From the NCBI RefSeq assembly GCF_008035925.1, contig NZ_CP036264.1, forward strand, positions 3,034,443-3,098,442: a stretch of DNA of 64,000 nucleotides, given 5' to 3'. The position numbers and the translations under genes are program-made. The DNA is from Stieleria maiorica. GTDB lineage: Bacteria > Planctomycetota > Planctomycetia > Pirellulales > Pirellulaceae. Below, piece after piece: positions 1 to 64,000 of this stretch (the stretch's first letter is position 1; each line of letters begins with the position of its first letter). The notes beneath the pieces are model-generated. The model saw nothing but the letters and a program-made list of their open reading frames with translations, made no database searches and was not told the DNA's origin.

Positions 1-2693
1 CGTCGCAAGAACGTATCGATTTCATTTTCGATGTTTTGTAGCCGTGGTGCTTCCAATTCGGTCACGCCACCGCTTCGGATCGCGGACCGGCGTCGCGCCA
101 ACTTTCCGATCGAGCTAACCGTCTCTTCAAGGCGTGTTCCGCCGTAAAGTGAGAATCCAGAACGGATCCCGGTTTCATCAAACGCTTCGATAAACGGTGA
201 CAGATAGCCATCCGATCGGTTTTCCGCCAGCGTTCGGGCCAGATCCTCGCGTTGCTGCCCCATCGAGCCGCCGTAAGTATCGAAACCCAGTCGAATCGCT
301 TCACCAACGGCCGACTTTTCGCGCAAGAACGCCGTCTCTTGCTGGGGAGTCAAGAACCTCTCTTGGCTCAACAATCGATCGATGATCGATGTGTCCCTCC
401 CTTCACGTTTCAGCAGATCGTATGTCTGCAACGCCGTCTGGAACGCGGTCCCACCACTGATGAACTGCTCGCCGGCGGATCGGAATCGCTGTTCGCCAAA
501 GCTCACGTCCCCAAACGCTTCGGCCAGGACTGGGTTGTTTTGGATCGCACGGATTTGATCAAACAACAGGATAGGAGCCTTGCCTTTGAATCCCTTGATT
601 TGGGCCGCTGCGATTCGCCCTTCCAATTCTGATCTTTTTGCTTGGTAGGATTCCTCCTTATCACCGATCCGCATTCGCAGGTCCGACAACTGGGCACGTT
701 CATCATCGGTAAACTCGACACGTCGCAAACCAGTCAATCGTTCGGTCAGCCTTCGTTTTTCCACCGACAAACTGCGACGCGTCCCGCTGTCGATGTCTTC
801 ATAGTCCAAGCGATTTTGAATTGCTTCCCGTTGCTCGCGCAGCGTTTGGATCTGTGCAGACGTTTGCTCCGCGCGGGCTTCTTTGTCACTCAGCACCGAC
901 AATCGATGTCGGTCGGTCGCCGTGATCGGATCCTTCAACGCGTCAAGTTCCGCTTGGGCCTTGGTGGCGTCCTTCCCCAGGTCTTTGAAGAACCCTCGCA
1001 ATCGGGCCATGAATTGAATCACCGCAGTCTGCGATGCGTCACCCTGGGGATCCGCACCGGCCTTGGTGAACGCCGCGAATGCCGCTTGCGACTGCATCGC
1101 CGACTCGATTCTCAGAGCCTCAGGGACAGCCTCTGACGCCGCGACCTTGACTGGGGCCAAGTTCCGCAGCAGTTTGCCGGGGTCGGTCACACGTGACATG
1201 GACCCGGTCAGCAGGTCTTTGGTGACCGCCAGTCGGACGTCCTTTTCCTTGGTCGCGTACAACGCGTCGGCCATCGCGGTCGCCGTCTCATCCACAAAGT
1301 CTGGCGTCTCTCGCGTCAGCCCCGCAGCGATCGGCAGAATTTGTTGGATCTGCTCAAACGTACCGCCGGCCGACGCCGTGTCACCAATCGCCTTGGTCAG
1401 GCCGGCCAGGTCAGAGAAGACCGCCGCTTTGGCCGTGGCCGGCACCAATTCCAGCAACAATGACTTTTGGTGGTCTTCGCTGAACTTCGCAAGGTTCTTC
1501 TGAGCATCCTTCTGTGCCGCCGCCAACGTCTTCTGGCTGTCCGATGCTTTCTGCAGCACTGCTTGCTGCTCACGCATCGTTTCGGTGACGAACTGCACCG
1601 CCTCTTGAATCCCAATGTACGCGGTCGCGATCGATGCGATTTCGGCGATCGCGTACTTGGAAATTCGGCCGAATGATCCCTTGCTCTTCTTTTCGTTTTC
1701 CTCGAGCTCTTTGTGCCACTTCTTGGCCTCGGCCGCCAGCGTCGGATTGATCTTCTCCAGCGGTTTGATCATGTCCTCGAACGTGCGTTCGACAATCTTC
1801 CCCGCGGAAACCAGGTGCGACTTGATGTCCTCGGCGACCTGCTGGCTGATCTTGTCGCCGGCACGCAACGCGTCGAGGGCCTGCTTGTATTGACCTTCAC
1901 CGAACTTCGCCGCCTCGGCCATGTCGGCTTTCCACTTGTTGACCGATGCTTCCAGCTCGGGGCGCAACGCGATGATCTTCTTCGCAATCCCGTCGATGCC
2001 GCCCTCGGCCGCCAGTGATGCGTCCTTCATGTCGACGCCGAGCACCTTGGCCAGCTCTTGAGCCTCCCGGTTGCCGCCGGCCAACTTGGAGACGAACTGG
2101 TCCAATCGAGTTTGGTAGACCGACTCTCGCGCACGCTCCATCGCCTTGGCGATCATGTCCGCTTTCGTCGGGTCGATCTTTCGCAGCTCGTCCACCAACT
2201 GCCGCGCCGCTGCGATGCGGTCCTCCGGAATTTCGACGGCCTTCTTGATCTCACCACCCAGGGCCTTGAAATCGCCCCCCAACGCATCCAGCTCGGCACG
2301 GGTCTTTTCAAACTTGTTGGCCTGGTCGACCTTGGACCATTCGGCCAGGATGTTGCGAGCCTGGGCCGAGAGTTTGGAATCGACTTTGTCCAGCTTTTTC
2401 AAGATGTCGTCGACGGATTGCTTGCCGGTCTTGCTCAGCTCTCCGAACAGCTTTTTGCCCTCGGCGCCGGCACCGCGGAGCTGCTTGACGATCTTGTCCG
2501 ACGCGACCTCCGACGACTTTGCCGCCCCCAGCATGGCATCGACCATCGCCTTTCCAGTCGATTCCATCTCCATCCCGGTTTTCTTTAAACCGGCACGAAA
2601 GTCATCGTCGGCGGCTTGCGACTTTCGGAAACCGTCAAGCAGACGCTTTTCGTCGCTCGTCAGCTCGACGATCAGAGTGGATTTAGCTGCCAT
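1..2693 (-). CDS. Tape measure protein-like tail protein, 3' end outside the window
   Basis: An open frame of at least 897 codons starts at the ATG at 2693 and runs off the left edge without a stop. The protein is rich in Lys, Glu, Ala and Asp with long predicted helices and coiled coil. One more hydrophobic stretch lies near residues 355-385 (KYAIAEIASIATAYIG). It is the last and longest gene after the tail tube and two small tail genes, which is where siphophages carry the tape measure that sets tail length and helps DNA ejection. No lytic or peptidase domain is visible in the part present. The call rests on position, length and helical composition rather than a specific motif. Confidence 0.65.
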   Translation of the reverse strand, partial: MAAKSTLIVELTSDEKRLLDGFRKSQAADDDFRAGLKKTGMEMESTGKAMVDAMLGAAKSSEVASDKIVKQLRGAGAEGKKLFGELSKTGKQSVDDILKKLDKVDSKLSAQARNILAEWSKVDQANKFEKTRAELDALGGDFKALGGEIKKAVEIPEDRIAAARQLVDELRKIDPTKADMIAKAMERARESVYQTRLDQFVSKLAGGNREAQELAKVLGVDMKDASLAAEGGIDGIAKKIIALRPELEASVNKWKADMAEAAKFGEGQYKQALDALRAGDKISQQVAEDIKSHLVSAGKIVERTFEDMIKPLEKINPTLAAEAKKWHKELEENEKKSKGSFGRISKYAIAEIASIATAYIGIQEAVQFVTETMREQQAVLQKASDSQKTLAAAQKDAQKNLAKFSEDHQKSLLLELVPATAKAAVFSDLAGLTKAIGDTASAGGTFEQIQQILPIAAGLTRETPDFVDETATAMADALYATKEKDVRLAVTKDLLTGSMSRVTDPGKLLRNLAPVKVAASEAVPEALRIESAMQSQAAFAAFTKAGADPQGDASQTAVIQFMARLRGFFKDLGKDATKAQAELDALKDPITATDRHRLSVLSDKEARAEQTSAQIQTLREQREAIQNRLDYEDIDSGTRRSLSVEKRRLTERLTGLRRVEFTDDERAQLSDLRMRIGDKEESYQAKRSELEGRIAAAQIKGFKGKAPILLFDQIRAIQNNPVLAEAFGDVSFGEQRFRSAGEQFISGGTAFQTALQTYDLLKREGRDTSIIDRLLSQERFLTPQQETAFLREKSAVGEAIRLGFDTYGGSMGQQREDLARTLAENRSDGYLSPFIEAFDETGIRSGFSLYGGTRLEETVSSIGKLARRRSAIRSGGVTELEAPRLQNIENEIDTFLR

Positions 2694-2711
2694 GACACTC
2701 CACCCATGCGG

Positions 2712-3503
2712 CTAGCTGGCCAACGGTCGGTCGGAAATCGTTGGGTTGGCCTGCGTTGATTTGTCGGATCCAGATTCCATATCGGTAGTCGGCCGGCCTT
2801 GCCGGCCATCCCAGTTTCCCACCGCGTCCTGGTAGCCCTGCCAATCGACTGCGGAGTAAATCACGCGCATCGCATCTTCCGTTGACAGACACCCGAGCAC
2901 ACGGCTGGACAATTCCAACAGTGAGACGCGGTAATTCATTCCGATACAGTTCGCGGCGAACGTGATCACCTGCTTGCTGGTCAGTCCCTCTTCATTTCCG
3001 CCGGCCAACTTGGTCAGCACACGCAAACCGATGTCAAACAGGTCGCGATACTTCGGGACGATCGCACCATCGATCGGATTCCCGTCGTCGTCGATGTCGA
3101 TGCAGACGGGCAGGTTCGAATGGTAGACCGCGGGGACTGTGTCACCAGTTTTCCACATCATCAGTCTGGGAACCAACCAGCGATACCCGCCCGTGGTCTC
3201 AATCCACTCCCCGTCGACCAGTTCCTCTCGCTGCAATTCCTCCGCGGTCGGCAACGTTTCGTAGCCGACCCAGTAGGGCACCGAATCGGCGCCTTGCTTC
3301 GGTGCCGGAATCCAGGTCTGTGACTGTTCATCGAAGTTGTGGAGCTTTTGGCGGTCCTTCTCCATCAGAAAACCATGCCGACCGTCCGGCCCAGTGCAGC
3401 CACGATTGGTCGGATGGTCGATCGCATACTCGAGCCCAAGTCGCCGAATCTCTTCGGCGCTGATTTGGTGCAGATTGGTTGGGATGAAATACAGAAGTGG
3501 CAT
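2712..3503 (-). CDS. Phage tail-region protein of unknown function
   Basis: 263 residues, not recognised. It lies between the small 105-residue gene and the tape measure, the place where tail assembly chaperones usually sit, but it is large for that role. The N-terminal half has many Trp and Tyr residues and a Cys-containing GCTGPDGRHGF segment; the C-terminal tail (about the last 35 residues) is polar and probably disordered. There is no signal peptide or membrane segment. The start ATG at 3503 lies 16 bp after the previous stop. Chaperone or minor tail protein are both possible. Confidence 0.6.
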   Translation of the reverse strand: MPLLYFIPTNLHQISAEEIRRLGLEYAIDHPTNRGCTGPDGRHGFLMEKDRQKLHNFDEQSQTWIPAPKQGADSVPYWVGYETLPTAEELQREELVDGEWIETTGGYRWLVPRLMMWKTGDTVPAVYHSNLPVCIDIDDDGNPIDGAIVPKYRDLFDIGLRVLTKLAGGNEEGLTSKQVITFAANCIGMNYRVSLLELSSRVLGCLSTEDAMRVIYSAVDWQGYQDAVGNWDGRQGRPTTDMESGSDKSTQANPTISDRPLAS

Positions 3504-3519
3504 TGAAACCAGTCAAGAA

Positions 3520-3837
3520 TTAGGACACGGTTTTGTTGTCGGCCGGCGTGTTGTCGCTTTTGCCGTCTCCCTTGTTGTCGGCATTCGTGTTTGCCGCGGG
3601 ATGCTGAACAGCTTGTCCGTTGCTCGATGACGATTTGTCGATCTTTTGCAAGACATCAAGAAGTACCTGCCGGCCTGACTTCTTTTCGTATGCTTCCATG
3701 ATCTTGGAAGCATCCTCCTTTGGGATTTTGCTTGCCTGATGTTGCGATGTTGGAACGCTGCATCCGGTCATAGCACGGATCACGAACGGCAAGTCGCGTT
3801 TGACCTTCGGTTTCTTCTCTTCTTGCTTTTTGGCCAT
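3520..3837 (-). CDS. Small tail-region protein, candidate tail assembly chaperone
   Basis: 105 residues: a very basic Lys-rich start, a central helical part (about residues 40-70) and a C-terminal tail made of Asn, Asp, Lys and Ser that is probably disordered. Its place directly after the tail tube gene matches that of gpG-type chaperones. I saw no convincing slippery heptamer near its end, so a programmed frameshift into the next gene is not supported. Function is inferred from position only. Confidence 0.55.
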   Translation of the reverse strand: MAKKQEEKKPKVKRDLPFVIRAMTGCSVPTSQHQASKIPKEDASKIMEAYEKKSGRQVLLDVLQKIDKSSSSNGQAVQHPAANTNADNKGDGKSDNTPADNKTVS

Positions 3838-3875
3838 GGTGGCACCTGGATGGAGACGTGGAAAGGGCCGTTTGT

Positions 3876-4823
3876 TTACGACAACGTGTGCGAGAGATCC
3901 ATGACGATCATGTCGTTGTTCCCGTCGTCAAGTGCGCTCAGCGTCACCTGCATCGCGTGTGGTGCATGACCGTCTGCACCGATTTCCTGGACGCTCAGGA
4001 CACCATCAGCGGTGAATTCCGCATGCTCGGCCCCGGACATGAATGCCCCACTTCCGAGCAGCTTTTTGCGCAGCACGATCGCTGTGTTTGCGTGGGTCGC
4101 ATGCTTGCCGACCAATTCGATGTCAGCGAACTTCGAGACGTCATAGCAGGTGATTTGGACAAATGGTTTGCGTTCCGCGACGAACAGTGATTTGGCGTTC
4201 ACATCGCCGTCGGCCGACTGCGGCTGAACCACCATCCCGAATCCCATCGAGATCGATGTCTTTTCGGTCATCGAGATTCCGGCCACATTGACAGGGCCGA
4301 GGTGGTACCCGTTGACGTCCAGGATGGGCGACGCCGGCGAAGGCGCCGCGAGGTCTTCGGCGATGATCAACGAGTCGTTCGATTCGTCCCACAACGAGAA
4401 CACCTGGGCGGACAGTGACGCGCGACTTCCGTGGGACACTGACAACGTCTGCGGAATGATCAACCCATTGGGGATCGTCCAGCTGGTGTGCACGCCAGGC
4501 GTTCCGGACGTGTCGATCGTTCCACACGGTTTGCGTTTGATCGCCCACATCTTGAATCCGAGATCATTGACACCGATCAAGCACTCACCTTTCGTGCCGA
4601 TCGCGGTCAACAGCGTTTTGATGTCCATGGTTGTGAACGTCGCATCGGGCTGGATATTGCCGATCTCGCCGTAGGACGCGTTCTCGCTTCCCGCGGTGAC
4701 TTCCGTATTGACTTGGACACCGGGCCGAATGCTCTGGTTTGAAATGCCACCGATCCACGTCGATGACGCCGGCAGCGGATCGCCGGCGCGAAGTTCGATG
4801 GCGTAGGACGTGTTACGTGTCAT
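3876..4823 (-). CDS. Probable major tail tube protein
   Basis: 315 residues, rich in Gly, Ser, Thr and Val as expected of a beta-rich tube subunit, without signal peptide or membrane segment. It is encoded between the head-tail connector genes and the chaperone/tape-measure genes, the standard position of the tail tube. The start at 4823 overlaps the stop of the preceding gene by 4 bp. I cannot name the family from the sequence; a decoration or baseplate protein is a weaker alternative. Confidence 0.6.
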   Translation of the reverse strand: MTRNTSYAIELRAGDPLPASSTWIGGISNQSIRPGVQVNTEVTAGSENASYGEIGNIQPDATFTTMDIKTLLTAIGTKGECLIGVNDLGFKMWAIKRKPCGTIDTSGTPGVHTSWTIPNGLIIPQTLSVSHGSRASLSAQVFSLWDESNDSLIIAEDLAAPSPASPILDVNGYHLGPVNVAGISMTEKTSISMGFGMVVQPQSADGDVNAKSLFVAERKPFVQITCYDVSKFADIELVGKHATHANTAIVLRKKLLGSGAFMSGAEHAEFTADGVLSVQEIGADGHAPHAMQVTLSALDDGNNDMIVMDLSHTLS

Positions 4824-5305
4824 CGGAAATTTCCTTCAAATCGGGGCACAAATCGGGCGATGAAATAGTGACCGAGCAAAACAGATTCCCGGTCAGGAAT
4901 GCGGCGGAATTCGTCCGCCATGTTGATGTCAGAATCGGGGTGCCGAAAATTCAATTTGCGCAGCGATGGATAGCTGATTTTCACGCCGCCACGATTGTCG
5001 ACTTGCCCGGTGCCGGATCGGGTCGTAATGCGGGCCGTTGCCGCCAGCCGGCGGGCCTCGCCGGTTTTGACCAGGGGATAGGTGTGCCCATACCGGCGGA
5101 ACTTTTCACGCACGTATTTCGTTTTTCGCTTCGCATACCCGGCCTCAGTCGCGTGGGCGTGCGTGAACCGTTTGGGTCGATAGCGGACGTGGAAATCCTG
5201 TCCTGTGTCCTTCCAGGCCGGCTCTGACGCGGCCACATACGCTTGGCGAAGACTGCGGCCGACACCTGGGCCGTGGATCTTGATATGGTTCTGCAGCGTT
5301 GCCAT
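4820..5305 (-). CDS. Small basic tail-completion-like protein
   Basis: 161 residues, strongly basic, with many Arg, Lys, His and Tyr residues. It sits between two connector-type genes and the tail tube gene. That position, size and charge fit the gp10-like or tail-terminator proteins that close the head-tail interface of siphophages. No motif confirms this. Start and stop both abut or overlap their neighbours, so it is translated as part of the structural operon. Confidence 0.5.
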   Translation of the reverse strand: MATLQNHIKIHGPGVGRSLRQAYVAASEPAWKDTGQDFHVRYRPKRFTHAHATEAGYAKRKTKYVREKFRRYGHTYPLVKTGEARRLAATARITTRSGTGQVDNRGGVKISYPSLRKLNFRHPDSDINMADEFRRIPDRESVLLGHYFIARFVPRFEGNFR

Positions 5306-5850
5306 CAGCGCACCTCAAATCGAAGCATGCCGAGCCATCGCGGCCGGTCCGGATCGGAATCCATTTCCTCGTCCCGTTCGTCATCCGCTTGGGGTGTCGC
5401 GCCGCCGTAGGATGGATTCAATAGGCAAAGGTGCGATTGGCCGGGAATCGACTCGCCGGTCCCCTGCAGCGTCATCGCCTCTTCCAGGATCGATCCGAAT
5501 TGATCGTCCACCCACGCCTCTTGGTCACTTTCGTCTTCGATCTCCGCAAGATCGGGGACATAGAAACCGGCGGCGATCATCATGACGCGGGATCCGACGT
5601 CGGTGATCGATCCCTCGGGACTGGTCTCGAATTCGACGCCTTCGCTGTCGATCATGAACCGCGGGTACTGGAACGGCGGAACCAGGATTGTCCCACCATC
5701 GTCAGGAATCCACATCGGCGCGTGCGTTTGGATCTTGGGCAATGCCTCGGCGGCGTCGGCCGCGCCGAGCACCGATTGAACCGTTGCGCATTGCGAGAGC
5801 AACAGTCGCATCTGATGTTTGGTCGAAAAGATTCCGGTCGGAGTGTACAT
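5305..5850 (-). CDS. Head-tail connector region protein
   Basis: 181 residues, acidic, with several Asp/Glu-rich stretches in the C-terminal half (DDERDEEMDSD near the end). No known domain recognised. Adjacent genes overlap by 1 bp on both sides (5305 and 5850), which marks tight translational coupling with the putative neck proteins. A role in the neck or tail terminator is inferred from position alone. Confidence 0.5.
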   Translation of the reverse strand: MYTPTGIFSTKHQMRLLLSQCATVQSVLGAADAAEALPKIQTHAPMWIPDDGGTILVPPFQYPRFMIDSEGVEFETSPEGSITDVGSRVMMIAAGFYVPDLAEIEDESDQEAWVDDQFGSILEEAMTLQGTGESIPGQSHLCLLNPSYGGATPQADDERDEEMDSDPDRPRWLGMLRFEVR

Positions 5851-6287
5851 CAGCCCTTTCGCTCAAAACGTTTGCCGGCCTGGTACTCCGTCGATCGAGT
5901 CGCCAACACGGTTTGCACCGCCTCGTCATGCCCGATGATCCGCTTGACCCGCAATTTGAATTGCGAATCGCCCTCGGTGACTACAATCCGGTCCTTCCCC
6001 GATTCGCTGACCGACAGACGAACCGTGGCCCCGCTGTCATCGACCCGTTCGATCGGCAATTCGATGATCGCAGTTCGCCGGACCTCACGCCCCTTGTCCG
6101 CGTTCAAGCTACTGCGGCCGTCGCCGCGGACCTGGTTGGACCCCTCTTCGTCGCTCCAATCGACGACAGCATCAACCTCAAACTTGTTCGCCTCCACACC
6201 CAACGGCCAATACTCGATCGTCTCCGCAAACCCATCGGTGTCGAAGATGATGTCGTTCAGCTCGGAAATGGCATCGTGGAGTGACAA
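5850..6287 (-). CDS. Head-tail joining-like protein
   Basis: 145 residues with alternating short beta-type segments and a charged C terminus. It lies third after the capsid gene, where head completion (gpFII or gp6-like) proteins are encoded. There is no membrane segment or recognisable catalytic motif. The ATG at 6287 lies 9 bp after the stop of the upstream gene. The function is inferred. Confidence 0.45.
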   Translation of the reverse strand: MSLHDAISELNDIIFDTDGFAETIEYWPLGVEANKFEVDAVVDWSDEEGSNQVRGDGRSSLNADKGREVRRTAIIELPIERVDDSGATVRLSVSESGKDRIVVTEGDSQFKLRVKRIIGHDEAVQTVLATRSTEYQAGKRFERKG

Positions 6288-6296
6288 GAGAGTGAC

Positions 6297-6650
6297 CTAT
6301 TGGGCGTCGTCTTCGGACGTCGTTTCCACTTCCGTAACGGTTGCTGAAGTTTCTGGTTCGGTCTGCGGGCCGTCTCGATCGATGACGACATCCTCGGTCG
6401 CCTTGTGATCAACACGCGGGAGTCGCATTCCGTTCTTTTCGACCAAGTTGACGATCACCAACGCGCGACCGATGTCTCGGCGAAGCGGTTCGAGCCAATC
6501 TTCGGTGACATCAAATGGTTGGCCCGGTTCAAAGACCTGCGTCTCCAAGACATTGCCAATCTTGTCACGACGACTCCGACGAAACGGAGTTGTCGATCCT
6601 GGGCGAAGCATCACCAAGACGCCGGTCGATTTTGATTTCTGTTTTGCCAT
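6297..6650 (-). CDS. Small phage protein after the capsid gene
   Basis: 117 residues with a basic first half (MAKQKSKS start, RRSRRDK) and an acidic, Thr/Glu-rich last third that is likely disordered. It follows the capsid gene with a 77-bp gap. Nothing identifies it; a minor head or assembly protein is plausible from its place in the structural operon. Confidence 0.5.
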   Translation of the reverse strand: MAKQKSKSTGVLVMLRPGSTTPFRRSRRDKIGNVLETQVFEPGQPFDVTEDWLEPLRRDIGRALVIVNLVEKNGMRLPRVDHKATEDVVIDRDGPQTEPETSATVTEVETTSEDDAQ

Positions 6651-6727
6651 GATTCAGTGTGTTTGCGAATGAGAACGAGAAGCCGGCCAGCAAGATTACC
6701 GGCCGGCACCAAAGCGCCGGCAACCGA

Positions 6728-7660
6728 TCACGCGGTGCTGATCGTCGTTCGCACTGCCTTGAACCAGGCGAGATAGCCGAGGTTGTAGCGAGCCTCGGTC
6801 ATGACCTTCATTTCCTTGAACTCGATATCGTCCATCCCCTTGGTTTGGACTTTTAATGGCTTTCGAGCCTGGAACGTAAACGGCTTGATCGGATCCGCGG
6901 TGTGGTACAAGTCGAACTTGTAATCCGGCATCGTTGCCAACGGCAGCAACATCGGTTTGTTGACAACGAAATTGCTAACGCCTGCGCCGCCTTCAACAAC
7001 GATCGGCTGATTCAACGCCTTTTCCGCAACGATATACATCGACAACGGAACCGCGATGATCAATCCGTCGAGTTGCTTGATCCGCGGACGCATGTACGGT
7101 TTCCCGTTGTCACGCTTGAAACCGAGCATCGCGACCAACGCTTCATGCCAGAGGGTACGGAATTCCGCCGGGGTGATGTCATCCCGGTCGACAACCGTCT
7201 TGGCCAGGTCGTTCGACTGCGTTCCCGAGTCGCCCCAGACGTGATCGGTATCGAAGAAATACTGGCCGTCGAAGCAAAGCGAAGATTCGCCGGCTGTCAT
7301 GACATCGATCATCAGCTCATCAGGGTGGTACGCTGCCTCTGTTCCCAGTTGCATGCCGAGATTTCCCAACATGCCGATCTGGTCGTCGTCAATGTCGTCC
7401 TTGAGCAACTCGAGGGAGCTTTCCCATTTCTTGTTTTTGAGCTCGTAGTCCGCCCCTTCAATTTGCTTGAATTGACGAGGGCCGAGCCATTCACGCATCC
7501 CCGGCATCGAACCGAGCCAGGAATACTTCTCGCTCGCGCCGGTGCTCGGAACGATGGTGGCAAGTTGTGGGTAAAACGGCGTGGCCGACTTGATCCCGTC
7601 CTTCACCTTGACGGTCACATCTCGTGCGATCGCCTTGTAGGATGCAACTCCAGTGGACAT
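6728..7660 (-). CDS. Major capsid protein, Mu gpT-like
   Basis: 310 residues, the usual length of the Mu-like gpT major head subunit. Family-like features are the N-terminal YPQLATIVPSTGASEKYSWL region, the WLGPRQFKQIE segment, and the central FDGQYFFDTDHVW with the R-x-DNGKPYMRP stretch that follows. It forms the icosahedral shell and is encoded after protease and decoration genes, as expected. A gpT-type capsid beside a lambda-type portal and GpA-type terminase shows modular exchange of head genes. Confidence 0.85.
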   Translation of the reverse strand: MSTGVASYKAIARDVTVKVKDGIKSATPFYPQLATIVPSTGASEKYSWLGSMPGMREWLGPRQFKQIEGADYELKNKKWESSLELLKDDIDDDQIGMLGNLGMQLGTEAAYHPDELMIDVMTAGESSLCFDGQYFFDTDHVWGDSGTQSNDLAKTVVDRDDITPAEFRTLWHEALVAMLGFKRDNGKPYMRPRIKQLDGLIIAVPLSMYIVAEKALNQPIVVEGGAGVSNFVVNKPMLLPLATMPDYKFDLYHTADPIKPFTFQARKPLKVQTKGMDDIEFKEMKVMTEARYNLGYLAWFKAVRTTISTA

Positions 7661-7720
7661 GATTTTGAACTCTAAAAAAGGAATTTTGGAAAGCGGTTAA
7701 TCAGCAACAGACCCGCACGA

Positions 7721-8128
7721 TTACGGAAGTTGAATGTCGATTTGCACGAACGCTTTCGTGGCGGAAACCACTTCGGCGATCGTTCCGATGTAGGTGCGAC
7801 TCGTTGACGTCAACGAAGCGGTGTCGTTGTCGGTTGCGTAGGCTTTCTTGCCGACGTCCGCCTGAGTCAATCCGGCCATGATCACGGGGAACTTGCCTTC
7901 CTGAAACAACTCAGCGTTGATGTCGCCATTTGCGCCGTTGGTGTTGTCTGCCTCCGTCTCAGCAACGCCGACGAACGGGTTTGCCCCCGAGTTAATGACG
8001 TTGGTCCCGTATCCGTTCGCGTCACGGAAAACCAACGACGCTTGAGGGAGCTTGATCGTGGCCGCTACCGGGATGAACCCCTTGTTGCTGTCGGCCCGCT
8101 CGATTTTCTTACTGGTTGTGGTTGCCAC
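7721..8128 (-). CDS. Probable capsid decoration protein
   Basis: 135 residues, beta-rich, Thr/Ala/Asn-rich and without Cys. Size, composition and position between the protease and the major capsid gene match head decoration or stabilisation proteins (gpD-like) that bind capsid surfaces. The segment INSGANPFVGVAETEADN resembles repeats seen in such proteins. No sequence motif is diagnostic. Confidence 0.6.
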   Translation of the reverse strand: MATTTSKKIERADSNKGFIPVAATIKLPQASLVFRDANGYGTNVINSGANPFVGVAETEADNTNGANGDINAELFQEGKFPVIMAGLTQADVGKKAYATDNDTASLTSTSRTYIGTIAEVVSATKAFVQIDIQLP

Positions 8129-8185
8129 GTCTGTTACCTGAATTGAGTGCGATTGATTTGTGATGAACGCGTATCAGAGAGTCGG

Positions 8186-9439
8186 TTACGCTGCGGCCGA
8201 CTCTTGGACCGGCAGCCCTTCCTCTTCTCGCCGTTCGGCGATGTAGCGATCAATCGACACACCGAGTTGCTCGTGGATCGACTGGTGCTCGGCGTACTCC
8301 TGACGGAATTTTTCGTTCTCGTCTCTCGCTGCCTTTTTGGTCGAGAACTTGTCGCTCTTGTCGTCTCCGACAGGCTTATTCTTCTCGCACATCCGACCGA
8401 ACAAGATCTTTCGAACGTCACCGGCTGACATCTTGTCGTCAGCAATCCACTTGGCCGCTTCGCCTTTCTCGACGCATCCTGACATTTCGCAAATGCCAGT
8501 GATTTCTGATGCCCGCTCACTTGCGGAGAGCTCGGCTTTTCGCTCGGCGCGGTCCTGGGAAATCAATTCCGTCAATTCGGAGAGCTTTTCGGTGGTCGAC
8601 TTTGCAAGACTTTCGAGAGCCTCGTTCGTCTTGTTCAACGCGTCTTTGGTTTCTTGGTCCATGCCAGGATCCTCGGGTTCAATGGAGAACTCGGCGGAAC
8701 CATACCGCCGCAAAAGGTAGCGATCGCGAAACGCGTTGAATCGAGATTCAACGACCTCGCGATCCGAATCAGGAAAGATTTGGTCCAAATACTGCGACGC
8801 AGCCAAAGCGATTTTGCTCGGCAGACGTCGCGCGGAACCTTCGAAGAATTCATCGAGTGATTCTTCGCTCGAGAAGATGTCGCCGTGAACGGCATCGCCT
8901 TCGTCGACAAAGTCGGTTGCCCAGAACTTTGTCGGACGGAAAAGCGGCGGCCGTCGATTGCCATCCTCGTCTGGTTCACGCTCGAGCTTATCGGTGGTGA
9001 TGACGACGCTTGACTGAAACGCACCTGGATCGGACTCTGCCAAATCCATCAAATACGCTCCGCGTGCCTTGGATCCATCCGGACCAGGTTCCATTGCTGT
9101 TTTGTCGATATGAGCGTCTGCACGCAGGATGTGACGCCCCTCGCGTTTGTCGATCCGGAAGTTCTTGGCGCGTCCCATAAATTTCCCCAGTCCGTCATCA
9201 CTCATCGACGGATGCTGAAAGCGGATGCGAACGCCTCGGGGATCTGCATTACCAAGTTTCTTCAGTGTCTCGAGCGACTCGAGATCGAACTCCCCGCGTC
9301 CAGGTGTCTTTGTTCGCCCCTCTTCGGCGACGGCATAGCCGCGGATGACGTTTGACTTGCGGTCAACGCCCACCTGCTTGTCGCTGGCGACGGTGCCGGC
9401 ACGGAACATATGCGGCGATTTAGTTATTTCGAACTTCAT
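8186..9439 (-). CDS. Capsid maturation protease with C-terminal scaffold-like region
   Basis: 417 residues. The N-terminal half (about 1-210) has the pattern of U35/HK97-type prohead proteases, with RIRFQHPSMSDDGLGKFMGR containing the likely catalytic His and a nearby Ser, followed by FRPTKFWATDFVDEGDAV. From about residue 255 the protein becomes a highly charged helical region (Lys/Glu-rich, coiled-coil-like), as in protease-scaffold fusions where the tail guides capsid assembly and is cleaved. The start overlaps the portal stop by 4 bp. Catalytic residues are assigned by analogy, not proven. Confidence 0.75.
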   Translation of the reverse strand: MKFEITKSPHMFRAGTVASDKQVGVDRKSNVIRGYAVAEEGRTKTPGRGEFDLESLETLKKLGNADPRGVRIRFQHPSMSDDGLGKFMGRAKNFRIDKREGRHILRADAHIDKTAMEPGPDGSKARGAYLMDLAESDPGAFQSSVVITTDKLEREPDEDGNRRPPLFRPTKFWATDFVDEGDAVHGDIFSSEESLDEFFEGSARRLPSKIALAASQYLDQIFPDSDREVVESRFNAFRDRYLLRRYGSAEFSIEPEDPGMDQETKDALNKTNEALESLAKSTTEKLSELTELISQDRAERKAELSASERASEITGICEMSGCVEKGEAAKWIADDKMSAGDVRKILFGRMCEKNKPVGDDKSDKFSTKKAARDENEKFRQEYAEHQSIHEQLGVSIDRYIAERREEEGLPVQESAAA

Positions 9440-11211
9440 GCTCCCGCACCTGCTGGTTCTTCGGCATCAGCCGGTTCTGTTTCTGCGTCAGTTTCGGCGT
9501 CCAGATCCGTCGATTCCTTGCTCGCGCCGCCGATGTTCTCGGTATAGGTTCGCTTCAATGGTGGAAGACCACGTTTTTCACGTTCTTCGTTTTCCCAGAC
9601 TTCACGATCCATTCGGAGTTCGGTCTTCTTGCGTTCTTCGGCATCGAGCTGTTCTTCGGCGTCTTCCCAGTCTTCTCCCTTCTCGCCGTAGATCGTCGAC
9701 TTCGTTTCGATCCCTCCCTCGTTGGCACGAACATGCGCCCGAACTTCCTTGTCGGGATCGATGAACCCTTTGCCCTGACCAGTCCACTTGTGGCGTTCAA
9801 AAATGTGCGGTTGCTCAAGGTATTCGACGATGTCGATCAACCCGTCCATTTCGCCAATGAACACAGCATCGTTGACGACGCGTCTGTAAACCGGCTGAAG
9901 CCCTTGTTCGATGATCACCGACTGTCGCATCGAGAACGACATCCAGCCGTCGAGCATCGACAGACGGCCGCTCGAGAACGTCACGCCCTTGTAATCCTTC
10001 GCCAACAGTTCGTAGGGATACGCCAACGCACCGGAAATTGTCCGCTGTGATGAACTCACAAACGGAACAAACGTTGATCCTGGGCGTTGAGGATCGACGG
10101 TTACAACATCTGAATCATCGTAGGTGTGGTGAATGAACCCAGGATGAACATCCTGCTCTTTCATCTCATTGCTAGTCGGGCGATTTGATGTCGCACCGAG
10201 CGCATAGTCATACGGATCCCCGCCGCGTTCGCCATGCTTAAAGATCAGCCCGAACGCTGCCTCGATTTGCTTGGCGATCAGTTCTGCCTCGAAGAAGTCG
10301 TCCAAGTCTTTCAGCCGATTCATCGCCGTAGCCATCCACGGAATACCGCGTGATTGCTCGGGGAACATCGGGTCGAAGATGTGGATCATCCTTGCATGGC
10401 CGGTTTCATCAAATCGCTTGACGAACTCGTAATCGGTGCTATAGCGAACGCCATCTTCGTGTGGGTGCGTATAACGCACGTAATAACCGATGATGTCATC
10501 GTTTTCGCTGTAACGAATCCCCATCCGAACCTGCGGATCAGTCATGAATTCGGGCGGTGTTTCCACCCGCTCCGGACTAATCACATCGATCGTCAGTCCG
10601 ATACTGCCGCGGAACGATGCCTGACCGAGGATCAGGAACGCTTCGCCGTAAATCGCGTAGGTTCTGCAGATCAGTCGCTGAATCGCCGGAAGCGACAGTC
10701 GACGACGCTTATCAACTCCGTGATCGCTCCAACGCTTGCAAACCTCTTTGAGCTTGTCGTTGATCGCGGCAGCGCGTTCTTTGCTGATGGACTCGCTTTC
10801 GCGGACTCGCGGCTGGCAAGTGATTCCGGTTCCAACTTCATTGGCGACACGACCCTCGACCGCTGAATGAGCAACCGTATTCCCGCGGTAGAGTTCAACG
10901 CATCGCTCTCGGAGTTCCTCGAGATCATCTTCGATCGCACCATCTGGGCTGACTTGCGAGCCGATGTAGCGATTGTCACGCAAGCTACTTTCAGTGACAC
11001 CCGGCCAATGGGATCCCATTTTGTCCAGCAATGAGATCTGCTTTTCCATCATCCGGCGACGATGACGGCATGACTGCCTCTTGTTGCCCCATGCCGGCGC
11101 TAAGTCGGCTGCGAGTGTATCAATTGTCGCACCAAGTCGCTCTGACCAGCGTTTCTTTTCAGCCGGCGGACGCTTCCGCCGTTTCTTTCCCCACATCAAT
11201 AACGGAATCAT
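9436..11211 (-). CDS. Portal protein, lambda family
   Basis: 591 residues, close to lambda gpB-type portals. Recognisable parts are the AVEGRVANEVGTGITCQPRV segment, RLICRTYAIYGEAFLIL, YVRYTHPHEDGVRYS, and the long C-terminal acidic tail. The protein forms the dodecameric ring through which DNA enters. The gene begins 4 bp inside the gpW-like gene, the same order as in lambda (terminase, gpW, portal, protease). The last 40 residues are Glu/Ala-rich and probably disordered. A second ATG five codons in is an alternative start. Confidence 0.9.
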   Translation of the reverse strand: MIPLLMWGKKRRKRPPAEKKRWSERLGATIDTLAADLAPAWGNKRQSCRHRRRMMEKQISLLDKMGSHWPGVTESSLRDNRYIGSQVSPDGAIEDDLEELRERCVELYRGNTVAHSAVEGRVANEVGTGITCQPRVRESESISKERAAAINDKLKEVCKRWSDHGVDKRRRLSLPAIQRLICRTYAIYGEAFLILGQASFRGSIGLTIDVISPERVETPPEFMTDPQVRMGIRYSENDDIIGYYVRYTHPHEDGVRYSTDYEFVKRFDETGHARMIHIFDPMFPEQSRGIPWMATAMNRLKDLDDFFEAELIAKQIEAAFGLIFKHGERGGDPYDYALGATSNRPTSNEMKEQDVHPGFIHHTYDDSDVVTVDPQRPGSTFVPFVSSSQRTISGALAYPYELLAKDYKGVTFSSGRLSMLDGWMSFSMRQSVIIEQGLQPVYRRVVNDAVFIGEMDGLIDIVEYLEQPHIFERHKWTGQGKGFIDPDKEVRAHVRANEGGIETKSTIYGEKGEDWEDAEEQLDAEERKKTELRMDREVWENEEREKRGLPPLKRTYTENIGGASKESTDLDAETDAETEPADAEEPAGAGA

Positions 11212-11435
11212 GATCGATGCAACCTCGCGCGATTGGTTGCTGGACCAAGGCGGGCATTTGCAACCCGTTGAAGTTCCTTGATCTGTGAGTTGAGATACTC
11301 AAGACGATCAATTGCATCTTTCCGAGCGACACGCCTGCCACGAACCTCGAGCTCGATGTAGTCCTTGCCATCATCGAGTTGTTGTTCAATGAAGTCGCGG
11401 AGGCTTGTCAGTCGTGCGAGTCGAGTTTGCGCCAT
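11208..11435 (-). CDS. gpW-like head-tail joining protein
   Basis: 75 residues, mostly helical, beginning MAQTRLARLTSLRDFIEQQL. Small size, helical make-up and position between large terminase and portal match lambda gpW, which joins the portal to the tail connector. The central E-V-R-G-R-R-V-A-R strand-like segment is typical of the family hairpin. Confidence 0.65.
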   Translation of the reverse strand: MAQTRLARLTSLRDFIEQQLDDGKDYIELEVRGRRVARKDAIDRLEYLNSQIKELQRVANARLGPATNRARLHRS

Positions 11436-11499
11436 GCAAAAAGCATTACCGACTCAATATCTCATTCAACCGCGTAAGTCCTATATTTAGGACTTGCAT

Positions 11500-11700
11500 C
11501 TACCTGCGACGCTTCCAGACTCGCTTCATCGCGATTCGCGGCGGCGCAGCTGACAGCGGAACAATCTGCTTGTGATCAGGCCGATACCCGCAATAGCAAC
11601 ATTTCCGCCATCGCGTACGAGTCTCCGATTGCTCGTTGATTCTCGTCGTTTCCACTCGGAGAGTTCCAATTCCGCAGCTTGGGCAGATGTTGGCGTTCAT
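11500..11700 (-). CDS. Zinc-ribbon protein
   Basis: 66 residues with two Cys pairs, CPSC at 6-9 and CCYC at 35-38, separated by a polar strand region: a typical zinc ribbon. The C terminus is basic (KRVWKRRR), suggesting nucleic-acid binding. It overlaps the terminase start by 4 bp. Ogr/Delta-type late activators are small Cys-paired proteins too, but the spacing here is too short for a confident match. Confidence 0.6.
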   Translation of the reverse strand: MNANICPSCGIGTLRVETTRINEQSETRTRWRKCCYCGYRPDHKQIVPLSAAPPRIAMKRVWKRRR

Positions 11701-13685
11701 CGGCGACCCCTCAAAAATGGGTTCTTTGGCTTGCGAATGAACCCTGGCTTCGTAACCGCGTCGTCTAAATCAGCATTGATGACTCGAGGTGTCTGAAACT
11801 GCTGACTTGCAGCACCAACATTCAATCCTGAGCTCACCGGGCGATCTTTCGGAAGACGCTCCCACCGTCCGTTCGTGAACACCTCGGCCGCAGTCCGCGA
11901 ATATCGGAACACGTCACGGAAGTCGACGGGGATCGTCGATTCGTCAATCCGGACGTGCTTGCCCTCGCGCGGGTCGTACCGTTCATTGAGCAGCTGGTCG
12001 AACAAATCAGTGTCACCAATGATCTGGCGCGGAAGGATGATCGACATCGGGTCGCCCGGCATCCGGCGGACCATCGCATTGTCCAGCCAGTTTTGGGTCA
12101 TCATCGTGTTGACCTGGATGCAATGCAGGCCAGCGATTTCGTTCTTGCGTTTCTTCTTGTTGCCGTTGCTGCCGAACTTGTTCTCCAGTTCACGTTTGTT
12201 GAACATCTTGACGCCCATGTGGCCGTACCGAGCACCTTCCAGCGGCCAGGTCCAAGGACTGCGAGGATTGTTCACCGACATGCAAAACGAAAAGACCTCT
12301 TCTTGCCGGTTGCCGTCTTTCGAGTCGACCAGATTGATCAGGCTGAAAATCGGGTGCCCGTCTTCGTGCGGCCAGGGTGTTTTCAGCCATGCCTCGACAT
12401 CGTTCCAACTGGGGACCGTGTCGTGTCGAATCAGATAGCCGGTCGCCTGACGGTCCCATCCAAAGGTCCCGAGCACGAAGTGGTCCAACTGGACGTCGAC
12501 GGCCGTCGTGACGAACACACACGGCTTCGGCACCGTTCCAACGTCCCAATCCCCGACACAGAGTTTCTTGGCCAGGTCCTCGGCTTGCATCTGGACGACC
12601 AACGGCACCCAAGGCATGCCCCGCCAATCGTTCTCGAATGATTGCTCTCCCTCCGGGGTCCCGCGGGATTCGGCGTAGGCTTTCGCGCATTCGCTGAAAC
12701 TGAATGTCGGGCCGTAGAGTCGTGAAATCTGGAATGATTCATCGGACCCATCGTTGACCGGGCGGCCGACCAGTTTGCCATCGTCGTCGACATATTGACC
12801 CTCTGCACACCAAACCCCGCGGCTAATGATCGCCCGGCGTTGCTCCTCCTTGATCTCGTCACCACATTCGATGCAGATGTAGACCGCGGTCGATGCGGCG
12901 ACGTTAGGATTGGCGTTCCCGTTCTCGTCGCGATCCCACCACAACCCGCCGGCCGAGCGGTCCGTCCCCTCGTTCCAAACCAATTCTTGGTGGTGACCGC
13001 AATGCGGGCAGGGGACGTGGAATCTCCGATTGGTCCCCAGTGCGACGTACTTCGCGATCCGCGATCGCCCCTCGATCGTCGGCGTCGATTCCGCGTAAAG
13101 TTTGCGGTCGGGGATTTCCGCACCGCGCGCCATTGCCAAGTTGAACGGGTCGGACTCTTCCGACTTGTCCTTGGTGTACTTGTCGATCTCGAACAGGGCC
13201 AAGTATCGCGGATCCTTGTCGCCCAACGTCGCCGGCGATCCCGACCACGCGCCGTAGATTGTGAACGTTGCTGTCTTGACCTTTTGCTTCGCCCGCCTGG
13301 ATGGATGCGGGCACAAACCACGGGTCTTCGGCGATTTCTCCAACATCGGCCAAAACCGGTCACCAATCGTTTCCTCCACGATCTTTTGGTCGGGCCCGAT
13401 GATCATCCCGACGTCGGGATTGTGGTCCTGAGCGGCGTGCATGAACGACAAACCGTCTTCGGTCTTCCCGAGCCGGCTACCGGCCATGAAGAAGATCCGC
13501 TTCACATCGGGATTGTCCCACGCCTCCGCGATGCCCTTGACCCATGGGTAGTCGAAATAGTTGAACGGCACACCCTTCTTGGTGTAGCTGTTCTCCTTCA
13601 TCCACTCCCACGTGTTGATCGGTTCGATCGGCAGGATGCAATCGAGCGTGCGGGAATCGGGCACGTAGGGAGCGATTTCAATCAT
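11697..13685 (-). CDS. Terminase large subunit, GpA family
   Basis: About 662 residues from the start chosen at 13685 (13688 is a tandem ATG). A longer frame exists but its first 39 residues lie inside the small terminase gene. The ATPase part has a Walker A-like AGSRLGKTEDG and the nuclease half begins around GDWDVGTVPKPCVFVTTAVDVQ. A Cys-rich zinc-binding insert (CPHCGHHQ and CIECGDE) is typical of GpA. The enzyme packages DNA into proheads and cuts concatemers. It overlaps terS by 8 bp. Confidence 0.9.
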   Translation of the reverse strand: MIEIAPYVPDSRTLDCILPIEPINTWEWMKENSYTKKGVPFNYFDYPWVKGIAEAWDNPDVKRIFFMAGSRLGKTEDGLSFMHAAQDHNPDVGMIIGPDQKIVEETIGDRFWPMLEKSPKTRGLCPHPSRRAKQKVKTATFTIYGAWSGSPATLGDKDPRYLALFEIDKYTKDKSEESDPFNLAMARGAEIPDRKLYAESTPTIEGRSRIAKYVALGTNRRFHVPCPHCGHHQELVWNEGTDRSAGGLWWDRDENGNANPNVAASTAVYICIECGDEIKEEQRRAIISRGVWCAEGQYVDDDGKLVGRPVNDGSDESFQISRLYGPTFSFSECAKAYAESRGTPEGEQSFENDWRGMPWVPLVVQMQAEDLAKKLCVGDWDVGTVPKPCVFVTTAVDVQLDHFVLGTFGWDRQATGYLIRHDTVPSWNDVEAWLKTPWPHEDGHPIFSLINLVDSKDGNRQEEVFSFCMSVNNPRSPWTWPLEGARYGHMGVKMFNKRELENKFGSNGNKKKRKNEIAGLHCIQVNTMMTQNWLDNAMVRRMPGDPMSIILPRQIIGDTDLFDQLLNERYDPREGKHVRIDESTIPVDFRDVFRYSRTAAEVFTNGRWERLPKDRPVSSGLNVGAASQQFQTPRVINADLDDAVTKPGFIRKPKNPFLRGRR

Positions 13686-14196
13686 CATCGATCCCGCTTT
13701 CGAGTTCGATGCGAAGAGCGCGCAGAGCGATATCAATCCGCTGAGCAAGATCACGCTCCAGCTGCCTTTGGATTTCCGGTGCGTATCCTGCGGCCAATTC
13801 AACGGGGATCCTCTGCAAGCGGTTGCGAATGTTCTTGAGTGCGTTGGCGAATGTGTTATTGGCCGACGACGCGTGAATCAGCCCCTCGGCCAGCAGGTGC
13901 TTTTTGTAGGCCGCGATGGCCGCCTCTTCGGTGACCTTGTCGGCCTTGCCCTCTTGCTCTTTCAGCTTCGCCAGGGCCATGCGGAGCTTGAATTCGTCCG
14001 GATCCTCCAGCGACAAATCCGAAGTCTTCCGATTTGCCGCCCGCCACTGCAGGATTGCATCGACGTTGTACCCGTCGTCGGTCTTCGGCGGCGCCCCCTC
14101 GGCCAGCCAGCTTTTCAGCGTGCGTTCATGGACCCCCAGCGACTTGGCCGCCTCGGCGATCGTCTCGGCAAATACAGGTTGTACGTCGTCGCTCAT
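13678..14196 (-). CDS. Terminase small subunit, Nu1-like
   Basis: 172 residues. The N terminus carries a helix-turn-helix (TIAEAAKSLGVHERTLKSWL) like that of Nu1-type small terminases, followed by a helical oligomerisation region and a C-terminal acidic end. It recognises the packaging site and recruits the large subunit encoded just downstream with an 8-bp overlap. Length and gene order agree with the family. Confidence 0.8.
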   Translation of the reverse strand: MSDDVQPVFAETIAEAAKSLGVHERTLKSWLAEGAPPKTDDGYNVDAILQWRAANRKTSDLSLEDPDEFKLRMALAKLKEQEGKADKVTEEAAIAAYKKHLLAEGLIHASSANNTFANALKNIRNRLQRIPVELAAGYAPEIQRQLERDLAQRIDIALRALRIELESGIDDD

Positions 14197-14216
14197 CCAT
14201 CAGTCGCAGCCAATCA

Positions 14217-14894
14217 CTAAGCACTCACCACCCGGTCGGGCAGCACGATCAATTCCTTGTCTCCAACGATCGCGGACACGTCGCCATCGTCGTTTGTGTG
14301 TTCCAGCCCCCAATGCCAAAACGGTGACGGCGTCACGTCCAGGTCTGTCGACCCTTCAATCTCGAACTGGGCGTAAAACGAACCGCCGCTGGAAACCACC
14401 ACGCCCTCGATGTAGATCCGATCGGTCACACCGTTCTCATCGCACAGTTCCGCACCGAACGCAACCACGTCATTGACCGCAACATTGATGGCGGTGATCG
14501 GGATCTGCAGCGGGCCAACCGGCGTGCCGGTCTTGTAGTCCGACAGCTTGGTCAGCGTTACTTTGCTCGTGCGCGACGTGTACGGTGCGACAGGGGCGAC
14601 GTTGACCGATGGCGAGTACTCCCCAGGCACACCGATAACCGTCACGCCAGACGTTGCCGACACCGGCGTGATCCACACCTGATTGGCATTCGTCTCCGCC
14701 TGCGTCAAAGCAAAATCGTAGTAGCCGCCCTTGCCAACCGCTTGCGTCGGGTTGACGTCATTCGTCGCCGCCGGCGATCCCGAATCGAGCTTGATTGTCG
14801 CGGTGATGTTGTCTTGGTCATCCTCCATCGGTGCACCGGTAGCCGTGACGAATGCGAAGACTCTCCAGAATTGACCGGCGGTGTTCTTGAGCAT
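14217..14894 (-). CDS. Putative virion surface or fibre protein
   Basis: 225 residues, beta-rich, Val/Thr/Asp-rich and without signal peptide. Segments such as DNITATIKLDSG, YDFALTQAETNAN and VTVIGVPGEY form a repeated-strand pattern seen in phage tail-associated proteins. It follows two other beta-rich genes and precedes the small terminase. Not assigned to a named family. Confidence 0.5.
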   Translation of the reverse strand: MLKNTAGQFWRVFAFVTATGAPMEDDQDNITATIKLDSGSPAATNDVNPTQAVGKGGYYDFALTQAETNANQVWITPVSATSGVTVIGVPGEYSPSVNVAPVAPYTSRTSKVTLTKLSDYKTGTPVGPLQIPITAINVAVNDVVAFGAELCDENGVTDRIYIEGVVVSSGGSFYAQFEIEGSTDLDVTPSPFWHWGLEHTNDDGDVSAIVGDKELIVLPDRVVSA

Positions 14895-14909
14895 GGCTCT
14901 ACAGCTTGG

Positions 14910-15317
14910 TTATGCGTTTCCAGCGCCAATCGAAAACGACGTGATCGTGAAGGATTGGCCGGTGACAAAACTGGTGTTATCGACTTCCATGTCTGCGCCG
15001 CTTCCGGTCCCTCCGACAGTTCCCTGCAGGTGGCACGTCGTGCCGTCGTTGGCATACAGCCGATAGTGCGCGGCGGTCCCGTCGGCATCTGCTGACGAAT
15101 CATCCCAGGTGCCGCTCTTGGCTTTTGAGCCACCAGACGCCGCCGCAAGATAATCAGACGGTAGGTTGAGCGTTGCGACCACGGTGCCCGAGTCCGCCGC
15201 CGCTGCATTGGCCGGGGCTGCTCCCGTTCGAATTTTTAGAATCGCAGATGCGCCAATTGCGGTTTCAATCGCATCGAGCATTGCATTGCGGACGGCTTCA
15301 GAAAGTTTGATTGCCAT
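14910..15317 (-). CDS. Small Ala/Gly-rich virion-type protein
   Basis: 135 residues from the ATG at 15317, just after the preceding stop; the longer upstream frame lies inside the neighbour. A helical N terminus (KLSEAVRNAMLDAIETAIG) is followed by an Ala/Gly/Ser/Thr-rich beta region. The type is common in phage structural clusters next to fibre genes. Function unknown. Confidence 0.55.
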   Translation of the reverse strand: MAIKLSEAVRNAMLDAIETAIGASAILKIRTGAAPANAAAADSGTVVATLNLPSDYLAAASGGSKAKSGTWDDSSADADGTAAHYRLYANDGTTCHLQGTVGGTGSGADMEVDNTSFVTGQSFTITSFSIGAGNA

Positions 15318-15321
15318 GTTT

Positions 15322-16638
15322 CTAGGCTCCCAAGAGCATGGTGTAGTAGTAATACGCCGGATGTACCGGGGGTGTTTCGCCGCCCAGAGCATCCACCGTG
15401 AAATCGTCGAGTGAAAACGCAGAAGATCCTCGGATTTGCAACGCTCCGGCAGCGGTCGTTGTTAGATCATCAATCGAAACCGATGCCGATCCTGTATTTG
15501 CGGAAGCCCCAACTGCGTCGGTCGTAATGTCGTCGATCGTTGTCGCCGATGCCCCCGTGATCGACACCTTTCCGGCCGAGTCGCTCGTAATGTCGTCCAG
15601 GGTCGACGCAGACGATCCTGCAATTGCGAGTTCGCCCGCAGCGCTAGAAGTCACGTCGTCGAGTGTTGCCGCTGCCGTGCCGGTCGATTGGCTTGTCCCA
15701 TCGGAATCGCTCGTTACGTCGTCGAGTGTCGCCGCTGCGATGCCAGAAATTAATAGTGAGCCCGCCGATGACGCTGTGACGTCATCCAGCACAATTGCTG
15801 CAGAACCGGAGTTGGAAGAGACGCCGGTGCCCGTAGTCGTGATGTCGTCCAGGGTTGCCGACGCTGTTGCGACGATTGCCAGTTCACCAGCTGACGCGGT
15901 CGTAATGTCATCGATCGTGACCGTGGCAGACGCATCGATCGCCAGTCCACCCGTGGACGTCGTCGTGACGTCGTCGAGCGTGATCGCTGACGTGCCAGTG
16001 ATGCCACCACCGCCGCCCGCATCCTTAAAAACCGCTATCGCCCCAAACGCCGGGCCACCGGATCCGGACAGCTTCGTCCATGTGGCGCTAATGGGTGACG
16101 TGGACGAGTAATCCACGCTCGCGATCGCTGCACCAGGCCGAAACGACTGATCGGAGGCAAGGTTCTGATTAACCGTGAATCCGCCGTCGATGGTCGGGCT
16201 CAAGAAGTCCCACGCACAGGCGAAAAACGCGATCGCCTTGCCGTCGGCGGTCGCTGGTGTTGCAGAACCGGTCCCGATCGTGTCGACATCGGACGACATG
16301 TTCAGCGTCTGTCCGCTGTCCTCCATCACTGGCGTCGAATCAAGCCCCGAGTATTCGCAAACGATCAGTTTGTAGCGTGCGGTGTTCGTCCACGACGGCG
16401 AAAAGTTGTCGGCACTCGTGCCCGATGCAACACGATAATAGGTTGCCCCGGCCCCGTCTGATCCGTCCCCTGATTCAAGAAGTGTCCACCCCGACGGCGT
16501 TGTAAATGGCTCCTCGCCAAACCGGCATGCGACAACAGCCACTAGCAAATTGTTTGCTGTGGCTCCTGATACGGTTACGGTCCCGGTGGTCCCGGCACTC
16601 GCACCGCTATCAGTCGTCCATGCTTGTACGAAAGTCAT
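15322..16638 (-). CDS. Repeat-bearing adhesin-like virion protein (LDD repeats)
   Basis: 438 residues. Residues 1 to about 210 form a beta-rich domain with aromatic residues that resembles phage tail adhesin domains. Residues 215 to about 420 consist of ten 21-residue repeats built on G-x-A-x-x-T-[LI]-D-D-[VIL]-T-x-x-x-x-G. The protein ends in a Tyr-rich segment (HPAYYYYTMLLGA). The spacing suggests one strand-turn unit per repeat, hence a long beta-roll or fibre. It lies in the same operon as other surface-type genes, so binding of the host envelope is a reasonable inference. Confidence 0.65.
   Translation of the reverse strand: MTFVQAWTTDSGASAGTTGTVTVSGATANNLLVAVVACRFGEEPFTTPSGWTLLESGDGSDGAGATYYRVASGTSADNFSPSWTNTARYKLIVCEYSGLDSTPVMEDSGQTLNMSSDVDTIGTGSATPATADGKAIAFFACAWDFLSPTIDGGFTVNQNLASDQSFRPGAAIASVDYSSTSPISATWTKLSGSGGPAFGAIAVFKDAGGGGGITGTSAITLDDVTTTSTGGLAIDASATVTIDDITTASAGELAIVATASATLDDITTTGTGVSSNSGSAAIVLDDVTASSAGSLLISGIAAATLDDVTSDSDGTSQSTGTAAATLDDVTSSAAGELAIAGSSASTLDDITSDSAGKVSITGASATTIDDITTDAVGASANTGSASVSIDDLTTTAAGALQIRGSSAFSLDDFTVDALGGETPPVHPAYYYYTMLLGA
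15379..15996 (-). repeat. Ten in-frame 63-bp repeats coding for LDD repeats
   Basis: The coding DNA repeats with a 63-bp period. The protein units are similar but not identical and third codon positions vary, so the array is old rather than newly amplified. The Asp-Asp pair is kept in every copy, which suggests a metal or turn role. Confidence 0.85.
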
Positions 16639-17078
16639 TCAATCGCTGAGATCACCGCGGAGAGTGCTGTTCGAAGACCTGCTGTTTGCCCAGCGGTAAA
16701 CGTGCTCAAAATCATCGTGCCCTCGCTCCACTGAGCAGGGCTTTTGATGGTGACGTTTGTCGGGACGTTGCTGTCCATCCAGTTTTTCGCCGCGGTGATC
16801 GACGAAAGCATCGACGCAAACTCTGCCGTGACGCTGTAGAGTAAATCGCTCTCTTGCTCCTTCGCAAACGTCGACAGGCCCGGCGTGTCTTTGAGGGTGA
16901 TGAACTGGTTTTCCGCACGATCCAGCGTCAAGTAGATCGTTAGAAGAAAAGGGTAGTCGGCACCCTCTGCGGCCAACTGAGCGTTGAATCCCTGGAGTGA
17001 CAGCTTCAGCTGCACCGCCGCACGCTTAACAAGCGTGTACGCTTCGCTTGGGATGACGTTGCTTGCACGAAATGCCAT
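16635..17078 (-). CDS. Phage protein of unknown function
   Basis: 147 residues, mainly helical (EAYTLVKRAAVQLKLSLQGF near the N terminus), with no signal peptide, Cys or recognisable motif. It is coupled to both neighbours by 1-4 bp overlaps, between the G8 protein gene and the LDD-repeat gene. A chaperone or trimerisation partner for the adjacent fibres is possible but not shown. Confidence 0.5.
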   Translation of the reverse strand: MAFRASNVIPSEAYTLVKRAAVQLKLSLQGFNAQLAAEGADYPFLLTIYLTLDRAENQFITLKDTPGLSTFAKEQESDLLYSVTAEFASMLSSITAAKNWMDSNVPTNVTIKSPAQWSEGTMILSTFTAGQTAGLRTALSAVISAIE

Positions 17079-19420
17079 CAGTTTTTCTCCACCGGGCAGA
17101 CGAAACAGTTTTGGAATTTGTCGACGCGAGTTTCGGCCGGGGCGATGTCGCCCAGGACTGCGACGCCCAGCTGGTCGGCGGCTTGCCGAGTGGTCAGTCC
17201 GTCGGCGTCATGCAAAACCCCTGCCGCGTCGCGGTTGTTTTGATCGCCGATCACCCAGCCCGGTCGCTGCGGTTCAAAGAACACTTGGGAGACTTGACCG
17301 TCGGTTTCGAGAAACATTCGGTCCGGCGCGAACAGGTGGAACGTCGATTTGTTGCCGTAGCCGAAGTCGCAGTCGATGTTGATGTCGTTGTCGATGAAAT
17401 CACAATCGACGAATCGGTGGACGATCCCGCGTCCGCTGAAACCGTCACGCGTCCAGGTCATCCGGTGGACGGCGGTTTGGTTGTTGACCAGCGTCAGGTT
17501 TTCAAAATGGTTCAGCTCCGCATTGCCGCGCGATCGCAGCCGGATCGCAAGGTCGCAGTTTGCAATGTAGCCGTTTCGGACGATGACTTCGACGGTCGTC
17601 GATCCGTTGCTGGTGATGCACCACTTGGACGGACCATAGCGGCTTTCCAGCGGCTCCAGCGCTGCGATGTGAACCAGCCCGTCGATTTCGATGGACGTTT
17701 CGCCGTAGTTGCCGACGCAGCGTTGCGAGTGGTAGCAGCCGAAATCGTGGATAATGTTCCGCCGAGTGTCGGGCCGGATCCGGAGCCCGTCCGTCCAGTC
17801 CCCGACACGGTCGGAGACGCCGAGCGCTTCGCCGACGCCCATGACGTAGCAGCCCCGGAATTCAATCCAGGAATGTGTCGGATAGTCGAACGGCTGCATG
17901 TCGCCGTGGATGTCGTGGGCCATCATTTTGCGGTAGCCCGCTTTGCCGATCCACCAACCGGTCGAGGTCCCGTGGGCGGCGCAGTTGATCCACGAATTGG
18001 CGTGCCCCGCGGCCCAGTACCCGCGGCGACACATTCCCGCGGCGTGGCAGTTGTGGTAGACGTTTTCGGTCTCGTTGCCGTCCTCGGTCGTAAACGCCGC
18101 GTCCAGTGAATCGCCGCTGATGCAGTCTTCGATCAAAAAATGGCTGGTCCCGTGGACGACATGGGTCCATTTCGGCCCGTCCCAAGTCACACAGCCGCGG
18201 CACCGGCCGATGAACCCGTCGAAGTTGGGACCGCGGCCGCTGACGTGGTGCAGGTGCCAGTTGTAGCGCGCTTTGATGTTCGTCCCTTCGATACCGATGT
18301 CGAAGACGTCGGCGTAGCTGACGTTGATGGGCCAGGCCATCTCGGTCCGACCCATCGCCGGGAACGATGCGAAGTTGTGGTCGACGATCGCGGCGCCGTT
18401 GTTCAACGTGTGCCCACGGGTTCCGTTGGGGTTTTCGCTGGTGATTTCGACCGAGCGGGTTTTGTTCAAAACGATCGGCGGCATCCGCAGCACGCCGTCG
18501 GGATCGATCGCGGCGGGGTGGCGGTTGACGATCGGAGTTTCGAGCGTGACGACGTTTCCATCGATCGCGGCAACCGTGACGGATTCGCCGAGCCGATAGA
18601 CCGGGTTTTTCTCCCATCGGATCGACCCTTTTCGATACCCAAGCAACCAATCCGAACCGGTCTCGGCACGGTCGGCGTACCAGCGTGGGATCGGTGCCGG
18701 CGGTGATCCGTATCGCGGCCCGTTGGCGACGCTCTTTTCTTGGCCCCAGTGTTCGGTGTCCGGCAAATAGAGCTCGTCGCCGACCTCCCAACCCTCGGGG
18801 GGCGACATTAGATGCAGCGTCATTTGACCGGGATCGATGCCGCCGACGGACCAGACGGCCGCGGTTTTGGGTTTGCCATAGATCACCCACTGGCCGCCGA
18901 AGTTCAAAACGCCCTGTCCCCACTGGCCGGGATCGACGGCCAGGTCGATCGGTTTGTCGTTGATAACGACCTTCATCACGGCAGGTTGACCGGGTGCCCC
19001 TTGCTGTAACGTCCCCGTCGGCAGGATGACCAGGTTGTCGCAGTGGAGGAGCGTCTTGTTGTCCGCGTCATTGCGAAGGGTCCCCGCGATCTCGATCGAG
19101 CCGAGTTTGACGGTCGACCGCAGGTCATACGTGACGACGAAACCCTCGGGGATGTAAACGTCGTGGCCTTCGTGAGCGACCAGGGGATCGATGCCGGCCT
19201 CGATGGCCCGTGCCGTTTCTTCGTTGTCGCAATCGGGCACTGGAGTTGATCCCCAGGTTTCCGGATCACTCCATCGACCGGATTGAACCGCGACGCAGTC
19301 TGGGTTGGAGGCGAAGCGTGGGACGTGCTCGCCGTGGTGGGTGATGATTTCCGAATCAGTGACGGTGATGTGAGCTGACGCGACGCCTGAAAGGGCCAGC
19401 CAGATGAGTAGCGTTTTCAT
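17078..19420 (-). CDS. Exported G8-domain and beta-helix protein carried by the prophage
   Basis: 780 residues from the ATG at 19420, chosen because it begins a signal peptide (MKTLLIWLALSGVASAHI); the upstream ATG adds 20 polar residues inside the neighbour. Residues about 46-175 form a G8 domain, with the GRWSDPETWG signature, EGFVVTYDL and GSIEIAGTLRND. The remainder looks like a right-handed parallel beta-helix with many Asn/Gly turns and Cys residues. G8 domains occur in CEMIP/TMEM2, PKHD1 and related proteins, where CEMIP takes part in hyaluronan breakdown. Here a polysaccharide-binding or -degrading role is inferred. A signal peptide is odd for a tail spike, so a secreted cargo protein is equally likely. 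Confidence 0.75.
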   Translation of the reverse strand: MKTLLIWLALSGVASAHITVTDSEIITHHGEHVPRFASNPDCVAVQSGRWSDPETWGSTPVPDCDNEETARAIEAGIDPLVAHEGHDVYIPEGFVVTYDLRSTVKLGSIEIAGTLRNDADNKTLLHCDNLVILPTGTLQQGAPGQPAVMKVVINDKPIDLAVDPGQWGQGVLNFGGQWVIYGKPKTAAVWSVGGIDPGQMTLHLMSPPEGWEVGDELYLPDTEHWGQEKSVANGPRYGSPPAPIPRWYADRAETGSDWLLGYRKGSIRWEKNPVYRLGESVTVAAIDGNVVTLETPIVNRHPAAIDPDGVLRMPPIVLNKTRSVEITSENPNGTRGHTLNNGAAIVDHNFASFPAMGRTEMAWPINVSYADVFDIGIEGTNIKARYNWHLHHVSGRGPNFDGFIGRCRGCVTWDGPKWTHVVHGTSHFLIEDCISGDSLDAAFTTEDGNETENVYHNCHAAGMCRRGYWAAGHANSWINCAAHGTSTGWWIGKAGYRKMMAHDIHGDMQPFDYPTHSWIEFRGCYVMGVGEALGVSDRVGDWTDGLRIRPDTRRNIIHDFGCYHSQRCVGNYGETSIEIDGLVHIAALEPLESRYGPSKWCITSNGSTTVEVIVRNGYIANCDLAIRLRSRGNAELNHFENLTLVNNQTAVHRMTWTRDGFSGRGIVHRFVDCDFIDNDINIDCDFGYGNKSTFHLFAPDRMFLETDGQVSQVFFEPQRPGWVIGDQNNRDAAGVLHDADGLTTRQAADQLGVAVLGDIAPAETRVDKFQNCFVCPVEKN

Positions 19421-19728
19421 TCGTGTTCGCTTGGATTTGATTGAGCAGATCCGCCAAGCAACGCAATCTGGACGTTGCATTGGTTCACTTCCTGCTGAAG
19501 TTTCTCGCGGTGCTCATTGCACTTTCGGGTTTCTTCTTTTTGGACGGTCATGTCTGATCGGAGCGTTTCAATTTCCTTGCTGTGCTGTTTGATCAGTTGA
19601 TTGCGTTCACGCGTTTCGTGAGTCTGCAAGAGACGGAACAGATATCCGATCACACCAGCCATCATCGCTACGATGCCGTGTTGTCCGAGTTCTGATAGTT
19701 GCCCGTCGCCCAGCATGTCCTTACTCAC
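19417..19728 (-). CDS. Membrane-anchored coiled-coil protein, spanin- or holin-like
   Basis: 103 residues: one hydrophobic segment (about 18-33, HGIVAMMAGVIGYLFRLL), then about 50 residues of charged heptad-like helix (RERNQLIKQHSKEIETLRSD). This layout is that of Rz-type inner-membrane spanins and of some small phage membrane proteins. It overlaps the G8 gene by 4 bp. No outer-membrane lipoprotein partner was found nested in it. Confidence 0.5.
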   Translation of the reverse strand: MSKDMLGDGQLSELGQHGIVAMMAGVIGYLFRLLQTHETRERNQLIKQHSKEIETLRSDMTVQKEETRKCNEHREKLQQEVNQCNVQIALLGGSAQSNPSEHE

Positions 19729-19793
19729 TGCCTCGTCTCCGCCGATAGTCGCCGGCTGTTCGTGTGAAGTGTTCGACTAAGTCTGCGTCCTTC

Positions 19794-20477
19794 CTATGGA
19801 TGAATCCACACAAAGAAAACATGCTCACCAACCGTGATCCGCTGTTGTCCGGGCAGTTCCGCCGGAAGCGGATGCAGGTATGAAACGACCACAGTTCCCC
19901 GCCGCAACGACTTCAGTTTCGGCAACAGTTCCCGAATCAAATCGTCGTAGAGGTACATCACGACGTAGTCCGCTTTGTAAAAGCGATACCGCCGGCTGTC
20001 CCCCTCGGTGATCGACACCAGGGACCGCACGCCGGCCGACTGCACCGCGGATCGTGCAAGGGCCGCGGTTTGCGGATTGATCTCGATTCCCATGCCATAC
20101 GCACCGAACCGACGCGCGGCGTCAACCAGGATGCGTGCATCACCGCATCCAGGATCCAGGATGATCTGACCCGACTGCGGCCGGATGATCTGCCAGAGTG
20201 CATCCACCGCCGTCGTCGGACTCGGGGCGAAGGAATGCCGGACCTTCTGCAGCGGATCCATCGCATCCAGAATCGTCGGCGGGGACGTTCGTGCCTTTTC
20301 GAACGCGGCCCAAAGCTCACGTTGCATCCGGCACGACGCGCGACCGCAGCAATAATCGTCCACACCCAACGTGTATTTGCGACCGGACATCACGAACCCG
20401 TCGGACGTCCGATACCACGGCCAGCCGGCGCTCGCCGTTGACCATGCGAGCAGTACGATGAGTGCGAATCGAATCAT
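19794..20477 (-). CDS. Exported class I SAM-dependent methyltransferase
   Basis: 227 residues from the ATG at 20477, which starts a signal peptide (MIRFALIVLLAWSTASAG). Motif I is ILDPGCGDARI (106-116), followed by GMGIEINPQTA, an acidic-loop equivalent, and YLYDDLIRELLPKLKSLRRG. Methyltransferases of this DOT1-like group occur in planctomycetes with an export signal, but their substrates are unknown. A CCGRASC cluster near residues 43-49 could bind metal or form disulphides. A SAM-dependent enzyme outside the cytoplasm would need SAM there, so the location is puzzling. Confidence 0.75.
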   Translation of the reverse strand: MIRFALIVLLAWSTASAGWPWYRTSDGFVMSGRKYTLGVDDYCCGRASCRMQRELWAAFEKARTSPPTILDAMDPLQKVRHSFAPSPTTAVDALWQIIRPQSGQIILDPGCGDARILVDAARRFGAYGMGIEINPQTAALARSAVQSAGVRSLVSITEGDSRRYRFYKADYVVMYLYDDLIRELLPKLKSLRRGTVVVSYLHPLPAELPGQQRITVGEHVFFVWIHP

Positions 20478-20478
20478 A

Positions 20479-21420
20479 TTACAGCCCAAACAAAGGTCCA
20501 TCGGATTGCGTGTTGTCCTCATCATCCGCCGGGTTATCGACCGTCCCCTTGAACCGTCGATAATCCTCAATCAGCTTGTCGCGATCCTTGCTGGTTGCTT
20601 CCAGGTATTCGCCGATCGACTTGACTGCTTCGTCATTCGGCACACCGGGCTCATCGGGGTCATCCGGGTCTGCCGGATCATCGGGCTCATCCAGGTGTGC
20701 CCAAATCGGCAACGTCGTGATGTTGGATTGCTGAAAGAACCCCTCCTCCAACTCATCCGCCGGCGGCCGGTTGTCGGCCAGCTCGATCAGATCCGGTGGC
20801 TTCGGAAAACCGATGACCGAACGATTGGCATATTGGAACCAGATCGATCGAACCGTCTGGCCGGCACCGTCGCCGCCCCATGACCAGGTCAGCAACCCAT
20901 AGCAAAGGTTGTCCCGGAACGAATGGACGCTCGATCCAGATTGGCCGCCGATCGCGTTCGGTTGCCACTTCCAAACGGTGCCGTTGTAGGTGAAACCTCG
21001 GGTTTCGAGACGCTGGTAGTATGGTCCGCGGCAACGTGGATAGCCGCCGGTGTAGTGGTCGCCCTGCGGCGTCTCTTTGACCAGCTTCACGATCGGCAGC
21101 GGAATGACTTCCTCCGCTTCCAAGATCGCCCAGTCCATCATCACGCGGTCGGAGTACCCGGCCATGATGACGCGGACCTGATAGCTTTTCTGCAGCTTCG
21201 GAAAGTAGCAAGACTCCAGCTTGCCGATCCGGGTGCCGGCGACGTGAGCATTGGTCAGAATCAACGACTTGCCGCCACGTTGGCCGACGATGCAGCCGGA
21301 ACCGCAAACGTTGCCGTTGGTCACACGGCAGATCGAATCGGACGATGGACCAAACGGTGTCGTTGAATGGCTGGCGAGTTCTTCGGCGGACAATTCGCCC
21401 AGGTCATGTTCGCTGCTCAT
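20479..21420 (-). CDS. Trypsin-like serine protease
   Basis: 313 residues from the ATG at 21420 (an earlier ATG lies inside the upstream gene). The chymotrypsin-fold triad is visible: His59 in LILTNAHV, Asp96 in MMDWAIL and Ser161 in AIGGQSGSSV. The last 80 residues are Asp/Pro-rich (a DDPADPDDPDEP stretch) and then helical, an unusual acidic tail. No N-terminal signal peptide is evident. The gene sits between a signal-peptide protein and an exported methyltransferase with 1-2 bp gaps. A role in virion maturation, superinfection control or host envelope damage are alternatives. Confidence 0.8.
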   Translation of the reverse strand: MSSEHDLGELSAEELASHSTTPFGPSSDSICRVTNGNVCGSGCIVGQRGGKSLILTNAHVAGTRIGKLESCYFPKLQKSYQVRVIMAGYSDRVMMDWAILEAEEVIPLPIVKLVKETPQGDHYTGGYPRCRGPYYQRLETRGFTYNGTVWKWQPNAIGGQSGSSVHSFRDNLCYGLLTWSWGGDGAGQTVRSIWFQYANRSVIGFPKPPDLIELADNRPPADELEEGFFQQSNITTLPIWAHLDEPDDPADPDDPDEPGVPNDEAVKSIGEYLEATSKDRDKLIEDYRRFKGTVDNPADDEDNTQSDGPLFGL

Positions 21421-21421
21421 G

Positions 21422-22165
21422 CTATGCCCCCGCGCCGAAGGCAATCAGCAGATCGAGAATGATCGGGATGATTCGCTCCAGGAAGGATGCGAATTGATCC
21501 CAATCGATTGCCGCTTGGTCAATTTCGCCGTTTGCTTTTCGCGGCAATTCATCGGCAGCAGCTTCGCCGGAAAACGCCATCTGCACGACGCAAAGGTCTT
21601 GCGCCTGCTCGCGAAATGCCGGCGAAAACATCGCGACTCGGATTCGAAGTGCATCACGGCGCGTGATCGTTCCCGATTTCGCCGCGGCGCGAGCCGCTTT
21701 GATCACCGATCGTCGGAAACCGTCCGTTGCTTCTGTCTCGATGAAGTGATCCGACATCGACGTGAAAGTCAAATCTCGGTCGGCCGGCGGTGGTGTTCGA
21801 TACGGTTCCGTCTTGGCAACGATCGGCGTGAACGCCGGGGGATCGCTTACCGTAAGAACTTTGACCGGACGCTGTGTCCCGGTGACTTCGGTCGGGAAAA
21901 CGTAGCCGCCCGTGACAACCGAACCGTTGGCAAGTCGTGATGAGTGGGACTGCGTGACCGCATAAGTCTGCACCTGTGGGCAGTCCGGCCCAGGGCACAT
22001 CTTGGTCTGAACCAGCGGGCAGTCCGGCCCGGTGCACACCTTTCGCGTCACTTCACGCGAAGCCGTGCGGTTTCCGAAGAACAACCGACGAAGCGGGCCG
22101 TCGGAGAACCCGACAGCAGTCAGCATCGTGGTGACGATCAACAATCCACAAATCACTCGTTTCAT
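21422..22165 (-). CDS. Exported protein with Cys-Pro repeats and hydrophobic C terminus
   Basis: 247 residues with a signal peptide (MKRVICGLLIVTTMLTAVGF) and two near-identical short repeats, VCTGPDCPLVQT and MCPGPDCPQVQT, that carry Cys pairs. The C terminus (LERIIPIILDLLIAFGAGA) is hydrophobic and could be a membrane anchor. No family recognised. Located one base after the protease start in a block of exported genes, it may be its substrate or partner; this is speculation. Confidence 0.6.
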   Translation of the reverse strand: MKRVICGLLIVTTMLTAVGFSDGPLRRLFFGNRTASREVTRKVCTGPDCPLVQTKMCPGPDCPQVQTYAVTQSHSSRLANGSVVTGGYVFPTEVTGTQRPVKVLTVSDPPAFTPIVAKTEPYRTPPPADRDLTFTSMSDHFIETEATDGFRRSVIKAARAAAKSGTITRRDALRIRVAMFSPAFREQAQDLCVVQMAFSGEAAADELPRKANGEIDQAAIDWDQFASFLERIIPIILDLLIAFGAGA

Positions 22166-22178
22166 GATTTCCCTCTTT

Positions 22179-22541
22179 TCAATTGCCCCAATAATTGGCT
22201 TCTTTTTCCGGCGCGCCCCATCGGTCTACCGCGTACTCTCGCTCGCCGCTGCGGATCTGCTCTTTGCGATACCACGGCACATCGTCGGCGTGGATGCGAT
22301 ATTCCCGTCCGCGAGAATCGCGGGCACGGTAAGAATTGGCCAACGGCTCCAGGAGCAGCGACACAGTGAAGAACACAATCGCGATCACGATCGCTGCAAT
22401 CACTTCACTGGTCGATTCGCCGGTTCGAGTCATCCGATTGATCGTGGTGCGAGAATAGATGCCCCCGCGGGCGGTGATCGCACCCAACGATCGCCAACCC
22501 CGGGAGCGTGCACCCGCAATCATGGCAAACCCCCTACGCAT
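22179..22541 (-). CDS. Single-pass membrane protein
   Basis: 120 residues. A basic N terminus is followed by one strong transmembrane segment (VIAAIVIAIVFFTVSLLL, about 47-64) and a charged C-terminal domain of about 50 residues. It is 13 bp upstream of the exported Cys-rich protein gene in the same operon. Unknown function; a holin or a membrane anchor are possibilities. An internal ATG at codon 7 is an alternative start. Confidence 0.5.
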   Translation of the reverse strand: MRRGFAMIAGARSRGWRSLGAITARGGIYSRTTINRMTRTGESTSEVIAAIVIAIVFFTVSLLLEPLANSYRARDSRGREYRIHADDVPWYRKEQIRSGEREYAVDRWGAPEKEANYWGN

Positions 22542-22553
22542 TTCATCGCTCTC

Positions 22554-22826
22554 TCACGCATTCTGTGAGTTTGCGGAAAAAAGTTGGGTCCGCTCCCTCT
22601 CCCGTTCGGCGGGGATGGAAATCCAGACCGTCACCATCTGCTCGTCACGGAAGTCTTTGGCGCCCCGCAGCGCGCCGAGGCGGACCAGGCCGGGCAGATG
22701 CCTCTTGATCGAATCGATCGACACCGGGTCCGCCATAGCAGTTTGAATCTGCTGAACTGTCGCGCCGCGGCGGAACCCTCCAGCGGCTTCAACGATGCGG
22801 AGATCGACGCGGTGGAGTTCAAGCAT
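22554..22826 (-). CDS. Small winged-helix-like protein
   Basis: 90 residues. The segment GATVQQIQTAMADPVSIDSI followed by KRHLPGLVRLGALRGAKDF and a short beta hairpin (VTVWISIP) has the layout of a winged-helix DNA-binding domain. It lies just downstream of the repeat cluster at 22,931-23,088, so binding to those repeats is an attractive but untested idea. It could also be a transcription regulator of the exported block. Confidence 0.5.
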   Translation of the reverse strand: MLELHRVDLRIVEAAGGFRRGATVQQIQTAMADPVSIDSIKRHLPGLVRLGALRGAKDFRDEQMVTVWISIPAERERERTQLFSANSQNA

Positions 22827-22864
22827 GGCGGCCGCCTTGACCCTTTCTCTTCGGGCTCCCGGTA

Positions 22865-22897
22865 GGTAGGAGGGAGCGCAGCGGACTCCCTCCTACC
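22865..22897. repeat. Perfect 12-bp inverted repeat
   Basis: GGTAGGAGGGAG and its exact complement, separated by 9 bases. It forms a strong hairpin in the gap between the primase and the small winged-helix gene. There is no T-run on either side, so it is not a classical terminator; a regulatory or replication structure is possible. Confidence 0.7.
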
Positions 22898-22930
22898 GTG
22901 GCCCTTCGAGGGTCGAATGACAAATTGTCG

Positions 22931-23088
22931 GGACGAACTGGGACGAACTGGGACGTTCTATCTGGTAGCTCAGTTTTCCAGTTCGTCCCGTTGTATTTAT
23001 CTATAGGGACGAACTGAACGGGACGAACTGGAATTGGGTGTTTCAGGGATCTGTGTTTCATAGTTCGTCCAGTTCGTCCAGTTCGTCC
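22931..23088. repeat. Cluster of eight GGACGAACT repeats, iteron-like
   Basis: GGACGAACT occurs four times on the plus strand (22931, 22941, 23007, 23021) and four times on the minus strand (22980, 23062, 23071, 23080). The last three overlap the 3' end of the primase-helicase gene and encode its DELDELDEL terminus. Two plus copies are 10 bp apart, a helical turn. Copies in both orientations next to a replication gene suggest an origin or operator. Confidence 0.75.
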
Positions 23089-24998
23089 GGGACGATCTGG
23101 AAAAGTAGATGTTTATTGTGGGCGCCCTTTTTAACCACCACTTCGTCCTCGTTGATAAGGGCTGCAATTACGTCACGGATTTGCTTTCCTCGTCCTGCGA
23201 TGCCTTGTTCGACTTCGGCTTTGGTACATCCTTGATGCTGACCGATGAATGCGTAGACCCGGTCTTTCAAATCTTCACTCTCCTGGTCCTTTTCAGCGGC
23301 CTGTAGCTCCTCGCGGACTGCTTTCCACTCCTGGGGGCTCCGCAGTGTCGTGGCCCACGTCAGACCCGTGGCGCGCGTTCCCGTGCAGGCTTCGAGCATC
23401 TTCATCCCTTGGTGCCCGGCAGATCCGCCCCAGTGGAACCAGAGCGTGTGGTTGCCATCCATTTGATACGCCTCGCGGCGTTTGATCAGAAGAAACTGCC
23501 GGCCGAACTCGGCAACGCCCGATTGGCTTAAATCTTCCAACTCCGGTGGGTCCGCGAAGCTCTTGCCCTGTTTTTTGAAGTGGTGCAACAGCACCACCGT
23601 AATTCCGGCCCGGTGAATCTGTTCGGCGATCAACTCCAGCTGCTCGCCCATGGAGTAAACATTGCTGGCGGAATCCCCGACCCGCAACGACCTGTAAAGT
23701 GGGTCCACGAAAACGATGTCCACTTCAGACTCACGCAGCTCCTCTATCAGATCCTCCACAATCGTTGCATCGTCCAGCTTTGGCAGTTTGAAACTGATTT
23801 GGAAATCCGCCAAATCAGCCCCCGATAGCCCTTTGGATTCGGCGATTAGACGCAGATTCTCCTGCAATGTCGACTCTCCCGACTCCCCGCTGATGAATAG
23901 CACTCGTTCCCGTTTCGGTACGTTGTACGTCCCCAGGAACGGCGTTCCTGTGGCGATCGATACCGCCAACTCTAATGCCACGGTTGTTTTTAGCGCCTTG
24001 GCCGCACCGCCAATGATCATTGGCTCCCCGCGGACCATGAAATCCTCAACCAGGAAATCTCGGGTGATTTTCTTGGCCAGTAAGCTCGTACCTGACTGCA
24101 TCCCGGTTCGAAAGCGGTCTGGATCAAACCCGTCATCTTTCGCGGCGCGCTCGAGCCATCCGATTGTGATGACCCGCTCCCCTTCTTCGCGACGGAAGGA
24201 TTCCCACGTCTGCAAAGCGTCGTCTTCATCGAATTTGGCGCTCTGTTGGCTCCAGCGGCACCAGTGCCGGAACATTTCCTCCGAGGGATCGCACCAATGC
24301 AAAGCCATCCCGACACTCAGCCAATCGGAGTATTCCTCGCACCGGCTTTCGTCCAAATGCTCCAGGTACTCGATTGCCTTGGAGATCTTGGCCGGGTCTC
24401 GGTCGTACTTTTCCTGTAGCTTCTTGGGTTCACTGATCATCGCCTGAACGGCGTGCAGGCTGTCCCGTTGAGACGTGATTTGGTGATGCCTCTCCTTCTC
24501 GAGCGCATGGCCTGTAATGCAGAAGAATCGACCCGTGGACGCCCCGTCGTAAAGCTCCACGCCCCTGCCGTGTGAGATCTTTCGCATCTCGGCACTCAGC
24601 GCCCCGGCGGCCAGGAGTTTAACGCCGCTTCCGCTGGGGCTGATTTCGGCGTAGGTCGGCATCATGGCAAGAATCATCTTGGCCTGTTCGCTGAACCCCT
24701 CACCGCTGTAGCAGTCATCCAGATCGACGCCGACGATCCCAGGGGGTAGGACGAGGCCAAGGCCTGAAAACTTCCCACTTTCCATCGCCTGCGTGGCCTC
24801 ATCGAATGAGCACCATGTTTCGGGTGAATTGACCGCGGCCCAACGGCCACTGGGCTGCTTTGGGATCTTGGTCCACTTCTCTGACCCGTCGCCTCGCCTC
24901 TTCCATTCGAGGCTCCAAAGTATCCACCGATCGAGGACTCGGATCGCTTCGGGGATCTTGTCCAGTCGGACGCCGATTGTGTCGGGCTTAGGCTCCAT
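23058..24998 (-). CDS. Primase-helicase (AEP primase plus RepA-like ATPase)
   Basis: About 646 residues from the ATG at 24998, which follows the SNF2 gene with an 11-bp overlap. The N-terminal third resembles archaeo-eukaryotic-type primases (VGVDLDDC as the metal-binding Asp pair, SGSGVKLL, RGVELYDG with FFCITG). A linker with a primase C-terminal-like helical region follows. The C-terminal half is a RepA-type ATPase: Walker A GGAAKALKTT, Walker B VDIVFVDP, sensor VVLLHHF. The C terminus consists of DEL repeats made by the DNA repeat. It should prime and unwind phage DNA. Confidence 0.8.
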   Translation of the reverse strand: MEPKPDTIGVRLDKIPEAIRVLDRWILWSLEWKRRGDGSEKWTKIPKQPSGRWAAVNSPETWCSFDEATQAMESGKFSGLGLVLPPGIVGVDLDDCYSGEGFSEQAKMILAMMPTYAEISPSGSGVKLLAAGALSAEMRKISHGRGVELYDGASTGRFFCITGHALEKERHHQITSQRDSLHAVQAMISEPKKLQEKYDRDPAKISKAIEYLEHLDESRCEEYSDWLSVGMALHWCDPSEEMFRHWCRWSQQSAKFDEDDALQTWESFRREEGERVITIGWLERAAKDDGFDPDRFRTGMQSGTSLLAKKITRDFLVEDFMVRGEPMIIGGAAKALKTTVALELAVSIATGTPFLGTYNVPKRERVLFISGESGESTLQENLRLIAESKGLSGADLADFQISFKLPKLDDATIVEDLIEELRESEVDIVFVDPLYRSLRVGDSASNVYSMGEQLELIAEQIHRAGITVVLLHHFKKQGKSFADPPELEDLSQSGVAEFGRQFLLIKRREAYQMDGNHTLWFHWGGSAGHQGMKMLEACTGTRATGLTWATTLRSPQEWKAVREELQAAEKDQESEDLKDRVYAFIGQHQGCTKAEVEQGIAGRGKQIRDVIAALINEDEVVVKKGAHNKHLLFQIVPDELDELDEL

Positions 24999-26385
24999 AC
25001 CGGCCCCTGTATTTGTTGAGTGCATCGAGTAGGGCTGATTGTGCCTGGTCTTTTGATTCGATTCTTTCCGCAATTGCTTCGTCTATGGTTTCTCGCGCAA
25101 GGATGCGGTGGATTCGGACGTTGCCATCAACCCCTTGCCGGTGGATTCGCGCGTTGAGTTGCTGGTAGTCTTCGAGGTTATCCGTCAGGCCAAACCAAAT
25201 GATGTCGCGGCCAGGCCCCGCTTGCATGTTGATCCCGTGACTGAGAGACTTCGGTTGGACTGCGAGCAAATGCAGCTCGCCCTTGTTCCATTGCTCAATT
25301 AACGCATCAGCTTCCTTTCCTTTTGTCGCTCCATAGATGGCTTTGCACGAAGGGAATACCTTCCGCAGTCGCTCCAGTTCGTGCGTGTAACTGTATGCGA
25401 CCAACGCCGGTTTTCCTTGCAGTTCATCAACCAGATCAACCACCGCATCCATTTTGGCGGAGTGCAACGGAGTCGCCTTCTTGTCTTCGTCGTAGATCCC
25501 GCCTCCGGCCATTTGACGGCAGGCGTTGTATTTGGCCCCGGCATTGGAAAGAACAAGGTCATCACCCGCGTCCAGCTCCAGAAACATTTCGCGTTCGAGA
25601 CGGCGATACTCCTTGAGCGCCTTGGTCGGCAGATCAATCCAAACGTCATTGATCAGCATTTCAGGTAGGTCCAAATGGTCTTCAGCCGAAAGTCGCAAGC
25701 ACAAATGATCAATTTTCTGTTCGATCCGCTTTTGACTGCCCTCATTCAGAATCCACTTGTAGCCTCCAAATCCACCCCGATAAAAATACCGGTTACGGAA
25801 CTTGGTCACACCTGTTCCCAAGGCTTCCCCTTGGTCGAGAATGAACACCTGGGAAAACAAATCGGCGATCCCGTTTGGTGATGGCGTCCCGGTCAAAATC
25901 AATCGGTACCGGAATCCGCCAAGCATCTTGCGGAGGGCTTTAGTACGCAACGCAGACCAGTTTTTGAACTTGCTCGATTCATCCACAACCAGGGTGCCAA
26001 ATGGCAAAGGTCGCTTGGCATAGTAGGTTTGCAACCAAGGGATGCCTTCTGGATTGATCAGGTACAAATCGGCATCAACTGACAGGGCTTTCATGCGATG
26101 CGTACTAGACCCGTGCACGATCGAGCACGTCATCCCAGCGAACTGAGACCATTTTTTGCACTCTTGGCCCCAAACGCTGTAGACCACTCGCAGCGGAGCG
26201 ACCACCAGAGTCTTGCGCGATAGGCCGAGCGATTTCAAAAGACGCAGCCAACAAAGCGTTGTAGCGGTTTTTCCAAGTCCAGGGTCGAGGAATAATGCCC
26301 CGCCTGATTGACCTTCGACGATGGTGCGTCGGATAAGCCAAGCCAGGGCGTGGTGTTGATATTCGTGAGGGCTAAAAAACTTCAC
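24988..26385 (-). CDS. SNF2-type helicase
   Basis: 465 residues. Helicase motifs are complete: Walker A FLDPGLGKTATT, motif II LVVDESSKF (DESS instead of DEAH), motif III LILTGTPS, then the C-terminal lobe with WFGLTDNLEDYQQLNARIHRQG. This short SNF2 form without accessory domains is typical of phage replication clusters beside VRR-NUC and a primase. It likely remodels DNA during replication or recombination. The stop overlaps the primase start, and the ATG at 26385 overlaps the VRR-NUC stop by 4 bp. Confidence 0.85.
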   Translation of the reverse strand: MKFFSPHEYQHHALAWLIRRTIVEGQSGGALFLDPGLGKTATTLCWLRLLKSLGLSRKTLVVAPLRVVYSVWGQECKKWSQFAGMTCSIVHGSSTHRMKALSVDADLYLINPEGIPWLQTYYAKRPLPFGTLVVDESSKFKNWSALRTKALRKMLGGFRYRLILTGTPSPNGIADLFSQVFILDQGEALGTGVTKFRNRYFYRGGFGGYKWILNEGSQKRIEQKIDHLCLRLSAEDHLDLPEMLINDVWIDLPTKALKEYRRLEREMFLELDAGDDLVLSNAGAKYNACRQMAGGGIYDEDKKATPLHSAKMDAVVDLVDELQGKPALVAYSYTHELERLRKVFPSCKAIYGATKGKEADALIEQWNKGELHLLAVQPKSLSHGINMQAGPGRDIIWFGLTDNLEDYQQLNARIHRQGVDGNVRIHRILARETIDEAIAERIESKDQAQSALLDALNKYRGRYGA

Positions 26386-26660
26386 TGCAAAAACTCATCC
26401 AATGCCTTTTCTGCTTGCCCTATTTCCGTCGGTGTGATGACTTGGAAACCAAGCCTTCTCAATTCCTCTGCGATGCGTTTTTGAGCCGGCCGGAGCTTGC
26501 CACCTGGCTTTTTGAACTCTGCAAAGAAAATGCCCCTGGGCGTTATCACCGTGCGATCGGGGAATCCGTTGGCCCCGTCGATGCGTAGTTTCAAAGCCAG
26601 GCAGCCTTTGCGATCGGCGTAAGCGACAAAGGCTGATTCAATGTCCGCTTCAAGTGTCAT
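26382..26660 (-). CDS. VRR-NUC domain nuclease
   Basis: 92 residues from the ATG at 26660, which overlaps the methyltransferase stop (ATGA). Conserved features of this small PD-(D/E)XK nuclease family are the N-terminal Glu (EADIESAFVAY), KLRIDGANGFPDRTVI with the metal-binding Asp, and IFFAEFKKPGG with the catalytic Glu and Lys. Small phage VRR-NUC proteins cut branched DNA and are found next to SNF2 helicases, as here. Note that the frame extends 14 codons upstream, inside the neighbour. Confidence 0.85.
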   Translation of the reverse strand: MTLEADIESAFVAYADRKGCLALKLRIDGANGFPDRTVITPRGIFFAEFKKPGGKLRPAQKRIAEELRRLGFQVITPTEIGQAEKALDEFLQ

Positions 26661-27778
26661 AGCAACTGAACCATGCGATCCATGGCAAGATCCCAAACCC
26701 ATTCATCCTTGAGCGTGGGAACGGGGCGTTTGCCTTCGCGTAGAGTTTCAAAAATCGATTGCTCGCATGATCCGATCCGCCCATACGTGCCAGGATCACG
26801 TAGAACCACGTCGACGATTTCATCAAACCCGCAAACGCCATCTGGGTCTTCGGCCCTGCGGATTTCATTCAACGAAACTCCGAACCCCAACAGATTCGTG
26901 ATCAACTGATTGAACGTCTCCGCGTCGTCCTGGTATTCACGCATCACATCGCAGACGAGGTGAATCAGATCATGCAAATCTTCCTCGGACGCGTCGTCAC
27001 CGAGAGCGACCTTGGCCCGTTGCATCGTTGCGTGTGATTTAGTCGGGTCCAACTTCGGCAGATCCGCACCGGCGATCCAATGACGTGAGGTCTCGGCGAA
27101 TTCTGGATTTAGCTCGAATCCGATGTAAGAACGCCCCAAACGCTTGGCCACTTTTCCGGTTGTGCCAAGGCCTGAAAACGGGTCCAGCACCGTCCCGCCG
27201 ATCGGGCAACCGGACTCGATGCAAGGCTCTACCAGCTCCTCGGGAAAGACCGCAGTGTGGACGCCGTTTGCTGTGGCTGGTTTGATACTCCACACGTCGC
27301 GTTTGTTGCGGAAGTCATACGTTATAGGTTCCAACACTTGTTCAAAATAGTAGTTCTTACTTTTGCCAAAAAAGAACACATATTCGTGCGAGGGCGTGAA
27401 TCGATCTTTCGCGCTCGAGGGCATCGGGTTTGGTTTATGCCAAATGATGTCATTTCGCAAAACCCATCCGTAAGAACTGAGTGCGAACGCGACTTTCCAG
27501 GGGACGCCAAGCAACTGCTTGTTTTTGTATTTGTCCCCGAGGTTCAGGTAGACCGTTGCGGTCGGTTTCAACTTTGGTCGCAGACGGCCAAACAGTGCCA
27601 CCAGTGCGTCAACGTATTGACCAAGAGTCTTTTCGTTTCCGATTTCATTGCCATCGAAAAACTCGCTGTAAACTCTCTGGTTGAAATACGGCGGACTGGT
27701 AACCACACAATCAATAGATTCGTCGTCTAGCGATTCAGCCAACTGGTTGCAATCGCCTTGCAAAACTTCCCATTTCAT
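26657..27778 (-). CDS. DNA methyltransferase, N4-cytosine/N6-adenine type
   Basis: 373 residues with the beta-class order: motif IV TSPPY near residue 27, then motif I DPFSGLGTTG near residue 199 and GFELNPEF. The SPPY form is typical of N4-cytosine and some N6-adenine enzymes. Residues 238-373 form an extra C-terminal helical region of about 135 residues not needed for catalysis, possibly for target recognition. There is no matching restriction gene nearby, so protection of phage DNA from host restriction is the likeliest role. Confidence 0.85.
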   Translation of the reverse strand: MKWEVLQGDCNQLAESLDDESIDCVVTSPPYFNQRVYSEFFDGNEIGNEKTLGQYVDALVALFGRLRPKLKPTATVYLNLGDKYKNKQLLGVPWKVAFALSSYGWVLRNDIIWHKPNPMPSSAKDRFTPSHEYVFFFGKSKNYYFEQVLEPITYDFRNKRDVWSIKPATANGVHTAVFPEELVEPCIESGCPIGGTVLDPFSGLGTTGKVAKRLGRSYIGFELNPEFAETSRHWIAGADLPKLDPTKSHATMQRAKVALGDDASEEDLHDLIHLVCDVMREYQDDAETFNQLITNLLGFGVSLNEIRRAEDPDGVCGFDEIVDVVLRDPGTYGRIGSCEQSIFETLREGKRPVPTLKDEWVWDLAMDRMVQLL

Positions 27779-27780
27779 AG

Positions 27781-28011
27781 TTATTGCTCCTTAAAAACGC
27801 CAATCTTTCTACGTCGAGCCACGCGGCACGCTTCAACAATCAGTTCAGGTCTTTCCCTGATTCGCCTTCGAAGCCCCCCCACCCCTGGTACGTGCTCATC
27901 CTTAGGGAATAGGTGCTCGGCGTCTCCTGATTCCGCCACCTTTATCGCGCCGTCGTACTCGCACACTTCGTTCGCCACTTTGGTCCACTGTCTAGCGGTC
28001 AAACCGGTCAT
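27781..28011 (-). CDS. Small phage protein of unknown function
   Basis: 76 residues, Arg-rich in the second half (GLRRRIRERPELIVEACRVARRRK), suggesting nucleic-acid contact. It is flanked by polymerase and methyltransferase genes with a 4-bp overlap upstream (28008-28011) and a 2-bp gap downstream, so it belongs to the replication operon. No family recognised. Confidence 0.6.
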   Translation of the reverse strand: MTGLTARQWTKVANEVCEYDGAIKVAESGDAEHLFPKDEHVPGVGGLRRRIRERPELIVEACRVARRRKIGVFKEQ

Positions 28012-30131
28012 TTTCGGTACCTCTTTGCTTCAAAACCTTCGACTTCGATGGGACACCCCCGGCCCCATACCGGGATTTGTTTCATAATGCGTTCGAACGT
28101 TCTCAAATCGCCGAATTGATCGGGCACTTCGCAGATGATTTCGTCATGTACCGTGGCGACGATCGGGTAGCGTTCACGCTCGACCCGCAGCATCGCCTCG
28201 CAAAGAAAGTCACGGGCGATTGCCTGGACCACGTTCTCCGTCAACTTGCCCCCATAGGTCCGTTCTTTGGACCATTTGCGGGTCTTTGAATTGACTGCCC
28301 AGAACTGAATCTGCTTGATGTACTGGGGTTCTTTCGGTTGCAGTTCAGATCGAATGTTCGCCTTTTGTAGTAGCGTCCTGCCGCCCTTAGGAACACTGCA
28401 TTCAATCCATCGATCCGTCTGCCGTTCGCCCAAATCAATGCCCATGTCTTCGAGTTGCTCAGTCGCCTCTTCGGGGGCGATGATGGCACCGAAGTACCCT
28501 TCGCTCCATGGAGCCACCACATCCACCAGATGAGGCTTGCAGTAATGCAACTGGCGACCACTGGGCAATCTGATTTGCATCCATTTCGCATTGGCCGTGA
28601 TCTCCAGGCGTCCCACCCGGTGCGGCTGGTGTGTTTCCACGGCGCGGACGCACGCGGTACCGATCGATGCCCAAAAGTCTTTGATTGCCGAGTTAGATTC
28701 GCGGTAAGTTTTCACAACTTGGCGCGCGAACTTGTTATCGATCAGAACGCCCGCCATCAGTTTACAGGCCGACCGGAACGACCGGTGCCCCATGCCATAT
28801 CCCAGACCGAGGATAGCGGTTTTGCCCACGTGCCTTTGTGTCTTGATGACTTCGGATTCTTCGACCTCATAGATCTTCGAAGCCATCGAAACGTAAACGT
28901 CTGCGCCCTCAGCGAATTGCGTGAGTAGATCCGTTTGACCTGCGACCCAGGCCAGCACCCGTGCTTCGATCGATGCGAAGTCACAGACCATTAGACGGTG
29001 ACCTGGTTCTGAGACTACCATTGACCGCAGCGAGCTGCTGATGCAATCGATCGGAGGGGCTAGCAGCAAATCTAGCAGGCTTTCATCCTGGGCTGGTAAG
29101 AACCGGTGGATGATTTCGATTTCTGACGAGGACAACACACCGCGCGGGTAGTTCTGGATTTGAATCCCGCTGCCTGCCCATCTGCCTGTAGAGGCTCCAT
29201 GGTAAACCAGGTTGCCGCGTACTCGCCCGTCGGTATCACATCGCTCCAGCATCGCTTTAAGCTTCGCCGTGGATGCCTTTGACGCCTCTTGACGAATCAG
29301 CAACACTTCACGCACGACTTTGGGTAGTTCTTCCCGATCGAGCCATTCGGATACCGTTTCTTTCGCCAAGTTCGGGATGGGCTCGTCAGCTGCGGATTCG
29401 ATGAAATCGCGCATCGCCTGGACTTGTTTCGGCGTGCTGACTTTGCCTTTGGTGATTTCGCTCAGTGCATCACAGCAACGCTTGTATGTTTGATCGACAA
29501 TGGCCAAGGCGTTCTCGATCGCGGGTCTGTCAATGGCTAAGCCCCGGAGGTTGATTCGCTGGTCGAGTTGCCAAACCTTGAGCTCGGAGGGCGTCAATGG
29601 CGGGATCGCCGCACTGATGGCCATTTCACTACGCACGTCTTGTTTGCAGTAAAGGTAAAGACGCTGCAACTTCTCTGGATCGTTATCCCATTCACTTGGG
29701 TCTTTCTTGCTAGGCTTTTTGGGTTTGCACAAACGCATCATGATGCGTTTGCCACCCTCATCTTTTTGCACGGGTAAACCCAGGGCACTACCGGCAGCGT
29801 CCAAAGCACGCGGCAGCGTTAACCGGCAGCAAGCAGCGAGAGAGCAACGCCATTGAGCAAATGGAACATCAGGCCAGCCCATTCGCTCGTGACAAACATG
29901 ACGCCAAATCAGGCGTTCAAAGCCGACGTTGTGGGCCTCGATCAATTGCCCGTCTCGGATCAACTTGAACAATCCTTGGGGCAAAACATTTCCTGGCTTC
30001 CATAGAAACGGTTCACCGCCAAGCGAGTAGGCCAAACAGAGCACCAAGGTGGACTCGTCTCGTGCGTAAACGCTCGCCCCACTCTTACGAATGTCTGCCC
30101 TTGAGCGGGTTTCAAAATCGATTGTGATCAT
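28008..30131 (-). CDS. Phage DNA polymerase, family A
   Basis: 707 residues. An N-terminal 3'-5' exonuclease has IDFETRS (motif I) and YCKQDVRSEM (motif III). The polymerase part has motif A VCDFASIEARVL, motif B with RHVGKTAILGLGYG, and motif C VATVHDEII. The length suits the shorter phage form that lacks a 5'-3' nuclease. It copies the phage genome together with the primase, helicase and ssDNA-binding protein nearby. The TGA overlaps the next gene by 4 bp. Confidence 0.92.
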   Translation of the reverse strand: MITIDFETRSRADIRKSGASVYARDESTLVLCLAYSLGGEPFLWKPGNVLPQGLFKLIRDGQLIEAHNVGFERLIWRHVCHERMGWPDVPFAQWRCSLAACCRLTLPRALDAAGSALGLPVQKDEGGKRIMMRLCKPKKPSKKDPSEWDNDPEKLQRLYLYCKQDVRSEMAISAAIPPLTPSELKVWQLDQRINLRGLAIDRPAIENALAIVDQTYKRCCDALSEITKGKVSTPKQVQAMRDFIESAADEPIPNLAKETVSEWLDREELPKVVREVLLIRQEASKASTAKLKAMLERCDTDGRVRGNLVYHGASTGRWAGSGIQIQNYPRGVLSSSEIEIIHRFLPAQDESLLDLLLAPPIDCISSSLRSMVVSEPGHRLMVCDFASIEARVLAWVAGQTDLLTQFAEGADVYVSMASKIYEVEESEVIKTQRHVGKTAILGLGYGMGHRSFRSACKLMAGVLIDNKFARQVVKTYRESNSAIKDFWASIGTACVRAVETHQPHRVGRLEITANAKWMQIRLPSGRQLHYCKPHLVDVVAPWSEGYFGAIIAPEEATEQLEDMGIDLGERQTDRWIECSVPKGGRTLLQKANIRSELQPKEPQYIKQIQFWAVNSKTRKWSKERTYGGKLTENVVQAIARDFLCEAMLRVERERYPIVATVHDEIICEVPDQFGDLRTFERIMKQIPVWGRGCPIEVEGFEAKRYRK

Positions 30132-30225
30132 TCGTCCGTGTGCTCAAGGCGGGGTAGAAAGAGGCAGCAGCCTGCCAGACTCACCACTACTGACCAAAAA
30201 AGGGCAGGTGACTCCTAGAACTTTC

Positions 30226-30768
30226 TTACAAAAGAGATTCCGCCTCTTCCCCAAAGGCGTCGGCGTCCACTTCGGATTCAAAACCCTCGAATTCGCTTTC
30301 GCGGAATCCACCGCCCAGCGGTTCGCCATCTTTCCAGAACATCAAGCCGCGAAGCCCCAGCGTGACGCCTGGGTCGATGCCCTTCTTTGAATCACCGCTG
30401 TACGCAAATGCGTTCACGCTGACGTGGACATAGCAACCGGGGTAGATGTCCTCGGTCGGCTCCAACTTGCCCTGAACGCGGCGCAAGAGGGCGGGCTTCT
30501 TCTCCTCACCTGCTTTGGGGTTGATAAACAGCTTTTCGTAGCTGTGCTCGAACTCTTCGTCATCGCCTTTGCGAAGCGTCCAGTCCTTCATCCCTTTTGG
30601 GGTTTTCGAACCAAACTCATCAGCCATCGCTTCGGCACGGACCTCACGGATCTTGTCCTCCTCACCCGGTTCCAACACCACGCAGGCGGAGTATTTCATT
30701 CCGCTTTGGGTATCTTTGGGTTTGTAAATCGCGCCGCCAATGAATCGGCCTTTAACAACACACTGCAT
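30226..30768 (-). CDS. DUF2815 single-stranded DNA-binding protein
   Basis: 180 residues. The ATG at 30768 is preferred over an upstream GTG because GGAG lies 9 bases before it. The N-terminal FIGGAIYKPKDTQSGMKYSA, GYPGC-like IYPGCYVHVSVNAFAY and LRGLMFWKDGEPLGGG match the DUF2815 family of phage ssDNA-binding proteins. The C-terminal 25 residues are very acidic (EFEGFESEVDADAFGEEAES), as in many SSBs that recruit partners. It lies between the nuclease and the polymerase. Confidence 0.85.
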   Translation of the reverse strand: MQCVVKGRFIGGAIYKPKDTQSGMKYSACVVLEPGEEDKIREVRAEAMADEFGSKTPKGMKDWTLRKGDDEEFEHSYEKLFINPKAGEEKKPALLRRVQGKLEPTEDIYPGCYVHVSVNAFAYSGDSKKGIDPGVTLGLRGLMFWKDGEPLGGGFRESEFEGFESEVDADAFGEEAESLL

Positions 30769-30785
30769 TTCAGTTACTCCAATAT

Positions 30786-31904
30786 TCACTCGGACTCGCA
30801 GCTTTCAAACTCTTCCGATGCCGGTTTGCGTTCCACCGCTTTGCGACGATCGGACTCAGGAACCACCGTGGTTCCCTTGTGAGGACGTTCAACCATGCCA
30901 GTGACGAGTTCTTTACCGACAACTTTTTCGAGTTGTGCGGGGCTCATCAGGCGGGTTTCGTAGATTTGTTTCTTGCCGAACTTCTTGTTCCGGCAGCGTC
31001 GGACGATCTCGTTTTCGTCGATCGCGTATTTGCGGTTGTGGTACGTGTCGACGAGCTTGTAGCCGGGGATTGAATCGCCGAGTTCCAGGCGACCCTTAAC
31101 CCATGCCTCTACCCCTTCGATGTACGTCTTGACCGCTTTACGCATGGCCAATACTTCCGCCGCTTTATCAGGTGTCATCTGATCTGCATCGAAATCAGAT
31201 TTGGCCATGCGTAATGTCAGTTCGGAGAGTTCGGGGCAGTTGACGGCGCGAGGGCACCATCGGCAGTGATCCCCGGCGTGTAGTTCCTCTGCGCGAACGC
31301 CGTTAATGACCTTGGAAACCCGTTCGTAAAAATCGGCCAAGTACTCCCGATCGGCTTTCCACGAACGGATTGGACCATCTGGGTGATTTGTTCGCGGTTG
31401 AACGATCGTGATCTCAGTATCCAAGATGCGGCCGTTTTGGAAGTAATCGCAGAACAGCAACGCATAGGATGAGAGCTGTGCGTTGCCCTCTGCTTCGACC
31501 GTAACGCCTGCCCCATATTTGAAGTCGATGATGTGTTGTTGCGCAGGGACCCCAAAGTCAAGCGTTCCCCCAAAGCCTGCTAGCTTCGAATGCTCGATCC
31601 GAGTCTCCACCACACCTGTCGCACTTTCGGTGGCGTCCTCTAGCACGTCCAGATAGATCTGCACCGCCTCGGCCATCTCGGTATCAATGGTGATGGTGTA
31701 GCCATCACAGGAGCGAGGCTGGCCGATGAATTCACTTGGTGGTACTCCCAGCATCCAACAGTGTTCGGCCAAGGCATGCGCGACAGTCCCTTCTGCGGCA
31801 TACTCGCTTGATTTCGATTCCACCGATGGCTCTTCCACACTCGCTGGACAAGCTAGCCATCGGTCCGTTCCTGACGCGGAAAATTTGCTGTGTATCTCAG
31901 GCAT
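30786..31904 (-). CDS. DUF2800 RecB-like PD-(D/E)XK nuclease
   Basis: 372 residues of the DUF2800 phage family. It starts near FSASGTDRWLACPASV, with GFGGTLDF and HIIDFKYGAG providing the nuclease Asp and the Asp-x-Lys element. CRWCPRAVNC, with three Cys, may bind a metal or iron-sulphur cluster as in AddB/Cas4-like nucleases. The last 40 residues are charged. It precedes the ssDNA-binding protein and polymerase, as in many Firmicutes phages. Confidence 0.85.
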   Translation of the reverse strand: MPEIHSKFSASGTDRWLACPASVEEPSVESKSSEYAAEGTVAHALAEHCWMLGVPPSEFIGQPRSCDGYTITIDTEMAEAVQIYLDVLEDATESATGVVETRIEHSKLAGFGGTLDFGVPAQQHIIDFKYGAGVTVEAEGNAQLSSYALLFCDYFQNGRILDTEITIVQPRTNHPDGPIRSWKADREYLADFYERVSKVINGVRAEELHAGDHCRWCPRAVNCPELSELTLRMAKSDFDADQMTPDKAAEVLAMRKAVKTYIEGVEAWVKGRLELGDSIPGYKLVDTYHNRKYAIDENEIVRRCRNKKFGKKQIYETRLMSPAQLEKVVGKELVTGMVERPHKGTTVVPESDRRKAVERKPASEEFESCESE

Positions 31905-32235
31905 AGACTGCGATCTCCGCTAACAGCTCCGCGTACTTGTCCTCGGGGCATTCCTTGACCCGTTCAATACCGACTTTTGCCAGCACCTTCTTGAGTGTTG
32001 GCGTCCCCTTTTGCTCAAGTAATGAAGACGCAGCTTCCAGCAATTCATCCATTGTTGGAGGGTTGATTTCCTCCGGCTCCGGATCAGCTGGTTCTTCGCG
32101 CTTGCGTTTGCCGTTCGCTTTCGGGGTGGTTTTTGGTTCCGTTCCCAAAGCGGGTAGGCCGATCTTGTCCGCGATCCATTTGCGCACTGGGCCTGGGGCT
32201 TCCGCGATTTCTGATGAGGTTAATACGATTTGCAT
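31897..32235 (-). CDS. Small phage protein of unknown function
   Basis: 112 residues. A folded-looking N terminus of about 30 residues is followed by a charged linker (NGKRKREEPADPEPEE) and a helical C terminus with two segments (MDELLEAASSLLEQKG, TLKKVLAKVGIERV). It overlaps the DUF2800 start by 8 bp. It may be a regulatory or partner protein of the nuclease; nothing specific is visible. Confidence 0.55.
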   Translation of the reverse strand: MQIVLTSSEIAEAPGPVRKWIADKIGLPALGTEPKTTPKANGKRKREEPADPEPEEINPPTMDELLEAASSLLEQKGTPTLKKVLAKVGIERVKECPEDKYAELLAEIAVYA

Positions 32236-32302
32236 TCTGACTCTCCGTTAAAGGCCGGGTGTAGCGGCTGCGCGGATGAACGCCACCCGCAGCGTGCGGT
32301 CA

Positions 32303-32512
32303 CTATGACCGGTGTTTCTTCATTTCAATGACGCGTTCCATCGCCGTTTGATAGTCCTCGCCGTCAAGGATCACGTGCATCAGCTCATCCGCCTCATCAC
32401 TACCCAACGGTTCGTTGTGCAGCCTCGCGAAATCCTTGGCTAGCTCGCCCAGCTGGTCGCGTAAATGGCCCGCCCTGGCGATGTACTGATTGATGTTCTT
32501 GATGCGATTCAT
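32303..32512 (-). CDS. Small acidic helical protein
   Basis: 69 residues from the ATG at 32512 with a modest ribosome site (GGTGAAA) before it; a longer frame reads back through the csrA terminator and is unlikely. Helical, rich in Asp/Glu and Arg, without Cys. It is the first gene after the terminator, so it needs its own promoter or readthrough. Function unknown. Confidence 0.5.
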   Translation of the reverse strand: MNRIKNINQYIARAGHLRDQLGELAKDFARLHNEPLGSDEADELMHVILDGEDYQTAMERVIEMKKHRS

Positions 32513-32526
32513 AGTTTCACCCGCTG

Positions 32527-32567
32527 GAAAAACACGCCGCGACGGCCTTCTTAAACCGCCGCGGCGC
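32527..32567 (-). terminator. Rho-independent terminator of csrA
   Basis: On the minus strand an 11-bp stem (one mismatch; arms CGCCGCGGCGG and CCGTCGCGGCG) with a 10-base loop is followed by TGTTTTT. It lies 14 bases after the csrA stop and separates csrA from the replication genes. Confidence 0.8.
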
Positions 32568-32580
32568 TGGTGTGCCACCG

Positions 32581-32784
32581 CTACTTTGCGGTGGGTCCGT
32601 TGTTGCCTTTACCACGGTCGCGATCACGTTGGATCGCGTCGTAGACTTCCTGTCGATGGACTGGGATGCATTGCGGAGCCTCGATCCCGAGTCGCACCTT
32701 GTCACCGCGAATGTCAACGATCGTGATCGCGACGTCGTCACCAATTCGGATCGTTTCGTCCTTGTGTCTGCTCAAAACCAACAT
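32581..32784 (-). CDS. csrA: Prophage-encoded CsrA translational regulator
   Basis: 67 residues beginning MLVLSRHKDETIRIGDDV, with VRLGIEAP and VHRQEVY: the CsrA/RsmA fold, including Leu4, Arg6 and Arg44 that contact RNA. The start follows AAAGGAG 8 bases upstream. Two GGA triplets (AAGGA and AAAGGAG) overlap and precede the ribosome site, the usual arrangement for CsrA self-repression. It is expressed downstream of a tRNA-like gene and ends in its own terminator, apart from the replication operon. CsrA binds mRNA leaders and changes translation; in a prophage it could reset host expression or time phage genes. Confidence 0.92.
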   Translation of the reverse strand: MLVLSRHKDETIRIGDDVAITIVDIRGDKVRLGIEAPQCIPVHRQEVYDAIQRDRDRGKGNNGPTAK

Positions 32785-32825
32785 TGCCGAACTCCTTTGT
32801 TCCTTGGCGTGAAATTGAAAACCAG

Positions 32826-32899
32826 CGAACGGGGCCGGAATTGAACCGACATGACCTGCCAAGGTGAAAAGCAGTGCTCTACCATTGAGCTACCCGTCC
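32826..32899 (-). tRNA. tRNA-like gene with an enlarged 9-nt anticodon loop
   Basis: The 74-nt sequence folds into a full cloverleaf. Acceptor GGACGGG pairs with CCCGTTC, the D arm is GCTC/GAGC with loop AATGGTA, the T arm is GTCGG/CCGGC with loop TTCAATT, the variable loop has five bases and the discriminator is G. No CCA is encoded. The anticodon stem CTGCT/GGCAG encloses nine bases, TTTCACCTT, instead of seven, so the amino-acid identity is unclear (a Glu TTC or Val CAC reading is possible). It lies 41 bp upstream of csrA and is probably transcribed with it. Confidence 0.75.
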
Positions 32900-32903
32900 G
32901 AGT

Positions 32904-32947
32904 GCCGGCGCCGTGGGTTGGGTTATGAGCCCGTCACGGTCACCGGC
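32904..32947 (-). ncRNA. Hairpin with a tRNA-Met-like CTCATAA loop
   Basis: On the minus strand GCCGG and CCGTG pair with CACGG and CCGGC across small internal bulges. The top of the hairpin is GGG-CTCATAA-CCC, whose seven-base loop equals a CAT anticodon loop. It ends 4 bases before the tRNA-like gene. No D or T arm is seen, so it is not a normal tRNA; it could be a decayed tRNA or a structured leader. Confidence 0.45.
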
Positions 32948-32969
32948 GTCGATCGCTACCAACGATCGA

Positions 32970-32995
32970 AAAACGCTCATCCCTGAGCAGCTTGC
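32970..32995 (-). promoter_or_regulatory. CsrA-site-like GGGA hairpin, possible terminator
   Basis: On the minus strand GCTCA-GGGA-TGAGC forms a 5-bp hairpin, followed by G and five T. The loop and its flanks read CAGGGATG, the core of the published CsrA consensus (RUACARGGAUGU). Two further GGA triplets lie within 25 bases upstream. The T-run could make this the terminator of the four-gene early operon. Confidence 0.45.
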
Positions 32996-33051
32996 TCCGT
33001 CTCGCTCCTATGCACTCATTGCCGCCGATCGTCGTGATCGACGCGGGTGAT

Positions 33052-33279
33052 TTAGCTGTGCTTCCAAAGGTCTTTGAATACGTCGCGTGCCCAAGCGAAA
33101 AACACGATTCCCCAGAGCAATGTCGCTCCGACAAACCCAGCTACAAAAGTGATCATCAGTCGTTGTTCCGTACTTCGAGGGATCTCGCTGCAGACGCTCA
33201 CCACCGCGAACGAGACGAGGATGGCAACCATCACTGCAACACAAATGGTTGACAGGGTCAGGAATGCGGTGAGGGTCAC
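33052..33279 (-). CDS. Small two-pass membrane protein
   Basis: 75 residues with two strong hydrophobic segments (about 3-29, LTAFLTLSTICVAVMVAILV, and 43-63) joined by a short polar loop, then a basic C terminus. It overlaps the upstream gene by 4 bp. Size and topology are those of small phage inhibitors or superinfection-exclusion proteins, but no family is recognised. Confidence 0.55.
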   Translation of the reverse strand: MTLTAFLTLSTICVAVMVAILVSFAVVSVCSEIPRSTEQRLMITFVAGFVGATLLWGIVFFAWARDVFKDLWKHS

Positions 33280-33755
33280 TGGTCAGACTCCACCAACACA
33301 ACGTTTTGCCCTTGCTTGGCCAGCAGTTCACTGGCAGACACCAGCCGGCCGATGTTGATCGGTGCCTGCTTGATGTACTTGGCGATCTCACCCGGCAAGC
33401 TTGGGCCATTTCGCTTGATGTAAGCGACGACTCTCTTTTCGATCGCTTCATCGATCTTGAAGTTGACCTTCGCCGACCCGCCACCGCCCAACACTTTCCG
33501 TAGTTTCTTGAGCTTGGCCGACTTTGCTTCCAGCTGTTCGATTTGCTCATCGATCCGCTTCATCGAGTCGGGATCGGTCAGCACATCGATAGCACGGTCA
33601 AGGTTTGATGCTTCCATCGTTTGGATTCTCCGCAGTGCGTTGTCCTCGCCGGGCAACATGGGAATAGGGTTTTCGTCGTAGGGTGCAAAAAGCGGCTCGC
33701 CCTGATCGGCCAGCTTGCGGTAGTGTTCAATTCGTTCCGCTGATCCTGGACGCAT
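33276..33755 (-). CDS. Early phage protein, helix-rich
   Basis: 159 residues. The middle has a coiled-coil-like helix (MKRIDEQIEQLEAKSAKLKKLRK); the C-terminal 60 residues (VVAYIKRNGPSLPGEIAKYI) look like a winged-helix fold. It could be a DNA-binding regulator of the early operon. Adjacent genes overlap by 1-4 bp, so the four genes from 34,304 to 33,052 form one operon. Confidence 0.5.
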   Translation of the reverse strand: MRPGSAERIEHYRKLADQGEPLFAPYDENPIPMLPGEDNALRRIQTMEASNLDRAIDVLTDPDSMKRIDEQIEQLEAKSAKLKKLRKVLGGGGSAKVNFKIDEAIEKRVVAYIKRNGPSLPGEIAKYIKQAPINIGRLVSASELLAKQGQNVVLVESDQ

Positions 33756-34024
33756 TACCGGTACCGCTCGACCAGATCCTTGGCTTCTTCCGATCGCGTG
33801 TTTGGGCGAACATTGGCAAGGCGGCTTGGGCCAACCGAGTTGCGGATCTGGCGGAGCGTGTCAGCTCCTCGTGTCCATTCATCCCGCAGCTTTGATCGCC
33901 ATCGTTGACCATTGGCTTCGATGTAGCGGACCAGATCAGCCTTGACGTGAGGGCCGATGCAGCCGTGTTCCAAGCATTGAACCGGCCCCCTGCCACACCA
34001 ATTGCATGTGCGTCGTTTGCTCAC
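33755..34024 (-). CDS. Small Cys/His zinc-binding-type protein
   Basis: 89 residues; the N terminus has CNWCGRGPVQCLEHGC, giving four Cys and a His within 16 residues, a probable zinc knuckle. The remainder is basic and helical. Nucleic-acid binding is likely, exact role unknown. Confidence 0.5.
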   Translation of the reverse strand: MSKRRTCNWCGRGPVQCLEHGCIGPHVKADLVRYIEANGQRWRSKLRDEWTRGADTLRQIRNSVGPSRLANVRPNTRSEEAKDLVERYR

Positions 34025-34028
34025 CGCA

Positions 34029-34304
34029 TCACCCTCCCGCCTTAATGCGGGTGTACGCGTCCACGTGATCCGCGATCGATTCCATGCACTCCAATTGCGC
34101 CTCGCCGATCTCGTTTCGCCGTTTCAATTCGGCCAACGCTCGCTCGTTGTGATCGTCAGTTTGACGCTTGGCTTTCGTGTCGCCGCGGAGCCACTTGCAC
34201 AGCTCGATGGTGACAAACCAGCCGACGACGCCGAGCGTCATCCCCGTGGAGACGCCAGCGCCCCAGAGCATGGCGGTGAAGAAGGTGGTCATACTTGCAC
34301 TCAT
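34029..34304 (-). CDS. Membrane-anchored helical protein, first early gene
   Basis: 91 residues from the ATG at 34304; an ATG four codons later is an alternative. One hydrophobic segment (about 10-30, MLWGAGVSTGMTLGVVGWFV) is followed by a charged helix. The longer frame upstream runs through the terminator-like hairpin and is unlikely to be translated. No Shine-Dalgarno motif is obvious before either start. Unknown function. Confidence 0.5.
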   Translation of the reverse strand: MSASMTTFFTAMLWGAGVSTGMTLGVVGWFVTIELCKWLRGDTKAKRQTDDHNERALAELKRRNEIGEAQLECMESIADHVDAYTRIKAGG

Positions 34305-34313
34305 GTTTTGTTG

Positions 34314-34381
34314 AAAGAAAAAGCCCGCCGCAGGATTGCCATCGATGTGCGGTCGATGTCGATAAGGCCCTGCGACGGGCT
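34314..34381 (-). terminator. Hairpin with T-run just upstream of the first early gene
   Basis: AGCCCGCCGCAGG pairs with CCTGCGACGGGCT (12 of 13) across a 34-base loop; on the minus strand it is followed by TTTTTCTTT. It ends about 10 bases before the first early start codon. It may terminate transcripts entering from the att side or act as an attenuator. Confidence 0.65.
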
Positions 34382-34448
34382 GGTTTGGTTTGTTGGAAGC
34401 ATCAACCGCACGGCCAGAACGATAGAAGCCGAAAACCCCGTGGACGCG

Positions 34449-34469
34449 AGCGCCCAGAATTTGGGCGCT
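34449..34469. promoter_or_regulatory. 8-bp palindrome near the prophage end
   Basis: AGCGCCCA and its complement flank GAATT. It lies about 95 bp inside the putative att fragment. It could be a repressor operator or an integrase/excisionase site; no protein is known to bind it. Confidence 0.35.
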
Positions 34470-34488
34470 GAGGTCGCAAAATGACCAG

Positions 34489-34507
34489 GCGCACCTGAAG
34501 CGCACCT
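34489..34507. repeat. Direct repeats GCGCACCT near the att fragment
   Basis: Two copies of GCGCACCT start 11 bp apart, about 55 bp from the att fragment. Paired direct repeats close to an att core are typical of integrase arm or excisionase sites. Supported by position only. Confidence 0.35.
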
Positions 34508-34560
34508 AAGCCGATTTCCGCGTCAGTTCGTGCGGGAAAAGACGGTGTTTCTCGATAGCA

Positions 34561-34580
34561 TTCGAGTCCCTCAACGCCCA
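34561..34580 (+). other. Candidate attachment site: tRNA 3'-end fragment
   Basis: TTCGAGTCCCTCAACGCCCA has the form of a T loop (TTCGAGT), T-stem 3' strand (CCCTC), acceptor 3' strand (AACGCCC) and discriminator A. The bases on its left do not pair with the T stem (GAGGG would be expected), so it is a fragment, not a gene. Such fragments remain at one end of a prophage inserted into a tRNA gene, with the intact gene at the other end. The acceptor would be GGGCGTT, as in some tRNA-Lys genes; identity is a guess. Confidence 0.6.
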
Positions 34581-34776
34581 TTATCGTCAAAAATCCCCGT
34601 GTTATTGGGGATCAGCCGTTTGACGCCAGCCTACGGGCTTCGATCGGCGCTGGGGCCCCATAGTCGCTGGTGCCCGAGCGCTGGCGCGATTCGGCTGATG
34701 CCACTCGTGTTTCGTCGTCCGATGGCTGCGGTGAGTCGACCATCCATCGCAGCGCCCATGACCTGGATGATGGGGA

Positions 34777-35805
34777 TTATTCTTGTTGCGTCGGTTCCGC
34801 GAAAGCTTGCAACTCGCTTGGCAACTCCCATTCGCTCTCGACCGTCTCGCGGACCCTTTTTCCGGAATAGTCTTGGTAATTCAATTGGAACAATGTTGCC
34901 AAAGGCTCGATCGGGTCGGGCGCGTCAAAATCGAAGCAATGTTTGGGGATCTCCTTGCCAAGCTTCCATGCTAAATAATAGTCGCCCTCGTGGAAAACGA
35001 CTTCCCGTCCGGCAAATGATGTGTAGGCAAACTCGATTCGCCGTGGCAACCAAAGTCCTTTCTGGAGCTTCCATTCGTAACGACCGCGGACCAAGATCTC
35101 TGATGCCAGCGGAAGATTGCTTTCCGGGACGGTGATCTGCACATCGATCGGCATATCGTTGTGCGCCTTGCTGAAGACGATCTTGAACTGGTGGATCGTT
35201 TGTTTCTGCTGCGTCCGTAGGACCGCTTCGGTTTGTCCCGATCCAAGTTCTCGTGCGGAGACAAATTGAAGTTCACTTCGCAACTGTGAAATCGTCTTCC
35301 TTGGCAAGAACGTGAAGTTCATCGCGGAAGGCCAGAGCCAATCGACGAATGGATCATGTTTGATGACCAGGGACGGAAATGGATTGTTTCGTTTGGTATA
35401 CCGTGTCCGTGGCATTTCCGTTGCCGGCCCCTGCGGACTTGGCTTGACTTTCACCCGTTTGCCATTGAACGTCTCCCAGGCCCACCGCGTATGGGGCCGT
35501 GTAAACGGAGCCTGGCCGCCGACGGATTGAAATGTTGCGGTCGTCTTATTGGAGGAAACGTACGTCGTGAAGTCAGCACGCTCACAGGTCAATTGAAGCG
35601 AAGGAATGATGCGACCATCGTCGCCGTTGTGAGGTGGCTGGGATAGCAAGCCCGTCGCCATGCAGGCATAGCCGTTGCGCACCAGGTCTTCGTGGGCGGA
35701 TTGGTATTTTTTCAGCGTCTCCGCCACGTATGCTTCGACGCCGCCGTCACCACGGACAGGCGTTGACACGAAAAGCAAAATCATTGCAATCAACAGTCGG
35801 CTCAT
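34777..35805 (-). CDS. Exported protein of unknown function
   Basis: 342 residues with a signal peptide (MSRLLIAMILLFVSTPVRG). The mature protein is Lys/Arg/Pro- and Trp-rich with alternating strands (KGLWLPRRIEFAYTSF, VQITVPESNLP), resembling planctomycete outer-membrane or LolA-like carrier proteins, though no motif settles this. It is the first host gene beyond the prophage border and ends about 200 bp from it, so its coding region seems untouched by integration. Confidence 0.75.
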   Translation of the reverse strand: MSRLLIAMILLFVSTPVRGDGGVEAYVAETLKKYQSAHEDLVRNGYACMATGLLSQPPHNGDDGRIIPSLQLTCERADFTTYVSSNKTTATFQSVGGQAPFTRPHTRWAWETFNGKRVKVKPSPQGPATEMPRTRYTKRNNPFPSLVIKHDPFVDWLWPSAMNFTFLPRKTISQLRSELQFVSARELGSGQTEAVLRTQQKQTIHQFKIVFSKAHNDMPIDVQITVPESNLPLASEILVRGRYEWKLQKGLWLPRRIEFAYTSFAGREVVFHEGDYYLAWKLGKEIPKHCFDFDAPDPIEPLATLFQLNYQDYSGKRVRETVESEWELPSELQAFAEPTQQE

Positions 35806-36218
35806 ACTCCACCCTTTCGAAAGAAAGCCTCAGCAACTTCTAAGAGGAGTCCACTACGATATCAGAACCCCATCGGCCGTGGGAAACGATTCGTGTCATT
35901 CGAGTGATTCGTGGACCTATCTCCTCACCACTGTGCACATCCTGGTCCATCGCCTGACCTCACTCTTGTGAGTGGTGCGTCCAAAGTGCAGCTAAACTCC
36001 GACCGCAGAGTTCAGGGGCCGAGCCCCCCTGCCCGTCGAGTTCGATTACATTGGCCACCGCCATCGATGGCTCAATCGGTCGTCGTAGCCGGACGCGCGA
36101 GCATCCGCCCGCACACGCTGGCACGGCGTCGGTGTCCATCGAAAACTCAATCTCGTCCACCGGCGAATCTGTATTGGCTTTGACACACAAGCGAAATTCA
36201 ACACCCAGGAAGATACTG
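35806..36218. other. Intergenic region without a supported gene
   Basis: About 410 bp between a minus-strand gene and a plus-strand gene. Promoters for both should lie here. I see no convincing gene, RNA, terminator or mobile element. Confidence 0.4.
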
Positions 36219-36467
36219 ATGGAATTACTGCTCGGTCTGATCGCAATCGCTGCAATAGGAATTAGCATCATTGGATGGCTTTGGATTGTCGTCATGGCGT
36301 TTGGCGAGGGCGAGCCGCTTTGGGGAATCGGTTGCTTGATCATCTCACCGTTGTGCCTTGTGTATGGATTGCTCAATTATCAAGAACTGAAGATCCCGTT
36401 CATGTTGATACTCGGTGGTTTCATCGCTCGGATTGCCGTCGGCGCGATCGCCGTATCAATCAGTTGA
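36219..36467 (+). CDS. Small membrane protein
   Basis: 82 residues from the ATG at 36219; the longer upstream frame lacks coding character. Three hydrophobic segments (MELLLGLIAIAAIGISIIGWLW, GIGCLIISPLCLVYGLL, and the C-terminal LILGGFIARIAVGAIAVSI) separated by short loops. Unknown family. First of a row of short plus-strand genes with roughly 50-130-bp gaps. Confidence 0.6.
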   Translation: MELLLGLIAIAAIGISIIGWLWIVVMAFGEGEPLWGIGCLIISPLCLVYGLLNYQELKIPFMLILGGFIARIAVGAIAVSIS

Positions 36468-36592
36468 ACCTTACCAGCGCGATACCAGCGAACGAACTCA
36501 CCGAACCTGATGCCTCCCACGTCGTCGAGGCCCGCGTGCGAAGTGAACCTTGCCGTTCGGCTATGGCGTGTCGGTCAACAATGGAGAGTAAA

Positions 36593-37897
36593 ATGATTGT
36601 GCGAACGATCTGGATTCTGATCGCACTCATCAGCCTGCCGTGTCTTGCCAATGCCGCAGATTTCTATCTCACTCCGCAAGGTGGCGGACGCAAAGACGGT
36701 ACAAGTTGGGAGCATTCATTCGGCCAGCAGTCCCTCTCCGACGTCGTGAATGAGACGATGCAGCCCGGTGATCGGTTGCTGATCGGTGGAGGCCGCTTCG
36801 TCGACGTTCGGTTGTCGATTTTCCAAGGGGGAGTGGAGGGATTTCCCAAGACGATCTCGGGGGTGGATCGCGGCGACGGACTGCCGGTCTTCGTTTCAAC
36901 ATGGTCGGAGAAATATCCGGACAAGGGAGCGACCTTGGTGCGCATCGAACCCGGAACGGGACACGTGATCTTGGAGGGATTGCGGATCGAGGATTACGAA
37001 ATCGGTGTTCTCGTGCCGATGGGAAAGGGTGGATCGAATTGTCCGCAATTGGTCTTCAACGACGTCGACATGAAAAGATTTCGGCACGGGTTCTACCTGT
37101 CCGATTGCGACGATCTGGTGCTGGAAGGCTGTGATCTGCGCAGGTACACCAAGCACGCCTTTCGCTTTGAGCAGGGATGTAATCGTGTGACGGTGCGGCA
37201 ATGCACCGCCGACTGCTCCGAGGGGGACACCGAGTGGGAGACGAAGACGGAGCTGTTTCCATTCGGCTTTCTGGTCAACAACGGTGGCACTCCCAACTCG
37301 GGGTTTGTGTTTGAAGACTGCCTCGCGCGCAACAACAGGATGCCGCTTCAGAAGGCGAGCTACAAAAACGGCGATGGATTTGTGGTCGAGGGGAATACGT
37401 CGGACGTGCGTTTCGTCCGTTGTCGGGCCATTCGCAACCAGGATGGCGGGTACGACTTGAAAGTGGCAGACGTCGAACTGATCGATTGCGTGGCCCTTGG
37501 CAACTCGCGAAACATTCGGATCTGGAAGACCGCCACGCTGGAAAACTGCTTTTCTGGCTGGGCGTCCTGCGGACTTTGGTGCAACGGAGGTCCGATCACG
37601 GTCCAGCGGTCGACGTTTCATGAGCTGAGAAAAGCTGCCGTGCAGACGGACGATAAGGCGAGAGAACCCGTGACTCTCAACGATTGCCTGGTCTCTTCCT
37701 GCCCGGCGGTCCACCGCAAGACGGCGCGCGGTAAAGTCGTCACCAATGAGACCGTGGTCGTTGACGACGCAGCCGGCCAATCGCCGGATTATGTGCAACC
37801 GAGTCCCGAATGGGATGGCCTGGGGGAATCCTTGGACAGCCAAGCGTTTTCCGAGAAAGGTTACCATCGTTCGCGACCCCGTAGCGTCACCGACTGA
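36593..37897 (+). CDS. Exported right-handed beta-helix protein
   Basis: 434 residues; the ATG at 36593 follows GGAG 8 bases away and starts a signal peptide (MIVRTIWILIALISLPCLANA). The earlier in-frame ATGs lie upstream of the ribosome site. The mature part begins DFYLTPQGGGRKDG, a common start of planctomycete parallel beta-helix proteins, and goes on with repeated V/I-x-x-C/N strand turns (LEGLRIEDYEIGV, VFEDCLARNN). These often bind or cleave polysaccharides such as pectin or chondroitin; no catalytic residues were identified. Confidence 0.75.
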   Translation: MIVRTIWILIALISLPCLANAADFYLTPQGGGRKDGTSWEHSFGQQSLSDVVNETMQPGDRLLIGGGRFVDVRLSIFQGGVEGFPKTISGVDRGDGLPVFVSTWSEKYPDKGATLVRIEPGTGHVILEGLRIEDYEIGVLVPMGKGGSNCPQLVFNDVDMKRFRHGFYLSDCDDLVLEGCDLRRYTKHAFRFEQGCNRVTVRQCTADCSEGDTEWETKTELFPFGFLVNNGGTPNSGFVFEDCLARNNRMPLQKASYKNGDGFVVEGNTSDVRFVRCRAIRNQDGGYDLKVADVELIDCVALGNSRNIRIWKTATLENCFSGWASCGLWCNGGPITVQRSTFHELRKAAVQTDDKAREPVTLNDCLVSSCPAVHRKTARGKVVTNETVVVDDAAGQSPDYVQPSPEWDGLGESLDSQAFSEKGYHRSRPRSVTD

Positions 37898-38003
37898 GGG
37901 TCAAAAAATCAGCTGGTCAAAAAATGATTGGGGCAAACAAATAGGACTTTAAGTTTTTTAACTCGGTGGGACTGCCAAGAGTCAATCAATTGGTCCTTGG
38001 ACA

Positions 38004-38300
38004 ATGACACAAGAGCAGTGGTTAGAAAACTATATCGAGTCATGCTTCGCGGGTGTTTCACTTGGTGCTGGACGCGACATCTATGCCGCACAGTCGATGG
38101 ATGATTACGGAAACCCGGACGAAGATCGACTGTCGTCGTCAGCGGAACGTCATGACTGGCGACGAGTCCCACGTGATGATCTGTTTCCGCGATTTTGGGC
38201 TGTGACATTACTTGACGCTGAATCGGACTGGCCTGCCGGTACGCAACTTGAGTTCACCTGGGACCGGGAAACTGGCACTGTTGGCAAGGATCCGTTCTAA
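38004..38300 (+). CDS. Small conserved-type hypothetical protein
   Basis: 98 residues, acidic and soluble. The layout (N-terminal helix, AGRDIYAAQSMDDYG, central W, then RVPRDDLFPRFWAVTLLD) recalls the DUF6714-type family of orphan bacterial proteins; I hold that match loosely. It has its own start and stop in a row of plus-strand orphan genes. Confidence 0.55.
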   Translation: MTQEQWLENYIESCFAGVSLGAGRDIYAAQSMDDYGNPDEDRLSSSAERHDWRRVPRDDLFPRFWAVTLLDAESDWPAGTQLEFTWDRETGTVGKDPF

Positions 38301-38424
38301 TCCAGTCCTGCGATCGGTCATCGCACACGAAGGCCGACCAACTTCTGACGCAAGATCGATCCCCGCTGCTCCGCGTGCGCGGATAGATCGCAATTCGTTA
38401 TCCGGTAGGGGCCGATTGCATCGC

Positions 38425-39147
38425 ATGATCCGACGACCTTGGCTCACCGGCGTCTGCACGCTTGTCGCAACTCTAACAATACCGCAAGTTGCACATGCCG
38501 ATGTCATTTCGCCATTTGTGTACTTCTGGCCCGGCGTCATCTCAATCACGATCGTCTATGCCTTTCCCTCGAGCCTATTGGCGGGGTTTGTCGAGGAACC
38601 GTTTTTCCGTCGAGGTGGTGTCCGCAGGCGTCCCCTCGCGGCATCACTACAAGCAAACTTCCTGACTACGATCGTTGGGCTTGCCTTGATCCCCGTCGGC
38701 TACCCAGCGCTCTACACGATCGGACCGATCTGGTGCCTTGTCGCGTTTTCCATTTCTTGTTTTGTTGAACTTTACTACTTGCGTTGGGCGACTGGCGTGT
38801 CAATCAACTTCCGCTGGATCGTCATTGGCAACTGTATCAGTGCCGCGATTCTCGTGGCTCTTCCTCCACTGGCGTATGCACTCGGGCAGCACAACTACCG
38901 CTTGGCGTGGTCCATGCAATCACACGATGTTTGGCTATCGTGGATCGCAATCGCGGTAAGCGCTGCAACGTTTTTGCTTAGCTTTGCCTGGTCAGCGCGA
39001 GAAGTACTGTCGCACTCAGATCTCGAACCGGATGCCGCAGCTGGAATCGATTCAGGGGATACCTCCAAAGCTCTGCTTGAACCCGCCGCGAAACTGCCAA
39101 CTAACCATGATGTCCACCGAAGGGCGGCACGGGGCGTTTGGAAATGA
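38425..39147 (+). CDS. Multi-pass membrane protein
   Basis: 240 residues from the ATG at 38425 (MIRRPWLTGVCTLVATLTIP); the longer frame starts inside the upstream gene. At least five hydrophobic segments are visible (including VISITIVYAFPSSLLAGF, FLTTIVGLALIPVGY, WIVIGNCISAAILVAL) plus a short Asp/Ala-rich cytoplasmic tail. Function unknown. Another orphan gene of the row. Confidence 0.6.
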   Translation: MIRRPWLTGVCTLVATLTIPQVAHADVISPFVYFWPGVISITIVYAFPSSLLAGFVEEPFFRRGGVRRRPLAASLQANFLTTIVGLALIPVGYPALYTIGPIWCLVAFSISCFVELYYLRWATGVSINFRWIVIGNCISAAILVALPPLAYALGQHNYRLAWSMQSHDVWLSWIAIAVSAATFLLSFAWSAREVLSHSDLEPDAAAGIDSGDTSKALLEPAAKLPTNHDVHRRAARGVWK

Positions 39148-39196
39148 AAGACATCCCGCCGTCTCCGGCAACGTCGGTCGTTATGCGAGACAAATC

Positions 39197-39604
39197 GTGA
39201 ATCCCTATTCTCCTCCGAACGATGGTGCGATCGAAACGCCCCGTTTTTCGAGCAGGAATCCCGCGAAGCCATTGCTATATCTGGCCGGAGGCTATGGCCT
39301 TGTTTTCGGATCAATGGTGTTTCTTGCTGGTGCTTTCGTCGGTTTCCACGTCTTGGTGGTAGGTATTGTTCATCTTATGTTCGGCGCCGCCGCTATCATG
39401 TTGGCGAGACGCCCGTACTCGCAATCGACCAGGATTGCTACCGTTGCTTGGTCTGTCTGTCTGTGCGGGCTGATCATTTTTTTGTCGTGGACGAACGCGA
39501 GCGATTCATCGGACCGATCGGATTTGACGTACCTGACGATCTCATTGACGATTGGTGGGGCAATCGGGTTGTTTCCGCTGGTTCGAGGGCCAGCAAGTCG
39601 TTAA
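39197..39604 (+). CDS. Small membrane protein, GTG start
   Basis: 135 residues. The GTG at 39197 is chosen because the protein then begins VNPYSPPNDG, a leader very common in planctomycete proteins; the in-frame ATG 71 codons upstream overlaps the neighbour. Four hydrophobic segments cover the rest (LLYLAGGYGLVFGSMVFLAG, VGIVHLMFGAAAIML, IATVAWSVCLCGLIIF, and the last helix). Function unknown. Confidence 0.6.
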   Translation: MNPYSPPNDGAIETPRFSSRNPAKPLLYLAGGYGLVFGSMVFLAGAFVGFHVLVVGIVHLMFGAAAIMLARRPYSQSTRIATVAWSVCLCGLIIFLSWTNASDSSDRSDLTYLTISLTIGGAIGLFPLVRGPASR

Positions 39605-39710
39605 GTACCCCCGTCCCTTTTTCGAGCTTTGCCGCACAACACGAACCAGAGCGTTTCCGGCGACTGCGGGTTGATGTGAACCTTGGAATCCTGTCAGTGC
39701 GCAAACCGCT

Positions 39711-40250
39711 TCAACGAAACAGGGAATCCTTTGAAAGTTGAAGGCGACAGTCGCCACAGATCGAGAATTCGATCGAGCCGGCGATGGATTCGTGGACCCA
39801 GTCCTGCGTTTCGGATCGGCGATAGACCTCGAACGTTTCTTGCTCTGGATCGACCAGCAGGTAGATCCCCACGCCCTGTTCTTTGTACAGGTCCCGTTTC
39901 GCTTCCCGGTCCCGCACGGCAGTCGCCGCAGACTGAATCTCAGCAACCAGACCAGGCGGGGTCTCGACGTGTTTCTCTGGCGTGTCGCCACAAACCACGA
40001 TCACATCGGGGCGAACCACCGTGTCGCGAGAAACGATCCAATCGATCTCGAACAGCACGTTTGCTTGGCAACCTGCTTCCCGGATCTTGACATCAAGGTC
40101 GACGACGAGGTTGCGTGCGATTCGTTGATGAGCACCAAACGGACTAGGCGTCATTGAAACCGCGATCCCCTGCCACAGTTCCCAATCTCCTTCCCAGTTC
40201 TGGTAGTCCGCGACCGTGTAGTGCGGTAGGTAGCGGCGAGCGGTTGACAT
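39711..40250 (-). CDS. Uma2-family putative nuclease
   Basis: 179 residues with Uma2 (DUF820) features: the N-terminal YTVADYQNW, WELWQGIAVSMTPSP, VVRPDVIVVCG, and PPGLVAEIQSAATAVRDREAKRDLY with the PD-(D/E)XK-like Asp, Glu and Lys. The GVGIYLLVDPE segment is typical. Such proteins occur in many copies in planctomycetes and cyanobacteria; their substrate is unknown. The C-terminal CGDCRLQL carries two Cys. Confidence 0.85.
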   Translation of the reverse strand: MSTARRYLPHYTVADYQNWEGDWELWQGIAVSMTPSPFGAHQRIARNLVVDLDVKIREAGCQANVLFEIDWIVSRDTVVRPDVIVVCGDTPEKHVETPPGLVAEIQSAATAVRDREAKRDLYKEQGVGIYLLVDPEQETFEVYRRSETQDWVHESIAGSIEFSICGDCRLQLSKDSLFR

Positions 40251-40283
40251 CGAGAATTATCGATAGCGGGGAATCGGATTCGA

Positions 40284-40305
40284 TCTGCTACCGGATTGTA
40301 GCAGA
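40284..40305. terminator. Perfect 8-bp hairpin between two minus-strand genes
   Basis: TCTGCTAC and its complement around a 6-base loop, located between the 195-codon gene and the Uma2 gene. There is no T-run, so termination is only possible. Confidence 0.35.
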
Positions 40306-40341
40306 CCAGTCGCCGCAGTCACCTTTTCACCGAATCGCGTC

Positions 40342-40896
40342 TCAGACGGCTTGCTCTGCCGCCGCGATCAGGTTCCTGGCGTTGGCGAGGTGTTGTTGGG
40401 CACGGCGGATGCTGGCGTCCACTTCGTCCATGTAACCATCGGCTGCGGCTGACCAGCTGCGGTTGACGTAGCGTTCGGCTGACGCGAACTCGGTCATCAC
40501 GTCGGCATAGACGGCCATTCCGAATCGCTTGACGAGAGCTTGACGCGAATCGGCGAAATCGGAAAGTGGTTCGGCGCAGCGGTCGTCGATGAATTTTAAG
40601 GCGTCGGCAGGGGGACACCGGGAGTGCTGACAGAGCGTTTCCACGGCGGTCGACAGCTCGGCCAGGCTGCTGGTGATGACCGAGTATTCCGCCTCGGTCT
40701 TGTCTTCATCGCGGTGGTCATCGTGTTTGGCACGCCGCAGCAGGACGATCCCAACAATCCCGACCGCCAGCGACACCGCGTACCACAGCCACGGGACCGT
40801 CGACCATTTATCGTCCTGGACTTCCAGCTGTGACACCGAAGCGAACGAGCCAGCCAGAAAGCCCAACCACATCAGTATTTGTCCGAGTGCACGCAT
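40342..40896 (-). CDS. Two-pass membrane protein
   Basis: 184 residues from the ATG at 40896, which overlaps the OPT stop by a few bases and fits the coupled arrangement; the earlier ATG adds 11 residues. Two hydrophobic segments (ALGQILMWLGFLAGSF and WYAVSLAVGIVGIVLLRR) are followed by a cytosolic, Asp/Ala-rich helical domain with three Cys. Probably co-transcribed with the OPT transporter and perhaps associated with it. Confidence 0.55.
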   Translation of the reverse strand: MRALGQILMWLGFLAGSFASVSQLEVQDDKWSTVPWLWYAVSLAVGIVGIVLLRRAKHDDHRDEDKTEAEYSVITSSLAELSTAVETLCQHSRCPPADALKFIDDRCAEPLSDFADSRQALVKRFGMAVYADVMTEFASAERYVNRSWSAAADGYMDEVDASIRRAQQHLANARNLIAAAEQAV

Positions 40897-40901
40897 CGCA
40901 A

Positions 40902-42749
40902 TCACATCCACCTGGAAAGTTGTTGGCAACCGAGCATCGCTGTTTCCGCGGTTTCGGGGGCTGCGAAAAAGACTTGGTAGAGCGCGTTGCCGACTCCCAC
41001 CAAAGCTTCACCGACGATCAGCCCCGCCGCGATCGGGATCCCGACCTCGTGGCCGAATTTGGTGCCGAGTGATTTGTCGGAGACGATTCGCAGCACGTTG
41101 CCGATGGTGTACGTCAAGGCGATCTGAAACGGCATGTAGAATCCCAGTGCGATCAACACGCCGATGCCTCCCAAACCGCTCATCGCCAGCAAGAGTCCCA
41201 GTCCCGCGCCGGCGGTGTAGCGGTATGCGGGGACGTTGTCGTTCAAGATCCCTTCTGTCACCGAAGCCAACGCTTGGGCCTGGGGCGCGGGCAGCTTGTC
41301 CGATCCGATTTGGTACTGGTTGTTCAGCAGGAACATCAACGAGATCACGATCACCGGACCCAGCCAGGCACCGATGAATTGTGCCCATTGCTGACGCCGT
41401 GGAATCGCCCCGACCAGGTAGCCGCTTTTCAGGTCCAACATCATGTCGCTGGCCTGGGAGATCGCCAGGCAAATGGCCGCACCGACGACCATCGAACTGG
41501 TGATCGTCGCGGCCGAATCAAGGCCTCCCTTGGCGACCAAGATCAGGATGGTCACCGCGATCAACGTCATGCCTGACAACGGCGACCAATTGGTCCGTCC
41601 GATGCATTCGGCGACCACGACGCCGGCGACCCAGACCCAAAGTGTTCCCAACACGGCCATCGTGACGGCGCGGCCCAGCGTCATCTCGGGCACCGACTTG
41701 AACGCGATCATGACCATCACCAGCAGCCCGATCCCGATGGCGGCATACAAAAACCGGATCGGCATCTCGTCATTGTAGGCGTTGACCCCGGAGTCCTTTT
41801 GCTGCCCCGCGGCGTGCATCGACTTGAACGCACTGGCGATCAGCGGAAACGCGGCAACGATGCCTCCGACCGCTGCACCGACCAGCATGCCGATCCCGAG
41901 TGGCTTGTAAAGCACGCCGCGCATCTCGTTGGGCGAAGATACCATCGCCGCGACGCCTTCGCCACCGAACTGACTCAACAGTGGTGACAGCAGGAAGTAG
42001 CAAATGAACCCGCCGCATCCGAACCAAAAGCCGCCTTTCCCGGACAGGTATCCGACGCCGATCGTCATCACGGACAAGTACAGACTGAGATTCAGCATCG
42101 CCGGCAATCCGAATTGGCTGCCCGCATGCCAGTCGTGGTCTTCCCCCATCAAGGACAAGACCAAGACGTGGGCGATCCCCGAAATCAACGCCCCGCCGAG
42201 TAGCAAGACGGCTTTGCGAACCCCCGCGCCGGGCGATTTCAAGATCGTGGCGACGGCGATGCCGCCCGGATAGGCCAGGCGATCGAAATCGATCATCTGT
42301 TTACGCAGCGGAATCACGAAGGCCAATCCCAAGACGCATCCGGTGATGCAGGCCAGGATCATCAGCGGCGTGTTGAAATTTGCCACCGATTCGAAGCCTT
42401 CGCTGCGGCTGAGAATGAACAGCGCGGGCACAGAAAACATGATACCCGAGGACGCACCGTTGACCGCCGACGCGATCGTTTGGTTGATGTTGTTTTCGAC
42501 GATGCTGGTGCGCCGCATCACGCCCCGCAAGACGCCCCAGCCCAAGATGGCAGCCAGCTCGGAGCCTTCGATCGCAAAGCCGAGAATCAACGCGGCGTAG
42601 CCGATCGAGACGGCGATCAACGCGCCGATGACCCAACCGACCAACACGGCGGTCCAAGTGAACTCGGGGTACGGCCCATGGCGAACAGGGATCGAGCCGT
42701 CTGCGCTGGGAATCGCCTGGGCGTTTTGTGGTGAATCAGAATCCGACAT
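40902..42749 (-). CDS. OPT-family oligopeptide or metal-chelate transporter
   Basis: About 615 residues; start set at the ATG at 42749 (a codon four earlier also reads ATG). About 14-16 hydrophobic segments with many Gly residues cover the protein. EFTWTAVLVGWVIGALIAVSIGY at the N terminus, AYPGGIAVATILKSP and LKSGYLVGAIPRRQQW fit OPT transporters. They import oligopeptides or metal-siderophore complexes by proton symport. No ABC or binding-protein gene is nearby, consistent with a secondary carrier. Confidence 0.85.
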   Translation of the reverse strand: MSDSDSPQNAQAIPSADGSIPVRHGPYPEFTWTAVLVGWVIGALIAVSIGYAALILGFAIEGSELAAILGWGVLRGVMRRTSIVENNINQTIASAVNGASSGIMFSVPALFILSRSEGFESVANFNTPLMILACITGCVLGLAFVIPLRKQMIDFDRLAYPGGIAVATILKSPGAGVRKAVLLLGGALISGIAHVLVLSLMGEDHDWHAGSQFGLPAMLNLSLYLSVMTIGVGYLSGKGGFWFGCGGFICYFLLSPLLSQFGGEGVAAMVSSPNEMRGVLYKPLGIGMLVGAAVGGIVAAFPLIASAFKSMHAAGQQKDSGVNAYNDEMPIRFLYAAIGIGLLVMVMIAFKSVPEMTLGRAVTMAVLGTLWVWVAGVVVAECIGRTNWSPLSGMTLIAVTILILVAKGGLDSAATITSSMVVGAAICLAISQASDMMLDLKSGYLVGAIPRRQQWAQFIGAWLGPVIVISLMFLLNNQYQIGSDKLPAPQAQALASVTEGILNDNVPAYRYTAGAGLGLLLAMSGLGGIGVLIALGFYMPFQIALTYTIGNVLRIVSDKSLGTKFGHEVGIPIAAGLIVGEALVGVGNALYQVFFAAPETAETAMLGCQQLSRWM

Positions 42750-43001
42750 CTGCCAGCACAACTCCTCGGGTCATGAACGTGTGTCGCCAGCCTATTGCAT
42801 TGACTAGCGGATCGCAAGCTGGTCACGCGGCATCGCGGAGCGCACACGCCACCACTGGCAGTCTACCGCGGTTTGGTTTTCGATCGCGGAGGACAGTCGC
42901 CGCCCTCTCCGAGGTCGGCGCCAGGCAACGCTTCGCTTTGCGATCCGCCGAGTTCGGAGAACAAGGCGACTCTCCGAAGGCGGTCTGGGATCCGTGGGGA
43001 T

Positions 43002-44120
43002 CTATTCGTCGCTGGTTCGAAGAATCCGTTCGGTCTTCCTTTGAAACAATTCCAGCCAGCTCAACGTCATTGCCTCGGGGATTGTTTTCGCGGGACGAAT
43101 CTCTTCGGGCGTCTTGCCCCAATAGAATCCGATCCAGCCGCTGGCCCAAGGCCGTGACCGGTCGATGAACTCTTCCAACTCGTCCGCGCCGCACTTGAGC
43201 ACAAAGGTCTCTTCGATGACGACCGGTTTTCCGACCGCCGCGAACCCCTTCACGGTCTCGATCGCTTCGTCCACCTTGGCTTTCTCGGGATAGATGTGCA
43301 TGGCGATGAAGTCCAGATCGTCGGCGATTCTTTCAGGGACAAACCCAGACGTCATCCCGGGGCGATCCAGACTCCACGGCACCAGTCCGACGGTGATCAG
43401 GTGTCGCTGGTCGTGCTTGCGGATCGCTTGGACCAGGTTGCGAATCCAATCGCGAGCAACGTCACTGCGGTCGCGGCCGCGACGCTCCAACCCGATGAAC
43501 TGGACGAAGTGCTTGTCGCCGAACCCCGGACCCAGCCAATCATCACGCTTTTTGTCTCCACCGGGAACGACCGGTTCGTTCATCAGGTCATAGCAGAAGA
43601 TGGCGGGGCTATTGGCGCAGGTCTTCGCAACGGCTTCCCAAAAGACGGCTTGCGCACTCCAGCGGTCTTCTTCGCTAAGCTCGTCGTACCACGGCGGGAC
43701 GTCTTGCTTGTGATAACAGCCCAATCCGGTGAGATCCAAGTAGAGACCCGTCCGCTCGGCAAGCTTGACCAATCGAGCCAATTGATCCAACGAATCTTGC
43801 CGCGGATCGGTCGGACTTTCCATGAACCGCCCGAACTGTAAATGGATTCGGACGAAATTGGCCCCCAGTTCCTTCATCTCTTCAAAGGCCGATTCGACGG
43901 TCGGCCACTGCTCGTCCCAGTAGTCTTCCAGCAGCTTGCCGTCGCCTTCGTGATCGTAATTGAATCCCCACGGGATGAACGGCTTGCCGGATTCCGCGAG
44001 CGAGAATCCTTTGCCGTCTGCGGAGATTTTGACCCATTCCAAGTCGGCCGCGGGACCAGGTGCCGCGAGCAGGCACGTCAACAGCGTGATCAGGGGAAGC
44101 GTCTTCGATAATGGCGACAT
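43002..44120 (-). CDS. GH5-like glycoside hydrolase, exported
   Basis: 372 residues with a signal peptide (MSPLSKTLPLITLLTCLLAAPG). The GH5 acid/base is Glu182 in LMNEP, and Glu304 in VVIEETF is the likely nucleophile. Conserved surroundings are FVRIHLQF and FIAMHIYP. Cellulase- or mannanase-type activity is possible; substrate unknown. It lies beside a sialidase-like protein and a sulfatase, suggesting cleavage of a marine polysaccharide, though no transporter pair is present. Confidence 0.85.
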   Translation of the reverse strand: MSPLSKTLPLITLLTCLLAAPGPAADLEWVKISADGKGFSLAESGKPFIPWGFNYDHEGDGKLLEDYWDEQWPTVESAFEEMKELGANFVRIHLQFGRFMESPTDPRQDSLDQLARLVKLAERTGLYLDLTGLGCYHKQDVPPWYDELSEEDRWSAQAVFWEAVAKTCANSPAIFCYDLMNEPVVPGGDKKRDDWLGPGFGDKHFVQFIGLERRGRDRSDVARDWIRNLVQAIRKHDQRHLITVGLVPWSLDRPGMTSGFVPERIADDLDFIAMHIYPEKAKVDEAIETVKGFAAVGKPVVIEETFVLKCGADELEEFIDRSRPWASGWIGFYWGKTPEEIRPAKTIPEAMTLSWLELFQRKTERILRTSDE

Positions 44121-44197
44121 GACCGATCTTCCCCCAAGCGTTGCTTTGCGTGATCGCCTTGACGTCGCGACGCGCGCCAGAGCGATGGAAATCCAGC

Positions 44198-44226
44198 GGA
44201 TCCACCTTCTGGCGAAGGTAGCTACG
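44198..44226 (-). repeat. 29-bp dispersed repeat, copy A
   Basis: Exact reverse complement of 46,296-46,324. It lies between the GH5 gene and the following small gene, upstream of the GH5 start. The two copies flank the small exported gene and the sialidase-like gene in inverted orientation. Confidence 0.8.
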
Positions 44227-44234
44227 TGAGAGAA

Positions 44235-44813
44235 TTATTTTAGCGTTCCCACGGTGGAGTAGGAAAGCATCAAGACCGGAACGATCTTGGTGACGTGGGG
44301 CACATTGAATTCGTTGGACCAGTACTCGATTTCGTCGGCATAGTCTTCCGCTTGCGCCCGCGTGGGCAAGGTCGTTTCGTAGGTCCATTGCGGCTGGACG
44401 GGTTGTTCGATGATTTCATAGTCGGTGATTTTACCGTCATCGACCTGGTTTTCTGCGGCGTTGCGGGCACTCCACCACGACGAGAATTTCCAAACGCCCC
44501 TGTCGGACCAGGAACCGTGGTCGACGCTGCCGGTCCACTTGAATCGATGCACGAAATCCCAGCTGCCGGTTTCAGCGTCGCGGCCGATGATCACGAACTC
44601 CGTTTGCCCGGAGACGTCCGGTGCGGAATAGACTTCGTAGTCGTACAGCATGTCTTGGAACGCGGATCGCGAGATGGTGGGGCTCGCGGCGATCACATCG
44701 GGTTTGACGGTCGTGATCGGCTGGCGAGAACCATTCCGCGGGGCTTCGGCGTGGGCGATGGTGCCGAGAACGGCCAGGATGAATGCGATCGACAATGAGA
44801 AAACGGGTTTCAT
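44235..44813 (-). CDS. Small exported protein of unknown function
   Basis: 192 residues from the ATG at 44813, which starts a signal peptide (MKPVFSLSIAFILAVLGTIAHA). The frame upstream (61 more codons) reads through the 15-bp tandem repeat and is not expected to be coding. The mature part has a WDFVHRFKWTGSVDHGSW region and many aromatic residues, recalling small planctomycete exported proteins. Function unknown. Confidence 0.65.
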   Translation of the reverse strand: MKPVFSLSIAFILAVLGTIAHAEAPRNGSRQPITTVKPDVIAASPTISRSAFQDMLYDYEVYSAPDVSGQTEFVIIGRDAETGSWDFVHRFKWTGSVDHGSWSDRGVWKFSSWWSARNAAENQVDDGKITDYEIIEQPVQPQWTYETTLPTRAQAEDYADEIEYWSNEFNVPHVTKIVPVLMLSYSTVGTLK

Positions 44814-44900
44814 GGTCACGGCTCGTTGTTCGGGGGTTGGGAAAGGGGGCGGTCTGTCCTTGTCCAAGCGAAAACGTGGTGACACTGTTACAGGGGGATT

Positions 44901-45010
44901 GGGGGCAAGACGATGGGAGGCAGAATGATGGGAGGCAGAATGATGGGAGGCAGAATGATGGGAGGCAGAATGATGGGGGCAAGACGATGGGGGCAAGACG
45001 ATGGGGGGAG
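44901..45010. repeat. Tandem 15-bp array with 14-bp variants
   Basis: Four perfect copies of GATGGGAGGCAGAAT (44,912-44,971) are followed by GATGGGGGCAAGAC variants. Related inverted fragments occur near 45,090 and 45,180. Located in the divergent gap between the small exported gene and the sialidase-like gene, so it may affect both promoters. Confidence 0.9.
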
Positions 45011-45254
45011 AGTCGAGGCTTGAAAAAGGAAGAAGAAGTGTGGCGTGAATGGTTAGCCGGGTGCGTCAGCATTCGGTTCAAACATTATTCTGCCCCGAAT
45101 CATTCTGCCTGTTGCTTACCGTAGGTAAACTCAACGGCCGCTCGCTTACGCTTCCCGCTGGCATGTCTTTTGAATCGTTTTGCCCCCATCGTTTTGCCAT
45201 TGCGTTAGAATGCTCCGCTCCCACCCCCTCCTTCCCCCACCCAGGATCCGCATC

Positions 45255-46247
45255 ATGAATCGTGGCTTCTTCGCTGTTCTTTCGTTCTTCTTGCCTGTCG
45301 CCTTGCTGGCGGCGGATGAATTGCCCAAGCCGGTGCTGGTCGATGTGCAGCGGATTTGGGACGCGGCTCCGCACAACGCGTTTACCGATCTGGTCCGTTT
45401 CCGTGACCGATGGTACTGCGTTTTTCGCGAAGGGCAGAAACACGTGTCGCCTGATGGGGCGCTGCGGGTGCTGACATCGGCCGATGGAGAGAATTGGGAA
45501 TCGGCTGCGCTCGTCACTTCGGACGAGTACGATCTGCGCGATGCCAAAATCACTGTCACGCCCGACGATCGGTTGATGCTGGCCGGCGCCGGTGCGGCTG
45601 ACACTCCCCAAGGCCGAAATCATCAGTCACTGGTCTGGTTTTCCGACGACGGCGTCAACTGGAGTGCCCCAACGCCCGTCGGCGACCAGGACAATTGGCT
45701 GTGGCGCATCACTTGGCACAAAGGGGAGGCCTACGGATTCGGTTACGGCTGTGGAAAGGGCGATCGCGGGCTGCGGCTGTTCAAAAGTTCTGACGGCAAG
45801 AAGTTTGAAACCTTGATCGAAGACGTCGAGGTCCCGGGCACCTATCCCAACGAAACCTCCGTCGTGTTTCTTCCCGATGACACCGCGTACTGCTTGCTGC
45901 GTCACGACGGCGAGCCCAAAGCGGGCAACCTTGGCGTGTCCCGGCCGCCGTACACGCATTGGGATTGGAAACCCTTGAACGTGCGATTGGGTGGGCCTGA
46001 CATGATCCAATTGCCCGACGGACGGTTCGTCGCGGTCGTCCGTTTGTACGATTCCTCCGTTCGAACCTCGGTGTGCTGGCTCGATCCGGAAGACGGAACG
46101 CTCACCGAAGCGCTGAAACTGCCATCGGGCGGCGACACCAGCTATGCCGGCTTGGTCTGGCACGACCAGATGCTATGGATCAGCTACTACTCGTCACACG
46201 AAGGCAAGACCAGTATCTATCGGGCGAAGGTGCGTTTCGATCGATAG
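45255..46247 (+). CDS. Exported sialidase-fold protein
   Basis: 330 residues from the ATG at 45255, where a signal peptide starts (MNRGFFAVLSFFLPVALLAA); the earlier ATG lies in low-complexity sequence. Asp-box-like repeats SADGENW, SDDGVNW and SSDGKKF mark a six-bladed beta-propeller of the sialidase superfamily. The FREGQKHVSPDGALRVL segment is seen in planctomycete exo-sialidase-like proteins. Activity cannot be assigned: the Arg triad and Tyr/Glu pair were not traced. Confidence 0.8.
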   Translation: MNRGFFAVLSFFLPVALLAADELPKPVLVDVQRIWDAAPHNAFTDLVRFRDRWYCVFREGQKHVSPDGALRVLTSADGENWESAALVTSDEYDLRDAKITVTPDDRLMLAGAGAADTPQGRNHQSLVWFSDDGVNWSAPTPVGDQDNWLWRITWHKGEAYGFGYGCGKGDRGLRLFKSSDGKKFETLIEDVEVPGTYPNETSVVFLPDDTAYCLLRHDGEPKAGNLGVSRPPYTHWDWKPLNVRLGGPDMIQLPDGRFVAVVRLYDSSVRTSVCWLDPEDGTLTEALKLPSGGDTSYAGLVWHDQMLWISYYSSHEGKTSIYRAKVRFDR

Positions 46248-46295
46248 CCGGGCGGCTCCACATTACGCACAGAACGAGGTGAATGGTCGATTAAA

Positions 46296-46324
46296 CGTAG
46301 CTACCTTCGCCAGAAGGTGGATCC
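46296..46324 (+). repeat. 29-bp dispersed repeat, copy B
   Basis: Reverse complement of 44,198-44,226; right after it a similar AGCGTAGCTACG stretch occurs, so it belongs to a larger family. It lies between the sialidase-like and sulfatase genes, which converge. Confidence 0.8.
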
Positions 46325-46366
46325 CATCGTGAGTACCCCGCTCTGGCGAGCGTAGCTACGCCAAAA

Positions 46367-48835
46367 TCACAATCGTTCCGGATCCAACACCACGTGCCGA
46401 ATGCTTTGGCGTTTCCAGGTGTAGGTCAGGTGGATGTTGCCGTCAGATGTTTGGATGACAGCCGGGTAAGAAAACTCGCTCCCGCGCTCGCGTTCCAAGG
46501 TCAGCACCGGTTCCCACTTCTTTCCGTCATCGGACAGCGCGACGTTCAACATCGTCCGCGCGGCGGGAAACGGACCGCGTTTGATCGTGTGGTTGTAAAC
46601 CAGCAATTGCCGGCCATCGGCCAGTGTCACCGCGTCGGTGCCGGAGTTGGGGTTGGGCAGCGTCGTCGCCGTGATCGGTGCCCAGGTTTTTCCTCCGTCT
46701 TGCGACCAGCTTTGGGCGATCACACCTTCCTTTGACCGGCAAAGCACCTGCAGTTGGTTCTCGGGGTGCACGAGCAGGCTCGGCTGGATCGCGTTGAAAT
46801 TGGCCGCGTCGTTGATCGGGCCGATGACCGTCCAGGTCTTTCCAAGGTCGCGACTGATTTCAAAGTGCACGCGCCAGCCGTCGTGTTCGGTGCTGGAGGG
46901 ACAGACGATCGTGCCATCGGCAAGTTGAACGGGTTTGTTTTTGACCGGTCCGATCAGGTTGGGGTTGCCCGGGCCCAGTTTTTCATCGATGCCGATCCGA
47001 CGTGGTTTTGACCAAGTCGCGCCATGGTCGTCGGACGTCATCAGCATGCCCCACCAATGTGACGCTCGCCCAACTTTCGGATCGACGACCTTGTAAAACA
47101 ACAGCAGCGGTCCTTCGTTGGTTTGGAACAGCACGGGATTGCCGACACGGTGCTCTTCCGATTCGCCTTCGCTGCCGTCGGCGACTTGGAGCGGTTCTTG
47201 CCATCGCCCGTCGACTTGACGAGCTACCCAGATCACGTTGTCAAGCGCCGGTTCATTCGTGCCTCCGAACCAAGCGGCTACCAGGCCGGAGGGGGTTTCG
47301 ACCAAGGTGGACGAATGGCATTGTGGTGTCGGACGGTTGTCGGGATGGAAAACAAACTCGCTTTGCAGATGAGCTCCTTGTCCCGGCCGAGAAACCGATG
47401 GCAAGTCGACCAGTGAAGCGTGTTGGTTTTCGGCGCGCCAGATCGGTCCGCCTTGATACCGTTGGCCGACCGGGTAGCGGGGATGGGGCGTTGTCGCGTT
47501 GTCCATGATGCGGGCCAGTGCCGCGACGATTTCGGGATGATCGGCGGCCACGTCTTCGGACTCGCCGACGTCGTTCTTGAGGTTGTACAACTGGATGGCA
47601 CCCTTTTCCTTTCCCAGCCGGATCGCTTTCCAATCGCCCTGGCGAACGGCCTGGTCATAAAAGCGTCGGCAATGGCCATAGTCCCAATACAGGTGGTCTC
47701 GTTTGGCCGTACGTTGTTGGCCAAGCATGACGTCCAGCACAGAGACACCGTCAAGATCCGCCGGCGTTTTTTGATCAGCGATCTTGGCAAAGGTCGGCAT
47801 CATGTCTGCAAACGCGATGACTTCGTCGCTGACCGTTGCAGCGGGGATTTTACCGGGCCAACGCGCGATGAACGGAACCCGTATGCCGCCTTCGGTGAGA
47901 TCGCGTTTGTATCCGCGCAGCGGGCCGTTGGTGTCAAATCGGTCCCAAACCGTCGCATGGCCGCCGTTGTCGCTGCTGAAGATCAGCAAGGTATTCTCTG
48001 CGATCCCAAGCTCGTCGATTCGATCAGCAATTTGACCGACGCCTTCGTCCAGCCGGTGAACCATCGCGGCGTATTTTTTTGCCTTGTCCGGCCAATCGCG
48101 ATCCGAATAGGGGGCGGTCGACGGCACGGCCAAGCCGTCGCGATCTTCGGTTTTAGAAGAAAAGTGCGGCAGCGTGTATGCGACGTACAGAAAAAATGGT
48201 TGTTGCCTCGCATCCGTCATGAAGCTCAACGCGTGATCGGTCAAGACGTCGTGGCTGTAAGTGTGTCGCGCGATCGGATTGCCGGGCAATTCGATCCGAC
48301 CTTCACCCCGGTCCAGGTATTCGGTGTAGTAATAATGCGCGTGGTCCTGGTTCAGGTAACCGACCCACTGATCAAATCCCTGCCGAGTGGCGGCGCCGGC
48401 GGTTCCGGCATCACCGAGCGACCATTTGCCGACACCGCCGCAACGATAGCCGGCGCCCCGGAGGACTTCGGCAACGGTTTGGTCGTGATCGTCCAAGTAG
48501 GTCGGGTAGTGCGGAACGTTGTCGCGAGCCGGGGTGTGACCGCCGTGCAATCCGGTCATCAACACACTGCGGGATGAGGTGCACACCGGGCCACCTGCGT
48601 AGGCCTGGGTGAAACGGGTCCCTTGTTCGGCCAAACGGTCGATGTTTGGCGTGGCGATCAGTTTTTGGCCGTAGCAACCGAGGTCACCATAGCCCAGGTC
48701 ATCGGCGATGATCATCACGATGTTCGGCGGCGGATCACTCTGTTCTTGCGCAAACGTTGAATCAGTCAAGACGCAGCCGAGCCACAGGCTTGCCGCGAGG
48801 ACAGGAAATAAAATGGGGGAATGATGCTGATTCAT
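46367..48835 (-). CDS. Sulfatase fused to a sialidase-like propeller
   Basis: 822 residues with a signal peptide. The N-terminal part (to about 470) is a formylglycine-dependent sulfatase: Asp45-Asp46 bind calcium, Cys85 in CTSSR is the residue turned into formylglycine, and KWSLG plus SSDNGGHATVWD complete the site. From about residue 480 a second domain has four Asp-box-like turns (SDDHGATW, SRDLGKTW, SQDGGKTW, SDDGKKW), a sialidase-superfamily propeller. The fusion could remove sulfate and process the exposed sugar on the same polymer. Substrate unknown. Confidence 0.88.
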   Translation of the reverse strand: MNQHHSPILFPVLAASLWLGCVLTDSTFAQEQSDPPPNIVMIIADDLGYGDLGCYGQKLIATPNIDRLAEQGTRFTQAYAGGPVCTSSRSVLMTGLHGGHTPARDNVPHYPTYLDDHDQTVAEVLRGAGYRCGGVGKWSLGDAGTAGAATRQGFDQWVGYLNQDHAHYYYTEYLDRGEGRIELPGNPIARHTYSHDVLTDHALSFMTDARQQPFFLYVAYTLPHFSSKTEDRDGLAVPSTAPYSDRDWPDKAKKYAAMVHRLDEGVGQIADRIDELGIAENTLLIFSSDNGGHATVWDRFDTNGPLRGYKRDLTEGGIRVPFIARWPGKIPAATVSDEVIAFADMMPTFAKIADQKTPADLDGVSVLDVMLGQQRTAKRDHLYWDYGHCRRFYDQAVRQGDWKAIRLGKEKGAIQLYNLKNDVGESEDVAADHPEIVAALARIMDNATTPHPRYPVGQRYQGGPIWRAENQHASLVDLPSVSRPGQGAHLQSEFVFHPDNRPTPQCHSSTLVETPSGLVAAWFGGTNEPALDNVIWVARQVDGRWQEPLQVADGSEGESEEHRVGNPVLFQTNEGPLLLFYKVVDPKVGRASHWWGMLMTSDDHGATWSKPRRIGIDEKLGPGNPNLIGPVKNKPVQLADGTIVCPSSTEHDGWRVHFEISRDLGKTWTVIGPINDAANFNAIQPSLLVHPENQLQVLCRSKEGVIAQSWSQDGGKTWAPITATTLPNPNSGTDAVTLADGRQLLVYNHTIKRGPFPAARTMLNVALSDDGKKWEPVLTLERERGSEFSYPAVIQTSDGNIHLTYTWKRQSIRHVVLDPERL

Positions 48836-48936
48836 CGAGAGAGGATCGTGAGGGGGAACGTGGGAGCGATGAATGGAATGGGAGAAGTTATAGGGGATAC
48901 GGCAACCGCTGGTGTTCAGGTTTTAGCCGCACAGTC

Positions 48937-48995
48937 TCGCTGCGAAGCAGCGGCGGGGGAGTCGCCTAAAGGCTAAACACCAACGTGCGCTGGAC
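48937..48995 (+). repeat. Dispersed repeat upstream of the giant fusion gene
   Basis: A 59-bp GC-rich segment with CTCGCTGCGAAGCAGCG and GTCGCCTAAAGGCTAAACAC. A second, slightly diverged copy in the same orientation is at 55,044-55,101, so the 1,925-codon gene is bracketed by direct repeats. Confidence 0.75.
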
Positions 48996-49206
48996 GGCGC
49001 AGTGTGTACAATACTGAATCGACGCAACCAGGCGTCAATGGTCCCCTCCCGATCTCGCTGCTCGTTTTCATCCCCACCTTGGTGCAGCACGAACCGCTCC
49101 GGCGGTCTTTCACGCCCCTGACTCACGACTCCCCGGCTGAAGGAACACCCCACGTGGATGGCGTTTCGTTCCAGGTCTCCATGTCAGATCAATCGATTGG
49201 ATTTTT

Positions 49207-52200
49207 ATGAAAACCTTGCCCGGTGCGTTTTTGTTGTTTTTTATCGTTTCGCCGATGCTGGCAGGCGCCGACGATGCCGCGCGATCCCAAGGGCTGTCGG
49301 CCGGTGCCGCATCAGTGGACATCTCACCGCGGACATTGCCGGCGATTCGTAACGGCGGGTTTTTGCAGGCGGTTTGGAATCGTGTTGACGATCCGCTTCA
49401 CGCCCGATGTTTGGTGCTGCGAGACGGCAACGAGACCGTCGCGATCGCGATCGTCGATTCCTGCATGATCCCCACCGACATCTGCGACGCCATCAAAGCG
49501 AAGGTGGCCGAAAGGATTGGTCTGGCGAAGAATCGCATCTTGATCAGTGCCACCCACACCCATTCGGCTCCGTCGGTGATGTCGTACTGTTTGGGCACCA
49601 GTCGCGATGAAGCGTACATCGATTTTTTTGTGCCGCAGGTCGCCCAGGCCATCGTGAAGGCGCACCAGAACATGCGACCGGCCAAAATCGGGTGGACGTC
49701 GGTCGATGCGGCCGAGCACACGAATTGCCGACGCTGGATCACGCGTAGCGATCGCATCCGAAACGATCCGTTCGGCGCATCGACGGTGCGGGCGATGATG
49801 CATCCGGGCTATCTGAATCCCGACTACGTCAGCCCCGCCGGTCCGATCGATCCACAGTTGTCGGTGCTGAGCGTCGTGGCGACCGACAACGACTCGCCGA
49901 TCTGTCTGATGGCCAACTATTCGATGCACTACTTCGGCAGCAGTTCGGGTTTTTCGGCGGACTACTTTGGCGAAGTGGCGCGCTCGCTGGAGGAAAAACT
50001 CAGTTCACCGGCCGACGCGGAGCGTCTCTTCGTCGGCATCATGTCGCAAGGAACCAGCGGCGACCTTCACTGGATGGACTATGCCCAGCCCCATCGACCG
50101 ATCAACCGGGCGGACTATGCGAAATCGATCGCTGAAAAAGTCATGGCGGCATACCTCGACATCCAGTATCGATCCGACTTGACGATCGCGATGGATGAAA
50201 CCCGGATGAAACTTCGTCGTCGCGTCCCCGATGCGGAGCGTCTGGCATGGGCCAGAACATTCAATGAGAAACGTGGTGATCGTCCGCCGAAAGATCGTCA
50301 GGAGGTTTATGCCCAGCAGGCCGAGTGGGTTGACCAGAACCGGGAAACCGAGGTCGTTCTGCAAGCCGTGCGGATCGGTGAGTTGGGGATCACGGCGCTG
50401 CCGAACGAAGTCTACGGCATCACGGGGCTGAAACTGAAGCAGCAAAGTCCGCTCTCCAGCACCTTTAACTTGGAACTCGCCAACGGAGCCGAAGGTTACA
50501 TCCCGCCGCCGGAGCAGCTTCGATTGGGCGGATACACGACTTGGCCGGCGCGGACGGCGGGATTGGAGGTTGAGGCAGAACCCAAGATCGTCGAGGGCGT
50601 GTTGTCGCTTCTGGAATCGGTCTCGGGAAAGAAACGCCGCCCCACGATCGATCCGCCCAACGCGTATTCTCGCGCGGTGGTTCAGACCCGGCCGACCGCG
50701 TATTGGCGGCTGGGGGATATCGTGGTCGATCGGGCAACCGACGCAATGGGCAGCCATCACGCGACCTACCAAGGTGGCGTGGCGTTGTACCTGCCAGGGC
50801 CTGATGCGAGTGGAATCGGCGCCGCGACCAACCGCAGCGTTTATTTTGCCGGCGGATCGCTGCACGCGAACATCGATTCGCTACCGGACGAATACAGCGT
50901 TTCGTTATGGTTCTGGAACGGATTGACCGGTGGGCAGGGGCAACCGCCGGGGACGCTCGTGTCGCGCGGAAGTGATGCTCCCCAGGACGTTTTGTCGATC
51001 GTCAATGATGAACATGGAATGTCCGTGCTGGCGTTCGTCGCGGGGGCCGAGCAACACGTCGCGTCGACTCCGCTTGCCACCAAAGCCTGGCATCATGTCA
51101 CGCTGGTCCGTGACGGGGATACGGTGAGGGTTTACTTGGACGGCAAGGGGAAACCTGAGCTGGAAGTCGAGTCGTCGGTGCTGACGGGGACGACGAAGGC
51201 GGAACTGGTCTTCGGACAATTCGATGGCAAGCTGGATGACGTCGCGGTGTTCGCGCGTCCGCTGTCGGCCGACGAATCAAGCGAACTGTATCGCACGTCG
51301 AACATGCAACCGCCGCAGCGTCCCCGGCGACCGGTCGTGCAAGGAGAAAAACCATCCGATGCCGATTCGCTGAAACGTTATGCCGACCAGGTGCGTGCTG
51401 CGAACCCGCTGGCGTATTGGCGGCTGCACGATGACAACCGCGACGCGGCCCACGACTTGGTGGGTGGAAACCATGGCCGCTATGAACCCAACGCCGGACC
51501 GCGTCAGCCAGGTTCCGCCACGCCTAACTTTTCCGGCGGCCGTGTGTTGGCGGGCGTTTCGAAACTGGACGATCAATACAGCGTCGAATTCTGGTTCCGC
51601 AACGAGATGCCCATCACCAGCCGACCGGTCACCGGATATCTGCTGACCCGCGGTGTCGACGGAGCGGGCGGTGCTCCCGGTGACAACCTTGGTATCGGCG
51701 GGACCTATTCTGCGACCGGCCGCTTGTTGGTCTTCAACGGAAATGAACGCAGCGAACTTGTCAGCGGACGGACGTTGCTGGTCCCCGGCAGTTGGAACCA
51801 TGTGGTCTTGTCACGTGATGGGGAAAAGGTGAGGGTCTTCCTGAACGGAGAACTAGAAATCGACGGCCAATTGCCGAAGACCTATCCGCCGGGCTGTGCC
51901 GAATTTCAAATCGGTGGCCGCAACGACAATTTTGCCAACTTTCAAGGCATGATCGAGGAAGTGGCGGTCTACGATCGGCCGCTCTCGCGTGAAGAAGCCC
52001 ACTCGCATTTCGTCACCGCCGGCGTCAAACCGACCACCGCTGTGGCTGCCTCGATACCCGACCAAGCGGCGGCGGAACCGACGCCAACCGACGCAGACGA
52101 TTCGCTGGAACGCATTCATGTTCGCGAAGGATACGAGGTTCAATTGGTCGCCAGCGAGCCGCAATTGAATGACCCCGTTGCGATCGATTGGGGGCTCGAT

Positions 52201-54984
52201 GGAAAACTGTGGGTGGTGGAAATGGCCGACTATCCGCTGGGCATGGACGGTCAAGGCAAGCCGGGCGGTCGGATTCGCATGTTGGAAGATCGCGATGCCG
52301 ATGGACGCTACGAAACATCCACGTTGTTTGCCGACGGGCTGAGTTTTCCTAACGGAATCCTGGTCTGGGGCGACGGCGTATTGGTGACGGCCGCGCCCCA
52401 GATTCTTTATTTGGAAGATAGCAACGGAGATGGCAAAGCCGACGTTCGCCGTCCGCTGTTGAATGGGTTCTTGGAAGGCAACCAACAATTGCGAGTGAAC
52501 GGTTTGCGTTGGGGGCTGGACAACTGGGTTCACTGCGCCAGCGGCAGCCATCATTCGGGGTACGGCAAAGGCAACCAGATCACGTCGGCGATGACGGGCA
52601 AAAGTTATCAAGTCGGAAGCCGCGATTTCCGCTTTCGCCCCGACACCGGGGAAGTCGATCCACAGAGCGGGCCGTCACAGTATGGACGCAACCGAGACGA
52701 CTGGGGCAATTGGTTCGGTGTGCAGAACAGTCGTCCGCTTTGGCACTATGTCTTGGCCGACGAAGACATCCGCCGCAATCCGCACTTCGCGCCGCCGGAT
52801 CCGAAACATCAAGTCGTCACGCCGGTCAATCCGCCGGTGTTCCCCGCAGCGCAACTGCAGAAACGGTTTCACAGCTTCAACCAATCCGGCAGATTTACGT
52901 CGGCCTGTTCGGCGATGGTTTATCGGGATGACTTGTTGTTTTCCATTCGCGACGACGAACAACACGCATTTACCTGTGAACCGTTTCACAACCTGGTCCA
53001 ACACAACATCATTTTCGACGATGGGGTCAGCTTTGGTTTCCGCCGTGATCCGGCCGAAGATGTCGTAGATTTTTTTGCCAGTGAAGACCGCTGGTGTCGG
53101 CCGGTGATGGTGCGTACCGGCCCCGACGGCGCGTTGTGGGTTGTCGATATGTACCGCTACATGATCGAACATCCCCAATGGCTGCCGCAAAACGGCAAAG
53201 ATGAACTGCGCCCGTATTATCGGCTGGGCGAAAATTTTGGGCGAATCTATCGGGTGGTTCCGGCCGGTGAGAATCCGAAACTGCCGAGGATCGAAGAGAC
53301 GACCGAGCGACTGCTGACCGCCATGACCAGCCCCAACGGTTGGCAGCGAGACGCGGCGCAGCGTGAATTGGTTCGCAGCGGGAACCGGGCGGCGGTTTCC
53401 ATTTTGGAATCGATGGCAACCATGGATCCAAGCCCACGAACGCGGCTACAGGCCCTGTGCACATTGAACGGACTGCAGCAACTGAACGCAGACGTCTTGC
53501 AGTCGGCTCTGCGCGATCCGCACGCGGGCGTCCGCCGCCAAGCCGTGCGGCTGGCAGCACAGCATCGCATTGATGTCGCCCCGCTCGTCTCCCTTGTTGA
53601 CGACAAAGACGCCAAGGTGCGACTACAGCTAGCGGCGACGCTTGGAGAATACGATGATCCCCGGGCGGCCGCGGCACTGGTTGCTCTGGCAAGCCATCCC
53701 GCAGCGGAATCGTACCTGATTGCCAACGTGATGGGTTCATTGAGCCAGCGGAACATCGCCGACGTGCTCGGTGAGTTTCTGACGCGGACGGAATTTGCTG
53801 CCGCCCCGTCGACCGCGGAACGTACGCTGCAGCCCATCTTGTTCGCGCAGGTCGCTGCGTTGGGGGATGCCCGGGCGATCGGTCTGGTCACGGCCAGACT
53901 GTGCGATGGCACGGATGAATCGCTCACGCCGTGGCAAATCTCGGGTCTGGCGGATCTGCTGGACGGACTGGGCAAGCGTCGTTTTCCGATCGCGCAGCTC
54001 TCTGATCAGCATCAACATGCCATTGATCAAACGATCCGGCAGGCGCGGCGTGTGCTCTCCGATGGCCCGCAAAGTTTGACTCCTTCGGCCGCCGCGTCGT
54101 TGCGGCTGTTGTTGCGACAGCAGGAATCTTTCGACGATGATTTGCAACGTCTTTCCGATTTGTTGATTCCACAATCGACCGTCGAGTTGCAGCTTGCAGT
54201 GGTCGATCAATTGGCAAGTCCGCCCCGTGTGTACGACGTAGATGAAGGGTCTGAGAAGGACGTCGAACGACAGTCAAATGACCGCTTGTCAAAGGTTGCG
54301 GACGCATTGCTGGGCGGTTGGTCGTCGTTTGGCCCGGCGGTCCGCTCCCGTGTGCTTGATGTCCTGGCTGGTCGCGAGGTGTGGAGTACGGCGTTGTTGG
54401 CGGAGGTGCGTTCGCAACAAATCTCCGCGGGGGAAATCGATCCGGCGATTCGTGAACGGCTGTTGGCGACCAAAGACAAAGCCCTGCGAGCGAGTTGGAC
54501 CGAAATGTTTGCTTCGTCGACGACTCCGGATCGCAAGCAAGTGATCGAAGACTACCAATCTGCGTTGACGCTGACCGGCGATGCCGACCGGGGCCGAAAG
54601 CTGTTCGCCAAGAGCTGCGCGGCCTGTCACCGGCTGGGGCAAGTCGGGCATGACGTCGGCCCCAACCTGGCATCGATTACCGACAAACGACCGCATGTGC
54701 TGTTGGCGAACATCCTGGACCCGAGTGCCGCGGTCGAGGCACGCTATTTGACGTACATCGTGTTGACCGAAGACGGTCGCGTCCGCAACGGGTTGTTGGG
54801 GACGGAGACCGGCAGCAGTATCACGCTGCTATCCAACGAAGGGAAACGGGAAACGGTGCTGCGGTCGGAGATCGAGGAACTGCGGGCGTCGGGGAAATCG
54901 TTGATGCCCGATGGATTGGAAAAGGAGCTATCACCGCAAGACGTTGCCGACCTGATCGCCTTGTTGCGGTCGGAGGGCAAGTAG
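49207..54984 (+). CDS. Multidomain exported protein: ceramidase-like, two LamG, PVC dehydrogenase, HEAT, cytochrome c
   Basis: 1,925 residues with a signal peptide (MKTLPGAFLLFFIVSPMLAG). Domains by position: neutral ceramidase-like (about 30-430, with ISATHTHSAPS); two LamG domains (about 480-695 and 730-930, each with YWRL starts and VYLDGK or VFLNGE); Pirellula-type membrane-bound dehydrogenase propeller (960-1350, HVREGYEVQLVASEPQ, SNGDGKADV); HEAT repeats (about 1360-1660); C-terminal cytochrome c (CAACH near 1803) with the DGLEKELSPQDVADLIAL tail. The last three are a standard planctomycete unit; the added ceramidase and LamG part is unusual. It may bind and oxidise a lipid or glycan outside the cell. 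Confidence 0.85.
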   Translation: MKTLPGAFLLFFIVSPMLAGADDAARSQGLSAGAASVDISPRTLPAIRNGGFLQAVWNRVDDPLHARCLVLRDGNETVAIAIVDSCMIPTDICDAIKAKVAERIGLAKNRILISATHTHSAPSVMSYCLGTSRDEAYIDFFVPQVAQAIVKAHQNMRPAKIGWTSVDAAEHTNCRRWITRSDRIRNDPFGASTVRAMMHPGYLNPDYVSPAGPIDPQLSVLSVVATDNDSPICLMANYSMHYFGSSSGFSADYFGEVARSLEEKLSSPADAERLFVGIMSQGTSGDLHWMDYAQPHRPINRADYAKSIAEKVMAAYLDIQYRSDLTIAMDETRMKLRRRVPDAERLAWARTFNEKRGDRPPKDRQEVYAQQAEWVDQNRETEVVLQAVRIGELGITALPNEVYGITGLKLKQQSPLSSTFNLELANGAEGYIPPPEQLRLGGYTTWPARTAGLEVEAEPKIVEGVLSLLESVSGKKRRPTIDPPNAYSRAVVQTRPTAYWRLGDIVVDRATDAMGSHHATYQGGVALYLPGPDASGIGAATNRSVYFAGGSLHANIDSLPDEYSVSLWFWNGLTGGQGQPPGTLVSRGSDAPQDVLSIVNDEHGMSVLAFVAGAEQHVASTPLATKAWHHVTLVRDGDTVRVYLDGKGKPELEVESSVLTGTTKAELVFGQFDGKLDDVAVFARPLSADESSELYRTSNMQPPQRPRRPVVQGEKPSDADSLKRYADQVRAANPLAYWRLHDDNRDAAHDLVGGNHGRYEPNAGPRQPGSATPNFSGGRVLAGVSKLDDQYSVEFWFRNEMPITSRPVTGYLLTRGVDGAGGAPGDNLGIGGTYSATGRLLVFNGNERSELVSGRTLLVPGSWNHVVLSRDGEKVRVFLNGELEIDGQLPKTYPPGCAEFQIGGRNDNFANFQGMIEEVAVYDRPLSREEAHSHFVTAGVKPTTAVAASIPDQAAAEPTPTDADDSLERIHVREGYEVQLVASEPQLNDPVAIDWGLDGKLWVVEMADYPLGMDGQGKPGGRIRMLEDRDADGRYETSTLFADGLSFPNGILVWGDGVLVTAAPQILYLEDSNGDGKADVRRPLLNGFLEGNQQLRVNGLRWGLDNWVHCASGSHHSGYGKGNQITSAMTGKSYQVGSRDFRFRPDTGEVDPQSGPSQYGRNRDDWGNWFGVQNSRPLWHYVLADEDIRRNPHFAPPDPKHQVVTPVNPPVFPAAQLQKRFHSFNQSGRFTSACSAMVYRDDLLFSIRDDEQHAFTCEPFHNLVQHNIIFDDGVSFGFRRDPAEDVVDFFASEDRWCRPVMVRTGPDGALWVVDMYRYMIEHPQWLPQNGKDELRPYYRLGENFGRIYRVVPAGENPKLPRIEETTERLLTAMTSPNGWQRDAAQRELVRSGNRAAVSILESMATMDPSPRTRLQALCTLNGLQQLNADVLQSALRDPHAGVRRQAVRLAAQHRIDVAPLVSLVDDKDAKVRLQLAATLGEYDDPRAAAALVALASHPAAESYLIANVMGSLSQRNIADVLGEFLTRTEFAAAPSTAERTLQPILFAQVAALGDARAIGLVTARLCDGTDESLTPWQISGLADLLDGLGKRRFPIAQLSDQHQHAIDQTIRQARRVLSDGPQSLTPSAAASLRLLLRQQESFDDDLQRLSDLLIPQSTVELQLAVVDQLASPPRVYDVDEGSEKDVERQSNDRLSKVADALLGGWSSFGPAVRSRVLDVLAGREVWSTALLAEVRSQQISAGEIDPAIRERLLATKDKALRASWTEMFASSTTPDRKQVIEDYQSALTLTGDADRGRKLFAKSCAACHRLGQVGHDVGPNLASITDKRPHVLLANILDPSAAVEARYLTYIVLTEDGRVRNGLLGTETGSSITLLSNEGKRETVLRSEIEELRASGKSLMPDGLEKELSPQDVADLIALLRSEGK

Positions 54985-55015
54985 CTGTCTAGCGTAGGAC
55001 CATCGCGTTTCGAGT

Positions 55016-55143
55016 GTACGATGGCCCTTCCGGGCCGTCGTCTCTCGCTGCGATGCAGCGAGGGGGAATCGCCTAAAGGCTAGACACCAACGTGCGCTGG
55101 AGTGCGTCGCTGCGCCGCGTACGATGGCCCTTCCGGGCCGTCG
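55016..55143 (+). repeat. Dispersed repeats downstream of the giant gene
   Basis: The 58-bp relative of 48,937-48,995 sits at 55,044-55,101. It is flanked by two identical copies of a 25-bp segment containing ATGGCCCTTCCGGGCCGTCG (55,016-55,040 and 55,119-55,143), itself a small palindrome. Probably the remains of a mobile or REP-like element. Confidence 0.75.
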
Positions 55144-55258
55144 CCCGTGGGGCTCGGTGCGACGACCTAGAAAGGACGTCGTACCCCCCCTTCCGCCGAC
55201 CACTTGATGCTTGATCGGTCAGTTCATTTCCTGTGGGTTCCTGCCCTCGTTTCGCAAA

Positions 55259-55297
55259 CAAAAAAAGCCGGCTTTGCGTTTGAATCGCAAAGCCGGC
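55259..55297 (-). terminator. Strong terminator of the 217-codon gene
   Basis: A perfect 12-bp stem GCCGGCTTTGCG with a 7-base loop, followed on the minus strand by seven T. It ends about 35 bp after the stop of the gene starting at 55,986. Confidence 0.9.
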
Positions 55298-55332
55298 GTT
55301 GTCGATTGAAGCGGAACCCTTGGTGAATCAGG

Positions 55333-55986
55333 CTACAGTGCCGGTGTGGTGTACGGTTCGACGTCGCCCACCATGTGGAAGTGGTTGTGGTCGATGTAGA
55401 CGACTTCGACGGCTTCGCGATCGTGCAGGGTGTGCGGCACGGGATAGCCGATCGTGGTCTTCTCTTCGAAGTAGATCGTGCACTTGTAGTGTGCGTGGTG
55501 CAGTTGGGCCGGTCCGATCAGCGGATAGAACCGCGGCGGATCGACGTAGTCGGCGATCTTCTCTTTGATGATCCGCACGTCGTTGCGTTGCTTTTCGTAC
55601 AACAGCGGGATACCGCCTTGGACGGGGCGAGCGCTTTCGAGGGCGTGCATCACTTCGTCGTCGCTGGGCGGATCCAAAGCGACCGGGGCGCCACCGGAGG
55701 TGGTCGGGCCCAGGATCGGAACTCGGTCGTAGCGTTCTTTCTTCCAGAAATCCTCTTCAGCCTTGTGCTGGTAGTACGGGCTGACGGGGATCGGGAATCC
55801 TAGGAATCCCAGGTTGTAGTTCGTGCCGACGCCCCAGCATCCGGTCGTTCCGATGGCAACGCAGGCCATCGTCACGAAGCTGACTTTGCGTGCGAGAGAC
55901 GAAAGGGCACTCGCACCTTTCATGGCCGAATCCAGACGCTCTGCCTGGGCGGCGTTGTTTGATTGACTGTCCGTCGTGTTGGTCAT
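55333..55986 (-). CDS. Putative lipoprotein of unknown function
   Basis: 217 residues. The N-terminal polar stretch of about 35 residues precedes a hydrophobic segment ending in IGTTGC, a lipobox-like site (Cys near residue 50). The mature part is rich in Pro, Tyr and His (HHAHYKCTIYF, YIDHNHFHMVG), conserved-looking and of a type common in planctomycetes. It may begin at an internal Met near residue 22. Strong terminator downstream; unknown function. Confidence 0.7.
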   Translation of the reverse strand: MTNTTDSQSNNAAQAERLDSAMKGASALSSLARKVSFVTMACVAIGTTGCWGVGTNYNLGFLGFPIPVSPYYQHKAEEDFWKKERYDRVPILGPTTSGGAPVALDPPSDDEVMHALESARPVQGGIPLLYEKQRNDVRIIKEKIADYVDPPRFYPLIGPAQLHHAHYKCTIYFEEKTTIGYPVPHTLHDREAVEVVYIDHNHFHMVGDVEPYTTPAL

Positions 55987-56517
55987 CCGAGCAACCTTCC
56001 CTGGTGTTCGATAACGAGACCGCGCGTTCTAGCGCGATTGGGTTCCGCTTGTACAGACAGTTATCGTGTGAACTTATGCGGATCTTGCGGGTAAATCAGG
56101 AGTTTTACCGATTCCGTGGCCGGCGTGCAGTTTCACGGACGCAATGTTGCACGGCCAGCGGCCGCCAAGCTTTCACAAAACCCTCCCTGGCAGAGGGAAT
56201 GCGGTTATTAGGTCGTTGATCGTCAACGGTTTCCATTGTTTTTCCCGGCCGCCCGGAACCACAGGAGGTCAAAACCCACGGATGGCAGGGCGAACCCACG
56301 GATCCCCGACCGCATCCCATCCGTGGGTTCGCGCTGCCATCCGTGGGCTTTCTCGATTCCCTCAGACCTCCACCCCAAAATGCGTGACCGCAAAGAAAAA
56401 CCTTCCTGCATGAGAGGGCGTCTCCTTCACTTGACGCGTCACGGCTGCATTTGATCTCGTTCCAAGAGCGATGGCAGGCTGGAAGCCCATCCCACTGCAG
56501 CATGTTCGATAAACCAT
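55987..56517. other. Intergenic region with palindromic repeat
   Basis: Contains the 73-bp palindromic repeat at 56,275-56,347 and otherwise no supported gene. The promoter for the 217-codon gene should lie near 56,000-56,100. Confidence 0.4.
56275..56347 (+). repeat. 73-bp imperfect palindrome, copy A
   Basis: Both arms are built from CCCACGGATGGCAG and CGAACCCACGGAT, repeated in reverse on the right. It can fold into a long hairpin. The second copy is at 59,027-59,099 in the opposite orientation, judged from matching flanks on one side. Confidence 0.85.
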
Positions 56518-56554
56518 AAAAAAAGCCGCGAGGAACTGTCTTGTTCCCCGCGGC
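56518..56554 (-). terminator. Terminator of the BON protein gene
   Basis: GCCGCG, a mismatch, then GGAAC pair with GTTCC and CGCGGC around a 6-base loop; on the minus strand seven T follow. About 50 bp after the stop of the BON gene. Confidence 0.85.
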
Positions 56555-56605
56555 AGCGATTTCCAGAACTGTGGCTGGAGTCTCTGTCCATCGACCGATT
56601 TCGCC

Positions 56606-57760
56606 TTAGCGATCGGTGAAGTCCAGGAACCACCATCCATCGTCCCATTCCAGTGACACCTTACGCCATCCCAGCGGGACTTGCGGGTAGGGATAGAAGG
56701 GGCCGATGTAAGGCCATGCCGAAGGGCTGTACTGTTGAGGGTAAGTCAACGCAGCGTAGTTCGGGTAAGATGCGTAGCCTGGCCAAGCGTAGTTGGGCAG
56801 GTTGGGAGCGTCGTAGCGAGGTGCTCCGACACCCATGCCGTGATTCATGGCGACCGGGGTGCCTTGCATCGGCATGCCCATGGCGGGGGCGCCCATCACG
56901 GGTGCCGAGGTTTGTGCCATCGGAACCGGTTGGTTCGTCTGGTACGGTGCGGCCATGGCGGGAACTTGGTTCCCGTTGACCGGTGCCATCCGGTTGCTGG
57001 CCAATTGGGCCGGGATGCCGGTGTTTTGGCTGAGTGCCGGTGCGGGCTGGCCGATCACGGTGATCGCTTGGTCAATCCCTTGAACGCCGGGGGCGGATTC
57101 AGCAATGCTGATGATCCGCTGGCGTTGTTCGGCCGAACGGGCGCGGCCTTCGATCGAGACGATCCCGTCCAGGCATTTGACGTCGACGCCAAATCCTTTC
57201 AGTCGGCCATCTTTTTGGGCTGCACCGAGAGCTTGCACGACGCCGGCGACGACTTGTTGGTCGCTCAATCCGGCGGGGGCTGCCAATTCAACTGCAGCGG
57301 TCGGTTGAACTTGGCCCGGAGCGATCTCCAACGCGGCGACGCGCTGGGGAGCTTTGGCGGTCAGTTCATCGGTCTGCAGCAGGTCGGTCGTCAGCATGTT
57401 GCGGAGCGACTGGTCGCTGTCGGCGACCGCCGGCTCGGCGGGCTGTGACGCTGCGGCGACTTCGGGCGTGGAATCCGCCTTGACCGCGACTTCGTCGACG
57501 ACCTTGGTGATTCCTTCAACGCCTTCGGCCGCTGCAAGGACAAGCTGTTTTTGTTCGTTCTCGCTGACACTGCCGCGGAACAGGACGACGCCCTGATCCA
57601 CTTTCATGTCAAGCGTAAAGTCTTTGAGGGCACCGGAGTCACGGTTGCCTTTCAAACGGGTCATGATTTCTTCGGCGATCTCTCTGTCGCCGCCAAAGGC
57701 CGAACCTGGGCCCAACGCGGTGATCGCAGCGATCGCCAATCCGAGATACTTTCGTCGCAT
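56606..57760 (-). CDS. Exported protein with two BON domains
   Basis: 384 residues with a signal peptide (MRRKYLGLAIAAITALGPGSAFG). BON domains at about 25-92 (DFTLDMKVDQGVVLFRGSVS) and 165-240 (GFGVDVKCLDGIVSIEGRA); these bind phospholipids or mediate envelope association. A long Pro/Met/Ala/Gln-rich linker (250-330), a Tyr/Pro-rich part and a conserved C-terminal WRKVSLEWDDGWWFLDF follow. Such envelope proteins occur in planctomycetes. It has its own terminator. Confidence 0.8.
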   Translation of the reverse strand: MRRKYLGLAIAAITALGPGSAFGGDREIAEEIMTRLKGNRDSGALKDFTLDMKVDQGVVLFRGSVSENEQKQLVLAAAEGVEGITKVVDEVAVKADSTPEVAAASQPAEPAVADSDQSLRNMLTTDLLQTDELTAKAPQRVAALEIAPGQVQPTAAVELAAPAGLSDQQVVAGVVQALGAAQKDGRLKGFGVDVKCLDGIVSIEGRARSAEQRQRIISIAESAPGVQGIDQAITVIGQPAPALSQNTGIPAQLASNRMAPVNGNQVPAMAAPYQTNQPVPMAQTSAPVMGAPAMGMPMQGTPVAMNHGMGVGAPRYDAPNLPNYAWPGYASYPNYAALTYPQQYSPSAWPYIGPFYPYPQVPLGWRKVSLEWDDGWWFLDFTDR

Positions 57761-57976
57761 GGGAAATGCCTCCTACAGTTCCAAATCGCTCCGGCCGGTG
57801 ACGTTCTCAAGAGCCGCCCGCGACGTTCGCGGGACTCTCCATCACGGGTGGCACAACGCCTACGGAAAATCCGTGTCGGACCGGTGTTGCTGTAGATTTC
57901 GGCGCATCCACCTGCTAGCAGGTAGGTTTTTTCGGATTTTGCCGTCGAATCAAGCGTGCGAAGCCGTAAAGATTAC

Positions 57977-58792
57977 CTAGCTTGCCGCAGAGGCCACCGA
58001 ATCGATCGCCGCTCGCAATTCGGCCACGAATTTGGCCACCGCGTCGGCCGCATCCACCGCTTCGGGATGTTCGGCAATCCGCCGCACGACCGCCGATCCG
58101 ACGATCAGCCCGTCGGCCACCGGCGCCAATTTGGCGGCGATGTCCGCGCCGCTGATTCCGAACCCGATGCAAATCGGCAATTCCGTCTGTCCCCGCAACC
58201 AACGGACACTCTCCAGCAGATCGGCGGGCAATTCGTTGCGCTCACCCGTGATGCCGGTCACCGAGACGTAGTACAGAAACCCCGAGGACGAATTCGCGAT
58301 CTGGACCTGCCGCTCGCGAGGCGTGGTGGGGGTGACCAGTTGGATCAGGCTGAAATCTTCGTCGCGACAGATCTTGGACAACTCGTCAGCCTCTTCGACC
58401 AACAGGTCCGGCACGATCGCCCCGGCGTATCCGGCCGCCTTGGCCCGCCGGACGTATTCCTGCAGCCCGACCCGATAGATGATCGCATAGCTGACCATCG
58501 TCACCAGCGGCATTCCCAGCCCCGCGGCCTTGTCCTGTCCCAGCTGGAACGCCTGTTGAAGCCGAAATCCGTGGTCGAGCGCGCGTTGATAGGAGGCTTG
58601 AATCACCGGGCCGTCGGCAACCGGGTCGCTGTAGGGGATGCCGATTTCAGCCAGATCCGCCCCCGCAGCGGCCAACCGCTCCAGAATCACGCCCGTCGCC
58701 TCGATATTCGGATCGCCCGCGGTGATGAACGGCATCAACGCCTTGCGCTGTTCAGACTTCAATCGGGCAAACAAATCGTCGATGGCAGACAT
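57977..58792 (-). CDS. trpA: Tryptophan synthase alpha subunit
   Basis: 271 residues, the normal length. Catalytic Glu49 (AEIGIPYSDP) and Asp60 (VADGPVIQ) are at their usual numbering, and PFITAGDPN and GFGISGADIAAKL with GSAVV match the phosphate-binding strands. It cleaves indole-3-glycerol phosphate to indole and passes it to TrpB. trpB is not next to it in this window. Start ATG at 58792. Confidence 0.95.
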   Translation of the reverse strand: MSAIDDLFARLKSEQRKALMPFITAGDPNIEATGVILERLAAAGADLAEIGIPYSDPVADGPVIQASYQRALDHGFRLQQAFQLGQDKAAGLGMPLVTMVSYAIIYRVGLQEYVRRAKAAGYAGAIVPDLLVEEADELSKICRDEDFSLIQLVTPTTPRERQVQIANSSSGFLYYVSVTGITGERNELPADLLESVRWLRGQTELPICIGFGISGADIAAKLAPVADGLIVGSAVVRRIAEHPEAVDAADAVAKFVAELRAAIDSVASAAS

Positions 58793-59026
58793 GGGCTGGC
58801 GTCAACCGTTTTGATGGGAAAAGGGGAGGCGGCAATGGGAACGCGAAAGCGTACTCCAAACCAGGGGCTTCGTTTAGACCCCCAGGAATTGGAGTGCCGG
58901 GCCGTCGCTACGCTCGCCAGCGCGTGGAACGAGGTACTGGATGCGGGCGTGAGGCGGAGCCTCATAGACAGGGTGTTCCAAGGCGGAGCCCGGGAACAAG
59001 GGTGGGGTTAGGGGGAATCGAACGAG

Positions 59027-59099
59027 CCCACGGATGGCAGCGCGAACCCACGGATCCCTGACCGCATCACATCCGTGGGTTCGCGCTGCCATCCGTGGG
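59027..59099 (-). repeat. 73-bp imperfect palindrome, copy B
   Basis: Same arms as 56,275-56,347. It overlaps the last 33 bases, including the stop codon, of the glucose-6-phosphate isomerase-like gene, so the C-terminal residues PTDGSANPRM come from the repeat. GC-rich remnants of other dispersed repeats lie at 58,900-59,000. Confidence 0.85.
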
Positions 59100-60446
59100 G
59101 ATTGACTTGGTGTCGTGGCTGGGAGCGTCTGTATTCAGCCTGGACTCGATCGCCGCGGCCAGCATCATCAGTTGCATCCACTGGCCCAGCGAATGGGTGT
59201 CCAGCACCGGCAATGTGATTCGGTTTTGCCGGATCCCTACATCTGCGAGCTGCTGGTCGATCGTCGCGGCAATGTGTTGTTGTGTTTGCCGAACCGATTG
59301 CGAATCATCGCCGCGCCGCAGCGGGTTTTCTGGCGTGACCGGCAGCGGGTCGGTGCGGATCGCCGCCACATCGACGTGGTTACAGACCAATGGCTCGCCG
59401 CGAAGGCACCCCGATTCCAGCTGCTCGTTCAACACCGACCTGCCGAACTCGGTCGCCACGTCGATCGGCCAGTGGTGGGGATGCAGACACTGCAGCCAGT
59501 CTTGAAAACCGGTTAGGCTGCGGGCCCACCAAGCGGACAGACGCTTGCACTCCGCCGATCGGTCGTCGCCCGTCGCCGCCGCCCGGTTGGCCGCCACAAA
59601 CCGCAGCACCAGATTTCGTTCAAACGGCTCCTTGCGAAAATTTTCGTTGATCGCCGCAGCCCCGACCAGCAATTGAATGCAGTCCAGGCCTAGGAACGCG
59701 GAGGAGAGCAGGCCCAGCGGAGTGAAAACGCTGGAGCGATTCTCGATGGAATCGGGCACGCGTAAGGACTGGTCGAACCCGTGCGAGGCAAGTCGCTGGG
59801 CGATCGGGCCACCTGAAAGGGAATGGACCGGGCCGATCGCGGTGACCAGCCGTGCGCGAAGCTCGGGAGCGATCGACGGCGTGTTTGATATCAGTGTTTC
59901 GACCAAATGATTCAACACGTAACGTGGCGAATCAGAACGCCCCGCGGCATCGGCCGCGATGATCGCCCAAGTCCGATCGGCAACCCCGTCACCGTACCCG
60001 CCGGCGGATAAGCGGCCGATCAAGGATTGCAACTGGTCGTTGTCCAAATCATCGCCGGCAAAATAAATCCGGGGTTTGCTGCCACGTGCGGCACGAGTGG
60101 TTTCGTTGTGAAACGGGTCGCAACAGGCTGCGGCGATCGCGCGAGCCCCCAGAAATCCTCCGCCGGATCCGGTCATCACCACCGCGTCGATGTGGTCATG
60201 CAAGCCGTTGGCGATGCGAAAGATATGCCCCAATTCACTCGTCTCGCGGTGTTTCTCGTACGCCAGCAACTGCTGTTCGGGCAGGGCAAAGAACGGCAGA
60301 TCCGCCGCCAGCCGCGGACACAAATTCGCTTCCAACTCGAAATCCACCGCGTTGGCGTCGACGAAGACATCACGCGCCGATTCGAGCGACGCCGGCAATT
60401 CCTCGGGCAGGGAGGTTTCGGAACATTCCAGGCGGATCAACGGCAT
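59067..60446 (-). CDS. Glucose-6-phosphate isomerase-like protein, divergent
   Basis: 459 residues from the ATG at 60446 (an upstream ATG adds 52 residues of doubtful value). The isomerase fold is seen in VVMTGSGGGFLGARAIAAAC, PRIYFAGDDLDNDQLQSLIGRL and SSVFTPLGLLSSAFLGLD. The phosphate-binding motif SKSGTTTET, normally after the GDDLD strand, is replaced by IIAADAAGRSDSPRY, and the second signature is altered (ATEFGRSVL). It may be inactive or act on another sugar phosphate. The C terminus is provided by the palindromic repeat. Confidence 0.75.
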   Translation of the reverse strand: MPLIRLECSETSLPEELPASLESARDVFVDANAVDFELEANLCPRLAADLPFFALPEQQLLAYEKHRETSELGHIFRIANGLHDHIDAVVMTGSGGGFLGARAIAAACCDPFHNETTRAARGSKPRIYFAGDDLDNDQLQSLIGRLSAGGYGDGVADRTWAIIAADAAGRSDSPRYVLNHLVETLISNTPSIAPELRARLVTAIGPVHSLSGGPIAQRLASHGFDQSLRVPDSIENRSSVFTPLGLLSSAFLGLDCIQLLVGAAAINENFRKEPFERNLVLRFVAANRAAATGDDRSAECKRLSAWWARSLTGFQDWLQCLHPHHWPIDVATEFGRSVLNEQLESGCLRGEPLVCNHVDVAAIRTDPLPVTPENPLRRGDDSQSVRQTQQHIAATIDQQLADVGIRQNRITLPVLDTHSLGQWMQLMMLAAAIESRLNTDAPSHDTKSIPTDGSANPRM

Positions 60447-60810
60447 TCGGGGTTCTGAAGCAAAAGATGACGGAAGTCGGCAATCGAGGAATTCAAGGAT
60501 CGGCGATAGCCTAATCCTCTGTCGCAGCTTGGTTTTCGGGTAGTGGACGAGGCGACGAGTCCATTCGTCTAGCGAACTGCAAGGACTCCTCGCGTCGTCC
60601 ACTACGGCTTACCCCAGGATGAAGACGAGACGGAATCCTAGACGCCAACCAAAGCCACGCCCACCGGGAAGTGGCCCACTTTGGAGGACGCCTGGTCTGG
60701 GCTAACATTCTGTCTTCAAACCGAAGGACATTTTGCCCGCGTCCGCCGCACGGCGGCCGCCTTTTATTCACACGCCCCGTCGCCTCCAGAATCCAATCGC
60801 TCCCAGAATC

Positions 60811-62421
60811 ATGACCGAAGTTCGCCGCAAACCTGTCGTTTTGATTGTCCGTGATGGCTGGGGCGAGAACCCTTTTCCGGAGTGGGACAAGGCCAACGCA
60901 GTTGTCCAAGCCAAGATCCCGGTCTCCGATGCCCTGATGCAGCAGTACCCCAACGTGCTGATCAAAACCTCGGGCGAAGACGTCGGGTTGCCCGCCGGCG
61001 TGATGGGCAACAGCGAGGTCGGTCACCAGAACATCGGCGCCGGTCGGATCGTGGATCAAGAAGTGATGCGAATCACGCGTTCGATCCGCGAAGGAGCATT
61101 CTTTAAGAACGAGGTCTTGTTGGGGACGCTGGAGCACGTTCGCCAGACCGGCGGCAAACTGCACATTTTGGGATTGATGTCCGATGGCCGCGTTCACAGC
61201 GACTTGGAGCACGCGTTGGCCGTCGTCGACATGTACAAGGACAGCGGATTACCGGCGGACCGGTTGGTCGTTCACGCGATCACCGACGGGCGCGACACCT
61301 CGCCGACGGGAGGCTTGGGCTATGTGCAACAAGTCCAAGACAAACTGGATCAGTCCGGGGTGGGCCGGATCGGAACGGTCGTCGGGCGCTTCTACGCGAT
61401 GGACCGCGACCTCCGCTGGGAACGGGTTCAAACCGCCTATGACGCCTTGACCAAGGGGGCCGAGCGGACGGCGGCTTCGGCTGCCGAGGCGATTCAGTCG
61501 TACTATGACAATCCGACCGAACCGAGCCGCAGCGGCGACGAATTCATCGAAGCGACGTCGATCGTGCCCCCGGGCGGCGCCGCGACGACGATCGGCGAGG
61601 GGGACGCGGTGGTGTTCATCAATTACCGCGGCGACCGCACGCGTGAAATCACCAAAGCGTTCGTTTACGACGACCCGACTTGGGCAGACATTCCCGGCGG
61701 CGGCTTCGATCGGGGGGCGAAAATCGACAACCTGTACTACGCCACGATGACCGGCTATGAGACCGGATTGCCGGTCAAAGTCATCTTCGAAAAGCCCGCC
61801 AAGATGCCGAACATCCTGGGCCAATACGTTAGCGACCTGGGGCTGCATCAGTTCCGCTGTGCGGAAACCGAAAAGTACCCGCACGTCACGTTCTTCTTCA
61901 ACGATTACCGCGACGATCCGTTCCCCGGCCAGAATCAGGAAATGGCTCAATCGCCGCGCGACGTTTCGACCTATGACCAAAAACCCGAGATGTCGGCTGC
62001 GGAAGTGACCGAGTACGTGCTCAAGGAAATCCAGTCCGGTCGCAGCGAAATGATCATCGTCAACTTTGCCAACGGCGACATGGTCGGCCACACCGGTGTG
62101 TTGCAGGCGGCGGTCAAAGCCGTCGAAACCGTGGACGCCTGTGTCGGCAAGATCGTCGACGCGACCTTGGCCGCCGGGGGATCGTTGGTGATCACCGCCG
62201 ATCACGGCAACTGCGAACAGATGATCAATCCCGAAACCGGTGGCCCGCACACCGCGCACACCACCTACGACGTCCCGCTGATCGTGGTCGAGCCGGACTT
62301 GGACGGCAAGACGCTGCGCAGCGGAGGTCGTCTGGCCGACATCGCCCCGACCGTGCTGGCCCTGATGGGACTGGAAAAGCCCGCCGAAATGACCGGTGAA
62401 AGTCTGATCGATCTGGGCTGA
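60811..62421 (+). CDS. gpmI: 2,3-bisphosphoglycerate-independent phosphoglycerate mutase
   Basis: 536 residues from the ATG at 60811. VLIVRDGWGENP binds metal at the N terminus, Ser68 in MGNSEVGHQ is the phosphorylated residue, and ITADHGNCEQM and GGPHTAHTTYDVP supply the second metal site. Length agrees with the family. It interconverts 2- and 3-phosphoglycerate in glycolysis. The longer frame upstream has poor coding character. Confidence 0.95.
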   Translation: MTEVRRKPVVLIVRDGWGENPFPEWDKANAVVQAKIPVSDALMQQYPNVLIKTSGEDVGLPAGVMGNSEVGHQNIGAGRIVDQEVMRITRSIREGAFFKNEVLLGTLEHVRQTGGKLHILGLMSDGRVHSDLEHALAVVDMYKDSGLPADRLVVHAITDGRDTSPTGGLGYVQQVQDKLDQSGVGRIGTVVGRFYAMDRDLRWERVQTAYDALTKGAERTAASAAEAIQSYYDNPTEPSRSGDEFIEATSIVPPGGAATTIGEGDAVVFINYRGDRTREITKAFVYDDPTWADIPGGGFDRGAKIDNLYYATMTGYETGLPVKVIFEKPAKMPNILGQYVSDLGLHQFRCAETEKYPHVTFFFNDYRDDPFPGQNQEMAQSPRDVSTYDQKPEMSAAEVTEYVLKEIQSGRSEMIIVNFANGDMVGHTGVLQAAVKAVETVDACVGKIVDATLAAGGSLVITADHGNCEQMINPETGGPHTAHTTYDVPLIVVEPDLDGKTLRSGGRLADIAPTVLALMGLEKPAEMTGESLIDLG

Positions 62422-62486
62422 GACCGACGCAGCAGAGCCGCTCGCTTTCGCCTCGCGCTAGTGCTTCGCCGTTCGTTCCCTGCCTC

Positions 62487-62509
62487 GTTCCCAGGCTCCG
62501 CCTGGGAAC
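62487..62509 (+). terminator. 10-bp hairpin after gpmI
   Basis: GTTCCCAGGC, three-base loop, GCCTGGGAAC. A sequence type widely dispersed in planctomycete genomes; it has no T-run, so it is more likely a repeat than a working terminator. Confidence 0.45.
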
Positions 62510-62540
62510 GCAATGCCGGTGTGGCTCCCGCCACACGTAC

Positions 62541-62670
62541 TTTCAATCATAAGCTGAGCCGTAGGCGCTAGCCTCGGGCTTTCAATCATAAACTGAGCCG
62601 TAGGCGCTAGCCTCGGGCCTTACAAGTCTCGAAGGGCAATTCAAGGCCCGCGGCTAGCGCCGTCGGCTCA
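62541..62670. repeat. Tandem 39-bp repeats with an inverted copy
   Basis: Two 39-bp units (62,541-62,579 and 62,580-62,618, one base different) contain GAGCCGTAGGCGCTAGCC. A reversed 25-bp partial copy follows at 62,646-62,670. The whole block lies between gpmI and icd. Confidence 0.85.
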
Positions 62671-62804
62671 CTTTCTGCCGCCCCCCCGCCGACGCGGCGA
62701 ATTGATGCACCGGTGACAATTTCGTCTGCGCTTGTTAGTTTTTTGGTCGCATCCGCCGCAATTTTTGCCCGCCGATCCGCCTACCACTGCCAATCAATAC
62801 GACC

Positions 62805-64000
62805 ATGAGTGATTCTGCACCGAGCATCGTTTACACGTACACCGACGAAGCTCCCGCGCTTGCGACCTTGTCCTGGCTGCCGATCGTTCGAGCGTTTGCC
62901 GGCAAGGCGGGCGTTTCGGTCCCCACCAAAGACATCTCGCTGGCCGGCCGAATCCTGGCAAACTTTCCCGAATCGCTGAGCGACACCCAAAAACGCGAAG
63001 ACGCACTGACGTTGCTGGGTGAACTGGCCAAAACGCCCGAAGCGAACATCATCAAACTGCCCAACATCAGTGCCTCGATCCCGCAATTGACCGCAGCGAT
63101 CGCCGAACTGCAGGCCGCCGGCTACGACATCCCCGATTTTCCCAGCGATCCGAAAACGGACGCCGAAAAAGAAGCCCGTGCCCGCTACGCCAAAGTCCTC
63201 GGCAGCGCCGTCAACCCCGTGCTCCGCGAAGGTAACTCGGATCGGCGTGTCGCCGCCGCCGTGAAGAATTACGCCAAAGCCCATCCCCACTCGATGGGCG
63301 AGTGGACCGCCGATTCGCCGTCGCACGTGGCCCACATGACCGAGGGCGACTTCTACGGCAGCGAAAAATCCGCGGTGATCGAAAAGGCGGGGTCGCTGAA
63401 GATCGAATTGGTCGCCGCCGACGGATCACGCACGGCACTTCGTCCGCCGGTCGACGTCGATGACGGCGAAGTCATCGATGCGGCGGTGATGAGCGTCCAG
63501 AAATTGCGGGCGTTCTACGAAGCTCAAATCGCCGACGCGCGTCAATCCGGAATCTTGCTCTCGTTGCACCTGAAAGCGACGATGATGAAGGTTTCCGATC
63601 CGATCCTGTTCGGACACGCCGTCAACGTTTACTTTGCCGACGTCTTTAACAAGCACGCCGACACGTTCGCCAAGCTGGGCGTCAACCCGAACAACGGCGT
63701 CGGAGGCCTGGAGGCGAAGCTTGCCGATCTGCCCGAATCCGAAGCCGACGCGATTCGCCAGGACTTGCAAGCGACCTACCAGAACGGCCCCTCGCTGGCC
63801 ATGGTCGACTCCGACCGCGGTATCACCAACCTGCACGTGCCCAGCGATGTGATCATCGACGCGTCGATGCCCGCCGCCATTCGCAGCTCGGGAATGATGT
63901 GGGGGCCGGATGGAAAACTGCACCCGACCAAAGCGCTGATCCCCGATCGCTGCTATGCCGGCGTCTATCAAGCGGTGATCGATTTCTGCAAAGAGCACGG
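62805..64000 (+). CDS. icd: Monomeric NADP-dependent isocitrate dehydrogenase, 3' end outside the window
   Basis: At least 398 residues starting [20 protein letters not shown]. Monomeric IDH hallmarks are [32 protein letters not shown], and [15 protein letters not shown]. The full family length is about 740 residues, so about half is missing. It converts isocitrate to 2-oxoglutarate. The gap before it holds repeats. Confidence 0.95.

Follow-up and report, generated by a model that had tools for sequence, protein, structure and literature searches.

Islands that reside in tRNA genes are sorted in Islander into classes that include a T-loop/junction class (J) (PMC4383910), and the 7-nt anticodon loop of a tRNA together with its stem has been likened to a lambda-like overlap region (PMC8371274). 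The locus described here lies in a window of 64,000 nucleotides (the whole stretch that was analysed, G000:C1:3034443-3098442) of the genome of Stieleria maiorica, and resembles the Islander islands (PMC4383910) in having an intact tRNA at one end, a displaced 3' fragment, pointing the same way, at the opposite end, and a tyrosine integrase inside; the position of its core fits class J, and there is no basic difference. We conclude that positions 34561-34583 are almost certainly the attR of a temperate phage that was integrated by a tyrosine integrase, with a predicted fold like that of lambda integrase, into the 3' end of tRNA-Val(TAC), given the exact copy of the tRNA 3' end, the intact tRNA-Val(TAC), the integrase beside it, and the phage head, packaging, and replication genes in between. 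The prophage is a textbook case of integration at a tRNA gene; the arrangement is ordinary and well understood, and this genome shows it with unusual clarity. A literature search found no description of this element, and the word phage is absent from the Stieleria papers PMC7293339 and PMC12254169.

The sequence-only reading had proposed a fragment comprising the T loop, T-stem, acceptor, and discriminator of a tRNA at positions 34561-34580. This proved correct: TTCGAGTCCCTCAACGCCCA, read directly from the plus strand there, matches the 3'-terminal 20 nt of tRNA-Val(TAC) without a difference, and ARAGORN called no tRNA at that place. Across the 9.89 Mb genome (9,894,293 bp) the 20-mer is found without mismatch exactly twice, both times on the plus strand, one copy at G000:C1:3022253 (12.2 kb left of the window) and the other at window position 34561; permitting up to three mismatches added two scattered matches across the whole genome. 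The left copy makes up the 3' end of an intact tRNA-Val(TAC) outside the window, as had been predicted from the fragment's 3' end and plus-strand orientation, and a ribosomal protein S21 gene lies left of that tRNA. Identity between the copies extends beyond the 20-mer by 0 nt leftward and by 3 nt (TTA) rightward, giving a full common core of 23 nt, TTCGAGTCCCTCAACGCCCATTA; from the start of one copy to the start of the other is 46,750 bp. The first base of the core is also that of the 7-nt T loop (TTCGAGT), from which the core continues through the 3' strands of the T-stem and acceptor; because identity begins at the loop's first base, strand exchange would be placed within this 7-nt loop. 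Terminator scans around the two cores returned three matches each, versus 0.8 and 1.0 expected.

Short tRNA fragments can come from decay, and the bases at the right end might on that account be a decayed or chance copy unconnected with integration; we consider this scarcely credible, since the 23-nt identity is exact and has sharp ends, the chance expectation is 1.8e-5 (for the 20 nt given, in this genome, on both strands, with uniform bases), and the copy lies on the expected strand, at the edge of phage genes, with an integrase at the opposite end. To gauge repetitiveness roughly, 2000 random 20-mers were drawn from the 86 kb region, and 5 of them had a second plus-strand copy within it. 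If the fragment is attR, as we hold, the phage attP would have carried a copy of the tRNA 3' end; upon crossover, the tRNA at the left end would be made whole again by the phage copy, giving attL, and the displaced 3' end of the host's tRNA would remain at the right end. Coordinates of the features are collected in Table 1.

Table 1. Features of the prophage, its ends, and related regions; plain numbers are window positions.
Feature	Position	Strand	Remarks
tRNA-Val(TAC)	L003:10199-10273 = G000:C1:3022198-3022272	+	Rfam tRNA, 70 bits
Left-end GCGCACCT pair, candidate	L003:10477 and 10498		223 and 244 bp right of left core start
Tyrosine integrase, 393 aa	G000:C1:3022645-3023826 = L003:10646-11827 (outside window)	-	PF00589, phrog_1
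Right part of the 46,750-bp prophage	1..34583	.	Prophage starts at G000:C1:3022253, 12,190 bp left of window
Last open frame before attR, 91 aa from ATG 34304	34029..34304	-	Start codon presumed
Candidate integrase arm site GCGCACCT, copy 1	34489..34496	+	72 bp left of right core; putative function
Candidate integrase arm site GCGCACCT, copy 2	34500..34507	+	61 bp left of right core; putative function
Core read as attR: T loop, T-stem 3' strand, acceptor 3' strand, discriminator A, and TTA	34561..34583	+	Copy of tRNA-Val(TAC) 3' end
Strain-specific DNA between attR and the backbone common to G013	34584..39978	.	Comparison with G013
Backbone colinear with G013	39979..62929	.	Main blocks 90-93% DNA identity, one 84%
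Related prophage regions	G001:C1:927132-968666, G012:C1:5402236-5451296, G005:C113:27563-51285		Terminase 77-78% identical

The fragment had also been taken to mark the right border of a prophage, and the 23-nt copy does lie at the edge of phage genes. Twelve of the 20 element proteins scanned first, a selection of its frames, had PHROGs matches at E 1e-3, and the families represented included major head protein, portal, terminase large subunit, primase/helicase, DNA helicase, DNA methyltransferase, DNA polymerase, and exonuclease; a further scan added a Gp2.5-like ssDNA-binding protein. Replication genes of the integrated phage (DNA polymerase, primase/helicase, Gp2.5-like ssDNA-binding protein, and exonuclease) occupy 23058-31904 and are of T7-like kinds; at E 1e-8 they had no counterparts in the prophage regions of G001, G012, and G005 that are related to this one. 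The last open frame before attR had no significant family match. The prophage also bears a tRNA of its own, called Val(CAC), at 32825-32899 on the minus strand (Rfam, 50.9 bits), the anticodon arm of which, CTGCT-TTTCACCTT-GGCAG, can be read with a loop of 9 nt or, if a T.T mismatch closes it, of 7 nt; the tRNA is possibly decayed or altered in its decoding. This tRNA was considered as the integration target and rejected, its 3' end being different from the core. Searches of viral_contigs with the 23-mer core, the terminase, and the integrase gave no matches and thus no free form of the phage.

An integrase beside the intact tRNA had likewise been anticipated, and a tyrosine integrase gene has its stop codon 372 nt past the end of the left tRNA-Val(TAC), with the phage genes between the two ends. 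The protein matched PF00589 at E 1.7e-9, above the cut-off, and phrog_1 at E 9.6e-26. In a 12-sequence alignment R243, K269, R336, and Y367 were invariant and H358 was aligned with H or N in the other sequences; we take these five to be the catalytic R, K, R, H, Y set. The histidine of the HxxR box is commonly conserved in tyrosine integrases and is not strictly required; here that position is Q333, and the other 11 aligned sequences have Q (six), V (three), or H (two). The predicted structure (mean pLDDT 78.9, pTM 0.50) had full-length lambda integrase as its best Foldseek match (E 5.8e-10, TM-score 0.46 to the model), and the PDB entries matched were 5j0n, 1z1g, and 1z1b, with TM-scores to the model of only 0.44-0.49. 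The alignment to lambda integrase ran over the full length and included a small N-terminal strand-strand-helix domain (strands 12-18 and 21-28, helix 32-50) of the kind that an arm-binding domain would have; no Pfam arm-binding domain was listed for the protein up to E 1. The two integrases differ in that they are about 16% identical, that the target here is a tRNA T loop, and that Q333 takes the place of the HxxR histidine. A PDB sequence search with the integrase gave nothing at E 0.01, and a search of genome_contigs gave no confirmed relative.

The attP of lambda has paired words flanking its core, and at this locus, too, a paired word lies to either side: GCGCACCT is present inside each prophage end in two direct copies, and these pairs are likely to be sites bound by the N-terminal domain of the integrase. 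With ATG 34304 as the start of the last frame, the right pair would fall between genes; an alternative listed frame of 158 aa from GTG 34505 would overrun the candidate sites. A fifth, single copy lies elsewhere in the element (G000:C1:3039750), and none was found on the opposite strand of the 86 kb. The pattern GCGCACCT N3-40 GCGCACCT occurs at two places genome-wide, one inside each prophage end, against a chance expectation of about 0.18 per strand under a first-order model; the reversed control pattern gave 0 forward matches and 1 reverse match, and 6 of 19,678 random window pairs of the element had a common 8-mer present at least twice in both. The word was picked after being seen, and these statistics are support and not proof.

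Relatives within the genus bear on both the insertion and its target. tRNA-Val(TAC) was matched in each of the 14 genus genomes compared, S. maiorica included; 13 of the matches cover the whole tRNA (94.7-100% identity), and the one in G008 is truncated by the end of a contig. Genome G013 has the highest DNA identity to S. maiorica among eight relatives compared, and in it the left flank and the sequence corresponding to 39979-62929 are colinear with ours, the flanks being 14.6 kb apart with other DNA replacing the prophage; since both flanks exist there without the prophage between them, the prophage is an insertion. An exact empty site was not found, the post-tRNA sequence being unlike the window from 34584 onward in 12 of 12 other genus genomes compared; those of G001, G002, and G005 resemble one another. 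At its site G013 holds other frames and, beside the tRNA, an integrase remnant that over 128 aa shares 81% identity with the C-terminal portion of the G012 integrase at the same tRNA; a terminase piece 67% identical to that of the prophage lies elsewhere in G013.

The sequence-only reading had placed the fragment between the last phage gene and the first host gene; the border stands, and the host gene, at 34777, is part of strain-specific DNA, with the backbone beginning only at about 39,979. No counterpart of note of 34584-39978 was found in the syntenic region of G013, the gene at 34777-35805 was matched in 7 of 39 other genomes (best 41%), and a dispersed repeat of about 143 bp with imperfect inverted arms lies at 34608-34750; attR therefore borders strain-specific host DNA and not conserved backbone. 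Among the candidates scored (21 of 294, so that many more are possible), the repeat has at least 20 further near-full-length and at least two shorter copies in this genome; it also has partial matches in relatives of the genus.

In G012, tandem tRNA fragments lie 10.4 and 32.0 kb from tRNA-Val(TAC). The second G012 element is like ours in its tRNA target, its T-loop core, and a direct word present twice on each side of the core, and its terminase is 46% identical; it differs in its integrase (27% identical over 320 aa), in its arm word, which is TGGTCCAC and not GCGCACCT, and in standing in tandem with another element. The TGGTCCAC copies start at +122/+134 and -63/-51, and the G013 integrase remnant has kept two at the same +122/+134; four further copies occur in the 79.6 kb of G012, and the control gave 5 of 19,246 window pairs. 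No 8-mer was present twice in both arms of the first G012 element, so that two words per arm were found in two of the three elements tested. The tandem array of G012, the remnant in G013, and the 5.4 kb that follow attR and are strain-specific all speak for repeated insertion at this tRNA, and our fragment might accordingly be the attR of an older or different element, with the phage having entered separately; that the genome has only two exact copies of the core, each with a GCGCACCT pair beside it inside the prophage end such that both ends fit one integrase, makes this very improbable.

Six of the 14 genomes have the OPT-transporter gene of window 40902-42761 at 94% or above, and in all four of those six with both genes on one contig it lies downstream of the tRNA in the same orientation, at distances of about 15.5 kb (G013), 43 kb (G001), 53 kb (G000), and 69 kb (G012). 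The stretch from tRNA-Val(TAC) to the OPT-transporter gene is variable, with the tRNA as its anchor. In the 43 kb of G001 a search that allowed up to four mismatches found no second tRNA fragment, and intact islands therefore do not explain all of the variation.

The terminase relatives in G001 and G012 are at other places in the chromosome, and that in G005 is on a contig other than that of its tRNA-Val, so none of them provides an empty site. Structural genes are widely common to the prophage and the G001 and G012 regions, and only some are found in that of G005; all three regions also contain tRNA-Leu(CAA) and tRNA-Ser(GGA), and they are possibly one old shared insertion. Two other integrase matches in S. 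maiorica end close to tRNA genes, C1:6022974-6024062 about 212 bp from 6024274-6024347 and C1:3994812-3995402 about 165 bp from the tRNA at 3995567-3995638, so further tRNA islands are likely in this genome.

Both ends of the 46.7-kb prophage are hereby fixed to the base, which supplies an attP/attB pair that can be put to the test, together with candidate arm sites; such a pair might be turned into a tool for site-specific integration in this lineage. We also lean, with some reserve, towards the 3' end of tRNA-Val(TAC) being a long-used hotspot of the genus, at which at least two distant integrases (27% identity) share one attP plan, consisting of overlap in the T loop and two direct 8-nt arm words per side, and use different arm words; if this is true, the arm words of such islands would be readable from sequence alone.
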